Shown: positions 1 to 51,099 of the stretch, one piece after another
Position numbering within the stretch: position 1 is the first letter of the stretch
Layout: every line of letters starts with the position of its first letter
From: Methanobacteriota archaeon
GTDB taxonomy: Archaea > Thermoplasmatota > Thermoplasmata > RBG-16-68-12 > JAFNFQ01
Length of the DNA: 51,099 nucleotides
Direction: 5' to 3'
Assembly (NCBI GenBank): GCA_017885655.1
Contig: JAFNFQ010000008.1
Location: forward strand, 44,895-95,993
Made by a program: the position numbers and the translations under genes
Notes under the pieces: model-generated
What the model was told of the DNA's origin: nothing
Seen by the model: the letters and a program-made list of their open reading frames with translations, nothing else
Database searches by the model: none

Positions 1-210
1 GGTTTTGAGGACGCAGAAGGCGTAACCCCCGAGGGACGAGGAATGTCGAGCAAAAGCTACGATGACAATCGGCAGGCTGACTATGGACACGCAATAATTC
101 GCGTTTGGGAGGTGAAGAGCCCACCTTCGGAATACCACACAACGCATAAGGTTTCTGAGCTGGCACTGGTCCTCAAGATGCTGGAGATTCAAAGGTCGGG
201 TAAGGCCTAG
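1..210 (+). CDS. 3' end of an unidentified CDS truncated by the window edge
   Basis: Frame 1 is open from base 1 to TAG at 208-210 (GFEDAEGVTPEGRGMSSKSYDDNRQADYGHAIIRVWEVKSPPSEYHTTHKVSELALVLKMLEIQRSGKA*); not in the ORF track because of the missing start. Confidence 0.45.
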   Translation, partial: GFEDAEGVTPEGRGMSSKSYDDNRQADYGHAIIRVWEVKSPPSEYHTTHKVSELALVLKMLEIQRSGKA

Positions 211-259
211 TGTTGTGGTCGCCTTGTCCCGTTCCCTCTGGTTCGAGTCACTCAAGACT

Positions 260-3200
260 TCAGTTGATGTAGCCTCCCTCGATTCTCGGCACAACCAAGG
301 GGTCGTACGAAATGAACTGTGCCGTGACCTCAGCAATGGTGAAGCCGCCTTCGATTGCCCTGTAGGAAACTGTGAAGTTGAAGCTCCAGTCGATCGCATT
401 TACAGGGCCGTCACTCACTGGACTCCAGATGTTCATCGAACCCCAGGGATAGGTGCCGCAGGCAGTTGTGTTGGCCTGAGGCGAGATTCCGCCGTCATCA
501 TCTCTCAGACATGCCAGACTGGCGCTTATGCGTGTCCCGGCGTTCTTTGGATAACCCACAATAAGGCGATCTACAGTGTTGAATGGATATGTGCCCCAAG
601 GCGTTCTCACTCTGTTCGTCGCCGGGTTATAGTGCGCCTCTGGTCCGAGGCCGTTGTTGTACTTGTAGTGTATTGTGTCTACGTTGTAGTAGCTGTCGTG
701 CCAGACGAACATCAGGTCGTCAGTGCCTGGATCCATGGCATAGGCGAGCCATTCCCCGACGAGGGGGTCTATGCCGCCCCAGTCTTTCAAGGAACCTTTC
801 GCATTCTCGTTTATCAGCGTGGCGACTGTGTTAACCCAGTTCATGTTGGTGTCTGACGGTTGGTGAACTATCAACCACTCCGCCCAGCCCATGAATTCGC
901 TCACTGAATGGTTGTTTGGCGCTTCCCTGAGATGCAGCGGGCTGTCGATGAATAGGAGATTGGAGACCACGTTGAGCCAGAGCGCCATCATCTGCATCTT
1001 TGCCTTCTTCAAGGGAGTCTGGGGCTTTGGCGGATCAAGGTACGCGCAGACGTCCGCCTTCGTGTGGACATCCGTGAAGACGGTCGAGCGGGTTCTGATG
1101 GCGTCCACCCATTCTTGCCTTATGCCCGGATGGTCTTGGCGGGGAACCGTTACAGTGCACTCGTACTTCCAGTACCCTTGGGTTCTGGGGGAATTTCGGT
1201 GGAGAATGGCAGTGACGTTGATTACGGTCGGCGGGACGTTCTGCACCACCACGTACTCGCTGTCGCTGCCCTTTCCGTTGAACTGGTCGGTTACGTTGAG
1301 ATAGACCGTGTAGTTGCCGTCATCACCATAGACCCACCACGTCGAATTGACCTGATGGAACGTGTTGCGGTAGCCAGAGGGGAGCCAGTATGAGGCCATG
1401 TAGTTGGGCCCCCGACCCGTCATGTTGTCGTAGTAACCGAAGTTCCATACGACGTTGAACGTATCGTTCCAGCTGGGGTCATAGAAGGACCCATTGACGG
1501 AGAAGGGAAGTCCCTCTCGTACAGTGTGGGTGTTGATGTTAGCAGTCACTGTGGGGTCGACATTCTGGACGTTGATTACAGTGCAAGCGGAACCGACACT
1601 GAACTGATCCGTGACGTTGAGACAGGCCGTGTAGTAAGCTTTCTTGCCGTAGGCGTGAGTGACCGGGTCCATGACATGGTGCGTGTTTCCGTAGCCCGGA
1701 CCGGGATGGAAACTGCCCCCCGGCTTGAAACCGTCGCCGAAATCCCATGTGGCGACGTGCGTGTCGTTCCAGCTCGGGTCGTCGAAATAGCCGTCAAACG
1801 TTACTTCTGATCCTTCTGGCACAGTAGCAGGGTCCACAGTCATTTGGACCGTGGGAGCCACGTTCGTTACATTGACGTACTTGGTTACATTTGCCGTGTA
1901 TCCGTCGTTATCTTCTACTGTGAGGGTGACGCCATATAACCCTGCATGGCCAAAAGAAAAGGTTGGATTCTGTTGAGCGCTCGCTCCTTCTCCCGCAAAG
2001 TTCCAGTCCCAGGCCACGATGTAACCATCAGTGTCATAGGAGAGATCAATGAAGGAGATATTCTGGCCTTCCTCCGGCTTCAATGGCCACCAGCCGAAGT
2101 CCGCAACAGGCCCGCCACATGCGGTTGTTCCGGAGCCCGAACTCCCGTTGTCCTTGATGGACCAGAAGTAAGGATAGTTGTACGGAGGGACAAGCATGGG
2201 CCCCATGCCGAAATAAGAACTCAACACATTCACCTCGAGTTTGTAGTCGCCATCGATGTCCCCTAGTACGGGGGATGACTTTACGTCATCGCCAAGATAG
2301 TTGACGAAGAAACGGTCAATCACACTGCCGTCCGAACCGTTAAGGAGATAGACAGAGCCCTCCAAGGCCCCGAACCCAGCATCTGTCCCCACATAGACGC
2401 CCATCTCCTCTCCCGAGCTCGGCAGGTAGCCGGTTCTTCGCACGTTTGCGCGGAAGAATGGCCAAGTCATCTCCCAACGAGAAACGTTCGACCTGACTGC
2501 AAGAGCAGGGGAGGAATCCACGAGAGCTTCATGTTCAGTCTGGAAGCTCCAGTCCAACTCGCCAGACACTGCGTTTCTGGATCTCACTTGGTCGCCGAAA
2601 CCGATAACAACCTCCAAATCTCCATCCGCGTCAATGTCCCCAATCGCTGGTGAGGAAATATATTCTCCTGCCGGGTCCGAACGAGACCACATGACCTCCA
2701 GACCTGGTGGGGTCCTGGTGGAGTTCCACTGGAGGGCATAGAATGTGGGATTCAGTCCCCCAAAGGGGATGTTTCCGACGAATACCTCCAACTGATCGTT
2801 ATCGTTCACGTTCGCCACCGCCACCGAAGCTATCACAGGGCCTGTGGGGAACGATGAAAGAATCGTCCCGCTCTGTCCGTCAATCACGTAGACGTATCCA
2901 TTAAGAGAGCCGATAACGACATCGAGGTCACCATCAGCATCAGCGTCCGCAATGGCAGGAGTGGAATAGTCCGTGAGCCGAATCTCCGGAATCCCGCCCA
3001 CCGTCGTTAGATTCGCAAACCACAATAGGTCCCAATTGACCCCCTCTTGCCCCAGCTCTCCATTGTAGTAGAGGTCTCTCCAGTAGCTGAGATCGGTGTC
3101 GATGTAGTCGACCAAATGAATTCCGTTATTCACACCGTCCTGCAGTCCTTGAAACGCGTAAACCATGGTCGTCATGGAATCAAAAGCGATGATTTCAAGA

Positions 3201-3823
3201 CCATTTATGGAAGGATCCGTGTCCCCCACCGCCACCGAGCTACGTCCCCAATGTAGACCGTCATCAAAGGAGACGGGAGGATTGGGAAATGTCCACACGA
3301 ATCCTCCTGTTGCAGCCTTCAATACCTCCAAGGTGCCCCCCGTAGTTACCCCCACCATTTCCTCAGCACCGTCTCCATCCAAGTCAGCGACCGCCACGGA
3401 TGATGAGGCTGTGGAGCTTTCCGTATCCTCGAGCCAACGGTACGACCCATCGTCTGCCATCATCGAGTGCCAGACCCCTTCGGGCCACTGTTCTCCGAAG
3501 AAGCGCTCGTAGTCCTCGGTCGTGCTTGGATCCGGGTACCATTCGTCGCTGCCCACGAGCACATCGAGATTGCACGAGTCGTTTGCGCGCACCAATCCGG
3601 CAGACGGAGAGATGAGCAATTCATAGAGTCCACCTTCGCCAAACGACTTGTTCCAATGCGGCACAAGTATTCCATTGATGCTCTTGCCAGGCATCCCGGC
3701 CTCAGCCCTCTCAGGAATCATTACCAAGAGCGTTCCAACCACTAACACACCGGCCAGCCACAGCGCAATTGCCCGTTTCACATGAATCCCCCGAATACAA
3801 TGGGATTTACATGATGTTATCAA
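260..3823 (-). CDS. Large secreted FG-GAP/VCBS repeat protein with PKD domains and a C-terminal GYWK module
   Basis: N-terminal hydrophobic signal (RAIALWLAGVLVVGTLLVMIPERAEA); repeated D-x-D-G-D (DLDGDGAEEMVG, DADADGDLDVVIG, DIDGDYKLEVNV); PKD-like segments (DTDGYIVAWDWNFAGEG...LTVEDNDGY). True start may be internal (VKRAIAL). Confidence 0.85.
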   Translation of the reverse strand: MITSCKSHCIRGIHVKRAIALWLAGVLVVGTLLVMIPERAEAGMPGKSINGILVPHWNKSFGEGGLYELLISPSAGLVRANDSCNLDVLVGSDEWYPDPSTTEDYERFFGEQWPEGVWHSMMADDGSYRWLEDTESSTASSSVAVADLDGDGAEEMVGVTTGGTLEVLKAATGGFVWTFPNPPVSFDDGLHWGRSSVAVGDTDPSINGLEIIAFDSMTTMVYAFQGLQDGVNNGIHLVDYIDTDLSYWRDLYYNGELGQEGVNWDLLWFANLTTVGGIPEIRLTDYSTPAIADADADGDLDVVIGSLNGYVYVIDGQSGTILSSFPTGPVIASVAVANVNDNDQLEVFVGNIPFGGLNPTFYALQWNSTRTPPGLEVMWSRSDPAGEYISSPAIGDIDADGDLEVVIGFGDQVRSRNAVSGELDWSFQTEHEALVDSSPALAVRSNVSRWEMTWPFFRANVRRTGYLPSSGEEMGVYVGTDAGFGALEGSVYLLNGSDGSVIDRFFVNYLGDDVKSSPVLGDIDGDYKLEVNVLSSYFGMGPMLVPPYNYPYFWSIKDNGSSGSGTTACGGPVADFGWWPLKPEEGQNISFIDLSYDTDGYIVAWDWNFAGEGASAQQNPTFSFGHAGLYGVTLTVEDNDGYTANVTKYVNVTNVAPTVQMTVDPATVPEGSEVTFDGYFDDPSWNDTHVATWDFGDGFKPGGSFHPGPGYGNTHHVMDPVTHAYGKKAYYTACLNVTDQFSVGSACTVINVQNVDPTVTANINTHTVREGLPFSVNGSFYDPSWNDTFNVVWNFGYYDNMTGRGPNYMASYWLPSGYRNTFHQVNSTWWVYGDDGNYTVYLNVTDQFNGKGSDSEYVVVQNVPPTVINVTAILHRNSPRTQGYWKYECTVTVPRQDHPGIRQEWVDAIRTRSTVFTDVHTKADVCAYLDPPKPQTPLKKAKMQMMALWLNVVSNLLFIDSPLHLREAPNNHSVSEFMGWAEWLIVHQPSDTNMNWVNTVATLINENAKGSLKDWGGIDPLVGEWLAYAMDPGTDDLMFVWHDSYYNVDTIHYKYNNGLGPEAHYNPATNRVRTPWGTYPFNTVDRLIVGYPKNAGTRISASLACLRDDDGGISPQANTTACGTYPWGSMNIWSPVSDGPVNAIDWSFNFTVSYRAIEGGFTIAEVTAQFISYDPLVVPRIEGGYIN

Positions 3824-3938
3824 GTATGAGAATTCCGGTAACGAAGTATTTACACGGGGGAGGAAATATGTACAAGTCTTTCGTTTCTGTGAGTTCGAAT
3901 CAAATCTCGCAGTCTCTGCTGAAGCCGCGATCCCTAAC

Positions 3939-3989
3939 TGTAGTGTATCAGGACATGTGGCCGCCTTTGTTATCAGGACATATGTCCGC
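3939..3989 (+). repeat. IS left terminal inverted repeat
   Basis: TGTAGTGTATCAGGACATGTGGCCGCCTTTGTTATCAGGACATATGTCCGC. Confidence 0.9.
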
Positions 3990-4891
3990 TATTGAAGCTT
4001 GATTGCGGCCTTCCTCATCAGCTTTCTGTCGTTGTAGACCTCAGAGGGCGTCTTCCACTCGATGCCTCCGTGCAGCCTCTCCCTGTTGTAACCTCTCCTG
4101 AACAGCCACAGCTCCCGCTTGAAGTGCGAGAGTGACCGGAACCTCTTCTGGGAGATCAGCTCCCTGAACAGAACTCCATGGAAGTTCTCCAGCTTCCCCC
4201 GCCCACGCGGGTTGTACGGCCTCCCGTAAATGATGCGGATGCCCTGCTCATCGCAGAACCTCTTGAAGTCCCCCGCTATGAAGCATGTCCCGTTGTCAAC
4301 ATACACCGCCTTCGGACGCCTCCCGTTCCTGAGAGCCCACCAAAGGCAGTTCACCGCCTCCGCCGCCCTCTTTTTCCTGTAGGCGCGTGACATCACGAGA
4401 TAGCGCGACCTGTCGTCCAGCAAGTTGAAAACGTAGACCTTCCCCACATCGGCGATCCGGAATTCGTACACGTCGTACTGCCAGAGGGAGTCGACGTGAT
4501 AGCGCTGGAACCGCTTCGAGGGCTTGGGCTTCCTCTTCACGCGGACCATCATGCCGTTCCTGACCAGGACACGATGGACAGTCCTCCAGTGCATCCTCAC
4601 TCCCGTCCTGGCGAGGTAGGCGTGGATCCTCTTTGCGCCCCAAGTGGGATGCTTCCTCTTCATCCGGAGGATGCGGTCCTCTATTCGCCCGGCAGTCTGG
4701 TTGGGGCTACGGTCAGGTTTCCTGGACAGGTACCGGAGGCCCTCCACTCCCGTCTCTCGATATCGCTTGCACCACCCTCGCAGGGTTCTCTCGGAGATCC
4801 CGAAGACCCTGCAGATGTCCTCCGTCCGAACGCTCCCCTCGATGTGCTGCCTGACCGCGCGTAGCCTGAACCTCACGTCCTCCCTGACCAT
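3989..4891 (-). CDS. IS transposase (HTH plus DDE integrase core)
   Basis: HTH-like N-terminus (VFGISERTLRGWCKRYRETGVEGL); integrase-core motifs FNLLDDRSRYLV, AVYVDNGTCF, GRGKLENFHGVLFRELI, consistent with D-D-E. Confidence 0.92.
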   Translation of the reverse strand: MVREDVRFRLRAVRQHIEGSVRTEDICRVFGISERTLRGWCKRYRETGVEGLRYLSRKPDRSPNQTAGRIEDRILRMKRKHPTWGAKRIHAYLARTGVRMHWRTVHRVLVRNGMMVRVKRKPKPSKRFQRYHVDSLWQYDVYEFRIADVGKVYVFNLLDDRSRYLVMSRAYRKKRAAEAVNCLWWALRNGRRPKAVYVDNGTCFIAGDFKRFCDEQGIRIIYGRPYNPRGRGKLENFHGVLFRELISQKRFRSLSHFKRELWLFRRGYNRERLHGGIEWKTPSEVYNDRKLMRKAAIKLQ

Positions 4892-4908
4892 GGAAAACCG
4901 CCGCCAGG

Positions 4909-4959
4909 GCGGACATATGTGTTGATAACAAAACCGGCCATATGTGTTGCTACTCTACA
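4909..4959 (-). repeat. IS right terminal inverted repeat
   Basis: Reverse complement TGTAGAGTAGCAACACATATGGCCGGTTTTGTTATCAACACATATGTCCGC matches the left end without gaps. Confidence 0.9.
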
Positions 4960-5009
4960 CCTAACAAAGGCTTATCTATCCGCTGAGTCGATGCAGAACA
5001 TGGAGAACG

Positions 5010-8000
5010 ATGTCGAGATTCGGAAGGTCAAAGACACTGTTGGGCAGTATGTTGTCGTGTCTGGTTTCCTTCTCCTTTATGACACTAATCATATTGGCGC
5101 TGGCTCTCATCGATGTCCCGCAGCCCGCCACTGCGTTCCCGATTCACGTTCAACCCGATCTCAGGCTCACTGCAGGAATGAAACCCATGGAGATCAAGAT
5201 AGTAGACATCAACTACGACGGCCTCCCCGATCTGTTAACAGTGAATGACGATGGAAACGACGTTTCGTTCTTCTACCAGCGAACCGACAAAACGTACAAT
5301 GCAGTCCCAGACTTCAGCCTCTACATAGGCGAAACCCCGACTTCCGCGGCGGTCGAGGATCTGAACCGTGATGGCTTGCTAGACCTGATGGTAGTCGATA
5401 ACGGCTGCTTCTTTCCCACCTTGAACTGTAACATGACTATTTTCTACCAGCGCCCCGACTACTCCTATCCGCTTGTTCCAGACCAAACAGTAGGCAGGCG
5501 TGATATCCCACCGTGGCAACTGGCGGTTGCGGACTACAATTCCGACGGTCTTCTCGATGCAGCCATGTCGGGTGGAGTCAACGGCGGGGTCTTCGTGTTC
5601 CTGCAGCTCGCTTCGGGAGGGTTCCAGAACGCTCCCGACATGATTCTCAAGACGCCAGGCGTTGCGACTTTCGGTTTGCTGGGCGTGGATTTGAACAGCG
5701 ACGGCCTGGACGACCTGGCTGTTGCGAACTACCTTTCTTCGAGCATCTCTCTTTTCTACCAGAGGCACGAGCACACCCTTCCGCTTTTTCCGGACCTGAA
5801 TCTTTCGTCGGGCGACGGGCCGATTCTCATAACACCGGGAGACTTGAACGGCGACGGCCTCGTAGACCTCGTCGTCACCAATGGCAAAGAACACACACTG
5901 TCTCTCTTCTACCAGAGAAGGAACTACACGTTCCCCGCGAGTCCTGACGTCAAGATAGCGACTGGCGGGACTGGCCTCTTTGCGCCCATGCATTCAGCGA
6001 TAGGTGACTTGAACGATGACGGTCTGGATGACATAGTCGTGACCCGCCTATCAGGAGGACTCGCCTCGGTATATCTTCAGCTTCCGGGCGGCACATTTCC
6101 CTCGAGCCCCTCCTTTGATCTCGACGCCGAGGCAAGTTGTGAAGTCGCTATTGGAGACCTGAACGGAGACGGACTCAACGACATCGCGATGGCGACGTAT
6201 CCCGTTCCCCCCGCGGAGGACGTCTACATATTCTATCAGGAACCTTCTGGGCTTCATCCGCTCACATCGCTGAGCGTAGGCGAACCAAGAGTTGACGGGG
6301 CCCTCACGCTCGTCACTTCATCGACACCCATCTCATTCGATGCGGTCGACCGGAGCGGCGCAGGTATAGCGGCGACATACTACCGCATCAATGGTGGGCC
6401 CTGGCAGACGTATCAGAAAGGCTTCATGCTCAATCTCTTCGTGGAAGGGGTCAACACTCTCGATTTCTACTCGGTCGATAACTCGAGCACCGTGGAACCC
6501 GCGAAGACGAAACTGCTTGCCGTGGACAACACTCCGCCTGCCACGACCGTCTCGATGGGAAACCCTCATTTCCAATCGTCCGATCTCTGGATCTCCCCTC
6601 TTACGAACGTTTCGCTTTCCGCGGTCGACGGTCCATCATCCGCTGCGGGAGTGAACATCACGACGTACAGGACATGGAATTTATCGGGATGGTCTCCGTG
6701 GTATGCTTACTCAGGTTCTTTCACGCTCATTGCCGAGGGAATGGACTTCGTCGAGTTCCGGTCAGACGACCTACTCGGCAACACCGAGGCCACCAAGAAT
6801 GTCAGCATGACTGTGGACGGGTCGCCGCCAACGAGCTTCATCTCAGCGCCTTTCATCGCGAACGGGAGCAGGGCACTGAGCTTCGCAGCCATGGACGCGG
6901 GCGTCGGCGTCTCGTCGACGCGATTCTCAGTCGATGGAGGCCCATGGCGAGACTACTCCAACGTGGTCTATCTGCCTGGAGACGCAGACCACCGGGTGCT
7001 TTACAGCAGCGAAGACCTCCTAGGCAACGTCGAGCCAGTGAGAATCGCGTTCTTCCAGAAGAGTTCGGTAGGGCCCTTGACGTCCCTGCAGGCGGGAAGC
7101 CCGAGCTTCGGCTCCCTTCCCATTTTCGTGACGTCGTCCACTCCACTCTATCTGCTGGCTCAAGACCAAAGCGGTTCGGGGACCAATCGCACAGTGTACA
7201 ACGTGGATGGCGGCCCATGGAGAGACTATTCTACTTCTTTCACCCTTGGCGGTGAAGGGGCTCACGAGGTCGGTTACTATAGCGTGGACAATCTCGGACA
7301 GCAGGGATCGACTGAGATGTCGATGCTCGTGGTGGACGACACTGGCCCCGACGCAATACTTATCGATGGAGGGGGAGCGCATGTGACCCGCGATGGCAAG
7401 CGATTCGCCGCCCACTCATCCACGTTCATTCTGGATGCGAAAGAGGGAGGAGTGCTGCCTGTTGGTCTCGATAGCGTCACGTATCAGCTGTGGACGGCTT
7501 TGGGCTGGTCTCCGTGGACATCGTTCTCATCGCCTTTCCCGTTCGGACAGCCGGAGGGCGTGCGTTGGGTTAGATACTACGCGACTGACTTGCTCGGCAA
7601 TTCCGGCGTGGCGAGGAATGAGAGCGTTGTGGTCGATGACACGCCACCAGTGTCCACGCTCACTATAGGGCAACCATATCACGAAGGGGCGCAGAGGTTC
7701 GTGACATCTTTCACCCCATTCTCGTTCATCTCCTCCGATGCTGGAGCGCTACATGTCGGGCTGAACGCCACGCTGTTCCGAACGTGGAACCAAGGATGGA
7801 CACAGTGGGCCGAATGTCGTTCGACATTCCACTTAACGGGAGAGGACGGCGTCAGATATGTGGAGTTCTACTCGGTGGATCTGCTTGGCAACGAGGAAAC
7901 ACAGAGAAACGTAACTCTGATGCTTGACAACACTCCCCCCGCCACGACGATCGAACCCGTAGCTGGAGAGTTCACGACGGACACAATTCTCACACTCCTC

Positions 8001-8516
8001 GCGACAGATGGCGGCAGCGGCGTCAACCGCACCGAGTACAGGATAGATGGCGGCGAATGGACTCGATACACTTTTGGCTTCACTCTCTCCGAAGGAGAAC
8101 ACGTCATCCACTTCCACTCGATAGACAATCTTGGGAACACGGAAGCGGAGAGGACACGAGCCATGAGCGTTCGAGAATCGCCGTCTCAAGTCGAGGTGAA
8201 CTACAAACCTCTCGTGGCGCTCGCATTCTCCATAGCGCTAATGCTCTTCGGGCTTTGGTCGGCCAAGAAGAGGCCATGGAAAGGCGGGAAGAATGGAACG
8301 GGGGCGGTGAAGGCGTTCATGATCGTCTCGATGCCCTTCGTCCTCGCGGAGGTGGCCACGGGCGTTCTCTCGCTTTCGCTCGAATCCCTCAGAATCCCGC
8401 CCATATTCGGGTTGGGCATGGGCGTGGACTGCACCGTGCTCGCGGTCGGGCTTGTCGCCATGATTGCGAGATTGGCGTGGAAACGCGAGAACGAGGAGGA
8501 GATGTCCTCCGGCTGA
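5010..8516 (+). CDS. Large FG-GAP/VCBS repeat surface protein with OmpL47-like repeats and C-terminal transmembrane segments
   Basis: FG-GAP-like repeats (DINYDGLPDLLTVND, DLNRDGLLDLMVVDN, DLNGDGLVDLVVTN, each followed by FYQR); at least six repeats of the form YR(I/V)(N/D)GGPW..Y...F.L...G.....YSVDN.GN.E......VD.TPP; hydrophobic C-terminal segments. Confidence 0.85.
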   Translation: MSRFGRSKTLLGSMLSCLVSFSFMTLIILALALIDVPQPATAFPIHVQPDLRLTAGMKPMEIKIVDINYDGLPDLLTVNDDGNDVSFFYQRTDKTYNAVPDFSLYIGETPTSAAVEDLNRDGLLDLMVVDNGCFFPTLNCNMTIFYQRPDYSYPLVPDQTVGRRDIPPWQLAVADYNSDGLLDAAMSGGVNGGVFVFLQLASGGFQNAPDMILKTPGVATFGLLGVDLNSDGLDDLAVANYLSSSISLFYQRHEHTLPLFPDLNLSSGDGPILITPGDLNGDGLVDLVVTNGKEHTLSLFYQRRNYTFPASPDVKIATGGTGLFAPMHSAIGDLNDDGLDDIVVTRLSGGLASVYLQLPGGTFPSSPSFDLDAEASCEVAIGDLNGDGLNDIAMATYPVPPAEDVYIFYQEPSGLHPLTSLSVGEPRVDGALTLVTSSTPISFDAVDRSGAGIAATYYRINGGPWQTYQKGFMLNLFVEGVNTLDFYSVDNSSTVEPAKTKLLAVDNTPPATTVSMGNPHFQSSDLWISPLTNVSLSAVDGPSSAAGVNITTYRTWNLSGWSPWYAYSGSFTLIAEGMDFVEFRSDDLLGNTEATKNVSMTVDGSPPTSFISAPFIANGSRALSFAAMDAGVGVSSTRFSVDGGPWRDYSNVVYLPGDADHRVLYSSEDLLGNVEPVRIAFFQKSSVGPLTSLQAGSPSFGSLPIFVTSSTPLYLLAQDQSGSGTNRTVYNVDGGPWRDYSTSFTLGGEGAHEVGYYSVDNLGQQGSTEMSMLVVDDTGPDAILIDGGGAHVTRDGKRFAAHSSTFILDAKEGGVLPVGLDSVTYQLWTALGWSPWTSFSSPFPFGQPEGVRWVRYYATDLLGNSGVARNESVVVDDTPPVSTLTIGQPYHEGAQRFVTSFTPFSFISSDAGALHVGLNATLFRTWNQGWTQWAECRSTFHLTGEDGVRYVEFYSVDLLGNEETQRNVTLMLDNTPPATTIEPVAGEFTTDTILTLLATDGGSGVNRTEYRIDGGEWTRYTFGFTLSEGEHVIHFHSIDNLGNTEAERTRAMSVRESPSQVEVNYKPLVALAFSIALMLFGLWSAKKRPWKGGKNGTGAVKAFMIVSMPFVLAEVATGVLSLSLESLRIPPIFGLGMGVDCTVLAVGLVAMIARLAWKRENEEEMSSG

Positions 8517-8836
8517 GCTGCAAGGTGTTTCGGCAAGTTCGGGACATACTCATACGAGCAATCTTAGACAATAAAGCTGTCCTCCTAGAGCGTGGACGGT
8601 TACATTCTTCCGCAGAGAATTGTCCCAGGTCGGTCTGCCGTCTGTCATCAGTTCTCGGGCTCATTCATGACATGGGTTTACAGCGGTTCCGCTTTCGCAA
8701 CCCTTAACAATGTACTTCCCAGACCGCGGCTGGAATCATCTGATGACTTCCCCGTGGGGTTCATACCATCCCTAATAGAGTAGGCGCAAGTCTGCCTCAA
8801 TCGATTACTCAGCGTGTATGACGTGAACATCACGCC

Positions 8837-9053
8837 AGTTCGATATCATGTTGTTATCAGCTTGGTATCAAGTTGGTAAGAGGTTGGTCCGGGCAACCTT
8901 CGAAGCGAACGCACGTCCTGTCCGGAACGAGCACTTGACGAAGATGGTACGAGCATGGTACGAGGGTGGTACGACCATGGTACGAGCATGGTACGAACAA
9001 TGATCGAACAACGCTCGAACAATGGTCGAACATCGGACGAACAACGCTCGAAT
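8837..9053. repeat. Two blocks of degenerate 11-bp tandem repeats
   Basis: 8837-8891: five units (agttcgatatc/atgttgttatc/agcttggtatc/aagttggtaag/aggttggtccg). 8944-9053: ten units (atggtacgagc/atggtacgagg/gtggtacgacc/atggtacgagc/atggtacgaac/aatgatcgaac/aacgctcgaac/aatggtcgaac/atcggacgaac/aacgctcgaat), CGA at the same position in all ten. Confidence 0.85.
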
Positions 9054-9257
9054 CAGAGCTTCCTCAAGGATTGTCATGATACACTTTGACAGACAGGAAA
9101 CGGCGTAGTGGCCAGGACCGAGCGATCTCGAATCACCCTTGAAGTATGACAGAATCTTGGCGGCGGTATTGCAATATCCAGTCCGTGCCGGAAAGCAGGA
9201 AGCCTTCGAGTCGACTTCGACCAACTCCTTTTAAGGCTGTCTCCCCATTGCGGCACG

Positions 9258-10598
9258 ATGAACATGGAGCAGGCGGTCCTCAGGAGGATCGTGCCTAGCG
9301 AGGAGGAGGAGAAGCGGCTGAGGGCCGCGGTGTCCTCCGTTATCGGCATGGTCACCAAGGCGATCAAGAGGATGAAGCTCAGGGCGGAGCCCGTGCTCGT
9401 CGGCTCGGTCGCCAAGGGCACCTATCTCACGCACCCCGACTTCGACGTCTTCGTGGCCTTCCCGCCAGAGACGACGAGAGAGGACCTGGAGCGCCAGGGC
9501 CTTCAGCTCGGCCAGTTCCTCAAGAACAAGAAGAAGATGTGGGCCGAGCACCCCTACACGAGCGGGACGCACATGGGGTTCGACGTGGAAATCGTCCCGT
9601 GCTACGCGATTGTCTCCGCCGATCAGAAGATGAGCGCCGTCGACAGGACGCCCTTCCACAACAAGTACGTCCTGGGCAAGATCAAGCCGGAGCAGAGAGA
9701 CCAGGTCCGGCTCCTCAAGGCATTCATGAAGGGCATCGGGGTCTACGGCGCCGAGGCGAAGGTTCAGGGATTCTCTGGATACTTGGTGGAGCTCCTCGTA
9801 CTCAAGTACGGGTCATTCCAGGATGCGCTGATGGCGGTCACGAATTGGCAGGCGGGGAATGTGATCGCTCTGGACATGCTCCCCGCCAGGATATTCGACG
9901 AGCCTCTGATCGTTGTCGACCCGGTCGATCCCAACAGGAACGTCGCCAGCGCCGTCTCGAGGCAGCAGATGGCGGTGTTCGTCCACGCGGCGAGAGAGTA
10001 TCTGAAGAAGCCGAGGATTGAGTACTTCTTTCCGAAGCCGCCGCCGAGGGCTTCCCGCCAGAAGGTCATGGACATGCTCAAGACGCGAGGGACGCACCTC
10101 ATGCTCGTGACAGCGACGGTGCCCAAGGTCACGGACGATGTTTTCTATCCCCAGATCCGCAAGGCGCTGAAGGCGTTCGAGGACCTGATTGCCCGTCACG
10201 ACTTCAGCTTCCTGCGGTCCGCGTTCGATGTCGTCGGGGGACGCGCCCTGTTCATGTTCGAGATGGAGGTCTTCGAGTTGCCAGCGGCGAAGAAGCACAT
10301 GGGCCCGCCGGTCTGGTTCAAGAACGCGCTGGACTTCCAGGAGAAGTGGCAGAAGTCGAAGGACGCCTTCGCCCCGCCATACATCGAGGACGGCCTCTGG
10401 GCGGTTGACATCAAGCGCGGGCAGGTCACCGCAGCCGACCTCGTCAAGGCGAAACTCGTGGAGATGAGCCTGGGCAAGGACCTCGACAAGACCGCGAGGA
10501 AGTCTCTTCAGGTGATTGTGGATGAGGCCGCTCTCAAACCGTCTTACCTAGGACCGATCATCGGTTTCATGGACAGAAGGTTCCAGTGGGAGCGCTGA
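9258..10598 (+). CDS. cca: CCA-adding enzyme (archaeal class I tRNA nucleotidyltransferase)
   Basis: Nucleotidyltransferase signature VLVGSVAKGTYLTHPDFDVFVAFP and archaeal CCA-like architecture over 446 aa. Confidence 0.9.
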   Translation: MNMEQAVLRRIVPSEEEEKRLRAAVSSVIGMVTKAIKRMKLRAEPVLVGSVAKGTYLTHPDFDVFVAFPPETTREDLERQGLQLGQFLKNKKKMWAEHPYTSGTHMGFDVEIVPCYAIVSADQKMSAVDRTPFHNKYVLGKIKPEQRDQVRLLKAFMKGIGVYGAEAKVQGFSGYLVELLVLKYGSFQDALMAVTNWQAGNVIALDMLPARIFDEPLIVVDPVDPNRNVASAVSRQQMAVFVHAAREYLKKPRIEYFFPKPPPRASRQKVMDMLKTRGTHLMLVTATVPKVTDDVFYPQIRKALKAFEDLIARHDFSFLRSAFDVVGGRALFMFEMEVFELPAAKKHMGPPVWFKNALDFQEKWQKSKDAFAPPYIEDGLWAVDIKRGQVTAADLVKAKLVEMSLGKDLDKTARKSLQVIVDEAALKPSYLGPIIGFMDRRFQWER

Positions 10599-10604
10599 CT
10601 TCTT

Positions 10605-11261
10605 TCACGGCATGAGCATGATTGTTACGGAGCTTGTGTGGCCGTTGATATCCGCCGCCGTCACGGTGACGAACGTATTCACGGTCACGTGTGTGACGTT
10701 ACGCGACCAGACGTCATTACCGCTTTGAGGTTCCATTAGCACCTGGCTCGCCGTCCCGATTGTTATCAGGACTGCGCTGATGCCTGCATTGTCGGTCGCC
10801 TTGGCGGTCACCACCGCCCAGTCTTTGCCGGATTGTCCGGCGCTACTGACGCTCACCTGTGCGTCGGGTGCGACTTGGGCACCATCAACGAACAGAACAA
10901 GCCCGGGGGGCGTGACATCCGAGAATGGCACGTTCATCACGAGTACCCAGATTGCAAGCCACGCGAAGAAGTAAGTCGACCCGTAGCCGAACCAGTCCTT
11001 CCTCTCCAGCTTCTTCGTGTCTACGCCGAACATCTTCGGGACGTACTTGAGGAGCAGGACGACGGCCAGTCCGGCGAAGAACGCCACGACGACGATTCCC
11101 GCCAATGTCAGGAAGTACGAGATGACGGCGGCGACTATCGCGAGGAGGGCCACCAGGAGTATCATCTTGGCGCTGGTTATCTCCTTCCGGAGGAACTCCG
11201 TCTCGTTGAACTCAGGGAGCTGGAACTCCTCTTCCTCTTCCTTCCGGCGCTTCTTCGCCAT
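10605..11261 (-). CDS. Hypothetical membrane protein, Ig-like C-terminal region
   Basis: Likely start MAKKRRKEEEEEF at 11261, downstream of the track start; hydrophobic segments MILLVALLAIVAAVISYFLTLAGIVVVAFFAGLAVVLLL and FFAWLAIWVLVMNV, then a beta-rich tail. Confidence 0.65.
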   Translation of the reverse strand: MAKKRRKEEEEEFQLPEFNETEFLRKEITSAKMILLVALLAIVAAVISYFLTLAGIVVVAFFAGLAVVLLLKYVPKMFGVDTKKLERKDWFGYGSTYFFAWLAIWVLVMNVPFSDVTPPGLVLFVDGAQVAPDAQVSVSSAGQSGKDWAVVTAKATDNAGISAVLITIGTASQVLMEPQSGNDVWSRNVTHVTVNTFVTVTAADINGHTSSVTIMLMP

Positions 11262-11314
11262 CGGCGAATGATAGAGCGGGGCGGTTAAAACCCTTTGCGG
11301 CGAAGCACCTCGGT

Positions 11315-12049
11315 CTACCTGAACATGCCAGGCGCGGGTTCGGTCAGCGCAGGTTTGGCCTGAGCCTTCAGACTCGCGATCTGCACCTCCAACTCCTTGG
11401 CCTCGGTCAGCAGCGGCTCCAGGTCTATCTCTATCTCGGGCAGCAAGTCGTCCACAGCCCTCACCAACTTCGCAGCTGCAAGGGCGTCGGGGAGATCGGG
11501 GCGGGCTTCCGCAAGTAGAGCGATCGTGTCGAAATTCGCCCACCTGCCCTCGTTGAGCAGCACGCCGGACACGCCAGATATCATCCCGCTCTCCAGCTGT
11601 TGGATCTTCGCCTTGTCGAGGTCATCCCTGGCCCTGTCGGTGCTTCCGACGCCCCACACCTGGATGTCCTGCTCGTTCCCGCCCTCGGGGAGAGGCAAGC
11701 CTTCGAGGGAGATGATGCGCTTGCACTCGTGCTTCTTCGCCCAGTCGAGCAGGCAGCGCGCGACCTTCCTGTGGATCCGGCTCGGTATGGGCACCTCGCA
11801 GAGGAACGCGGCGAGCTTCTTCTCGTCGTGGGCGTAGACGCGAGCGGGGAACTTCGGCTTCTTCGCGTAGACCATGGACAGCGGCGGGAACTCCTCGTCG
11901 TCTATCGCGCAAATCTGGTCCATCTTCAGAGTCGAGATCAGGTACGTGCATGCTATCGTACTGACCATCCCCACGGTCGGGAATCCCTCTACAACAGTCC
12001 CTCCTCTCAAGTCGACCTCGCGGAAAGTCCTCATGTCCATCTTTTCCAA
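11315..12049 (-). CDS. PAC2 family (proteasome assembly chaperone-like) protein
   Basis: VVEGFPTVGMVSTIACTYLISTLKMDQICAIDDEEFPP and GVSGVLLNEG are typical of archaeal PAC2/DUF75 proteins. Confidence 0.8.
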   Translation of the reverse strand: MEKMDMRTFREVDLRGGTVVEGFPTVGMVSTIACTYLISTLKMDQICAIDDEEFPPLSMVYAKKPKFPARVYAHDEKKLAAFLCEVPIPSRIHRKVARCLLDWAKKHECKRIISLEGLPLPEGGNEQDIQVWGVGSTDRARDDLDKAKIQQLESGMISGVSGVLLNEGRWANFDTIALLAEARPDLPDALAAAKLVRAVDDLLPEIEIDLEPLLTEAKELEVQIASLKAQAKPALTEPAPGMFR

Positions 12050-12294
12050 GCGACCACCGTCGCGGGGTATCCGTCATGCCGCGTAAATATCTTGCCAGAG
12101 TCTAGCACGCACGGCGGGGCACTCTCTCCCTAGATTCGACCGGACTAGTTCGCATATACTCTCTTATAGGAGCCGACTTATACCGGCTCCTTAAGTGGCC
12201 AGTCCGCCTGCCTGAGCTAGGATGTTACGCTATGGCATGGGCGGGTCCATTCAGATGAGGTTGAACCGCAGCAAAAGATAGAGGAGAGGAGATT

Positions 12295-13695
12295 GTGAGA
12301 TCCATGAAGGAACAAACCAAGAAGGCCAAAGACCAACCGGTCCCGACCAAGGTCAAGGGCCCTGTCAACACCGATGAACTTCTCGCGAAGGCAAAGATTC
12401 CCGGACAGCACGCGATGAAGCTTCACCCGTTCTACAGGGGGAAGATTGAAATCGTGCCGAAATGCGTCGTCCGGGATTTCAGCGACTTCGCAATCTGGTA
12501 CACGCCAGGAGTCGCGGAGCCGTGCAAGGCCATCAAAGCGGACCCGAAGCAGGTTTGGCAGCACACGAACAAGGGGAACACCGTGGCGGTGGTCAGCGAC
12601 GGGACGAGGGTGCTCGGTCTCGGCGACATCGGACCTGAGGCGGGCCTACCGGTCATGGAGGGCAAGTCCTTGCTCTTCAAGTACCTGGGAGGGGTCGACT
12701 CGTTCCCGATTTGCCTTGACACGAAGGACCCCGAGCAGATCATCCAGGCAGTCAAGTGGCTGCAGCCGTCCTTCGGAGGAATCAACCTCGAGGATATTTC
12801 ACAGCCCAAGTGCTTCTACATACTCGACCGACTGAGGAAGGAGGCGCGCATCCCGGTCTGGCACGATGACCAGCAGGGAACCGCCACCGTGGTAGTGGCG
12901 GGTGCGATGAACGCCATCAAGTTCGTCGGCAAGAAAATCTTCGAAGCCAAGGTCGCATTGATAGGGGCAGGGGCAGCAAACATCGCAGGTCTCAGGGTCA
13001 TGGTCGCCGCGGGCTTCAACCCAAAGAACATCATCATGACCGACAGTAAGGGCATCCTGAATGTCCAGAGGAAGGAGCTCCAGCAGGATTTCAAGGAGAA
13101 GTGGTGGGCGGCACAGATCACCAACGGCGAGGGCCGCTCAGGCGGCATCCCCGAGGCAATGAAAGGCGCCGACATCACGATAGCAGCATCGAAGCCCGGT
13201 CCAGGGACGATCAAGCCCGAATGGGTGAAGCTGATGGCGACCGACGCCATAGTGTTCCCCGTCGCCAACCCAGTTCCAGAGATCTGGCCATGGGAGGCGC
13301 ACGAGGCAGGTGCAAGGATTGTGGCAACAGGCCGCTCAGACTTCCCCAACCAGGTCAACAACAGCCTCGGGTTCCCCGGGATTTTCCGTGGAGTCCTTGA
13401 CGTGAGGGCGTCGACAATCACCGACGAGATGTGCATCGCTGCGGCAAGGGAACTCGCGAAGATAGCGGAGGACAAGGGCCTGCGCGAGGACTATATCGTG
13501 CCGACGATGGACGAGTGGGAGGTGTACCCGAGAGAGGCCACCGCCGTCGCAATGAAGGCGATAGAGCAGGGCGTTGCACTCGTCAAGAAGTCCCGCCAGG
13601 AGATCTACGAGGAGGCAGAGAGGATAATCCGCCGAGCCAGGGAAGAGACAAAGTTCTTAATGGATGGCAAATTCATCCCGCCTGCTCCAGCGTAA
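12295..13695 (+). CDS. NAD(P)-dependent malic enzyme
   Basis: DFAIWYTPGVAEPCKAI, GLGDIGPEAGLPVMEGKSLLFKYLGGVDSFPICLDT, VWHDDQQGTATVV, GAGAANIAG; ATG at 12304 is an alternative start. Confidence 0.93.
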   Translation: MRSMKEQTKKAKDQPVPTKVKGPVNTDELLAKAKIPGQHAMKLHPFYRGKIEIVPKCVVRDFSDFAIWYTPGVAEPCKAIKADPKQVWQHTNKGNTVAVVSDGTRVLGLGDIGPEAGLPVMEGKSLLFKYLGGVDSFPICLDTKDPEQIIQAVKWLQPSFGGINLEDISQPKCFYILDRLRKEARIPVWHDDQQGTATVVVAGAMNAIKFVGKKIFEAKVALIGAGAANIAGLRVMVAAGFNPKNIIMTDSKGILNVQRKELQQDFKEKWWAAQITNGEGRSGGIPEAMKGADITIAASKPGPGTIKPEWVKLMATDAIVFPVANPVPEIWPWEAHEAGARIVATGRSDFPNQVNNSLGFPGIFRGVLDVRASTITDEMCIAAARELAKIAEDKGLREDYIVPTMDEWEVYPREATAVAMKAIEQGVALVKKSRQEIYEEAERIIRRAREETKFLMDGKFIPPAPA

Positions 13696-13730
13696 GGATA
13701 AGCTAATTGCACGACATAGGAGGCTAGTAA

Positions 13731-15506
13731 ATGGTTACGAACAAAGGTAGCGAGACGCATCCATCCTACGAGGTCGCGGACCCCGTGGAGGCGAAGAAGC
13801 CGAGTTTCAGACTGCAGCCCAACATGATCGACTACGCGGCGACGCGGAGGAAGTTCAGCTGGGCTGAGGTCGAGAAGGAGTTCTCCTGGTCAAAGACCGG
13901 GAAGGTCAACATGGCGTACGAGGCGATTGATCGCCACGCCGAGGGCTGGCGCAGGAACAAGGTCGCCCTGTACTACATCGACGACAACAGGTATGAGAAG
14001 TACACCTTCCAGGAGATGAAGCTCCTCTCCAACAAGTTCGCGAACGTCCTGAGGAAGTACGGCATAGGCAAGGGAGAGAGGGTCTTCCTGTTCATGCCGA
14101 GGTCCCCCGAACTCTACATGAGCTTCATGGGCATCCTCAAGGTCGGTGCGATCCCCGCGCCGCTGTTCGAGGCCTTCATGGCCGAGGCTGTGAAAGACAG
14201 GGTATCCGACGCCGAGGGGATTGCGATCATCACGGTGCCGCACATGAAGGAGCGGCTCCCTGTGAAGGACCTGCCCTCGCTCAAGCACATGTTCCTGGTC
14301 AACGCAAAGGGCCAGCCGACGAGCGGGATGGAGATTGACTGGGACAAGGAGATGGAGGAGGCCTCGGACAAGCTCGACAAGATCGAATGGCTCGGGAGAG
14401 AGGACCCGCTCATACTCCACTACACATCCGGCTCGACTGGCAAGCCCAAGGGCGTCGTCCACGTCCAGAACGCGATGCTCGGGCACCTGATGACGGCCAG
14501 ATACATCCTGGACCTGCACGAGGAGGACATCTACTGGTGCACGTCGGACCCCGGCTGGGTCACTGGGACGTCCTACGGGATCTTCGGTCCCTGGCTCAAC
14601 GGCGTCTCGAATGTCATCCGCGGCGGGAGGTTCGACCCGGAGTCATGGTACAAGACGATCCAGAAGCTGAAGATCACCGTCTGGTACAGCGCCCCGACCG
14701 CGTTCAGGATGCTGCTCGGCGCGGGCGTCGAACTGCCGAAGAAGTACGACCTCTCCAGCCTGAGGTACGTCTGCTCCGTCGGCGAGCCGCTCAACCCCGA
14801 GGTCATCCGCTGGGGCTGGAAGGCGCTCGATGGCCGCACGATCCACGACAACTGGTGGATGACGGAGACTGGCCACCAGCTGATCGGCAACTACCCCTCG
14901 ATGCAGGTAAGGCTGGGCTCAATGGGCAGGCCGTTCCCCGGCACCGAGGCGGCGATCCTGGACGACAACGGCAAGCCTGTCGAACCCCTGAAGTTAGGCA
15001 ACCTGTGCATCAAGAAGGGCTGGCCTGGAATGATGAGGCAGATCTGGAAGAACCCGGAAAAGTACAACTCCTACTTCAAGTTCGACCCCTACTTCATCAC
15101 CGGCGACTCGGCACACTACGACGAGGACGGCTACTTCTGGTTCCACGGCCGCATAGACGACGTCATCAAGACGAGCGGCGAGAGAGTCGGCCCGTTCGAA
15201 GTGGAGTCGAAGTTGCTCGAACATCCCGCGGTCGCCCAAGCCGGAGTCATAGGCAAGCCGGACCCGGTGCGCGGAGAGATCATCAAGGCTTTCATCGCCC
15301 TGAGGAAGGGCTACACGCCCTCCGACGAGCTCAAGAAGGAGATCATGGACTTCGTCAAGAAGAACCTCGCGGCGCACATGGTTCCGAGGGAGATCGAGTT
15401 CAAGGCGGACCTGCCGAGGACGCGCAGCGGCAAGATCATGAGGCGAGTCCTGAAGGCTTGGGAGCTCGGACTACCGACGGGAGACCTGTCGACGCTGGAA
15501 GAGTAG
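13731..15506 (+). CDS. Acetyl-CoA synthetase-like acyl-CoA synthetase (AMP-forming)
   Basis: LHYTSGSTGKPKGVVHVQ (AMP-binding P-loop), YWCTSDPGWVTGTSYGIFGPW, GRIDDVIKTSGERVGPFEVES, RTRSGKIMRRVL. Confidence 0.92.
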   Translation: MVTNKGSETHPSYEVADPVEAKKPSFRLQPNMIDYAATRRKFSWAEVEKEFSWSKTGKVNMAYEAIDRHAEGWRRNKVALYYIDDNRYEKYTFQEMKLLSNKFANVLRKYGIGKGERVFLFMPRSPELYMSFMGILKVGAIPAPLFEAFMAEAVKDRVSDAEGIAIITVPHMKERLPVKDLPSLKHMFLVNAKGQPTSGMEIDWDKEMEEASDKLDKIEWLGREDPLILHYTSGSTGKPKGVVHVQNAMLGHLMTARYILDLHEEDIYWCTSDPGWVTGTSYGIFGPWLNGVSNVIRGGRFDPESWYKTIQKLKITVWYSAPTAFRMLLGAGVELPKKYDLSSLRYVCSVGEPLNPEVIRWGWKALDGRTIHDNWWMTETGHQLIGNYPSMQVRLGSMGRPFPGTEAAILDDNGKPVEPLKLGNLCIKKGWPGMMRQIWKNPEKYNSYFKFDPYFITGDSAHYDEDGYFWFHGRIDDVIKTSGERVGPFEVESKLLEHPAVAQAGVIGKPDPVRGEIIKAFIALRKGYTPSDELKKEIMDFVKKNLAAHMVPREIEFKADLPRTRSGKIMRRVLKAWELGLPTGDLSTLEE

Positions 15507-15597
15507 GCGCCTCCGCCAAACCCTTCCTTAATCAACGACTCCCCCAAGATGGCGCAAAGATAGTATCGGTGCCGGTATCTTCAGACAATCTAGTCGT

Positions 15598-16488
15598 TTA
15601 GTCATCCACGAGCAGCCGGTTCGCCTTCACGTAGGATCTGAGGAACCACAGGACGAAGATCCCTTCAAGCGCCTTAGTCTGCGCGCGCTCCAGGGCGGTG
15701 TAGTATCGGGCTCTTCCGACGTAAGGTATGTTGAACATCGGGTAGTCGTGGCGGTGAAGAACGAAGTTCATCAGGAGCCGGGCGATGCGACCGTTCCCGT
15801 CCGTGAAGGGGTGGATCGTCACGAACCTCAGATGCACGAGCGCGGCGAGTTCAACAGGATGCATGCGATTCCGATTGCGTGCATACCAGCTGAAGAAGTC
15901 CCTGAGCAGGGGATACACCTCGACGGGAGATGGCGGCACGAAGCCGCTGCCCGAGATGGCCGCCTGATGCTGCCTGATTTTCCTCGCGATGTCCGGTTTC
16001 GATTCGCGGAACAGGGCATCATGCCATTTGAGGATCAAAGTGAGTGACACTTCACGAGGTTCCCGCAGCATGGCAAGGAACAGATTGCGGTGGGCCTCCG
16101 CTTCCTTGAGGTCGACCAGCGGACGGTTGGGCGGTGTGAGCCCTCGCTCGAGGACATCGGCGGTTTCCCGGAGGGATAGCGTGGAGCCTTCGATGCGCTG
16201 AGTATTGTACGTGAAGAGCGTGGCGAAATTTGACAAGCTTCGCTCTCTTCCAGATGGCGGTGTGCGCCGTTGCTCCGCTTCATGCCCCTTCTTGATGCCT
16301 TCAAGTATGGGGTGCCACTTCTCGCGATAGATTGCGTCCATGAAGGAGCGCTTCCGCATCTCCAGATCCTTCGGGATATTTTTCCCGAGATATAACTCGC
16401 GCTTGGAAACACGGCCGTCAATCCGCATGGAGTGCTCCAAGTAGTAGTACTTGCGACCGTCAATCACGCGCGCTCTGACTGTGGGCAC
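15598..16488 (-). CDS. Fic/DOC family protein, probably class II
   Basis: Fic motif HPFTDGNGRIARLLMN; upstream inhibitory-helix motif TQRIEG, matching (S/T)xxxE(G/N). GTG start. Confidence 0.92.
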   Translation of the reverse strand: MPTVRARVIDGRKYYYLEHSMRIDGRVSKRELYLGKNIPKDLEMRKRSFMDAIYREKWHPILEGIKKGHEAEQRRTPPSGRERSLSNFATLFTYNTQRIEGSTLSLRETADVLERGLTPPNRPLVDLKEAEAHRNLFLAMLREPREVSLTLILKWHDALFRESKPDIARKIRQHQAAISGSGFVPPSPVEVYPLLRDFFSWYARNRNRMHPVELAALVHLRFVTIHPFTDGNGRIARLLMNFVLHRHDYPMFNIPYVGRARYYTALERAQTKALEGIFVLWFLRSYVKANRLLVDD

Positions 16489-16498
16489 GAAATCTTCA

Positions 16499-16548
16499 TA
16501 CCCCTACACATGCATTAATATTCCGTAATGATTACAAATGTAGGGGTA
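16499..16548. promoter_or_regulatory. 10-bp inverted repeat flanking a TATA-like element upstream of the fic gene
   Basis: TACCCCTACA (16499-16508) and TGTAGGGGTA (16539-16548) are perfect inverted repeats around an AT-rich spacer containing ATTAATATT and GTAATGATTAC. Confidence 0.6.
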
Positions 16549-16667
16549 CGGATAACTGAGGAGTCTCGCCCACAGGCACGCGATGTCGGGATGCTGAAAA
16601 TATCCGGCAAATAGATGCTGTGCCATAGGTTCAAAAGGTTGTCTTAGGTTGGTCTCCTGAGGACACG

Positions 16668-18965
16668 ATGAGCAGCGGCTCGACCGGTCGTGGGACAGGG
16701 GCATCGCGCAGGATGTGCGTTTTCGTGAGAGGCGCTGTCCAAGGAGTCGGATTCAGACCGTTCGTCTATAACTTAGCCAAGAGGCTCGGTCTCGGCGGTT
16801 GGGTCCTCAACTCTCCTCAGGGCGTCCAAATCGAGGTGGAGGGCGGGCAGGCGGATCTCGAGGACTTTCTCGTCCGTCTTCAGAAAGAAAAGCCCCGCCT
16901 TGCGTTCATACAGAGCCTTGAATGGTCGTACCTCGACCCCGCCAATCTCGGGGAGTTCAAGATACGGGAAAGCAAAGCTGGCGGGGAGAAGCTCGCGTTC
17001 GTCTTGCCAGACATCGCAACATGCGACCTTTGCCTAGAAGAGACAATGGACGCGAAGGACAGGAGATATCTCTACCCGTTCACCAACTGCACTCTCTGCG
17101 GCCCTCGTTTCTCCATCATCGAGAAGCTACCGTACGACCGCCCGAACACATCCATGAAGGCATTCCGGATGTGCCCTGCTTGCGCAAAGGAGTACAGGAA
17201 TCCGGAGGACAGGAGGTTCCACGCGCAGCCCATCGCCTGCCATGTGTGCGGACCGAGGTTGCAGTTGCTCGATGGCAAGGGCGCACCGATGGCGGGAGAG
17301 GAAGAGGCTCTCCTCATGGCCTGCGCGGTCGTGCGCGGCGGGAGGATACTCGGCCTGAAGGGCATCGGCGGTTTCCTGCTCTTGGCGGATGCGAGGAACG
17401 CGGAGGCGCTCACGAGGCTCAGGCAGAGGAAGCTCAGGGAAGAAAAGCCACTCGCCCTCATGTACCCGGATCTTAAGTCGGTCGAAAAGGACTGCTTCGT
17501 TGATGCTCTCGAGGCCCGTCTCCTGACATCGCCCGAGAAACCGATCGTGCTTCTCAGGAAAAGGCCGGGTGCCTCGATCTCGGACCTTGTCGCCCCCGCC
17601 AATCCGTACCTTGGAGTCATGTTGCCGTACGCCCCTCTGCACCACCTCCTGACGAGGGAGCTAGGCTTCCCCGTCGTCGCGACGAGCGGCAACTTGACGG
17701 ACGAGCCGATGGCCATCGAGACCGACGAGGCGGTCAGCAAGCTCGGGTCGATTGCCGACGCTTTCCTCACTCACGACAGGCCGATAGTGCGGCGCATGGA
17801 CGATTCGATCGCGCGCATCGTAGAAGGGCGCGAGGTCTTGCTCAGGCGGGCCAGAGGATACGCGCCGCTGCCGATTGAGGTGAACAAGAAGCTGCCCAAG
17901 GTGCTCGCGCTTGGCGGGCACCTGAAGAACACCATCGCAATGTCGAAGGGTAAGCATGTATTCGTGAGTCAGCATATCGGGGACATGGAGACGAAGGAGG
18001 CTGTGGAGGCGTTCCAGCAGGCGGTGAATGATTTCCAGAAGCTCTACGAGTTCAAGCCCGAGGTCGTAGCGACCGACCTGCATCCTGCCTATGCCTCGAC
18101 GCAGTTCGGCGAGAGCCTCGGCTTCGAGGTGCATAAAGTCCAGCATCATCTCGCCCACGTGTACTCGGTCATGGCAGACAACGGCCTTGACGGATCGCCC
18201 CTCGGCATCTCATGGGACGGGACGGGCTACGGGGAGGACAACACGGTCTGGGGCGGGGAGTTCATCATCCCGGATGGCGGGCGCGGCGAATGGCTGGCAG
18301 GGTTCGAGCCTTTCCCGCTGATTGGCGGTGAGAAGGCGATAAAGGAGCCGCGGAGGTCCGCCCTCGGCATGCTCTACGCGTGCTTCGGGAAGGAGGCGTT
18401 CGAGATGAGAGACCTCCCAACGCTGAAGGCGTTCACCGACGACGAGCTAGAATGGATGAAGGCGGCTGTAGAGCACGACGTGCAGAGCCCCAAATGCCGT
18501 TCTGTGGGGAGGCTCTTCGACGGCGTCTCCTCGATTCTCGGCATGCGCCAAAAGATATCTTATGAAGGGCAGGCTGCCATGGCCCTGGAATTTGCCGCCA
18601 ATGGGATGGCGGAAAGGATTTACCCCTTCGACATCAAGTCTGGCGGGAGGCCGAAGTATTTGATCAATTGGGGGAGAACGCTCAGTACGATTATCCAGGA
18701 TGCGAAGTCAGGCGTGGGCAACGACATAATCTCATCGCGGTTTCACGCGACCCTGGCGGAGATGGCGGCGAAGATTGCCGAGGCCTCTGGCGAGAGGCGG
18801 GTCGTCCTGTCTGGTGGTTGTTTCCAGAACGCTTTATTGGTCAGAAACTTCCAAGCGAGGCTTGGCCAGAGGGGCTTCGAGGTTTACACGCACCAGAGGA
18901 TACCGCCAAATGACGGAGGTATATCTCTCGGTCAAGTGATTGCCACGGCGGAGGCGAGAAGGTGA
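16668..18965 (+). CDS. hypF: Carbamoyltransferase HypF, [NiFe] hydrogenase maturation
   Basis: Acylphosphatase motif VRGAVQGVGFRPFVYNLAKRLGL, zinc-finger CDLCLEE...CTLCGPRFSI, YrdC and Kae1-like domains (VQHHLAHVYSV, SGGCFQN). Confidence 0.97.
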   Translation: MSSGSTGRGTGASRRMCVFVRGAVQGVGFRPFVYNLAKRLGLGGWVLNSPQGVQIEVEGGQADLEDFLVRLQKEKPRLAFIQSLEWSYLDPANLGEFKIRESKAGGEKLAFVLPDIATCDLCLEETMDAKDRRYLYPFTNCTLCGPRFSIIEKLPYDRPNTSMKAFRMCPACAKEYRNPEDRRFHAQPIACHVCGPRLQLLDGKGAPMAGEEEALLMACAVVRGGRILGLKGIGGFLLLADARNAEALTRLRQRKLREEKPLALMYPDLKSVEKDCFVDALEARLLTSPEKPIVLLRKRPGASISDLVAPANPYLGVMLPYAPLHHLLTRELGFPVVATSGNLTDEPMAIETDEAVSKLGSIADAFLTHDRPIVRRMDDSIARIVEGREVLLRRARGYAPLPIEVNKKLPKVLALGGHLKNTIAMSKGKHVFVSQHIGDMETKEAVEAFQQAVNDFQKLYEFKPEVVATDLHPAYASTQFGESLGFEVHKVQHHLAHVYSVMADNGLDGSPLGISWDGTGYGEDNTVWGGEFIIPDGGRGEWLAGFEPFPLIGGEKAIKEPRRSALGMLYACFGKEAFEMRDLPTLKAFTDDELEWMKAAVEHDVQSPKCRSVGRLFDGVSSILGMRQKISYEGQAAMALEFAANGMAERIYPFDIKSGGRPKYLINWGRTLSTIIQDAKSGVGNDIISSRFHATLAEMAAKIAEASGERRVVLSGGCFQNALLVRNFQARLGQRGFEVYTHQRIPPNDGGISLGQVIATAEARR

Positions 18966-20110
18966 AGAAAGCGAAGAAGGAGATGGACCCAGAGAAGATG
19001 CAGTCTCTTCTCAGGAACGAGAAGGCGGTGAAGGGCATCGCCGGGGAGATCTCCCGCCTTGCGGGCAAGCATGGAGCCCGCATCATGCACGTCTGCGGCT
19101 CCCACGAGCACACCGCCACGCGGTTCGGACTGAGGACGCTGCTTCCCGCCAACGTCGAGCTGATTGCGGGGCCAGGATGTCCCGTATGCGTTTGCTCCTC
19201 CGCGGACATCCGCGACGCGATCGAGGTCGCGAAGAAGGGGGCAATCCTCACCACTTTCGGCGACATGATGAGGGACAGGACCCAACATGGTTCTTTGGAG
19301 GATGCCAGAGCTACAGGGGCCGATGTGAGGATGGTGTACAGCCCCCTGGACGCGGTCCAGATGGCTAAGGACAATGCGCGTCGCGAGGTCGTGTTCTTCG
19401 GTGTTGGTTTCGAAACCACTGCGGCACCGGTGGCGTCCATGGTCTCCGACGATCTCCCCGCCAACTTCTCGATGCTCACCTCGTTCAAGCTCACATCCCC
19501 CGCAGTGGACGCGCTGCTCGCATCAGGCAAGCACCACCTCGACGGGATCATTGCACCAGGTCATGTGTCGACGGTTGTCGGAGCGGTTGATTGGGCCAGG
19601 TTCCCCGAGAAATATGGCGTCCCCGCAGTCGTGGCGGGATTCGAGCCGGCTGACCTGCTCCTGGCCATCCTGAAGATACTGCAACAGATGAAAGCCGGCA
19701 AGCCGAAGGTGGAGAACGAGTACACCCGCCTCGTGCGGTTTGAGGGGAACCCTCATGCGCAGGAAGCGATGAGGAACGCGTTCGACGTGAAGCCGGCGTT
19801 CTGGCGGGGAATCGGAATGATTCCTGATTCGGGCTTGTTCCTCAAGGAACGCTGGAGCGATTTCGATGCCAAGAGGAAGTTCGAAATCCAGTCCTCAATC
19901 GATTCGGAGAAGGATCTTCCGAAGGGCTGTCACTGCGACGAGGTCATCGTCGGCGAGCTGTACCCTAACGAGTGCCCCTTGTTCGGGAAGACATGCACGC
20001 CGGCGAGCCCCTACGGGCCATGCATGGTCTCTGGCGAGGGGACATGCTACATCTGGCACAGGTTCGGCGATCCGAGGGAGCTGAGGAAGATTCTGGCGGG
20101 GAGGAAGTGA
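18962..20110 (+). CDS. hypD: Hydrogenase formation protein HypD
   Basis: MHVCGSHEHTATRFGLR, GPGCPVCVC, GFETTAAP, GPCMVSGEGTC. Confidence 0.97.
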   Translation: MKKAKKEMDPEKMQSLLRNEKAVKGIAGEISRLAGKHGARIMHVCGSHEHTATRFGLRTLLPANVELIAGPGCPVCVCSSADIRDAIEVAKKGAILTTFGDMMRDRTQHGSLEDARATGADVRMVYSPLDAVQMAKDNARREVVFFGVGFETTAAPVASMVSDDLPANFSMLTSFKLTSPAVDALLASGKHHLDGIIAPGHVSTVVGAVDWARFPEKYGVPAVVAGFEPADLLLAILKILQQMKAGKPKVENEYTRLVRFEGNPHAQEAMRNAFDVKPAFWRGIGMIPDSGLFLKERWSDFDAKRKFEIQSSIDSEKDLPKGCHCDEVIVGELYPNECPLFGKTCTPASPYGPCMVSGEGTCYIWHRFGDPRELRKILAGRK

Positions 20111-20111
20111 A

Positions 20112-20339
20112 ATGTGCCTCGCGATACCGATGAAGATTGTCAGCATCGACCGCAATCGGAGTCTCGCTCAGGCCGATGCGCTCGGTGTTACCAGGACAAT
20201 CTCAATCGCGATGATGGGAGACGAGGTGAAGGAGGGCGACTGGGTCATGGTGCATACGGGGTTCGCCCTCGAGAAGCTCGAGTACGAGGAGGCCAACGAG
20301 ATTCTCACGCTGCTGCAGGAAGTCGCGAAGGGGGACTAG
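20112..20339 (+). CDS. hypC: HypC/HybG/HupF family hydrogenase chaperone
   Basis: MCLAIPMKIVSID N-terminus; start overlaps the end region of hypD. Confidence 0.96.
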   Translation: MCLAIPMKIVSIDRNRSLAQADALGVTRTISIAMMGDEVKEGDWVMVHTGFALEKLEYEEANEILTLLQEVAKGD

Positions 20340-20341
20340 CG

Positions 20342-21364
20342 ATGGAGAAGCGAGTGACCCTGGGCCACGGGGCCGGCGGGAAGCTGACTCAGGACCTGAT
20401 TAATTCGCTCTTCATCCCGCACCTGAAGAACGACCTCCTGATGGAGATGGGCGACTCCGCGATTATCCGCAAGAAGCCGTTGCGGGACCGCCTGGCCTTC
20501 ACGACAGACTCGTTCGTGGTGACGCCGCTCTTCTTCCCCGGCGGCGACATCGGGAAGTTGGCGGTGAACGGGACGATAAACGATCTCGTTGTGGCGGGAG
20601 CCGAGCCGCTGTACCTATCCGCGGGATTCATTTTGGAAGAGGGCCTGCCTTTCGAGGATCTAGAGAGGGTGTGCGTTTCCATGGCGGATGCGTGCAACAA
20701 TGGCGGTGTCCAGATAGTCGCCGCAGATACAAAGGTCGTGGAGAAAGGCAAGGGCGATGGAATATTCATCAACACCTCGGGCGTTGGGCTCCTGCGTCCC
20801 AAGGCGCGCATCGATCCGAAGAGAGTCGCACCGGGTGATAGCATCCTCGTGACAGGGACTCTCGGAGACCACGGCATTTCCGTCTTCCTTGCCCGCCAGA
20901 AGCTTGGCATCAACACGAATGTGAAGAGCGACTGCGCTGCGCTAAACACTCTGCTGCTGCCGCTCATTGACAAGTTTGGCGGGGACATTCACTTCATGAG
21001 GGACCTGACGCGCGGCGGGTTCGCCACGATACTGAACGAGATGGCGGGGCAGTCCGGCACGAGCGTCGTCGTCAGGGAGGACTCCATACGCGTGCTGCCC
21101 GGAGTAGTGGCCGTCTGCGAGATGCTCGGCTTCGACCCGCTGTACCTTGCGAACGAGGGAAAGGCGATGCTGGCGATTTCACCTGATGTGGCGGGCAAGG
21201 TCTTGAAGCATCTGAGGAAGCACAGGCTCGGCAGGAACGCAGAGATTGTCGGTCAGGTCGATCAGGCGGGCGAGGGCAAGGCGAGAGTCTTCCTGGATAC
21301 CACGGTTGGCGGGACACGACTGCTCGACAGGCTTTTGGAGGATCAGTTGCCGAGGATTTGCTGA
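20342..21364 (+). CDS. hypE: Hydrogenase expression/formation protein HypE
   Basis: HGAGGKLTQDLI, FTTDSFVVTPLFFPGGDIGKLAVNGTINDL, HFMRDLTRGG, C-terminal PRIC. ATG at 20342, in frame inside the longer track ORF. Confidence 0.97.
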   Translation: MEKRVTLGHGAGGKLTQDLINSLFIPHLKNDLLMEMGDSAIIRKKPLRDRLAFTTDSFVVTPLFFPGGDIGKLAVNGTINDLVVAGAEPLYLSAGFILEEGLPFEDLERVCVSMADACNNGGVQIVAADTKVVEKGKGDGIFINTSGVGLLRPKARIDPKRVAPGDSILVTGTLGDHGISVFLARQKLGINTNVKSDCAALNTLLLPLIDKFGGDIHFMRDLTRGGFATILNEMAGQSGTSVVVREDSIRVLPGVVAVCEMLGFDPLYLANEGKAMLAISPDVAGKVLKHLRKHRLGRNAEIVGQVDQAGEGKARVFLDTTVGGTRLLDRLLEDQLPRIC

Positions 21365-21519
21365 GGCGTCAGAAGGAAACTTGATGTCGAAGGGACGAAG
21401 GCATCGACGACTTCGACGAGGATGATTGAGGCCTCAGTGACGCCTCTTGGCGGTGCGACGTACCTCTTCTCCAGTTCCTCTCAAGCTGTTCCAGAGCTCC
21501 TCTTAACTTGTTCCATATT

Positions 21520-21550
21520 GGACAATCGGGGTTCGGACCCACGACTGTCC
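21520..21550 (+). other. Stable intergenic hairpin (possible terminator or structured RNA element)
   Basis: GGACAATCGGGGTTCGGACCCACGACTGTCC: on the - strand the 9-nt arms GGACAGTCG/CGATTGTCC pair with one wobble, then a one-base bulge and GGG/CCC closing TCCGAA. Confidence 0.45.
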
Positions 21551-21714
21551 GCGGAATATCCAATGGTTGCCCCAGATGCCGTTTGGGTGGACTTCTCCCG
21601 ATGTCGTGAACTCTAGCGAACGTCTCCGCCCGGACGAGCGGGTTGGCAGTACCTTCTTGAGAATCTCCATACTATAAGTAGGGGAGGTTCAATTGGGATA
21701 CTGATTCCTAGTCA

Positions 21715-22287
21715 GTGATAAAGATGTTTGAAATCCGCTTCCACGGAAGGGGCGGCCAGGGCTCTGTTATTGCATCTGAGATCTTGTCAAAGGCGGTCTT
21801 TTTAGAGGGGAAGGATGTGCAGAGCTTCCCGTTCTTCGGCGTTGAAAGGCGAGGCGCGCCCGTCCAGGCCTACACGCGCATAGACGACAAGCCGATCAGG
21901 GTGAAGGCGAACATATACACCCCGGACTGCGTGGTCGTGCTCGATCCCAGCCTCCTCAAGAGCCAGAACGTGACGGCGGGCCTGAAAGAAGGAGGCTATC
22001 TGCTGATCAACACGGAGAAGAAGCCGGAGGAACTCACCATCGATTTCAAGGGGAATATGGCGACCGTCGACGCGACCGCCATCGCCCTCAAGCTCGGGCT
22101 CGGCAGCAAGTCTGCGCCAATCGTCAATACCGCAATACTCGGGGCGCTCGCCAAGGTCACCGGCCTCGTGAAGCTCGATTCAATAACCGCCGCAATCAGC
22201 GAATCCGTCCCGAACAAGCCCGAGGCGAACGCCGCGGCGGCAAAGGAAGCGTTCGAGAAGGTGCTCATTAGGAGGATGGCCGCGTGA
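21715..22287 (+). CDS. porG: Pyruvate/2-ketoacid:ferredoxin oxidoreductase, gamma subunit
   Basis: [44 protein letters not shown] at 21724 is a likely start; first of four overlapping genes. Confidence 0.92.
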
Positions 22288-22559
22288 AGACCTACAAGAC
22301 ATATGCGGACCTTCCCGGCGCGCCAATCGCGGACGTCCCCAGTCAGGAGGAATCGACAGCCGGCTGGAGGACGACAAGGCCGGTCTTGGATCCGAAGAAT
22401 TGTACCAAGTGCTACCTCTGCTGGAAGTACTGCCCCGACACCGCCATCTCGGTCAACGACGAAGGATGGCCCGTGATCAGGTACGAGCACTGCAAGGGCT
22501 GCGGCATCTGCGCGACAGAGTGCCCGAAGGAGTGCATAGTCATGGAGAAGGAGGTCTGA
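22284..22559 (+). CDS. porD: Pyruvate/2-ketoacid:ferredoxin oxidoreductase, delta subunit
   Basis: Two 4Fe-4S motifs: [13 protein letters not shown] and [14 protein letters not shown]. Confidence 0.93.
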
Positions 22560-22561
22560 GG

Positions 22562-23755
22562 ATGGCGAAGGTCGTCATGACGGGGAACTACGCGCAGAGC
22601 TACGCGTCGAAGCTTGCTAGGGCGCAAGTCGTGGCGGCGTATCCCATAACCCCCCAGACGAGCATCGTCGAGAAGATCGCAGATTTCGTATCATCGGGGG
22701 AGATGGAGACTCAGTTCATCAAGGTCGAGAGCGAACACAGCGCGATGCAGGTGTGCATCTCCGCCGCCGCCCTCGGCGCGAGGTCGTACACGGCGACATC
22801 TTCGCAAGGACTGCTGCTGATGCACGAACTGCTATTCTGGGCAGCGGGCCAGAGAGCGCCGATTATCATGGGGATAATCAACAGGGCTGTCGCCCCGCCA
22901 TGGTCGATATGGACCGACCACACCGACAGCATGGCGCAGAGGGACACCGGCTGGATCCAATATTACTGCGAGAGCAACCAGGAGGTCCTCGACACGGTCC
23001 TTCAAGCGTACAAGGTCGCCGAAGACCCGGAAATCAGACTCCCCGTCATGGTCATGGAGGACGCGTTCTACCTCTCACATACAATCGAGGCGGTCGACGT
23101 CCCGCCGCAGGGTGCGGTCGATGCCTACATCCCGCTCAAGCGCTCGCCTTGGGTGCTCGACATCGAGAAGCCGACGAGGATGGGCTCCTTCATGGGCCCG
23201 GACATCTACATGGAGTACAGGTACATCGTCGCGAAGGCCATGCAGGAATCGAGGAAGGTCATTGTGGAGGCCGACGAGGACTATGGCAGGCGGTTCGGCA
23301 GGAGCTACGGCGGCCTCCTTCCGACCTATCGGTGCGATGATGCCGATGTCGTGCTGCTGACAATAGGGACAGCCTCGTGCACCGCCAAGGAGGTCGTGGA
23401 CGAGCTTAGGAAGGAAGGCAAGAAGGTCGGGCTCGCCCGCATGAGGGTCTTCAGGCCATTCCCCGAGGAAGAAATCGCTCGACTCGCATCCAGCGTCAGG
23501 GCGATCGGCGTGGTCGACAGGAGCTGGGGATTCGGGTACGCGGGCACCATGTTCACGGAGGTGGCCGGCGCGCTCTACAAGTCGAAGTCCAAGCCGCTGA
23601 TGAAGGACTACATCACAGGAATTGGCGGGAGAGACATCACGCCTCAGGTCCTCCGCGGCATTTACCTGGACCTGCTGAAGGTCCGCGAGGGCGATGAGGA
23701 AATGGAGTGGTGGGGTCTCAGGCGTCCGGAGAAGGAGGTGAAGCACAATGCCTAG
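22562..23755 (+). CDS. porA: Pyruvate/2-ketoacid:ferredoxin oxidoreductase, alpha subunit
   Basis: AAYPITPQTSIVEKIADFV, ESEHSAMQVCISAAALGARSYTATSSQGLLLM; ATG at 22562 inside the longer track ORF. Confidence 0.93.
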   Translation: MAKVVMTGNYAQSYASKLARAQVVAAYPITPQTSIVEKIADFVSSGEMETQFIKVESEHSAMQVCISAAALGARSYTATSSQGLLLMHELLFWAAGQRAPIIMGIINRAVAPPWSIWTDHTDSMAQRDTGWIQYYCESNQEVLDTVLQAYKVAEDPEIRLPVMVMEDAFYLSHTIEAVDVPPQGAVDAYIPLKRSPWVLDIEKPTRMGSFMGPDIYMEYRYIVAKAMQESRKVIVEADEDYGRRFGRSYGGLLPTYRCDDADVVLLTIGTASCTAKEVVDELRKEGKKVGLARMRVFRPFPEEEIARLASSVRAIGVVDRSWGFGYAGTMFTEVAGALYKSKSKPLMKDYITGIGGRDITPQVLRGIYLDLLKVREGDEEMEWWGLRRPEKEVKHNA

Positions 23756-24662
23756 GTTCTCCATACCTGAGCAGGAACTGGTCTACTCTGGCCACGTGGC
23801 CTGCCCTGGCTGCGGCGGCGGCCTCGCGATAAGGTACATGCTCAAGGCGCTGGGCCCTAGGACGATCGTGAGCATCCCGGCCTGTTGCTGGGCGATAACC
23901 TCGGGGCCTTTCCCGAGGACTGCACTCAAGGTCCCGACGCTCGACACCGCCTTCGAGACCACTGGCGCTTCGATCTCCGGCCTGAGGGCGGCCCTGGACG
24001 CTCTCGGAATGAAAGACATCACTGTCGTCGGATATGCGGGAGATGGCGGCACGGCGGACATCGGAATCCAGGCCCTCTCCGGGATGATTGAGCGGAACAC
24101 CGATGCAATTTACTTTATGTACGATAACGAGGCCTACATGAACACGGGCATCCAGAGGTCCAGCGCGACTCCGTTCGGCGCCTGGACAACGACGACGCCG
24201 GCGGACATGGACGGCACCTGGAAGACCGAGCCGAAGAAGAGCATGATGGCCATCGTGGTTGCGCACAAGATTCCCTATGCGGCGACCGTCTCAATCGGCT
24301 TCCCTGAGGACTTCGTGAGGAAGGTGGAGAGGGCGAAGAGCATCAAGGGCTCCCGGTTCATCCACGCGTTCTGCCCTTGCCCTCCAGGATGGAAGTACTC
24401 GCCCGAGAACACGATCAAGCTCGCCAAGCTCGGCGTCAACACCAATGTCTTTCCCCTCTACGAGGTGGAGAACGGCGTCTACAAGATCACGATGAAGCCC
24501 TCGAAGCCCCGCCCCGTGAAGGAGTACCTCGGGACGCAGGGCAGGTTCAAGCACCTCACGGACGAGATGATCGCGCAGATCCAAGAGAGGACGGACAAGA
24601 CTTGGAATAACCTGCTCGCCTTGGAGGGGTTCTCCAAGGAGCATCCATATTGCGGCCTATAG
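23748..24662 (+). CDS. porB: Pyruvate/2-ketoacid:ferredoxin oxidoreductase, beta subunit (TPP-binding)
   Basis: CPGCGGGLAIRY, GYAGDGGTADIGIQALSG, YDNEAYMNTGIQRSSATPFGAWTTTTP. Confidence 0.94.
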   Translation: MPRFSIPEQELVYSGHVACPGCGGGLAIRYMLKALGPRTIVSIPACCWAITSGPFPRTALKVPTLDTAFETTGASISGLRAALDALGMKDITVVGYAGDGGTADIGIQALSGMIERNTDAIYFMYDNEAYMNTGIQRSSATPFGAWTTTTPADMDGTWKTEPKKSMMAIVVAHKIPYAATVSIGFPEDFVRKVERAKSIKGSRFIHAFCPCPPGWKYSPENTIKLAKLGVNTNVFPLYEVENGVYKITMKPSKPRPVKEYLGTQGRFKHLTDEMIAQIQERTDKTWNNLLALEGFSKEHPYCGL

Positions 24663-24904
24663 AGGAAAATGCGGGTAATGGGCTTTCGTAGCCTCAATCA
24701 TGTGAGCGAAAATTCGATAGCATGATTTTTTGAACGGGCGGATAATCCGCCGCCTTACAATCGATAAATCCGGAACAAGGCCTCCTTTCTCTATGCGCCG
24801 AAAATATTCGGGAGCCCAAAAATGGGTTAGCAAAGAGCATATATACTTTTCTCGCGTATCATTGTCTACATCATATATACCGCAATGGCCGGGAGGATGA
24901 ATAA

Positions 24905-25957
24905 ATGGAGAGCCGGAAAATCCAGAAAGTTGGGACTTCGACCCTGACTATATCGTTGCCGCGGAGCTGGGCGACGGCCAGGAACCTGAAGAAGGGGGAT
25001 CAGGTGTTCCTCATCGAGGAGGGCGAGACGCTCAAGGTGATCCCCGCATCCTCAATCCAGGACAGGAGGCGCGCCGCAGAGGAATACATGATCGACGCTG
25101 ACCTTTGCGAGGGACCAGGGATGCTCGAGCAGATCCTCGTCGGATGCTATGTCTTGGGCAGGGAAAGGTTCACGGTCAAGTCTGCGACACGGTTGAAGAG
25201 CGAGTACATAGAGGTGACCAGGAGGGCGTCGCGCAGGCTCATGGGTCTTGGCATCATCGAGGAGACATCCAGCAAGATAGTCCTCCAGTGCTCGATTGAG
25301 CCGACGAGGTACCCGATCGACGCTCTGCTGAAGAGGCTGTTCAACCTGGGCTCGACGATGCTGGACGAGGCCGTGGAGGCCCTGATCACGAAGGACAGGA
25401 GGCTCGCAGAGGACGCCGTGAAGCGAGAGGACGACGCGGACATGATGTACTGGCTCATCGTGCGGCTTTTACTCTCAGCCCAACTCGACGACGGTCTGGT
25501 CGATAAGCTCGGCATGAAATCCAAGCTGGAGATCGCCGGGTACAGGCTCATCGCCAAGGAACTGGAGAGCGTGGCGGACCTCGGCGAGGAGATCGCTCAA
25601 ACGGTCTGTGAAATGATTGAGTCAGAGGTGGAAGTGCCGTCGAGCCTAGCCAAGTCGCTGAAGGACCTCACTGACAGCGTGAGAGAGCTGTACAGCAGGG
25701 GCATCGCGGCGCTCTTGTCGAGGGATCTGAAGGTCGCGAGCGAGACGGTTCTGATGCGCGCGGAGCTCGAGAAGAAGGAGGAAAGGTTCACGAAGCAGCT
25801 TATCGACCAGACCGAGGACCTGCAACTGCAGACTCATATCAGGACGATCCTCCACGGAATCGAGCGCATGAGCGAGTACGCATCCTCCATAGGCGTGATT
25901 GCGATAAACAGGTACCTTGAGCGCCCCACGAACATCTGCCATCCCGCCGGCACGTAA
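24905..25957 (+). CDS. AbrB-like N-terminal domain plus PhoU-like protein
   Basis: MESRKIQKVGTSTLTISLPRSWATARNLKKGDQVFLIEEGETLKVIP (SpoVT/AbrB-like), then a helical PhoU-like region. Confidence 0.85.
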   Translation: MESRKIQKVGTSTLTISLPRSWATARNLKKGDQVFLIEEGETLKVIPASSIQDRRRAAEEYMIDADLCEGPGMLEQILVGCYVLGRERFTVKSATRLKSEYIEVTRRASRRLMGLGIIEETSSKIVLQCSIEPTRYPIDALLKRLFNLGSTMLDEAVEALITKDRRLAEDAVKREDDADMMYWLIVRLLLSAQLDDGLVDKLGMKSKLEIAGYRLIAKELESVADLGEEIAQTVCEMIESEVEVPSSLAKSLKDLTDSVRELYSRGIAALLSRDLKVASETVLMRAELEKKEERFTKQLIDQTEDLQLQTHIRTILHGIERMSEYASSIGVIAINRYLERPTNICHPAGT

Positions 25958-25993
25958 GACGCCGCCCTTTCGCACCAAGTGCGGGCCGGGTTC

Positions 25994-26860
25994 TCAGCGG
26001 TCGGCCTTGATCGCCGCCGCGAAATCCTCGGCAACGGAGATTTTCGACACCGGGCTCGGCACTGTGTCCGTCGACACGACGTCGTCGCAGACCTTCAGGT
26101 GCTCCAGGGCGTTCGCGGTGAAGAGCCCGTGGAGGCATGCGGCCATCACCCCTGTAGCCCCCTGCCCCTTGACCGCGTTCGCGGCGCTGACTATCGTTCT
26201 GCCGGTGGAGATGACATCGTCCACGATCGCCACTCTCTTCCCGCGGGCATCGAGGTTCTTGGGGGCCATGCGGACCGTGAAGCTGTCTATCCTCTCTTTC
26301 TCCAGCCAGTCCCATGACGCCCCTATGGCCTCCGAGACCTCCTTGGCATGTCTCACTGCGCCCTTGTCCGGGGAAAGCACGAGGTCCACACCCCTGCCCT
26401 TCAGATACCGCGCGATTGCGGGCATGCCGTCGACCTCCTTGGCGGGGACATCGAAGTATCCGAGCACGGAAGGGTTGTGCAGCCCCATCGTGTAGATCGC
26501 GTCAGCCTGCACCTGGACATGCTTCGCCAGGACGCGCGCGCTGACGCCCTCCCCTTCCTCGAACTTCTTGTCCTGCCTGCCGTAGCCGAAGTATGGTATA
26601 ACGAGCGTCAGCGAGGCCGCGCCCCCCTCGCGCACAGCGTCCTCGAGCAGCAATAGCTCGATGATCTTCGAGTCGGGGTGGGTAGTCTGCACGACGACGA
26701 TGTCCTCGCCCTTGACGGAGGCCTGCAGCCTCACGTACTGCTCGCCGTCGGGGAAACCCCCGGGGTGCTTCTCGTGCTGGACCGAGATATAATCGACGCC
26801 GAGCACGCGGGCGAGATTCTGTGCAAGATTCAGGGAAGCAGAGCCGCCGACTACCTTCAT
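25994..26860 (-). CDS. prs: Ribose-phosphate pyrophosphokinase
   Basis: FPDGEQYVRL, PYFGYGRQDKKFEEGEGVSARVLAKHV, PRPP-binding VAIVDDVISTGRTIV; start set at MKVVGG. Confidence 0.94.
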   Translation of the reverse strand: MKVVGGSASLNLAQNLARVLGVDYISVQHEKHPGGFPDGEQYVRLQASVKGEDIVVVQTTHPDSKIIELLLLEDAVREGGAASLTLVIPYFGYGRQDKKFEEGEGVSARVLAKHVQVQADAIYTMGLHNPSVLGYFDVPAKEVDGMPAIARYLKGRGVDLVLSPDKGAVRHAKEVSEAIGASWDWLEKERIDSFTVRMAPKNLDARGKRVAIVDDVISTGRTIVSAANAVKGQGATGVMAACLHGLFTANALEHLKVCDDVVSTDTVPSPVSKISVAEDFAAAIKADR

Positions 26861-26987
26861 TCTCCAACCCCGGATGGCGGGATGCTGCGCCACATATTTC
26901 AATCAGAGCCCACCCAGACTCGCGGAGGCGATAGGGGTCTGCGAGGCTTTTTATATCATACCTAGGGGTTTGTTCTACCGAGCTGCA

Positions 26988-28181
26988 ATGGACTTCTCGG
27001 AGTTTCAGGCGCTCCTGCGTCGTCACAGGAACGCCGTCGTCTTCGCCGCATTCGTCCTCCTCGTGGCGGGACTCGACCTTCTCCTGAATCCCCCGATCGA
27101 GGGGCGCATAGAGATACTGTCGCTGCCGTTTCTGGCGAGCGCGGCTTTCCTGTTTGCCATCGTGTTCTGGCCGACGAAGGTCGGCGTGCCGGCGGAGGCA
27201 CCGCCGTCAAATACGCTGGCGCACCGCTTCCTGAAGAGGGTGACCCTCGGATGGCGGCTGGTGCCGTTCTTCCCGCTGGCGGGCATCGCAATCATAGCTC
27301 TCGACGTTATCTACAATTTCCTCATCGCCGACTACCCGGTCCTCCAGATTCACGACACCGTCACGATCATGTTCGGCGTGTCGCTCATAGCCTATCCCTT
27401 CGTGCCGCAGAAGTTCGACCGCGAGAGGGACTTCGTCCTGTTCTTTTTCCTGATTCTCGTCCTTATGCTCGTGGTGCCGCTTCTGCTGTTTCGTATCGTC
27501 CAAGGCGACTTCGAGGAGGGCGTCAACTCGTACTCCTCGACGTTGCTCGCTCCCCAGTTGCGGTGGATTCTGAACCTGCTCGGGGTCCGGGCGAGTATCA
27601 TCCCCAGTCTGCCCGGCTCCTCAGCTCCAACTCTCGAGTTCATCACTCAGAGCGGCGCAAACATCTCAGTCCAGATCACGACATCCTGCTCGGGCATCTA
27701 CAGCTTCTCGATCTTCGCGGCGGCGTTCACAGCTTTCATCCTGACCGAGTTCGACAGAACGAACTGGCGGGTGTGGTCTCTGCTCGTCATGGGCTTCGTG
27801 GCATCGTATGTGGCCAACATCCTCAGGATGACCGTGATAGTGCTGGCGGGTTACTTCGGGAACACGTCGGCAGAAGCGGAGCGGTCGATGATGATCGCCC
27901 ATTCGAACGCTGGTTGGCTGATATTCCTCGGATGGATTACCCTTTTCTGGCTGCTGATGTACAGGTTCCTGTTCCCCCGGAAGAAGCGGACGGAGGCTGT
28001 CGAAAAAAGGAAGTTCTCCTCCTGTCCGCTGTGCGGTGAGCCGCTCTCTCCCACCGTACCCGGCTTCAAGTGCGATTGCGGCAAGATGTACCACGCATCT
28101 TGCATCCAAAAGAACGGGCGGTGTCCCGCATGCGACAGGTCGATAATCGTGACAGAAGCGGCGGGAAAAACCCTCACCTGA
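26988..28181 (+). CDS. Archaeosortase/exosortase-family protein with C-terminal RING/PHD-like zinc module
   Basis: Multiple TM segments with exosortase-type motifs TTSCSGIYSFSIFAAAF, NILRMTVIVLAG and AHSNAGWLIFLGW (Cys, Arg, His); C-terminal CPLCGEPLSPTVPGFKCDCGKMYHASCIQKNGRCPAC. Confidence 0.85.
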   Translation: MDFSEFQALLRRHRNAVVFAAFVLLVAGLDLLLNPPIEGRIEILSLPFLASAAFLFAIVFWPTKVGVPAEAPPSNTLAHRFLKRVTLGWRLVPFFPLAGIAIIALDVIYNFLIADYPVLQIHDTVTIMFGVSLIAYPFVPQKFDRERDFVLFFFLILVLMLVVPLLLFRIVQGDFEEGVNSYSSTLLAPQLRWILNLLGVRASIIPSLPGSSAPTLEFITQSGANISVQITTSCSGIYSFSIFAAAFTAFILTEFDRTNWRVWSLLVMGFVASYVANILRMTVIVLAGYFGNTSAEAERSMMIAHSNAGWLIFLGWITLFWLLMYRFLFPRKKRTEAVEKRKFSSCPLCGEPLSPTVPGFKCDCGKMYHASCIQKNGRCPACDRSIIVTEAAGKTLT

Positions 28182-28196
28182 TGTCAACGGCGGGAT

Positions 28197-29501
28197 TCAG
28201 CCTATGCGTCGATAGATGACTCCTTTGGGCAGCTTGTCCCTGTTCAGGGTCCGGCGGCCATCCACGATGACCGGCTTCTTCATCACGGCGAAATCCTCCC
28301 TTCCGAGCTCCCCATATTCCCGCCAAGAGGTTTGGATGATGCAGCCGTCCGCGCCCCTCAACGCGTCTCTGGCGGAGGATACCTGCCTCACCGCCAGATT
28401 CGCGCCGACCTCGGCAACTGACGCGGCGGGGTCGTGGGCCACCACGATGGCGCCACGCCTCAGGAGCTCGTGGATGATCGGCAAGGCGCGGCTGTCGCGA
28501 ACGTCGTCCGTGTCCGCCTTGAAGGCCAAGCCCAGCAGCGCGACATGCTTGCCGCCAAGGCTCCCCAGCTCCTGCTCGAGGAGGTTGACCACGCGCACCG
28601 CCTGACGCTCATTGAACTCCAGCACCGCCTTCAGCAGTGTCGGCTCGTATCCGAGGGACTTCGACGCCGAGACGACGGCTTTCATGTCCTTGGGAAGACA
28701 GGGGCCGCCGAAGCCCGCCCCAGGGACGAGGAACTTGGGATTGATACGCGAGTCAAGAGCCATCCCTTCCAGGACCTTGTCGGAGTCGAGTCCGAAGGAA
28801 TCGCATATGTTCGCAATCTCGTTTGCGAACGTCACCTTCGTGGCGAGGAAAGAGTTGGAAGCGTACTTCACCATCTCAGCGGTCTTGATGTCGCACCGCC
28901 AGGTCACGCAGTCGAAGTCGGAGTAGAGCTTCTCGAACATGTCCCCCGGTTTCTTCTCGTTGCTACCTATGACTATGCGATCGGGCTTGAGCGTGTCCTC
29001 CAGGGCGGTCCCCTCCCTCAGGAACTCAGGGTTCATGCACAGACCGAACGCGCCAGCAGACAGACCGGACTCCTTCATGAGTATCGGGGTCAGGAGCTTC
29101 TCGGTCGTCCCGGGGACCACCGTGCTCTTCACCGCCACGACCGGAAAATCCTTGCGACCTTTGATGGCCCTCCCGACGACTTTGGAGGCATCGGTTATGA
29201 AGCTCGTGTCCATCGATCCGTCATTGAGTGGCGGGGTACCCACGCAGATGAAATAGAACGCACTCCCCACGAGGGCGTCGCCGGCATTGCCCGTCACGCT
29301 GAAGTTGCCCTTCTTTATGGCTTTCCTGAGTTCCTCGCCGAGGCACTTCTCGCGAAAGGGCTGCCTGCCGCCGCTGATTGCCTTGACCTTGGCGGGGTCA
29401 ATCTCGTAGCACACGACGTCGTGTCCGAAGGTTGCGAATGCCACTCCTGTCGCGAGACCGACTCGTCCGAGTCCGATTATCGATATCCTCGCCATCGACA
29501 C
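28197..29501 (-). CDS. UDP-glucose/GDP-mannose dehydrogenase family protein
   Basis: ISIIGLGRVGLATGVAFATFGHDVVCYEID, VVPGTTEKLL, GAGFGGPCLPKD, LGLAFKADTDDVRDS. Confidence 0.94.
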   Translation of the reverse strand: MSMARISIIGLGRVGLATGVAFATFGHDVVCYEIDPAKVKAISGGRQPFREKCLGEELRKAIKKGNFSVTGNAGDALVGSAFYFICVGTPPLNDGSMDTSFITDASKVVGRAIKGRKDFPVVAVKSTVVPGTTEKLLTPILMKESGLSAGAFGLCMNPEFLREGTALEDTLKPDRIVIGSNEKKPGDMFEKLYSDFDCVTWRCDIKTAEMVKYASNSFLATKVTFANEIANICDSFGLDSDKVLEGMALDSRINPKFLVPGAGFGGPCLPKDMKAVVSASKSLGYEPTLLKAVLEFNERQAVRVVNLLEQELGSLGGKHVALLGLAFKADTDDVRDSRALPIIHELLRRGAIVVAHDPAASVAEVGANLAVRQVSSARDALRGADGCIIQTSWREYGELGREDFAVMKKPVIVDGRRTLNRDKLPKGVIYRRIG

Positions 29502-29545
29502 GTCATCGGGCCGTGCAAGATAAAAGCTTGCGAGCAGTCACCGGC

Positions 29546-31282
29546 TCACTTTATCTTGCCGTTGTTTATCGAATCGCAGAGATTCTTGACCCTTTCAAGC
29601 GAGGGCTTGTCGGTGTGCGTGAGAATCGTGTTCTCGGTATCGAGTATTGCACCGCCGACCGTCGTGGCGTTCGTGAGCTTCGGCAGGTCTATCTGCACGG
29701 TCGGATCCACGAACCCGGAGACCACGTTCAGCCAGAGGGCGAGCAACTGCCGCTTCGCCATCCCCATAATGTCTCCCTTGTACTCCGCCCAGAGGATGTC
29801 GCACGCCTGCTTTGGCGTCGTGAGGTTGGAGAACACGGCGGACCGGCTTCTGATTGCGTCGATGAATGACTGGGGCATGCCGACGTGTTCGCCCGAGGGC
29901 GAGCCGACATTGCACTGATGCTTCCAGTAGCCTATCGTGCGCGGTTCGAATCGAGGCGGGCGTGATTGTCCGATAACGTACAGCTTCCCGTCCCCAGCGC
30001 CGAACAGGACTTCCGCCTTTCCGTCACCGTCGATGTCCGCGACCCTGGGCTCGCTCCTGAGCCAGCGGGCGGGGAAGAACCACTCGATCTGTCCGGTCTT
30101 CGCGTCGAGGGAGTAGAGGCCGACATCCGAACCCGCCAGAATCTCGAGCCGCCCGTCTCCGTCGATGTCCGCGGTCACAAGCGCAGCTTGGGACCAATCG
30201 GTGTCAGGAAGCACGGTCTGCCACAGCTCCGTGCCGTCCGTGCCGCGGTACGCGACAATCGTGTGGGCGAAGGAGTCGCCGTTCACCACGTCGGGGAGGC
30301 CGTCACCGTCCACGTCGACCAGGGTCGGGCTCGTGTAGAAGTAAGTGTGATCCTCGTTTGCCCAGAGTAGACTCCCATCATTCCTCAACACTTGGATGCC
30401 GCCCGAGTCGATGAAGGAGAAGACGATTTCAGGCTTGCCATCGCCGTTGAGGTCGCCGATTGCGGGAGTCGCCTCGACTCCATAGCCGATTCTTCTTTCC
30501 CAAAGCATGGTGTGCGTCTTGATCGAATACGCCCTGGCCACCGCATGGTTGTCTAGGGCCACGAAGTCTCTCTCGCCGTCACCGTTCAAGTCTGCGAAGG
30601 GCGAGGAAGCGAGGATGTAGTGTTCGAACACGGGGCTCCTCCAGAGGATACTGCCCCTTGCCCCATCGAAAGTATAGACGTGGCGGTCTAGGCTGCCGAG
30701 CGTGAGGTCCTTGACGCCGTCGTTGTTCACATCGAACAGCACGGGGGAGGCGGCGAATCCCTCTTCCCAGAATGTCCCTACATCCATGTACGTCCACTTC
30801 AGGGCCCCGGTGACCGCATCGGCGACATACAAGCTCAAGCCATTCTTTGGTCCGAACGACAACTCGGAGAAAATAACCTCCGGCGTTCCATCCCCATCGA
30901 TGTCTGAGACCGCATTCGCACGCACATCCCACTTCACCGGGTCGGTCCAGATTGGCTGCCCCAGACTATCGAGCGCGTAGAGGGTCCTGGGATCGCTGTT
31001 TGACTTGATCTGTCCGAAGAAGACCTCCTTCTTGCCGTCGCCGTCCACATCGTATGTGAGCGGGGCTGTCGCGAACACGCCGTCGGTCTGGAATGTCCAC
31101 CTGACCTGAGGAGTCACGATATCGCTCGACTCGTGCGCGATCCCCGTGCGGTTCCAGTCATATCTGAATAGAGTATCCGACTGGATGATCGAACCTCCGT
31201 GATGAGTTGCAACCATAGTTGCGGGATTCACCATCATCGCTGCCAATACAGCGGTCAACGCGAAAGTTGCATTGAGCGGCAT
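29546..31282 (-). CDS. Secreted FG-GAP/VCBS repeat protein with C-terminal GYWK module
   Basis: Signal-like N-terminus; repeats DVDGDGKKEVFFG, DIDGDGTPEVIFSE, DLNGDGKPEIVFSF, DIDGDGRLEILAGSD; C-terminal RTIGYWKHQC...MAKRQLLALWLNVVSG. Confidence 0.88.
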   Translation of the reverse strand: MPLNATFALTAVLAAMMVNPATMVATHHGGSIIQSDTLFRYDWNRTGIAHESSDIVTPQVRWTFQTDGVFATAPLTYDVDGDGKKEVFFGQIKSNSDPRTLYALDSLGQPIWTDPVKWDVRANAVSDIDGDGTPEVIFSELSFGPKNGLSLYVADAVTGALKWTYMDVGTFWEEGFAASPVLFDVNNDGVKDLTLGSLDRHVYTFDGARGSILWRSPVFEHYILASSPFADLNGDGERDFVALDNHAVARAYSIKTHTMLWERRIGYGVEATPAIGDLNGDGKPEIVFSFIDSGGIQVLRNDGSLLWANEDHTYFYTSPTLVDVDGDGLPDVVNGDSFAHTIVAYRGTDGTELWQTVLPDTDWSQAALVTADIDGDGRLEILAGSDVGLYSLDAKTGQIEWFFPARWLRSEPRVADIDGDGKAEVLFGAGDGKLYVIGQSRPPRFEPRTIGYWKHQCNVGSPSGEHVGMPQSFIDAIRSRSAVFSNLTTPKQACDILWAEYKGDIMGMAKRQLLALWLNVVSGFVDPTVQIDLPKLTNATTVGGAILDTENTILTHTDKPSLERVKNLCDSINNGKIK

Positions 31283-31465
31283 GACCCTTCCCCCTAGCCT
31301 GTGGATATTTCCCTGCCAGCTATATTATGCTTTTGAGGGAGAGATATCGATGTATTCACGCTACCGAGGTGAAAAAGTCGTAATCAGAATCGATAATAGC
31401 AATCGACAGAGCTTGCCGCATCTTCGGTTTGACTACTGCGCCCGTTCGCCGACCTTCGGGATTGC

Positions 31466-32314
31466 CTAGAATGTCCGTCCCATCTCGTCGAGCGTCGAGA
31501 ACTCATATCCTTTCGCTTTCAAGATTCCTAAGAATTCGGATAGGGCAGGCAGGTTATCTTTGCACCCCTTCTTCGTCCAGCGCGGGAGAGTGGGGAATCT
31601 GGCGAACAGGTCGACGAACTCCCACGGGTGCAAGACCAAGACGATTGGCGACGCATCGGCGAGGAGAACCGCCTCGACGGCCTTATCGACGCCCTGAGTA
31701 TTCAGATACCCGCCGCCAATCGGCGCTTCGCGATTCAAGGGGTTCTCCGTGGCGGGCATTTCCAATACATGCGAGTCTCCGCGTTTTGCAACATCCTCGA
31801 GCGAGGCATGGTATGGCGAGGTTGGCGCCCCGCGGAAGTCATAGGCGTAGCCATGCAGACTCTTCATCGTTCGCCCGGGCAGAACCGAGGAGTCGATGCT
31901 ATAGCTGGCCATCTCAAGGCACCTGAGCGTGTCGCCGTTGACGCTGAAATCCGGAGCCCTGAAGACGGTCATCTTCCGCCCCGAAGCCTCCTGGAGGATC
32001 CTCGTCGATTCGTTGATCTCCCGCAACTGTGTCTCGAACTCGCTCAGGCAGAGCAGGCCATGCTGCTTCGCATGGCATCCAAGGTTGAACCCCTCGTCAG
32101 CGATCTCCTTTGGCAGGGAGGGGTAGGCAGAGCACAGCTGGGCGAGCATGAACACGTTTGCGGGTACCTGCTCCGTCTTCAAGAGGTCGAGGATGCCGGG
32201 GAGAGCGATTTGCACCCCCATGTGGCTGTCACCCAGGTAGGGCGGGTAGTCGGGCTCGACATCGAGCGAGACGATCGCCGTCCTCGTTCTCCCGCCCTGC
32301 GTGTTCGTCTGCAA
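31466..32314 (-). CDS. Polysaccharide deacetylase family protein
   Basis: IVSLDVEPDYP, VPANVFMLAQLCSAYP, EGFNLGCHAKQHG, FRAPDFSVNGDTL. Confidence 0.85.
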   Translation of the reverse strand: MQTNTQGGRTRTAIVSLDVEPDYPPYLGDSHMGVQIALPGILDLLKTEQVPANVFMLAQLCSAYPSLPKEIADEGFNLGCHAKQHGLLCLSEFETQLREINESTRILQEASGRKMTVFRAPDFSVNGDTLRCLEMASYSIDSSVLPGRTMKSLHGYAYDFRGAPTSPYHASLEDVAKRGDSHVLEMPATENPLNREAPIGGGYLNTQGVDKAVEAVLLADASPIVLVLHPWEFVDLFARFPTLPRWTKKGCKDNLPALSEFLGILKAKGYEFSTLDEMGRTF

Positions 32315-32382
32315 TTGACCCTTGCCCTTCTCTGAGAAACGGATAGAAGGTTTTTAGCATATGAGCCTTCTTCCCTGATTCC

Positions 32383-33243
32383 GTGAAGGCGGTCATTCCC
32401 GCGGCTGGTCTCGGCACCAGATTCCTCCCCTACACCAAGGCGCAGCCCAAGGAGATGCTCCCGGTTCTCGACAAGCCCGCCATCCAGTATGTCGTCGAGG
32501 AGGCGGTGGAGTCAGGTTGCCGCGAGATACTCATCGTAACTGGAAGGGGAAAGAGGGCGATCGAGGACCATTTCGATAGGAACGTGGAGCTAGAGGATTA
32601 CCTGCGCCGTCAGGATAAGCTCAAGGAACTGGAGCAGATGCTCAGGGTCGGCAACCTCGCGAATATAATGTACGTCCGCCAGAAGGAGCCGCTCGGTCTC
32701 GGGCATGCCGTTTCCTGCGCGGAACAGTACGTGGGCAAGGAGCCTTTCGCTGTCCTCCTCGGAGACGACATATGCATCGACGGGGACCCGTGCACCAAGC
32801 AGCTGATTAACGTGTTCGAGAAGAGGAACGCCACGGTTCTGGCGGTGCAGGAGGTTCCGCGCAATAAGATCAGCTCGTATGGGATTGTGACGGGCTCGAA
32901 GATCGGGGAGAACCTGTACAGGGTGGAGGACATCATCGAGAAGCCCTCGCCGGACAAGGTGAAGTCGAACTTGGCGACCATTGGGAGGTACGTCTTCACA
33001 ACTGGAATCTTCGAGAAGCTGAAGACCGCGAAGCCGGGTATCGGCGGCGAGATACAGCTCACAGACGCCGTAAGGGGCTTGCTGAAAGGCGAGGAGGTCT
33101 TGGCGGTTCATTTCAAGGGAAGGCGGTACGACATTGGCGACAAGCTCTCCTGGCTCATCGCGAACATCGAGCTTGCAGCGGAGAGGCCGGAGCTAAAGGA
33201 AGCGCTCGCGGCGGTGCTCAAAGATCGGACGCATCGGAGATGA
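32383..33243 (+). CDS. galU: UTP-glucose-1-phosphate uridylyltransferase
   Basis: KAVIPAAGLGTRFLPYTKAQPKEMLPVLDKPAIQYVVEEAVESG; GTG start. Confidence 0.92.
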   Translation: MKAVIPAAGLGTRFLPYTKAQPKEMLPVLDKPAIQYVVEEAVESGCREILIVTGRGKRAIEDHFDRNVELEDYLRRQDKLKELEQMLRVGNLANIMYVRQKEPLGLGHAVSCAEQYVGKEPFAVLLGDDICIDGDPCTKQLINVFEKRNATVLAVQEVPRNKISSYGIVTGSKIGENLYRVEDIIEKPSPDKVKSNLATIGRYVFTTGIFEKLKTAKPGIGGEIQLTDAVRGLLKGEEVLAVHFKGRRYDIGDKLSWLIANIELAAERPELKEALAAVLKDRTHRR

Positions 33244-33299
33244 ATGGTTTCACGTGATTCGTAGTAGCCTGGAAATCGGCGCAATGAGGTAGGTTCGGG

Positions 33300-34304
33300 A
33301 TGGCGGACAAACCACGCGTACTCTTCGTGCACATCAGCCCTGATCGCGTGAGCTTTGTGAAGAAGGACATGGATATCCTCGCTCGTCATTTCGAGGTGCG
33401 CGAGGTCTTCTACAGGTACCGGCGAGACGTTCCGAAGGTGGCGCGCGGGACTCTCTGGGCCGACGTGACATTCAGCTGGTTCGCGTGGGATCAGGCTGCG
33501 TGGGCGGTGCGGTTCTCAAGGATGCTCGGACGCAAGTCGATCGTGATTGTCGGCGGATTCGACGTCATCAGCATGCCTGAGATTTCGTACGGGAACCTGC
33601 TCAATCCGCGCCCCGCGAAGAGGACGCGCTACGCGATCACTCGTGCGACGCGCGCAATAGCGATATCGCAGTCGATAAGGGAGGACGCGCAGCGTTTCAC
33701 GGGACGTCAGGACATCGGGCTGATCTACCACGGCTTCGACTCGGAGGCGTTCAAGCCCTCAGGCCCCAAGCAGCCGATCGCGCTGACGGTCGGGACATTG
33801 AACTTGTCAAACCTGAAAAGGAAAGGGATGGAAACTTTCGTCAGGGCGGCACAGTTCGCGCCGGAAATTCCGTTTCGCCTGGTCGGCAAGGTCGAGCAGG
33901 ACGCATTTGATTTGATCATGGGGTTCATCCCGGACAACCTCACTCTCGTGGGGAAGGTGGATTCGAAGACCCTCCTCGAGGAGATGCAGAAGGCGGCGGT
34001 TTACGTCCAACCGTCGGCGCACGAGGGTTTCGGTTGCTCTCTCGCTGAGGCGATGCTCTGCGGTGATATCCCGGTCGTGACGAATGCGGGGGCGATCCCG
34101 GAGGTGGTCGGCGACACCGGGACCTACGTGCCACGCGAGGACCCCGAAGCGACCGCCATGGCCGTCCGCCAGGCGGTGGGGATGAAGGACGGGGCGCGGG
34201 CCCGGACGCGTATCGCGGAGATGTTCCCACTCAGCAAGAGAGAGGCTGCCTTGGTCGCAGCGGTCGAGGAAGTCCTTGGCGGGAAGGCTGGTGGCGGAAG
34301 TTGA
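33300..34304 (+). CDS. Glycosyltransferase (GT4-like)
   Basis: VYVQPSAHEGFGCSLAEAMLCGDIPVVTNAGAIPEVVGDTG. Confidence 0.88.
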   Translation: MADKPRVLFVHISPDRVSFVKKDMDILARHFEVREVFYRYRRDVPKVARGTLWADVTFSWFAWDQAAWAVRFSRMLGRKSIVIVGGFDVISMPEISYGNLLNPRPAKRTRYAITRATRAIAISQSIREDAQRFTGRQDIGLIYHGFDSEAFKPSGPKQPIALTVGTLNLSNLKRKGMETFVRAAQFAPEIPFRLVGKVEQDAFDLIMGFIPDNLTLVGKVDSKTLLEEMQKAAVYVQPSAHEGFGCSLAEAMLCGDIPVVTNAGAIPEVVGDTGTYVPREDPEATAMAVRQAVGMKDGARARTRIAEMFPLSKREAALVAAVEEVLGGKAGGGS

Positions 34305-35455
34305 AGGTCATCCACTGGAACATGCGTTACTTCCCTCTGCTCGGCGGCATCGAGACGCATGTCGACACTCTGATTCGCCACATGCCCGAAATCGAGTTCG
34401 AGGTGGTCACTGACGCTCTTCCCGGCGCTGCGAACGTGGAGAAATACCGCCCCAACGCCACGATTCGCAGGTTTCCGCCAATCGACAGATCGAGAGTCAG
34501 CAAGCATCGAAAGCTCGCCGTCCCCGTGGCGGCCTTGAGGGACACGCTCAGGGATTCCAGGGAGGCGAGGTACCTCACCACGGCGGAATACGACGTGCTG
34601 CACGTGCACGACTTCGAGAAGAACCTTGTGATCCTCGAGGACGTCACCCGCATCAAGATGCTGGGAGACTTCGAGGTGAGACTGCACGACCCGAAGAGGT
34701 TCAACAGGCCGCACCTTCTCACGAAGCACTTCATGTTCACGGAGGAGAACTCGACCCCGGCGCTGAGGAGATGGGAGGAAAGGCTCGTGCGCCAGTTCGA
34801 GACCGTTGTGTGCGTCGACAAGCCGATACAGCAAAGGTTCGCCGGCTTGGAGGGTGCGAAAAGGGTCTTGTTCATCCCGAACCCGATCGACACGGAGACA
34901 TTCTCGTATTCGCCGCCGCTGAATGATAAAGTCCTGCATCTGGCGTTCGCCGGCCGATTGGATGTGGCTAGGGGGGAGCCATTGCTAATCGAGTTCGCGC
35001 GCAACCTGCCGGAGGGCACCGACCTGGCGTTGGCGGTCCAGCACCCCGGTCAAAGGCTGAAGGACATCCAAGCAGCCCTTGGCGGGAACCACATAAGGAT
35101 CGAGCTGGACGTGCCCTACGGGAAAATGCCGCGGTTCCTGAGCGGCATCAACGTACTGCTCAACCCGATCACGGACACATACTCGACGACGAGAGTCACG
35201 TTGGAGGCCATGGCGGTCGGGAGGCCGGTCGTCATGCTCGACACCGGTGAGCGCTACCCGATCAGACACGGCGAGAACGGTTTCCTTGTGCCGCCGAGCG
35301 CGAAGAGCCTCGCCGACCTCGTTGAGAAGCTCAAGGCAGATAGGAAGGGCCTTGAAGCCGTCGCGCGCAGGGCAAGATATGACATCGAGAGGGAGTTCGC
35401 CGCCACAATTATCGCACCGAGGATCCGCCAGCTCTACGAAGAGCTCGCCGGGTGA
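34301..35455 (+). CDS. Glycosyltransferase (GT4-like)
   Basis: GGIETHVDTLIRHMPE, VLLNPITDTYSTTRVTLEAMAVGRPVVMLDTG; overlaps the upstream GT by 4 bp. Confidence 0.87.
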   Translation: MKVIHWNMRYFPLLGGIETHVDTLIRHMPEIEFEVVTDALPGAANVEKYRPNATIRRFPPIDRSRVSKHRKLAVPVAALRDTLRDSREARYLTTAEYDVLHVHDFEKNLVILEDVTRIKMLGDFEVRLHDPKRFNRPHLLTKHFMFTEENSTPALRRWEERLVRQFETVVCVDKPIQQRFAGLEGAKRVLFIPNPIDTETFSYSPPLNDKVLHLAFAGRLDVARGEPLLIEFARNLPEGTDLALAVQHPGQRLKDIQAALGGNHIRIELDVPYGKMPRFLSGINVLLNPITDTYSTTRVTLEAMAVGRPVVMLDTGERYPIRHGENGFLVPPSAKSLADLVEKLKADRKGLEAVARRARYDIEREFAATIIAPRIRQLYEELAG

Positions 35456-35465
35456 GCCCGCCCCT

Positions 35466-36392
35466 TCAATCAGCCGGATTTAATGATTCCCAGGTCAGCT
35501 CCAATCCTTCGCGCAGACTCGTGTCTGCTTTGAACCCCAAGACCTTTCGGGTCTTCGTCATATCGGCGTGCAGGCGGCGGTACTCATGCATCCTTGTCGC
35601 CGCGTGCCTCGGTTCGAGTTCTCCCAGTCCCGCCACGTCGATGACGAGCGATGCGAGTTTATTGATGGTCGTCTCAGATTCGCTCCCAACGTTTAGGATC
35701 TCCCCGACGGCGGCTTTCCGCTCCGCCGCGAGGAGAGTCGCCTTTACCACGTCTTTGACATAGATGAAATCCCTCGTCTGCTTTCCATCCCCGTATATGA
35801 TTGGCGGGAGGCGTCGACGCGCCCTGCCAAGGAATCTGGAGACCACGCCTGAATAGGGATTCCTCGGGTCGGCACGCGGACCGTAGACGTTGAAGTATCT
35901 CAGGACGACCGCAGGGATGTTCCAGGCGTGGTGGAAAGCCATCGCATACGCTTCTGCGGCGGCCTTGCTCGCCCCGTAGGGAATGATCGGAGACAGACAT
36001 TCGGATTCTTTCGCAATTCCCTTTCCCCCTGGGTTTCCGTACACCATGACCGAAGAAGCGACCACGACCCTTTCAATGCTGGCGCTCCTGCAAGCCCTGA
36101 AGACGTTGAAAGTCCCGAGAGCGTTCGTGTCGAAGTCGAGGCGGGGGAAGAAAACGGAGCGTCCGACGCAGGCTCCGAGGTGGAACACGAAGTCCGACCC
36201 ATCGACCACCTTTCTTACATCATTGGGACGCCTGAGGTCTCCCTTGACAACATTCACCCTCCTAAAGTCGATGTTCTTGGGCGATCCGCTTGAGAAGTTG
36301 TCAAGAATCGTCACTTCGTGGTTTTTCTTCAGGAGAATGTCAACTAGGTGCGAGCCGATAAACCCTGCACCACCCGTCACCAGAGCTCTCAA
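35466..36392 (-). CDS. NAD-dependent epimerase/dehydratase
   Basis: VTGGAGFIGSHLVDILL, VVASSVMVYG, YGASKAAAEAYA, LRYFNVYGPRADP. Confidence 0.93.
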   Translation of the reverse strand: MRALVTGGAGFIGSHLVDILLKKNHEVTILDNFSSGSPKNIDFRRVNVVKGDLRRPNDVRKVVDGSDFVFHLGACVGRSVFFPRLDFDTNALGTFNVFRACRSASIERVVVASSVMVYGNPGGKGIAKESECLSPIIPYGASKAAAEAYAMAFHHAWNIPAVVLRYFNVYGPRADPRNPYSGVVSRFLGRARRRLPPIIYGDGKQTRDFIYVKDVVKATLLAAERKAAVGEILNVGSESETTINKLASLVIDVAGLGELEPRHAATRMHEYRRLHADMTKTRKVLGFKADTSLREGLELTWESLNPAD

Positions 36393-37042
36393 TCTTTGCC
36401 TCTCATGAATCTTTCATCCACAGATCCCACAACGCGACCTGGCAGCCCGGCCATGATGGATCTCGGGGGCACATTCCTCGTGACAACACATCCTGCTGCT
36501 ATTATTGATTCTCGTCCGATGTGGACACCAGGGTTGAGGGTGACGTGAGGTCCAATCAAGACTTTATCTCCAATCGAGGAAGGAGTCATAGGTTCTTCGT
36601 CTGCGCTTCCGTCCCAGAAGGCCTTCGAAAACTTGCGATTGAGCGTCACTAGATAAGGACCTGAGAAGACACCATTTCCCAGCGCAGTCTTCGGTGCGAT
36701 ACGAGCTGGTCCTGTGATTCTGCAATCTCGGCCAATCGCAGCGGTCGGATCGATATCGACAAATGAACCGAGCTTCGTTCTATCCCCTATCCGGACATGC
36801 TCGCGGACAATGACGTAGTGCCCCATTTCTACTGCCGTTCCGAGAGAAGCAGTTGCATAAACAACACAGCCACTCCTTAAAACGCATCTAGGACCAATCT
36901 TAGTGATGAACGAATGCTTCAATTCGCCCCCTATGAGAACATCGCGTGGGGGATAACCGACTGTGACCCCATCATCTATCACGCAACCCTCGCCTATTCT
37001 CACCTTCCCAAATTTCCGGCATCTACCTATCGTCGTATTCAT
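36389..37042 (-). CDS. Hexapeptide-repeat acyltransferase
   Basis: Left-handed beta-helix repeats (IGEGCVIDDGVTVG, IGPHVTLNPGVHIGRESIIAAGCVVTRNVPP). Confidence 0.88.
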   Translation of the reverse strand: MNTTIGRCRKFGKVRIGEGCVIDDGVTVGYPPRDVLIGGELKHSFITKIGPRCVLRSGCVVYATASLGTAVEMGHYVIVREHVRIGDRTKLGSFVDIDPTAAIGRDCRITGPARIAPKTALGNGVFSGPYLVTLNRKFSKAFWDGSADEEPMTPSSIGDKVLIGPHVTLNPGVHIGRESIIAAGCVVTRNVPPRSIMAGLPGRVVGSVDERFMRGKD

Positions 37043-38100
37043 TTTCTATCCCGCCATTGACTCATGGTATCCTCTGGCTTTATGATCTGCACCCCGACAT
37101 ATCGGATGAGCACTAGCCCCTCCTTGAATTCGCACGCTGGTATCTCCCGGCCCATTGCCGTTTTCACGTACATGAGAGGGATGTTGCAGCCCGCGGCAGT
37201 CGCGAGGTCTACATCCCCCCCGACCCTTGGATTCACATCGAGTATCTTGAGATTCCCTCTTCGATCCTGTGCTACCTCGACGTCTACTGGGCAATGTAGG
37301 CCAAGTTCACGCACGGCCCTGATGCAGATTAGCTCGACCTCCTTGTTATGTTCTGTGACTATCTCCCGCTGTTGTCGATGGACTTCCCAGTGAACCGCTC
37401 GCATAGGGACGCAGGCCAGCGCTTTTCCATTCTGGCTCAACATGACAATCGTGTCGTACTCAGTGCCAGGAAGATATTCTTGGAGAATGAGATCCGCAGC
37501 CCCAGCAATGTTGACGTATGCATCGACAAACGGGAGAGCGGCCTTTAGGGCGGAAAACGCCTTTATGAGTTCCTGATAGTTCTGGCAGATGTGAAGACCC
37601 CTTCCTCCTCTAGATGCGCGGGGCTTGATGGCGAGAGGGTAGCCAATTTCGTCGGCATCCGCGTGGAGAGAATCTTTGTCATGGACTCGGAGGGTTTCAA
37701 CCACTGGAATCCCTACCTTGTTCAGCCAAACATAGGTTCCCCATTTGTCATTGCAAGCATCAACGCCTTTCTTTTTCCCAATCAGGCACTCGACTTCCCC
37801 ACGGAGTCTGTTCATGTTGGCCGCAAGGACAGAGACTTCCTCGTCCACTGTGGGAAACAGCACGTCGATTCCGAATTTCTTACACACACTCAGCAACTCT
37901 GAAACAAAATTCCGATCATGGGCTGGCGGCAGAATCGTCTTCTCGGGCGGCCAAAATAAGCCTGGTGCCATAGGGTTCATGTCTGCTGCAACTACTTTGA
38001 CCTCTTGCGCCAGCAGTAGGCTGCGAATTGTCCCCATGCCTGCAGGGCCGCCAGCCCCCGTCACCAGAACCTTCGTGGACTTAGGCATCGTCCGCCTCAC
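37039..38100 (-). CDS. ATP-grasp domain protein
   Basis: VLVTGAGGPAGMGTIRSLL, YPLAIKPRASRGGRGLHIC, DVEVAQDRRGNLKILDVNPRVGGD. Confidence 0.88.
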   Translation of the reverse strand: MRRTMPKSTKVLVTGAGGPAGMGTIRSLLLAQEVKVVAADMNPMAPGLFWPPEKTILPPAHDRNFVSELLSVCKKFGIDVLFPTVDEEVSVLAANMNRLRGEVECLIGKKKGVDACNDKWGTYVWLNKVGIPVVETLRVHDKDSLHADADEIGYPLAIKPRASRGGRGLHICQNYQELIKAFSALKAALPFVDAYVNIAGAADLILQEYLPGTEYDTIVMLSQNGKALACVPMRAVHWEVHRQQREIVTEHNKEVELICIRAVRELGLHCPVDVEVAQDRRGNLKILDVNPRVGGDVDLATAAGCNIPLMYVKTAMGREIPACEFKEGLVLIRYVGVQIIKPEDTMSQWRDRK

Positions 38101-38751
38101 TCACCACGCCGCTCTCTTCAGCTTGGGCGCCTGGATTTGGCCATGCAGGTGAGATATCTCGAAACACTCTGCGAATAGGAACTGCGGGTCGAATCCCCTG
38201 AACCTCGCCTGTCCCTCGACCAGTTCCGGCCTAACTGCCCTCTTTGACTTCTGTGTGAGGTGCTTCCTCACCGCCTCCAACTTACGTCCTATCGTGCTCG
38301 TGATGTCAACGTAGTACTGCGGACAGAAGAGGTTGCTGGACGACGGAGTCTCGAAGTACATCAAGGCTGGGCAGGTCCTTGCCGCTGAGGTCGCTGCATG
38401 CGAGACGTCCCTGTGGTCTTGGTGCCTTTCGGAAGAAGTGTGGGTGTAGACGATGTCCGCATCGACCGTCTTGAGAATCTTCTCGATTCTGTTGACGACG
38501 TTGATCGAGTCGCCGATTGCCCCGTCGGGAAATCCAAGGAACTCGGTCTTCCGCGCTCCAAGGATTTTGGCGCCTTCCCTAGCCTCTCTCGTTCTCTCCT
38601 TTGGATTGCCGCCGCGCTCCCCGTTGGATACATAGATGAAAGTTACCAGGTCGCCGACGTCGGCGTGGAGCGCCACTGTCCCGCCGCAGCCGAACTCGAT
38701 GTCATCGGGGTGCGCTCCGACCGCGACGACTGAAACTTTTCTGTCAGCCAT
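38101..38751 (-). CDS. PIG-L/LmbE family deacetylase
   Basis: VVAVGAHPDDIEFGCGGTVALHA, TSSERHQDHRDVSHA; start set at MADRKVSV. Confidence 0.92.
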   Translation of the reverse strand: MADRKVSVVAVGAHPDDIEFGCGGTVALHADVGDLVTFIYVSNGERGGNPKERTREAREGAKILGARKTEFLGFPDGAIGDSINVVNRIEKILKTVDADIVYTHTSSERHQDHRDVSHAATSAARTCPALMYFETPSSSNLFCPQYYVDITSTIGRKLEAVRKHLTQKSKRAVRPELVEGQARFRGFDPQFLFAECFEISHLHGQIQAPKLKRAAW

Positions 38752-38891
38752 CACATCACCGTGGTTTGGAACCTGAGTGCCAGACGAAAGTGCGTTCATA
38801 TAATGGTTTTCCCATGGTTCCGTTGTCGCAACGACCAAGCGAACAATGTTTATATTGAGATTTCGGATGGGGTGCGGAAGGATGAGGAAAC

Positions 38892-39878
38892 ATGCCCGTG
38901 ACGCGAAGGTGTCTTATCATTGGTGGAGCGGGTTTCATAGGCTCACACCTAACTGAGTTCCTGATCAAGAAGGGAGACGAAGTCTCCGTGCTAGACATGC
39001 TCTCCTCCGGCGCTTTTCGCAACGTCGCGTCCTTCATAGACAAAAGCCATTTCATCAGGGGGGATGTCTCGAAGGCGGAGTTCCTCGAGAAGTGCGCCAA
39101 GAGGATTCGTCCCCAAGTCATTTTCAATCTCGCGGCAACCAACCTCCTCGGCTCAATGAAGGATCCTAGGAGGGACCTGATGGTCACGGGTATCGGAACA
39201 ATCAATGTCCTTGAGGTTGCGAGGAAGTCGCACTTCGTGGAGCGTGTCGTCTTCGCCTCGTCTGGTTCTGTGTACGGGGAAGCACGGTACTCACCGCAGG
39301 ACGAGGTTCATCCGCTGGAACCTACCTCTCCTTATGGGGCGACGAAGCTCCTGGCTGAGAAGTACTTCAGGGTATGGAAGGAGCTGTACGATGTCTCCTA
39401 CTCGTCGCTCCGCCTCTATAACGTGTACGGGCCTAGGCAGGACTACAGCCGCCAAGGAGGTGTCATCCCGATATTCATCAGCAGGATGCTGAAGGGACAG
39501 CGACCGATGATTGAGGGCTCCGGACGGCAGAAGAGGTGTTTCACACATGTGACAGATGTCGTCCGCGCTTTCGCATTGGCCGCGGATCACCCTCAGGCGG
39601 ACGGGCTCATGTTCAACGTCGCCTCCAAAGAGGTGTGTACTGTCCTCGATCTGGCCGATAAGCTGAACAGCCTTCTCGGGACAAGCATTGAGCCGATCTT
39701 CGGACCGCCGCGACTTGGAGATATTATGGATTTCAGACCGGATATCAATCTGGCGGAAAAGAAGCTCGGTTATGAACCGAAAATCTCACTGGACGAAGGG
39801 CTCGCGAGCACCATCGACTGGCTCAGGAAGGATGAGGCAGATGGGGCGTCCTCGCGTCGAGCGTCCCGTACTTCCTGA
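38892..39878 (+). CDS. NAD-dependent epimerase/dehydratase
   Basis: CLIIGGAGFIGSHLTEFLIKKGD, FASSGSVYGEA, SPYGATKLLAEKYF, LRLYNVYGPRQD. Confidence 0.94.
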   Translation: MPVTRRCLIIGGAGFIGSHLTEFLIKKGDEVSVLDMLSSGAFRNVASFIDKSHFIRGDVSKAEFLEKCAKRIRPQVIFNLAATNLLGSMKDPRRDLMVTGIGTINVLEVARKSHFVERVVFASSGSVYGEARYSPQDEVHPLEPTSPYGATKLLAEKYFRVWKELYDVSYSSLRLYNVYGPRQDYSRQGGVIPIFISRMLKGQRPMIEGSGRQKRCFTHVTDVVRAFALAADHPQADGLMFNVASKEVCTVLDLADKLNSLLGTSIEPIFGPPRLGDIMDFRPDINLAEKKLGYEPKISLDEGLASTIDWLRKDEADGASSRRASRTS

Positions 39879-41022
39879 TCCACGCCTTGCGGATTAGCTC
39901 CATCGCGGTCTTCGCCCGCATGTCCCATGTGTTGTCTTTCGCAAGTGCTCTGCGGCGCTCCTGCGACGACGGCGGCTCTTTCAGCGCCTTCTCAACGCAC
40001 TCTATGAATTCCTTTGGATTCTCCGCCAAGGCTACAGCATCGCCCCATAGACGTAACGGAGGGAGTGCGGTAGAAACGATTGGCTTGCCGGTCGCGAGAT
40101 ATTCGTAGAACTTCACCGTCTCCGAGACCTTCGTCGTCTCGTTCAGCTTGTATGGGATGAGGCAGACATCGAACCATGCAACATACTGAGGCAATGCATC
40201 GTAGTCCTTTGGACCGAGCATGTGGACGTTCGGGAGGTCGCGGAATTTCGCCACTTCCTTCAAAGTCTCACCCACATCCCTGACAGGTCCGATGAGAACA
40301 AGCTGCCAAGCCGGTCTTTGCACCGCTATCTCCTTGAGGAGCGTGCCGTCTATCCACTCATGAATGTTCCCTGTGAAACCCAGGATTGGACCGTGAAGGT
40401 TCGCGAGCTCAGGCGGTTTATCAGAGCCATTCTCCGAAGTCATCATGAAACTCTTCACGTCGACTGCTTGGGCGAGAACGTAGGAATGAGGATTGTCCTC
40501 GGTTGCCACGCGCATGAGCGGCTCCGTCGCGGCGAATGCGAGATCCGTTTTCCGCAGCAGGGTTTTTTCGTCTTCGCGTATCTTGGCCGGTGCCCAGGTG
40601 AATAGCGAAGTCTCGCACGCGTTGTCACAGATGGTTATCCCTTCGTTGAACGCGCCGACATATTCGTGGAACTGGGGTGACCAGTGCCACACGACGAGGT
40701 TTCTCATGCCGAGCAACTTCGTGAACAGCCCGACGGTCAGCGAGAAGGCACGTTTATTGATGGCGCGTGTCCAATGCATCTTCGATTGGTAAGGGATAAT
40801 CTTGAACCGTTTCATCGCCCAGAGACCCGGCTCAACTCTCCTGATGAGCCGCCATGGCGGGAACCAAGCCATCGAGGCATGTTCGCCCGTGTCTTCGATG
40901 TAAAGAACCTTGGTCCCGAAGTTCGCGATGAGCGCTCTCATCAGGTGGTGGGGCCTGTGCTTGACCGGTCCCCATGGCGGCGCGAAGAGGTAGATATGGT
41001 CGAACCGGGTTTCCTCCTTCAC
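39823..41022 (-). CDS. Glycosyltransferase family protein
   Basis: IYLFAPPWGPVKHRPHHLMRALI; VCLIPYKLNETTKVSETVKFYEYLATGKPIVSTALPPL. Confidence 0.85.
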   Translation of the reverse strand: MKEETRFDHIYLFAPPWGPVKHRPHHLMRALIANFGTKVLYIEDTGEHASMAWFPPWRLIRRVEPGLWAMKRFKIIPYQSKMHWTRAINKRAFSLTVGLFTKLLGMRNLVVWHWSPQFHEYVGAFNEGITICDNACETSLFTWAPAKIREDEKTLLRKTDLAFAATEPLMRVATEDNPHSYVLAQAVDVKSFMMTSENGSDKPPELANLHGPILGFTGNIHEWIDGTLLKEIAVQRPAWQLVLIGPVRDVGETLKEVAKFRDLPNVHMLGPKDYDALPQYVAWFDVCLIPYKLNETTKVSETVKFYEYLATGKPIVSTALPPLRLWGDAVALAENPKEFIECVEKALKEPPSSQERRRALAKDNTWDMRAKTAMELIRKAWIRKYGTLDARTPHLPHPS

Positions 41023-42215
41023 TCCCCACCTCCCGCAAAATCACGGATGCGTTTCATCTCACCATCGAACAGCAACCGCCAATCCAGCTTCCCTGCCGCT
41101 TCCTTCGCGCGACCTGACATCTCTGCCCATTTGCCATGGTCTGTGATGAGTCCAGCGCAAGCTTCTGCGATCGCCTCAACGTTGTTTTCGACAAACAGGC
41201 CCGCCCCCGAATCTTTGAGCACCTGTCTCGTCCCGTCGGCACCAGTGCTGACAACAGGGAGTCCTGCAGCGAGGTACTCGGAAACCTTCAGCGGGAAGGA
41301 GTAGCGCATCAGTTCGTTGGCTGGGAAGACCGCCATGCCGACTGAACATTCCCCGTAGAGGGCAGGGAGCTCGTCGTGCCTCTTTGGACCGAGGAAGTCG
41401 ACAGCCGCTTCCACTCCTCTCTCGCGGGCAAGAGCCCTGAGCTCCGAATCGCAGAATCCACGGCCGATGACCCTGAAGCGGACCTCAGGGGCCCTCTTGA
41501 GGATTCCTGGCAGCGCATTGATCGTGACATGAACTCCCGACCATGTGGCCAGCGTGCCGGAATACAGGAGGTACGGCTTCCTCCTGCCTTCAGAGTCCTT
41601 GCCTGCGAAGGCGGACAGGTCGACCCCGTTAGGCACCGTTATCGCTTTCTTCGCCCCCTGCCGCAGTCGGAGCGTGGCCAGCTCATCGCTCACGGAGACA
41701 ACCAGGTCGCTGTTCCTGATTGCCCAGGTTTCAGTGAAGGCTATTTGTGCGCGGTTGAAGGTATGAGGGGACCATTCGAACGCCGGAAGGAAGTCCAGAT
41801 CCTCGTAGACGAGGAAATCGATTTTGCCCATCTGCCTCAGAGCCGCCGCCATGACTGCCATGAGGTCCCCGTGGACGATGCAGATCCGCCAGTGCTTTTG
41901 TCTCATCCTGAGCACCCTCAGCGCGAAGCGCATCAGCCGCAGCACGTTCAGCTGGAGTTGGCGACGCGAGCCACCGGGGAGGAATTCGCCCAAGACGGCC
42001 GAGGGGATGCCAATGAACGTGCCAGCGCCGCTCTTCCATTGCCGCGCAGAACCGCCAGGAAGGGGGAAGACCGCCGTGTAGGGCACTTCCCTCTCGTCGA
42101 GGTATCTTATGAGGAAAGCCATCCGATGGGTGGGGCCTGGGCCGAGCAACAGGCTGAGATTCATGCCCGTCATCAGGAGAATCGAACCATCGTCGTTTGC
42201 TCCCGCGGATGACAT
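41019..42215 (-). CDS. Glycosyltransferase (GT4-like)
   Basis: ITVPNGVDLSAFAG, FLGPKRHDELPALYGECSVGMAVFPANELMRYSFPLKVSEYLAAGLPVVSTGADG. Confidence 0.88.
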   Translation of the reverse strand: MSSAGANDDGSILLMTGMNLSLLLGPGPTHRMAFLIRYLDEREVPYTAVFPLPGGSARQWKSGAGTFIGIPSAVLGEFLPGGSRRQLQLNVLRLMRFALRVLRMRQKHWRICIVHGDLMAVMAAALRQMGKIDFLVYEDLDFLPAFEWSPHTFNRAQIAFTETWAIRNSDLVVSVSDELATLRLRQGAKKAITVPNGVDLSAFAGKDSEGRRKPYLLYSGTLATWSGVHVTINALPGILKRAPEVRFRVIGRGFCDSELRALARERGVEAAVDFLGPKRHDELPALYGECSVGMAVFPANELMRYSFPLKVSEYLAAGLPVVSTGADGTRQVLKDSGAGLFVENNVEAIAEACAGLITDHGKWAEMSGRAKEAAGKLDWRLLFDGEMKRIRDFAGGGE

Positions 42216-42287
42216 CGTATTGCCCCTCTCAACCGACGATTATCGGGCTTCTTCGATCAATGCGTCCCTCATTTAGGGAATCTATGT

Positions 42288-43769
42288 TCATCTGGACACC
42301 TTTTTCAGGATTGAGCGCACAAAGTCCCATTCGTACTCCCGCAGCATCATCGCCGTGGCCACGACGACGATGATGAGCACCACGGTGGAGGCGAGGTAGA
42401 ATGGAAGGCTATCGATGAAGAAGGAAGGCAGCGCGCCGAGAACAAAGCCGAACGCCGCGATTGGCATTATTATCTCGATGTCGTGAAGCACGATGCCGAA
42501 CTTGACGCGCGCGTACGCGAGCACCCCAATGGTGTAGACCACGTAGGATATCAGGGTGGCGATGCCCAGGCCGACTTCAGCCATCGTCGGCACGAAGATC
42601 AGCGTGCAGACAATGATGGTGATCATCCCTGTCACATTCAGACCGAAGCTCACCCACATTCTGCCAGTGCCCATGAGGACGCAGACGATTACATTGTCGA
42701 AGGCTATGAGGAAAGTCCCTATGCAGAGGAAGTACAGCACCCGCGATGCGCTCATATAAGCGTCGCCGTAGAGAATCGAAATGGCAATAGGCGAGAATAG
42801 CGCCAGGAGCATGGTCACCGGCAGGAAGAAAACGAACGTCATGTGAAGGACTTTCGAGCTTAACGCCTGCATCCTCTCTTTGTTGACTGTCTCGAGTTCG
42901 GAGATAAGGGGGATCATCGGCGTGGAAATGGCGGTGGGAATGAGGAGAAGAGAGGTGGACAGACCGCTCGCGACTGAATATAGCCCGACTGCAGTGAACC
43001 CGCTGTGCTGCTGAAGGATCGTCAGCACGAGCCATAATATGGGTGAGACAACGAGCCCCGTCAGGGTGAGCGGCAGTGCGTATCGAAACAGCTTCCTCGC
43101 CTCGGTGTGATCAATCGTGAAGCGCAACCTGATACTCCTGTCCCTCAGGATATTGCCGACAATGGGGATGTAAACCCCGAGCCCTATGAATGCGCTCACA
43201 ACCATCGCAATCACGGCGCCCCAGAGGCCCCAAACTAAGATTAGTGCCAGGGCGAAAGGCACGGTGAGGAAAGTCGCGATGATGTTTCTCAAGCTCAGCT
43301 CTCGAATCCTCTGGAATCCTGTCAGGATGCCGCCGAATGGTTGCGCGAGGGCGTTCAGGAAGAGCGGGACTGAAGCGACGATTAGCATGCCGGCCATTTT
43401 GGGTTCGTTGTAGAGATTGTTTCCTATGGGGTTTGCGATTAAGGTGAGAACCAGAGCACTTATGCCAGCAGTCACACAAATCAAGCTCATCGTGGTGGAG
43501 ATGAGCGGCGCAAGCCTGGAGCGGTCCTTCGTCTCGTATTCGGCGATATACTTCACAGCCGCCCCTCCTATGCCGAAGGCCGCAAATTGCCCCACGACGG
43601 AAATGACGCCGCCCAGAATCGCGAGGATTCCGAGCTGTGAGGCGCCGAGCAGACGGGCCACGACGATCGAGTTGACTATGAACGCGAGCTTGACGAGGAC
43701 GGTGGCCATGAATGAGTAGGCTGTCCCCTTGACAAGCTTGGCCCGGGGACTCTCCGAGGGGGTCTCCAA
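42288..43769 (-). CDS. Oligosaccharide flippase (Wzx/MATE-like)
   Basis: Polytopic; AKLVKGTAYSFMATVLVKLAFIVNSIVVARLLGASQLGILAILGGVISVVGQFAAFGIGGAAVKYIAEY. Confidence 0.9.
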   Translation of the reverse strand: METPSESPRAKLVKGTAYSFMATVLVKLAFIVNSIVVARLLGASQLGILAILGGVISVVGQFAAFGIGGAAVKYIAEYETKDRSRLAPLISTTMSLICVTAGISALVLTLIANPIGNNLYNEPKMAGMLIVASVPLFLNALAQPFGGILTGFQRIRELSLRNIIATFLTVPFALALILVWGLWGAVIAMVVSAFIGLGVYIPIVGNILRDRSIRLRFTIDHTEARKLFRYALPLTLTGLVVSPILWLVLTILQQHSGFTAVGLYSVASGLSTSLLLIPTAISTPMIPLISELETVNKERMQALSSKVLHMTFVFFLPVTMLLALFSPIAISILYGDAYMSASRVLYFLCIGTFLIAFDNVIVCVLMGTGRMWVSFGLNVTGMITIIVCTLIFVPTMAEVGLGIATLISYVVYTIGVLAYARVKFGIVLHDIEIIMPIAAFGFVLGALPSFFIDSLPFYLASTVVLIIVVVATAMMLREYEWDFVRSILKKVSR

Positions 43770-43814
43770 CTGGTCTCCTTCCAGATTAGCGGGGTCTTTG
43801 AATGATAACCCCCC

Positions 43815-44693
43815 TTATTTAAACCGTGCGTGCTGATTCGGCGCGGCGCTCGTCAGCTCCGGGTGTCGTTTGGCGAGCACGCGGTCTCGCGTCCTCAGCA
43901 TCTGCTTCCTTACGATCCCAGCCCACCGCTGGAATCTCCTGTGCAGCTTGATCATCGCGCGTTGCGTCTTTGAGAATCTCAACGTCGGCCAGCCGTCATC
44001 GGTCCGGTTTGCCTGGAACATGCACACGGCGAGCTGCATGACCCAAATCCCCCTCTCAGCCGCGGTCGGTTCCAATGGCTCCTTCGGGAATTCGAGTCTT
44101 TTCCCCACGGCCCTCGAGAGTGCTTTCAGCTCGACCGCCGAGAGGCCGACCACCGCGACGGGGCTCAGAGCGATGTCGAAAGTGAGGACGACCCGCCTGC
44201 GCGCGATCCTGCAGAGTTCCGCAAAACACTCGTCGATGAGGAACGGGAGGTGCTCGAGGACGGAGATGCAGCATACGACGTCAAACGAGGCATCACGGAA
44301 GGGGAGACGCGGGAGCGCGCATTGGACTCGCCTCACTCCGTCGCGGGGGAGGTCGCGCATCACCTCCGGATCGATTGAGACGACACTCGCGCCGTGCCTC
44401 GATAGGTAAAACGGCAGCGGTGACGCGCCGGAGCCCACGTCCAGTACAGAGACGCCCTCGAACGGGCTCAACGCTCCGATGGCCCAAGGCAGTTCCAGGC
44501 GGCGCGACCAAGCCTCCGAGTTGTAGACCAACGGGTTCATCATGGCCGGGTGGCCGATCTCTCTGTCGATTGCGAGTAGCTCAGGGATGCGGGCGGCCGC
44601 GGCTAGATCGCTCTGGCTTCCGACAACGAGCGTCGAGGACGCGCGGCGGGGATTTAGTCCCGAAGACATTGGCGGGGGCGAGATTGTCCTCAA
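43815..44693 (-). CDS. Class I SAM-dependent methyltransferase
   Basis: VSVLDVGSGASPLPFYLSRHGASVVSIDPE, FDVVCCISVLEHLP. Start uncertain. Confidence 0.85.
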   Translation of the reverse strand: MRTISPPPMSSGLNPRRASSTLVVGSQSDLAAAARIPELLAIDREIGHPAMMNPLVYNSEAWSRRLELPWAIGALSPFEGVSVLDVGSGASPLPFYLSRHGASVVSIDPEVMRDLPRDGVRRVQCALPRLPFRDASFDVVCCISVLEHLPFLIDECFAELCRIARRRVVLTFDIALSPVAVVGLSAVELKALSRAVGKRLEFPKEPLEPTAAERGIWVMQLAVCMFQANRTDDGWPTLRFSKTQRAMIKLHRRFQRWAGIVRKQMLRTRDRVLAKRHPELTSAAPNQHARFK

Positions 44694-44756
44694 AGAATTA
44701 TTACTATCGATTCGAGTTCGCAGCGATACGCCTCCGGGCCATCGAATGAGATGGTC

Positions 44757-45003
44757 GCCCCTTCGCCTCGTATTCGGCGATATATTTCACAGCCGCCCCT
44801 CCTATGCCAAGAGCCGCAAATTGACCTGTGTCAGAAATGACACCGCCCAAAATCGCGAGGATTCCAAGCTGGGAGGCGTCGAGCAGACGGGCCACGACAA
44901 TCGAGTTGACTATGAACGCGAGCTTGACAAGGACGGTGGCCAGGAATGAGTAGGCTGTCCCCTTGACAAGCTTGGCCCGGGGACTCTCAGAGGGGTTTTC
45001 CAA
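44757..45003 (-). pseudogene. Truncated flippase paralogue (N-terminal fragment)
   Basis: MENPSESPRAKLVKGTAYSFLATVLVKLAFIVNSIVVARLLDASQLGILAILGGVISDTGQFAALGIGGAAVKYIAEYEAKGR is near-identical to the N-terminus of 42288..43769, then diverges and stops. Confidence 0.9.
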
Positions 45004-45222
45004 CTCGTCTCCTTCCAGAGCTGCAGCGCGTTGAATGATGCACCCGGTTATTTAGGCAGCGCGTGCCGAGCGTTCCGTTGCGTTGTTCTTAGGTGGCGCC
45101 CTTCGAGAGCGGTCACCTGCCCGCCCGTGCAGCAGAGTGTATGCTGGATGACCGTGGAGAGAATACACATCATGTGGATTACCCGAGAGCAGCTTCGTCT
45201 CCCATCTAGTACTCATCCGCTC

Positions 45223-46086
45223 CTAGCTCCGAACGCAAAGCAGGTTCGTGTAGTTCTTTTTCTCCGCGGTATACGTCTCGATAAGAGTGGAGATGTCGAC
45301 CGGGGTCATCTTCCGTTCGTCTTCTTTGATCTCATAGAGGCAGAAGCCAATGTTCATCAACTCGTGGAGGAGCCACTCCGGATCGGTCCCGAACAGCTGA
45401 AGAGCAAACGGCCAAAACTCAGTTACCATCCGGACATTCTGGTTCTCCTTAAGGACCCTCAACATGCCCTTTATGGCTCCGCCTTCCGCGCCCTGGATGT
45501 CCATCTTTACGAAGTCTATCCGCCCGCTGCCGTCTCTGAAGTAGTCGTCTAATCGAGTCGTTGGGACGACAATCGACCTGCGCCCGTCGTGCGAGTCGTA
45601 TATCCGGTTGTCCCCCCTGTTCTCACATAGGAAGAGCCTAGTCTCCCCCGTCTTGTCGGAGACCGCCTCCTGAACGATAACGATGTTCACGTATCCGTTC
45701 GCCTTGGTGTTCTTCCAGAGGAGCTTGCAGTTGATGGGGTCGGGCTCGAAAGCAAACACCTTCCCTTCTTCACCCACTAGCTGAGATGCCATCAACGAGT
45801 AGTACCCGATGTTCGCACCGATATCCACGAAAACATCACCTTTCTTCACTTCGTTTCTGAAAAACTCGGTCTCCATGGGTTCATAGATGCCGTTCCTGTG
45901 CAGTCCAAGCCCATCGAGGGAATCCAGGTACATCCTGCTCCCCTGAACATCGGCGACAAGGTTTGCCCCTGCCAGACGCGAGGTCAGGAGGGGGTACACA
46001 ATCTCGACAGGATAGAGCTTGGAGGTCACACGGTTGGAGAGTAACTTCTCGCCCCACCGAAGGACCGCGGAGACCAGCCTGCCCAA
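45223..46086 (-). CDS. FkbM family methyltransferase
   Basis: VFVDIGANIGYYSLMASQLVGEEGKVFAFEPDP, LDDYFRDGSGRIDFVKMDIQGAEGGAIKGM. Confidence 0.92.
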   Translation of the reverse strand: MGRLVSAVLRWGEKLLSNRVTSKLYPVEIVYPLLTSRLAGANLVADVQGSRMYLDSLDGLGLHRNGIYEPMETEFFRNEVKKGDVFVDIGANIGYYSLMASQLVGEEGKVFAFEPDPINCKLLWKNTKANGYVNIVIVQEAVSDKTGETRLFLCENRGDNRIYDSHDGRRSIVVPTTRLDDYFRDGSGRIDFVKMDIQGAEGGAIKGMLRVLKENQNVRMVTEFWPFALQLFGTDPEWLLHELMNIGFCLYEIKEDERKMTPVDISTLIETYTAEKKNYTNLLCVRS

Positions 46087-46357
46087 TCAGCCACCTCGCG
46101 CCAATAAGGCCGACGCCAATAGTGGCATCAACTAAACCAATGCTACCCACACTTAAAAGACGTTCGCCATCGCATTGTGCGAAGTCTTCTCCGCCAAGAT
46201 GCGGCACGGGACCGTGGCTTACTTAAGACCGGACGGATCGAGGTAGCCGCATGTTTCTTCTTGTACTCCTCGATCTGCTTGTCCACCGCTCTCTTCGTCA
46301 TAAAGCCGGGCTTGTGCACCGGCGTGCCGTCCAGGTCAGGTTCGCGCGCCATCGAGG

Positions 46358-46531
46358 TCAGGCATCCGGAAGCTCAAGTCGCCGCGACCATGCCAGGGAA
46401 TTCCACAGCAGGAGGTTGCTCATGACGTGGCGGCCGATTTCCTTGCCTATCGACAAGAGCTCGGGTATGCTCTCGAATGAGGCTAGTTGACTTGCGCTAC
46501 CGACGACGAGGCCAGAGGAGACACCAAGACC
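46358..46531 (-). pseudogene. Truncated methyltransferase paralogue (N-terminal fragment)
   Basis: SSGLVVGSASQLASFESIPELLSIGKEIGRHVMSNLLLWNSLAWSRRLELPDA* aligns with SSTLVVGSQSDLAAAARIPELLAIDREIGHPAMMNPLVYNSEAWSRRLELPWA of 43815..44693. Confidence 0.8.
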
Positions 46532-46568
46532 ATGCCCACCTGATCGCATTTCCGAGCCTGAGCGACCG

Positions 46569-47849
46569 TCAGTCCTCTTGCATCTTGAGATTGGCCAGCA
46601 GCAATACGCCAACGAGAATCAGGAACGAGGACACCAGGAACCCGCCCTCGTACCCATACGCTTCCGTGACGAACCCGCCGAGCAGGGGACCCGCGATCGA
46701 GCCTATTCCCATGATTGCGTTATACAGGCCGAAGGTCTGTGCTCGCCCCTCCTTCGGAGCGAGGCGCGAGACGATAGTCGATCCGGAGACGTTGATCACC
46801 GCCCATGAAGCTCCTATGAGCCCGTGGACGAGGAGGGCCGCGATGAACGCCCACGTCAGGCCGAGCGGCAGCCAGACCAGAGCGAGGAAGGCCGGGAACA
46901 AGACGACTCTGGCGGTCGCACCAGCCATCTGAGCGCGCCTAGCTCCGAGTTTGGATATCCAGCGGCCCACCCTGGAATATATCGCGGCAGACACGGCCTG
47001 GCTCGCGATGTAGACGGCGAAGACCTGCGAGGCGTCGAATCGCGCGGGACCGGCCAGGAATATCGGGAACATCGCGTAGAACGCGGTGAAGCCGGAGAAG
47101 AGGAGCACTACGCAGACGTAGTAGGATCTCAGGGTCTTCGAAGAGGCTGGCCTCTTCCCGCCGTGGTTCGCGAAGTCGAAGTAGTGAAGGAGCCTCATCG
47201 GCAGGAACTTCACCCTCTCAACCGCCAAGTAGAGGTGCTCGGAGATGTGGACCGTGGACCTCTTGACCGGCGCCTCGGGGTCCTTGATCCACCGCCAGGC
47301 CATCAGTGCGGATAGGAGGGCGAGCATCGCGCCCGCCAGGAACAGCGCTCGCATCGAACCGATGGCTCCCCAGGTTCCGGAGAACCCCGCAAGCCACGAG
47401 GCGCCTATCGCCAGACCGACGATGAAGCCGATTCCGCCTATCTGACTGAAGAGAGCGAGCTTGTTCGGCCACTGCGTCCTGTCGGAGGTTTCCATGATCA
47501 GCACGGTGCCGACCACGCCGGCGGAGGTGAGCGCGCCGAGGAGCAGATTGGCGAGGTAGAGCTCCGGGATGCCCTGGCTGACCGCCATGATCCCGAGCGA
47601 GACAGCCATGCCCACGAAGCTCAGCACGACGAAGGCGCGTCTCCTACCTAGGCGGTCGGAAGCGCGCCCCCAGAGCATGAACGCGGGGACTGAGGCGATG
47701 CTGGAGGAGGCGGCGATGATGCCGACCTCCGCGGCGCCGGCTCCGAGGAGGAGCGCGAAAAGGGGGATGAGCGTAGATGTGGCGCCGCCGGCGATGCCGT
47801 TGGGGAGGAATGAGTAGTACCACTTGTCGCCGCTAGCGCTGTCTTTCAA
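46569..47849 (-). CDS. Major facilitator superfamily transporter
   Basis: About 12 hydrophobic segments; MLWGRASDRLGRRRAFVVLSF (MFS motif A-like). Confidence 0.9.
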   Translation of the reverse strand: MKDSASGDKWYYSFLPNGIAGGATSTLIPLFALLLGAGAAEVGIIAASSSIASVPAFMLWGRASDRLGRRRAFVVLSFVGMAVSLGIMAVSQGIPELYLANLLLGALTSAGVVGTVLIMETSDRTQWPNKLALFSQIGGIGFIVGLAIGASWLAGFSGTWGAIGSMRALFLAGAMLALLSALMAWRWIKDPEAPVKRSTVHISEHLYLAVERVKFLPMRLLHYFDFANHGGKRPASSKTLRSYYVCVVLLFSGFTAFYAMFPIFLAGPARFDASQVFAVYIASQAVSAAIYSRVGRWISKLGARRAQMAGATARVVLFPAFLALVWLPLGLTWAFIAALLVHGLIGASWAVINVSGSTIVSRLAPKEGRAQTFGLYNAIMGIGSIAGPLLGGFVTEAYGYEGGFLVSSFLILVGVLLLANLKMQED

Positions 47850-47964
47850 CCCATCCCTTCTCTCGGGACTTGAACAATTCGCGCGGCACTCTTATTTCTT
47901 TGCTTCTGGCGGCGGTAGGTAAACATAACATGTAAGGCTTGAGTGCTCATATCGTGTTCAGAAC

Positions 47965-48846
47965 ATGAGCGAGGACGAGCGGAGAATCATCAACAAGACG
48001 ATGGATCGCGCGGACCTGCACACCGATGAGGCGCAGGCGGTAATCGCGGACCTGAATGCTTTGATAATGAATATGAGGGCGCGGAACCTCGCGATAAGCT
48101 CCTGGTATGGCAAGTTCAATTTGCCTGGAAACCCCGGGTCACTCGAACGCATCAACCGCGGCTATAACTATGAGCCGCTTGAGGGCGCAGCCGATGACAG
48201 GAATTTTCCCTGGTTCAAGTACTGGGAAATCGCGTGGGTCGCCATCAGCATCGACTTCAGGCCTGGGCAGAAGGTGCTCGACATGGGCGGGAGCTCATCG
48301 CTATTTTCCTACTATCTTGCGTCCAAGGGCTTAGACGTGACGACGGTGGACCTCAGCAGGGATCTCGTGGACAACGCGAACAACGTGGCGAAGAAGACCG
48401 GCTGGAAGCTGAGGAATCTGGTCATGGATATGAGGGAACTCAACCTTGAGTCGCAGTTCGATCACATAACTTCAATCTGCGTCTACGAACACATACCCTT
48501 GCGTTACAGGATAGAAATCAACAAGAGAATTAAGCAACTGTTGGTCGATGGAGGACGGTTCTCGATTACTTTCGACTACAGAAATCCTTCCAGGCACGCG
48601 AGGATTGGCTCGCCTGAAGATGTTGTCGAGCAATTCGTCAAACCCTCCGGAATGAGTATTCGGGGAAATCTTGAGTTTGCAGTGAGCAGCAAGAATTACA
48701 TGCTCCACCCGTTCTTCTACAGGGATCGCCTCTGGCGGCTCAAGCTCGAATGCCTCCTCCGAAGGGATTTCCTTCCTTGGGAGTGCTTTAGGACGAAGGA
48801 CGAAAACGACTGCACGATTGGAGCGCTGTTCCTCGAGAAGGCCTGA
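47965..48846 (+). CDS. SAM-dependent methyltransferase
   Basis: KVLDMGGSSSLFSYYLASKGLDVTTVDLSRDLVDNA, FDHITSICVYEHIPL. Confidence 0.85.
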   Translation: MSEDERRIINKTMDRADLHTDEAQAVIADLNALIMNMRARNLAISSWYGKFNLPGNPGSLERINRGYNYEPLEGAADDRNFPWFKYWEIAWVAISIDFRPGQKVLDMGGSSSLFSYYLASKGLDVTTVDLSRDLVDNANNVAKKTGWKLRNLVMDMRELNLESQFDHITSICVYEHIPLRYRIEINKRIKQLLVDGGRFSITFDYRNPSRHARIGSPEDVVEQFVKPSGMSIRGNLEFAVSSKNYMLHPFFYRDRLWRLKLECLLRRDFLPWECFRTKDENDCTIGALFLEKA

Positions 48847-48865
48847 TGACTCTTCTCTGGCTGGA

Positions 48866-49729
48866 CTATATGACGTCCCAGACCAACTTTGCAGCGGCCA
48901 CGAATAGCATAAGGATGAAGATCAGCGAAACCGTCCTGGTCTTTAGCTTCGCCAGGCCCCACCTCGACCCGACGAAGGCGCCGATGAAGACCAGCGGTGC
49001 CAGGACGGGCACGATCCAGAACAGCGAGTAGTCTGCAGGCTCGATGACGGCGTAGATGGAGAAGCTGAGCAGGGACGTGGGGATGATCAACAGGGCGGAG
49101 GTGCCGATCGCCTTCCTCGTGGCCCTCCCCAGGATGCTCACGATGATCGGGACGTTGACGAGGCCGCCGCCGATTCCGAGAGCGCCGGAGAGGAAACCCG
49201 CGCCGACCTCGCCCGTCGTGGCGGTCCCCAGCCTCGCCTTGGTCATCTTGCTTGCGTCATCATTGTCAATGAGGTGCGGGCTGCGGTAGAGGCTGACGAT
49301 CATCTGCGCGCCGAAGATGCAGAGAATCGCGACGAAGAAGATGATGAACTGCTCCTTGGTTGACCCGATGTTGAAGAAGACGCCGAAGACAGTCCCCGCC
49401 AGGGCCCCTATGATCAGGATGGAGCCGAGCTTGACGTCGACGAACCCGCGGCGGTAGTGGTTGTAGAAGGAGGCGATGCCCGTTGCGGTGGTGAAGGTCA
49501 GGGAGAGGGGCACCGCGATGAGCTTCTCAGGCGTGACCAGCGAGAGGAGTATCGGGACGTAGAGGAGGCCGCCGCCGAGCCCCAGGTTGCTGTAGATGAA
49601 GGACACGCCGAACAGCAGGAAGGCGAGGAGGGCGAAGGTGAACGGGTCCACTGACTGGCGGTAGGATGTCGGCGAGATAAATATGTCGAGGGGACTTGGT
49701 CGCGGCGCGCTCGGTCGACAAAGTCGCAT
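48866..49729 (-). CDS. TauE/SafE family permease
   Basis: LGLGGGLLYVPILLSLVTPEKLIAVPLSLTFTTATGIAS; second half-repeat GALGIGGGLVNVPIIVSILGRATRKAIGTSALLI. Start may be internal. Confidence 0.92.
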   Translation of the reverse strand: MRLCRPSAPRPSPLDIFISPTSYRQSVDPFTFALLAFLLFGVSFIYSNLGLGGGLLYVPILLSLVTPEKLIAVPLSLTFTTATGIASFYNHYRRGFVDVKLGSILIIGALAGTVFGVFFNIGSTKEQFIIFFVAILCIFGAQMIVSLYRSPHLIDNDDASKMTKARLGTATTGEVGAGFLSGALGIGGGLVNVPIIVSILGRATRKAIGTSALLIIPTSLLSFSIYAVIEPADYSLFWIVPVLAPLVFIGAFVGSRWGLAKLKTRTVSLIFILMLFVAAAKLVWDVI

Positions 49730-49779
49730 GATTAGTCCGCCCTACACCTTTATAGCTGGGGCGGCGGTTTGTATTCCGG

Positions 49780-50151
49780 ATGAACACGCTGATGGAAGCC
49801 GCCATGGTGTTCCTCGACAAGGCTCACGTGGAACTCGATGACGGTCTCAGGCTCGGCGACCAAGTAAGGATTCGCGACGCTGCGGAGAAGGCATGGAACG
49901 CGGTAGTCCAGGCGACGGACCACCTCATGCAGGCGCACGACAGGATACCTCTGCCCGGTCGAGAGGCGCACAGGGCCCGCCGGGATTTCCTCGAAGAAAC
50001 CGGACACCCTGAGCTGGCGCAGAAGTACACCTATTTCGCCGAGAGACTGCATGGGGACATGTTCTACGGCGGGGCGATGCTTCCGGCGCAGAGGGTTAGG
50101 CAGTACCTCGAAGAGGTTCGCGACTACATGGATCGAGTGTCGAAGGTATGA
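49780..50151 (+). CDS. PaREP1/HEPN-like small helical protein
   Basis: MEAAMVFLDKAHVELDDGLRLGDQVRIRDAAEKAWNAVVQATDHLM resembles archaeal PaREP1/PaREP8 proteins. Confidence 0.6.
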   Translation: MNTLMEAAMVFLDKAHVELDDGLRLGDQVRIRDAAEKAWNAVVQATDHLMQAHDRIPLPGREAHRARRDFLEETGHPELAQKYTYFAERLHGDMFYGGAMLPAQRVRQYLEEVRDYMDRVSKV

Positions 50152-50283
50152 GATAGGCGCGCAGGCTGCGCCCGGCCGCAATCCGAGTTCTCGACACTTC
50201 TCCTGGCGAGATACAGGAAATGTCTGTTCCGGCTCGCTCGAGCATCACTAGTCTTTTAGTACGCTCTCGGTCATCCTCTCCCC

Positions 50284-51099
50284 GTGCTCTTCCTCGTGCG
50301 CTTCGGTGAGATCCACCTCAAGAGCAAGTACGTCCGCAAGCAGTTCCAGGACAAGCTCGTCGCGAACATACAGGATCACTTCGCTTCGAGGGGCGTCGAG
50401 TGCCTCACCTCGTCGGACAGGGGGAGGGTGTACGTCGAGACGGACGACGAGGCGGCGGGGTGGTCGATACTGAGGCGGGTGTTCGGAGCCGTGTCGTTCA
50501 GCGCGGTTGTCGAGTGCCACGCGGACATGGAGGCGATTTCGAAGACGCTCGTGGGCTACTCCCGCAATCTCGTGAAGGAAGGAGCGAGCTTCGCGATAAG
50601 GTCGAGGCGGTCGGGGAGCCATGCGTTCACAAGCCGCGACGTCGCGGTGGCGGCGGGGAGAGCGATGCAGGATGCTTACAAGTCGCTCAAAGTTGATCTT
50701 GCCAAGCCGGACATCGAGCTGTTCATCGAGGTCAGGAACAACAGGGCGTTCATCTTCCACGAGGTGGCCGAGGGACCGGGGGGGCTGCCCTTGGGTAGTC
50801 AGGGGCGGATGCTCGCGCTAGTCGACTGCGAGAGGGGGATGGTGGCGGCGTGGATGATGATGAAGCGGGGGAGCAAGGTGACTGTCGTCGCGACAGACGG
50901 CTTGGAGTGGATCGAGCCTTTGAGGGAGTGGGACCTGCACCTCAAGGTCCAGAGGATAGCGCGCATGGACGAGCTCAGGGAGATCTCGAAGCTGAACAGG
51001 GCTGAGGTCCTGGCGGTAGGGTGGACCCTCGAGGAACTGGAGGCAAGGAAGGGCGAGGTCCCAGAGGGACTCACAGTGTTCCATCCGGCGGTGGGGCTG
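50284..51099 (+). CDS. ThiI-like THUMP/PP-loop-fold protein, truncated at window end, PP-loop signature degenerate
   Basis: Open from GTG at 50284 to the window end: VRFGEIHLKSKYVRKQFQDKLVANI, EGPGGLPLGSQGRMLALVDCERGMVAAWMMMKRG. Not in the ORF track because it is open-ended. Confidence 0.8.
   Translation, partial: MLFLVRFGEIHLKSKYVRKQFQDKLVANIQDHFASRGVECLTSSDRGRVYVETDDEAAGWSILRRVFGAVSFSAVVECHADMEAISKTLVGYSRNLVKEGASFAIRSRRSGSHAFTSRDVAVAAGRAMQDAYKSLKVDLAKPDIELFIEVRNNRAFIFHEVAEGPGGLPLGSQGRMLALVDCERGMVAAWMMMKRGSKVTVVATDGLEWIEPLREWDLHLKVQRIARMDELREISKLNRAEVLAVGWTLEELEARKGEVPEGLTVFHPAVGL

Follow-up and report, generated by a model that had tools for sequence, protein, structure and literature searches.

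A RING-type zinc tail on an archaeosortase C-like protein of Thermoplasmatota archaea

We consider here a gene of an uncultured Thermoplasmatota archaeon that lies within a stretch of 51,099 nucleotides of contig JAFNFQ010000008.1, which was analysed as a whole and is called the window below. The question that this locus raises is whether its product truly joins an archaeosortase to a zinc module of the ubiquitin-ligase type and, if so, what such a module may do on a membrane enzyme that processes surface proteins.

The fused protein and its two halves

It is noted that the archaeosortase-RING fusion is real and is conserved in many relatives, as discussed below. The preliminary description had read the gene as one continuous frame that holds both a membrane core and a C-terminal Cys/His cluster, and the translation bears this out, giving a single uninterrupted frame for a protein of 397 residues (Table 1); an in-frame ATG is also present upstream, at 26874, and the homology begins at 26988. 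The three motifs named before, TTSCSG, NILRMT and AHSNAGW, are all found in the translated protein, and the cluster is confirmed at its place with the spacing C-x2-C-x12-C-x-C-x4-H-x2-C-x6-C-x2-C. Among the eight cysteines of the protein, seven lie within the zinc module and the remaining one is the catalytic Cys234. That the fusion could be seen only here, through a sequencing frameshift, is excluded by the presence of full-length fusions in about 20 other Thermoplasmatota genomes, and a core lacking the clustered Cys, Arg and His is likewise excluded, with Cys234, Arg280 and His305 being invariant. An artefact of any kind (a frameshift, a fusion of neighbouring genes or a spurious Cys cluster) has as its sole support the weak matches of the single sequence to the Pfam RING models, which stay below threshold (zf-RING_2, 19.5 against 27.3; Prok-RING_1, 17.2 against 29.1). 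Set against about 20 genomes in which the whole protein is conserved, its ligands kept and its catalytic residues invariant, it keeps next to no probability, and a frameshift or a chance cluster was rejected on the ground of that conservation.

The archaeosortase-family nature of the core, as proposed before, is upheld by scores above the cut-offs of both Pfam Exosortase_EpsH (PF09721; 38.8 bits, cut-off 25.7) and NCBIfam TIGR04178 (48.6 bits, cut-off 23). The best subfamily match of the core is archaeosortase C (ArtC, TIGR03762) with 72.1 bits, under the cut-off of 100, and judged by these scores the protein is a member of an ArtC-like branch, not filed as ArtC itself. Based on the positive-inside prediction, Cys234 would start helix 6 and His305 would lie outside, ahead of helix 8, with the tail inside after the basic linker. 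The cytosolic placement of the module that had been thought probable is thus retained as a prediction, from the eight helices and the distribution of Lys and Arg (Table 1). Moreover, the module also stands after the last helix in a C11 peptidase (a signal peptide plus one helix) and in three surface-type proteins, and this same arrangement on other proteins adds to the predicted cytosolic placement of the tail.

The eight ligands of the tail are in cross-brace order with C4HC3 spacing and are conserved in two alignments (A1 and A5). A profile of 25 tails searched against the PDB matched RING E3s, with RNF165 the best at 4.4e-8, followed by Arkadia, gp78, HRD1 and XIAP, and the full-length profile, through its final 70 positions, led to the same matches. 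With the alignment of 25 rows AlphaFold2 gave a model of moderate confidence, with a mean pLDDT of 73.6, reaching 85-88 in the core, where a beta hairpin is followed by a helix; the model from the single sequence alone is weak (pLDDT 62.7). Nearly all of the top 50 Foldseek matches of the tail model are RING or related E3 domains, with probabilities up to 1.00 and a best E of 0.007; no match reaches E 0.001, which is expected for a domain of this small size. A PHD or FYVE fold was rejected: among the Foldseek matches the best ranks are 32 for PHD and 38 for FYVE, and in the profile search FYVE appears only from E 0.006. By profile and by comparison of the modelled fold, the tail is of the RING type, so that of the RING/PHD-like module proposed before, the RING part stands and the PHD part does not. 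Note also that the residue ahead of ligand 2 is hydrophobic (L348) and that the linchpin position after ligand 8 is Asp, followed by Arg; an Arg or Lys at this position is not conserved in the homologs of the RING-tailed archaeosortase.

Table 1. Features of the fused gene and its flanks, in window coordinates
Feature	Position	Strand	Evidence
RING-tailed archaeosortase C-like protein, 397 aa	26988..28181	+	translation; PF09721 and TIGR04178 above cut-off; about 20 full-length homologs
Eight-helix membrane core, predicted N-in/C-in	26988..27974	+	hydropathy; K+R 20 inside, 5 outside
Cys234, catalytic Cys in TTSCSG, predicted at outer face of helix 6	27687..27689	+	invariant in alignment A1; topology
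Arg280, catalytic Arg in NILRMT	27825..27827	+	invariant in alignment A1
His305, catalytic His in AHSNAGW, predicted on outer side before helix 8	27900..27902	+	alignment A1; topology
Basic linker, predicted cytosolic, PRKKRTEAVEKRKFSS	27975..28022	+	7 K/R in first 25 residues after helix 8
C-terminal RING-type zinc module, C4HC3, predicted cytosolic	28023..28133	+	ligand spacing; RING E3 profile match; AlphaFold2; Foldseek
Ribose-phosphate pyrophosphokinase, divergent neighbour	25994..26902	-	Pfam; neighbour cluster 1 in 15 loci
UDP-glucose/GDP-mannose dehydrogenase, start of surface-glycan locus reaching to about 46 kb	28197..29501	-	Pfam; ORFs

Relatives, substrates and other carriers of the module

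Full-length homologs turned up in a search of 61 genomes, both within the same order and in further families of the class; most of them share 40-50% identity over residues 1-390. The taxonomic distribution, whose inspection had been recommended, shows that the fusion recurs across at least eight families of Thermoplasmatota. In the alignment of 18 fused homologs (A1) the three catalytic residues and seven of the ligand columns are invariant and the column of C362 is nearly so, with one residue shifted in a single homolog (L019); the non-ligand positions of the tail vary while the eight-ligand core stays conserved. When 84,980 bacterial and archaeal species were scanned, 37 loci were obtained, nearly all of them from Thermoplasmatota or from metagenome genomes filed as 'Euryarchaeota'. 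One RING-tailed archaeosortase (L061) stands on a contig filed as Acidobacteria, which is probably misbinned.

Among the 111 genomes of a class sample the fused form, as judged from the matched range, is present in families f1-f5, f7, f17 and f21, and the homologs in f8, f9, f12 and f18 are without the RING tail. In two archaeosortase homologs (L069, 6001-6939; L077, 6001-6966) the position of the RING is taken by one or two zinc ribbons, as would be expected of an exchangeable docking module. In the tree of the cores the RING tails fall in two clades, and a single clade of RING-tailed proteins is rejected by the AU test (p 8e-5). The identity at non-ligand positions between the tails of the two clades is 28%, compared with 16-17% with other modules, and this likeness makes one gain with losses or replacements likelier than two gains. 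One old fusion followed by losses and replacements may thus be the history of the protein, which remains uncertain given the long branches in the tree.

The divergent gene for ribose-phosphate pyrophosphokinase is kept beside the fused gene in many relatives (neighbour cluster 1, 15 loci). On the other side there is a surface-glycan locus (28197-46086) with sugar-nucleotide enzymes, glycosyltransferases, a flippase and methyltransferases, inside which an FG-GAP surface protein is encoded at 29546-31282. Exosortases often sit in polysaccharide loci, and the glycan setting of the fused gene fits that pattern.

For the substrates, a scan for tagged C-termini in the window and its flanks found almost nothing, and the family search of the genome gave three very large proteins that end in PEF followed by a hydrophobic helix and Arg/Lys, for example IPEFPDVIPLLVLIPAILVTLQRRRPG. 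These three C-termini match the PEF-CTERM model with E of 0.001-0.002, just under its 23-bit cut-off, and one of the candidate tagged proteins is encoded on the contig of the archaeosortase gene, 34 kb away. At two loci of this genome (L147, contig C82; L149, contig C8) large PEF-tagged frames start with TPR-like or zinc-ribbon sequence, so that an N-terminus that looks cytosolic is oddly combined with a sorted C-terminus.

In one respect the picture given by the preliminary description changes. The fusion itself stands, as shown above, and the module is no single attachment: it is one of a lineage-wide set, and the idea that it is unique to the archaeosortase was rejected, as it is found on unrelated membrane and cytosolic proteins. 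Across the class it is also C-terminal on DUF835 membrane proteins, OppF-type ABC ATPases, C11 peptidases and coiled-coil proteins of about 1500 residues; the window's own genome has four copies, 73 of the 111 class genomes have at least one, and the module extends through the phylum. The tail alone also matches small zinc-ribbon proteins in these genomes. RING modules are general adaptor parts in this class. The OppF-type peptide-transporter ATPases with a C-terminal RING module were observed at L033, L038 and L133, and in the own genome at L091.

The module is also met in trans. At three loci with a tailless archaeosortase (L078, L082, L084) the archaeosortase gene is followed by one for a radical SAM enzyme and then by one for a protein with a signal peptide and one helix that ends in the module. 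The gene just upstream of the archaeosortase encodes a tag of the EFGPG...RRK type at L078, L082 and L086 (of the PEFGPG type at the former two), and two of these three tagged proteins match the PEF-CTERM model weakly. The four loci look like putative operons of an EFGPG-tagged substrate, an archaeosortase and a radical SAM enzyme, with the RING-tailed membrane protein following in three; the presence of the radical SAM enzyme suggests a further modification of the substrate. Together with the fusion, the gene order in trans is suggestive, though short of proof, of an interaction between archaeosortase and module.

The role of the tail, with and without a ubiquitin-type system

A link to ubiquitin-type conjugation had been implied by the proposal of a ligase assay on the tail. 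This link holds for relatives and fails for the organism itself. In relatives there is an operon for an E1-like ThiF protein (7e-51), a ubiquitin-like protein (Ubl) ending in PDPEGG, an E2 with HPN and the catalytic Cys, and a JAMM protease. The Ubl, whose PDPEGG end sometimes carries one or two extra residues, matches both YukD and ubiquitin models, and the E2 was detected in families f2, f3, f17 and f21; in most members the residue that follows YP in loop 4 is aromatic or hydrophobic. The operon was located at L092 (775-3049, reverse strand) and also at L094, L095 and L100-L105; in genome G007 (contig C39, 61116-61757) the Ubl and JAMM genes are adjacent with no E2 between them, unlike in the sister genomes, which may reflect a deletion or an assembly error. 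By contrast, E2, Ubl and JAMM were not found in the window's own genome (G000) with Pfam, E2 and Ubl profiles, nor with sensitive profiles in the sampled genomes of f4, f5 and f7, where the archaeosortase tails keep all ligands. The genomes are metagenome-assembled and the own one is 94% complete, by which single absences are weak, and the absence repeats across family f4. Two marginal JAMM-like matches, in G004 and G027, differ in type from the JAMM of the operon.

Based on these data, the reading that we put slightly above an even chance is that the protein is an ArtC-like sortase with a cytosolic RING docking tail which, in the window's lineage, is independent of any E2. Cleavage at a C-terminal tag, probably with transfer, is established for the archaeosortase family, and in this genome Cys234, Arg280 and His305 at the outer face would cleave large surface proteins at the C-terminal PEF-type tag and probably transfer them. 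The RING tail, being placed on the opposite side of the membrane from these residues, cannot take part in the catalysis. Most likely it would dock a cytosolic partner, and the docking may couple the sorting to the delivery, processing or quality control of the cytosolic end of the substrate. In those relatives that have the E1-Ubl-E2-JAMM operon, an E2 could be a further partner of the same tail, and in the window's lineage the conjugation system would have been lost and the tail kept with an E2-independent function; the docking role may have descended from, or may be shared with, an E3-like role in the relatives. That the tail recruits partners had been suggested in the preliminary description, and it is also the reading that we favour.

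The main rival is that the protein is a membrane-embedded E3, the RING tail recruiting a Ubl-charged E2 and modifying PEF-tagged substrates or neighbouring proteins at the membrane, much as HRD1 and gp78 do in eukaryotes, which for this protein we regard as rather unlikely; that the outcome would be quality control of surface-protein export is doubtful to the same degree. The operon in class relatives speaks for it, as does the distribution of the module, which is present in 48 of 48 E2-bearing genomes, with an E2 in 0 of 38 module-free genomes (Fisher p 3e-13, uncorrected for descent, so that the test ignores phylogeny, a point against this reading). RINGs use the residue before the second ligand to contact the E2 (I30 in the Caldiarchaeum srfp, PMC5654768), and where the genome has an E2, 7 of 7 fused proteins have I, L or V at this position; a relaxation of this residue in E2-less lineages was considered and set aside, its loss in 3 of 13 against 0 of 7 being too few to count. 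The loop 4 residue that most E2 members keep and the HRD1 and gp78 RINGs among the profile matches point the same way. In three f12 genomes (L117, L118, L119) about 5 kb separate an E2-like gene from the RING end of a long coiled-coil protein, and at L117, where adjacency is seen (3411-8617), the two genes are divergent neighbours; the coiled-coil protein, of about 1460 residues and with the RING module at its C-terminus, is a candidate for a dedicated E3. The co-occurrence of module and E2, together with the proximity in f12, suggests that the modules work with the E1-Ubl-E2-JAMM system where this is present. However, 11 of the 19 sampled genomes with the fusion have no detected E2, the Arg/Lys linchpin right after the last Cys is not conserved, and the tail is kept in the own genome and in f4, f5 and f7. 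As the own genome and the sampled f4 genomes lack all three of E2, Ubl and JAMM, an E3 role cannot explain the conservation of the tail there; and since the tails keep all ligands in E2-less lineages, the tail must do something else in them. A simple E3 role in this organism was thus rejected, and for this protein docking is ranked before E3, which is favoured more for the E2-bearing relatives. For those Thermoplasmatota one may tentatively imagine a true membrane E3 that couples sorting outside to Ubl tagging inside, the window's lineage having lost the conjugation and kept the RING for another use, and this too we think has a low probability.

Still less probable is that the tail has no partner and serves only for structure or dimerisation, by stabilising the last helix at its C-terminal end. 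The conserved eight-ligand core amid variable non-ligand positions and the zinc ribbons that replace the tail at L069 and L077 are consistent with it, but many homologs have no tail at all, and the module recurs on unrelated proteins and in trans in the archaeosortase operon. Note that a purely structural or dimerisation role would look like docking in the present data. The finding places a fold of the ubiquitin-ligase type on the predicted cytosolic face of an archaeal enzyme for surface-protein processing, and it shows this fold serving as a general adaptor throughout an archaeal class. Lineages that have E1-Ubl-E2-JAMM and lineages that have lost it, all with the same RING tail, offer a natural comparison for the roles of RINGs before, and without, ubiquitin transfer. 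If the E3 reading were true, the RING-tailed archaeosortase of the E2-bearing relatives would be an archaeal counterpart of the membrane-embedded quality-control ligases.

Comparison with known systems

The closest known system is ArtC (TIGR03762) with PEF-CTERM, which the protein resembles in the catalytic triad, in the helices and in the candidate PEF-type tagged proteins present in the genome and beside unfused relatives. It differs from that system in scoring 72 bits, under the cut-off of 100, in having a RING tail that is predicted to be cytosolic, and in that the gene here belongs to a glycan locus and lies apart from its candidate tagged proteins. With the RING E3s RNF165, Arkadia, gp78 and HRD1 it shares the treble-clef RING fold with eight ligands and, with HRD1 and gp78, a RING on the cytosolic side of a polytopic membrane protein, as predicted here; by contrast with them, the module here is C4HC3, has a short loop between ligands 6 and 7 and no conserved linchpin, and belongs to a genome without an E2.

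Burroughs, Iyer and Aravind are said to have described, in 2011, RINGs of prokaryotes, conjugated Ubls of the YukD kind and membrane peptidases with attached zinc domains. The present protein is similar to such treble-clef domains on peptidases in having a zinc domain, here predicted to be cytosolic, on a membrane protein-processing enzyme, and its match to Prok-RING_1 is weak; to our knowledge, no archaeosortase is among the described prokaryotic fusions with RING or treble-clef domains. The expectation that archaeosortases are not described with RING domains agrees with the literature as covered by titles, abstracts and term counts, where no paper linking an archaeosortase or exosortase with a RING or zinc finger was found.

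The Caldiarchaeum E1/E2/srfp cascade (PMC5654768) is alike in having an archaeal RING and, for the relatives, E1, Ubl, E2 and JAMM in one operon. It differs in that the RINGs here are spread over the genome on other proteins, instead of being a small RING gene in the operon, and in that the ubiquitin-type system is absent from the window's genome. In comparison with these systems the kinds of part are all known, and it is the combination, its conservation and its persistence without an E2 that appear to be new.
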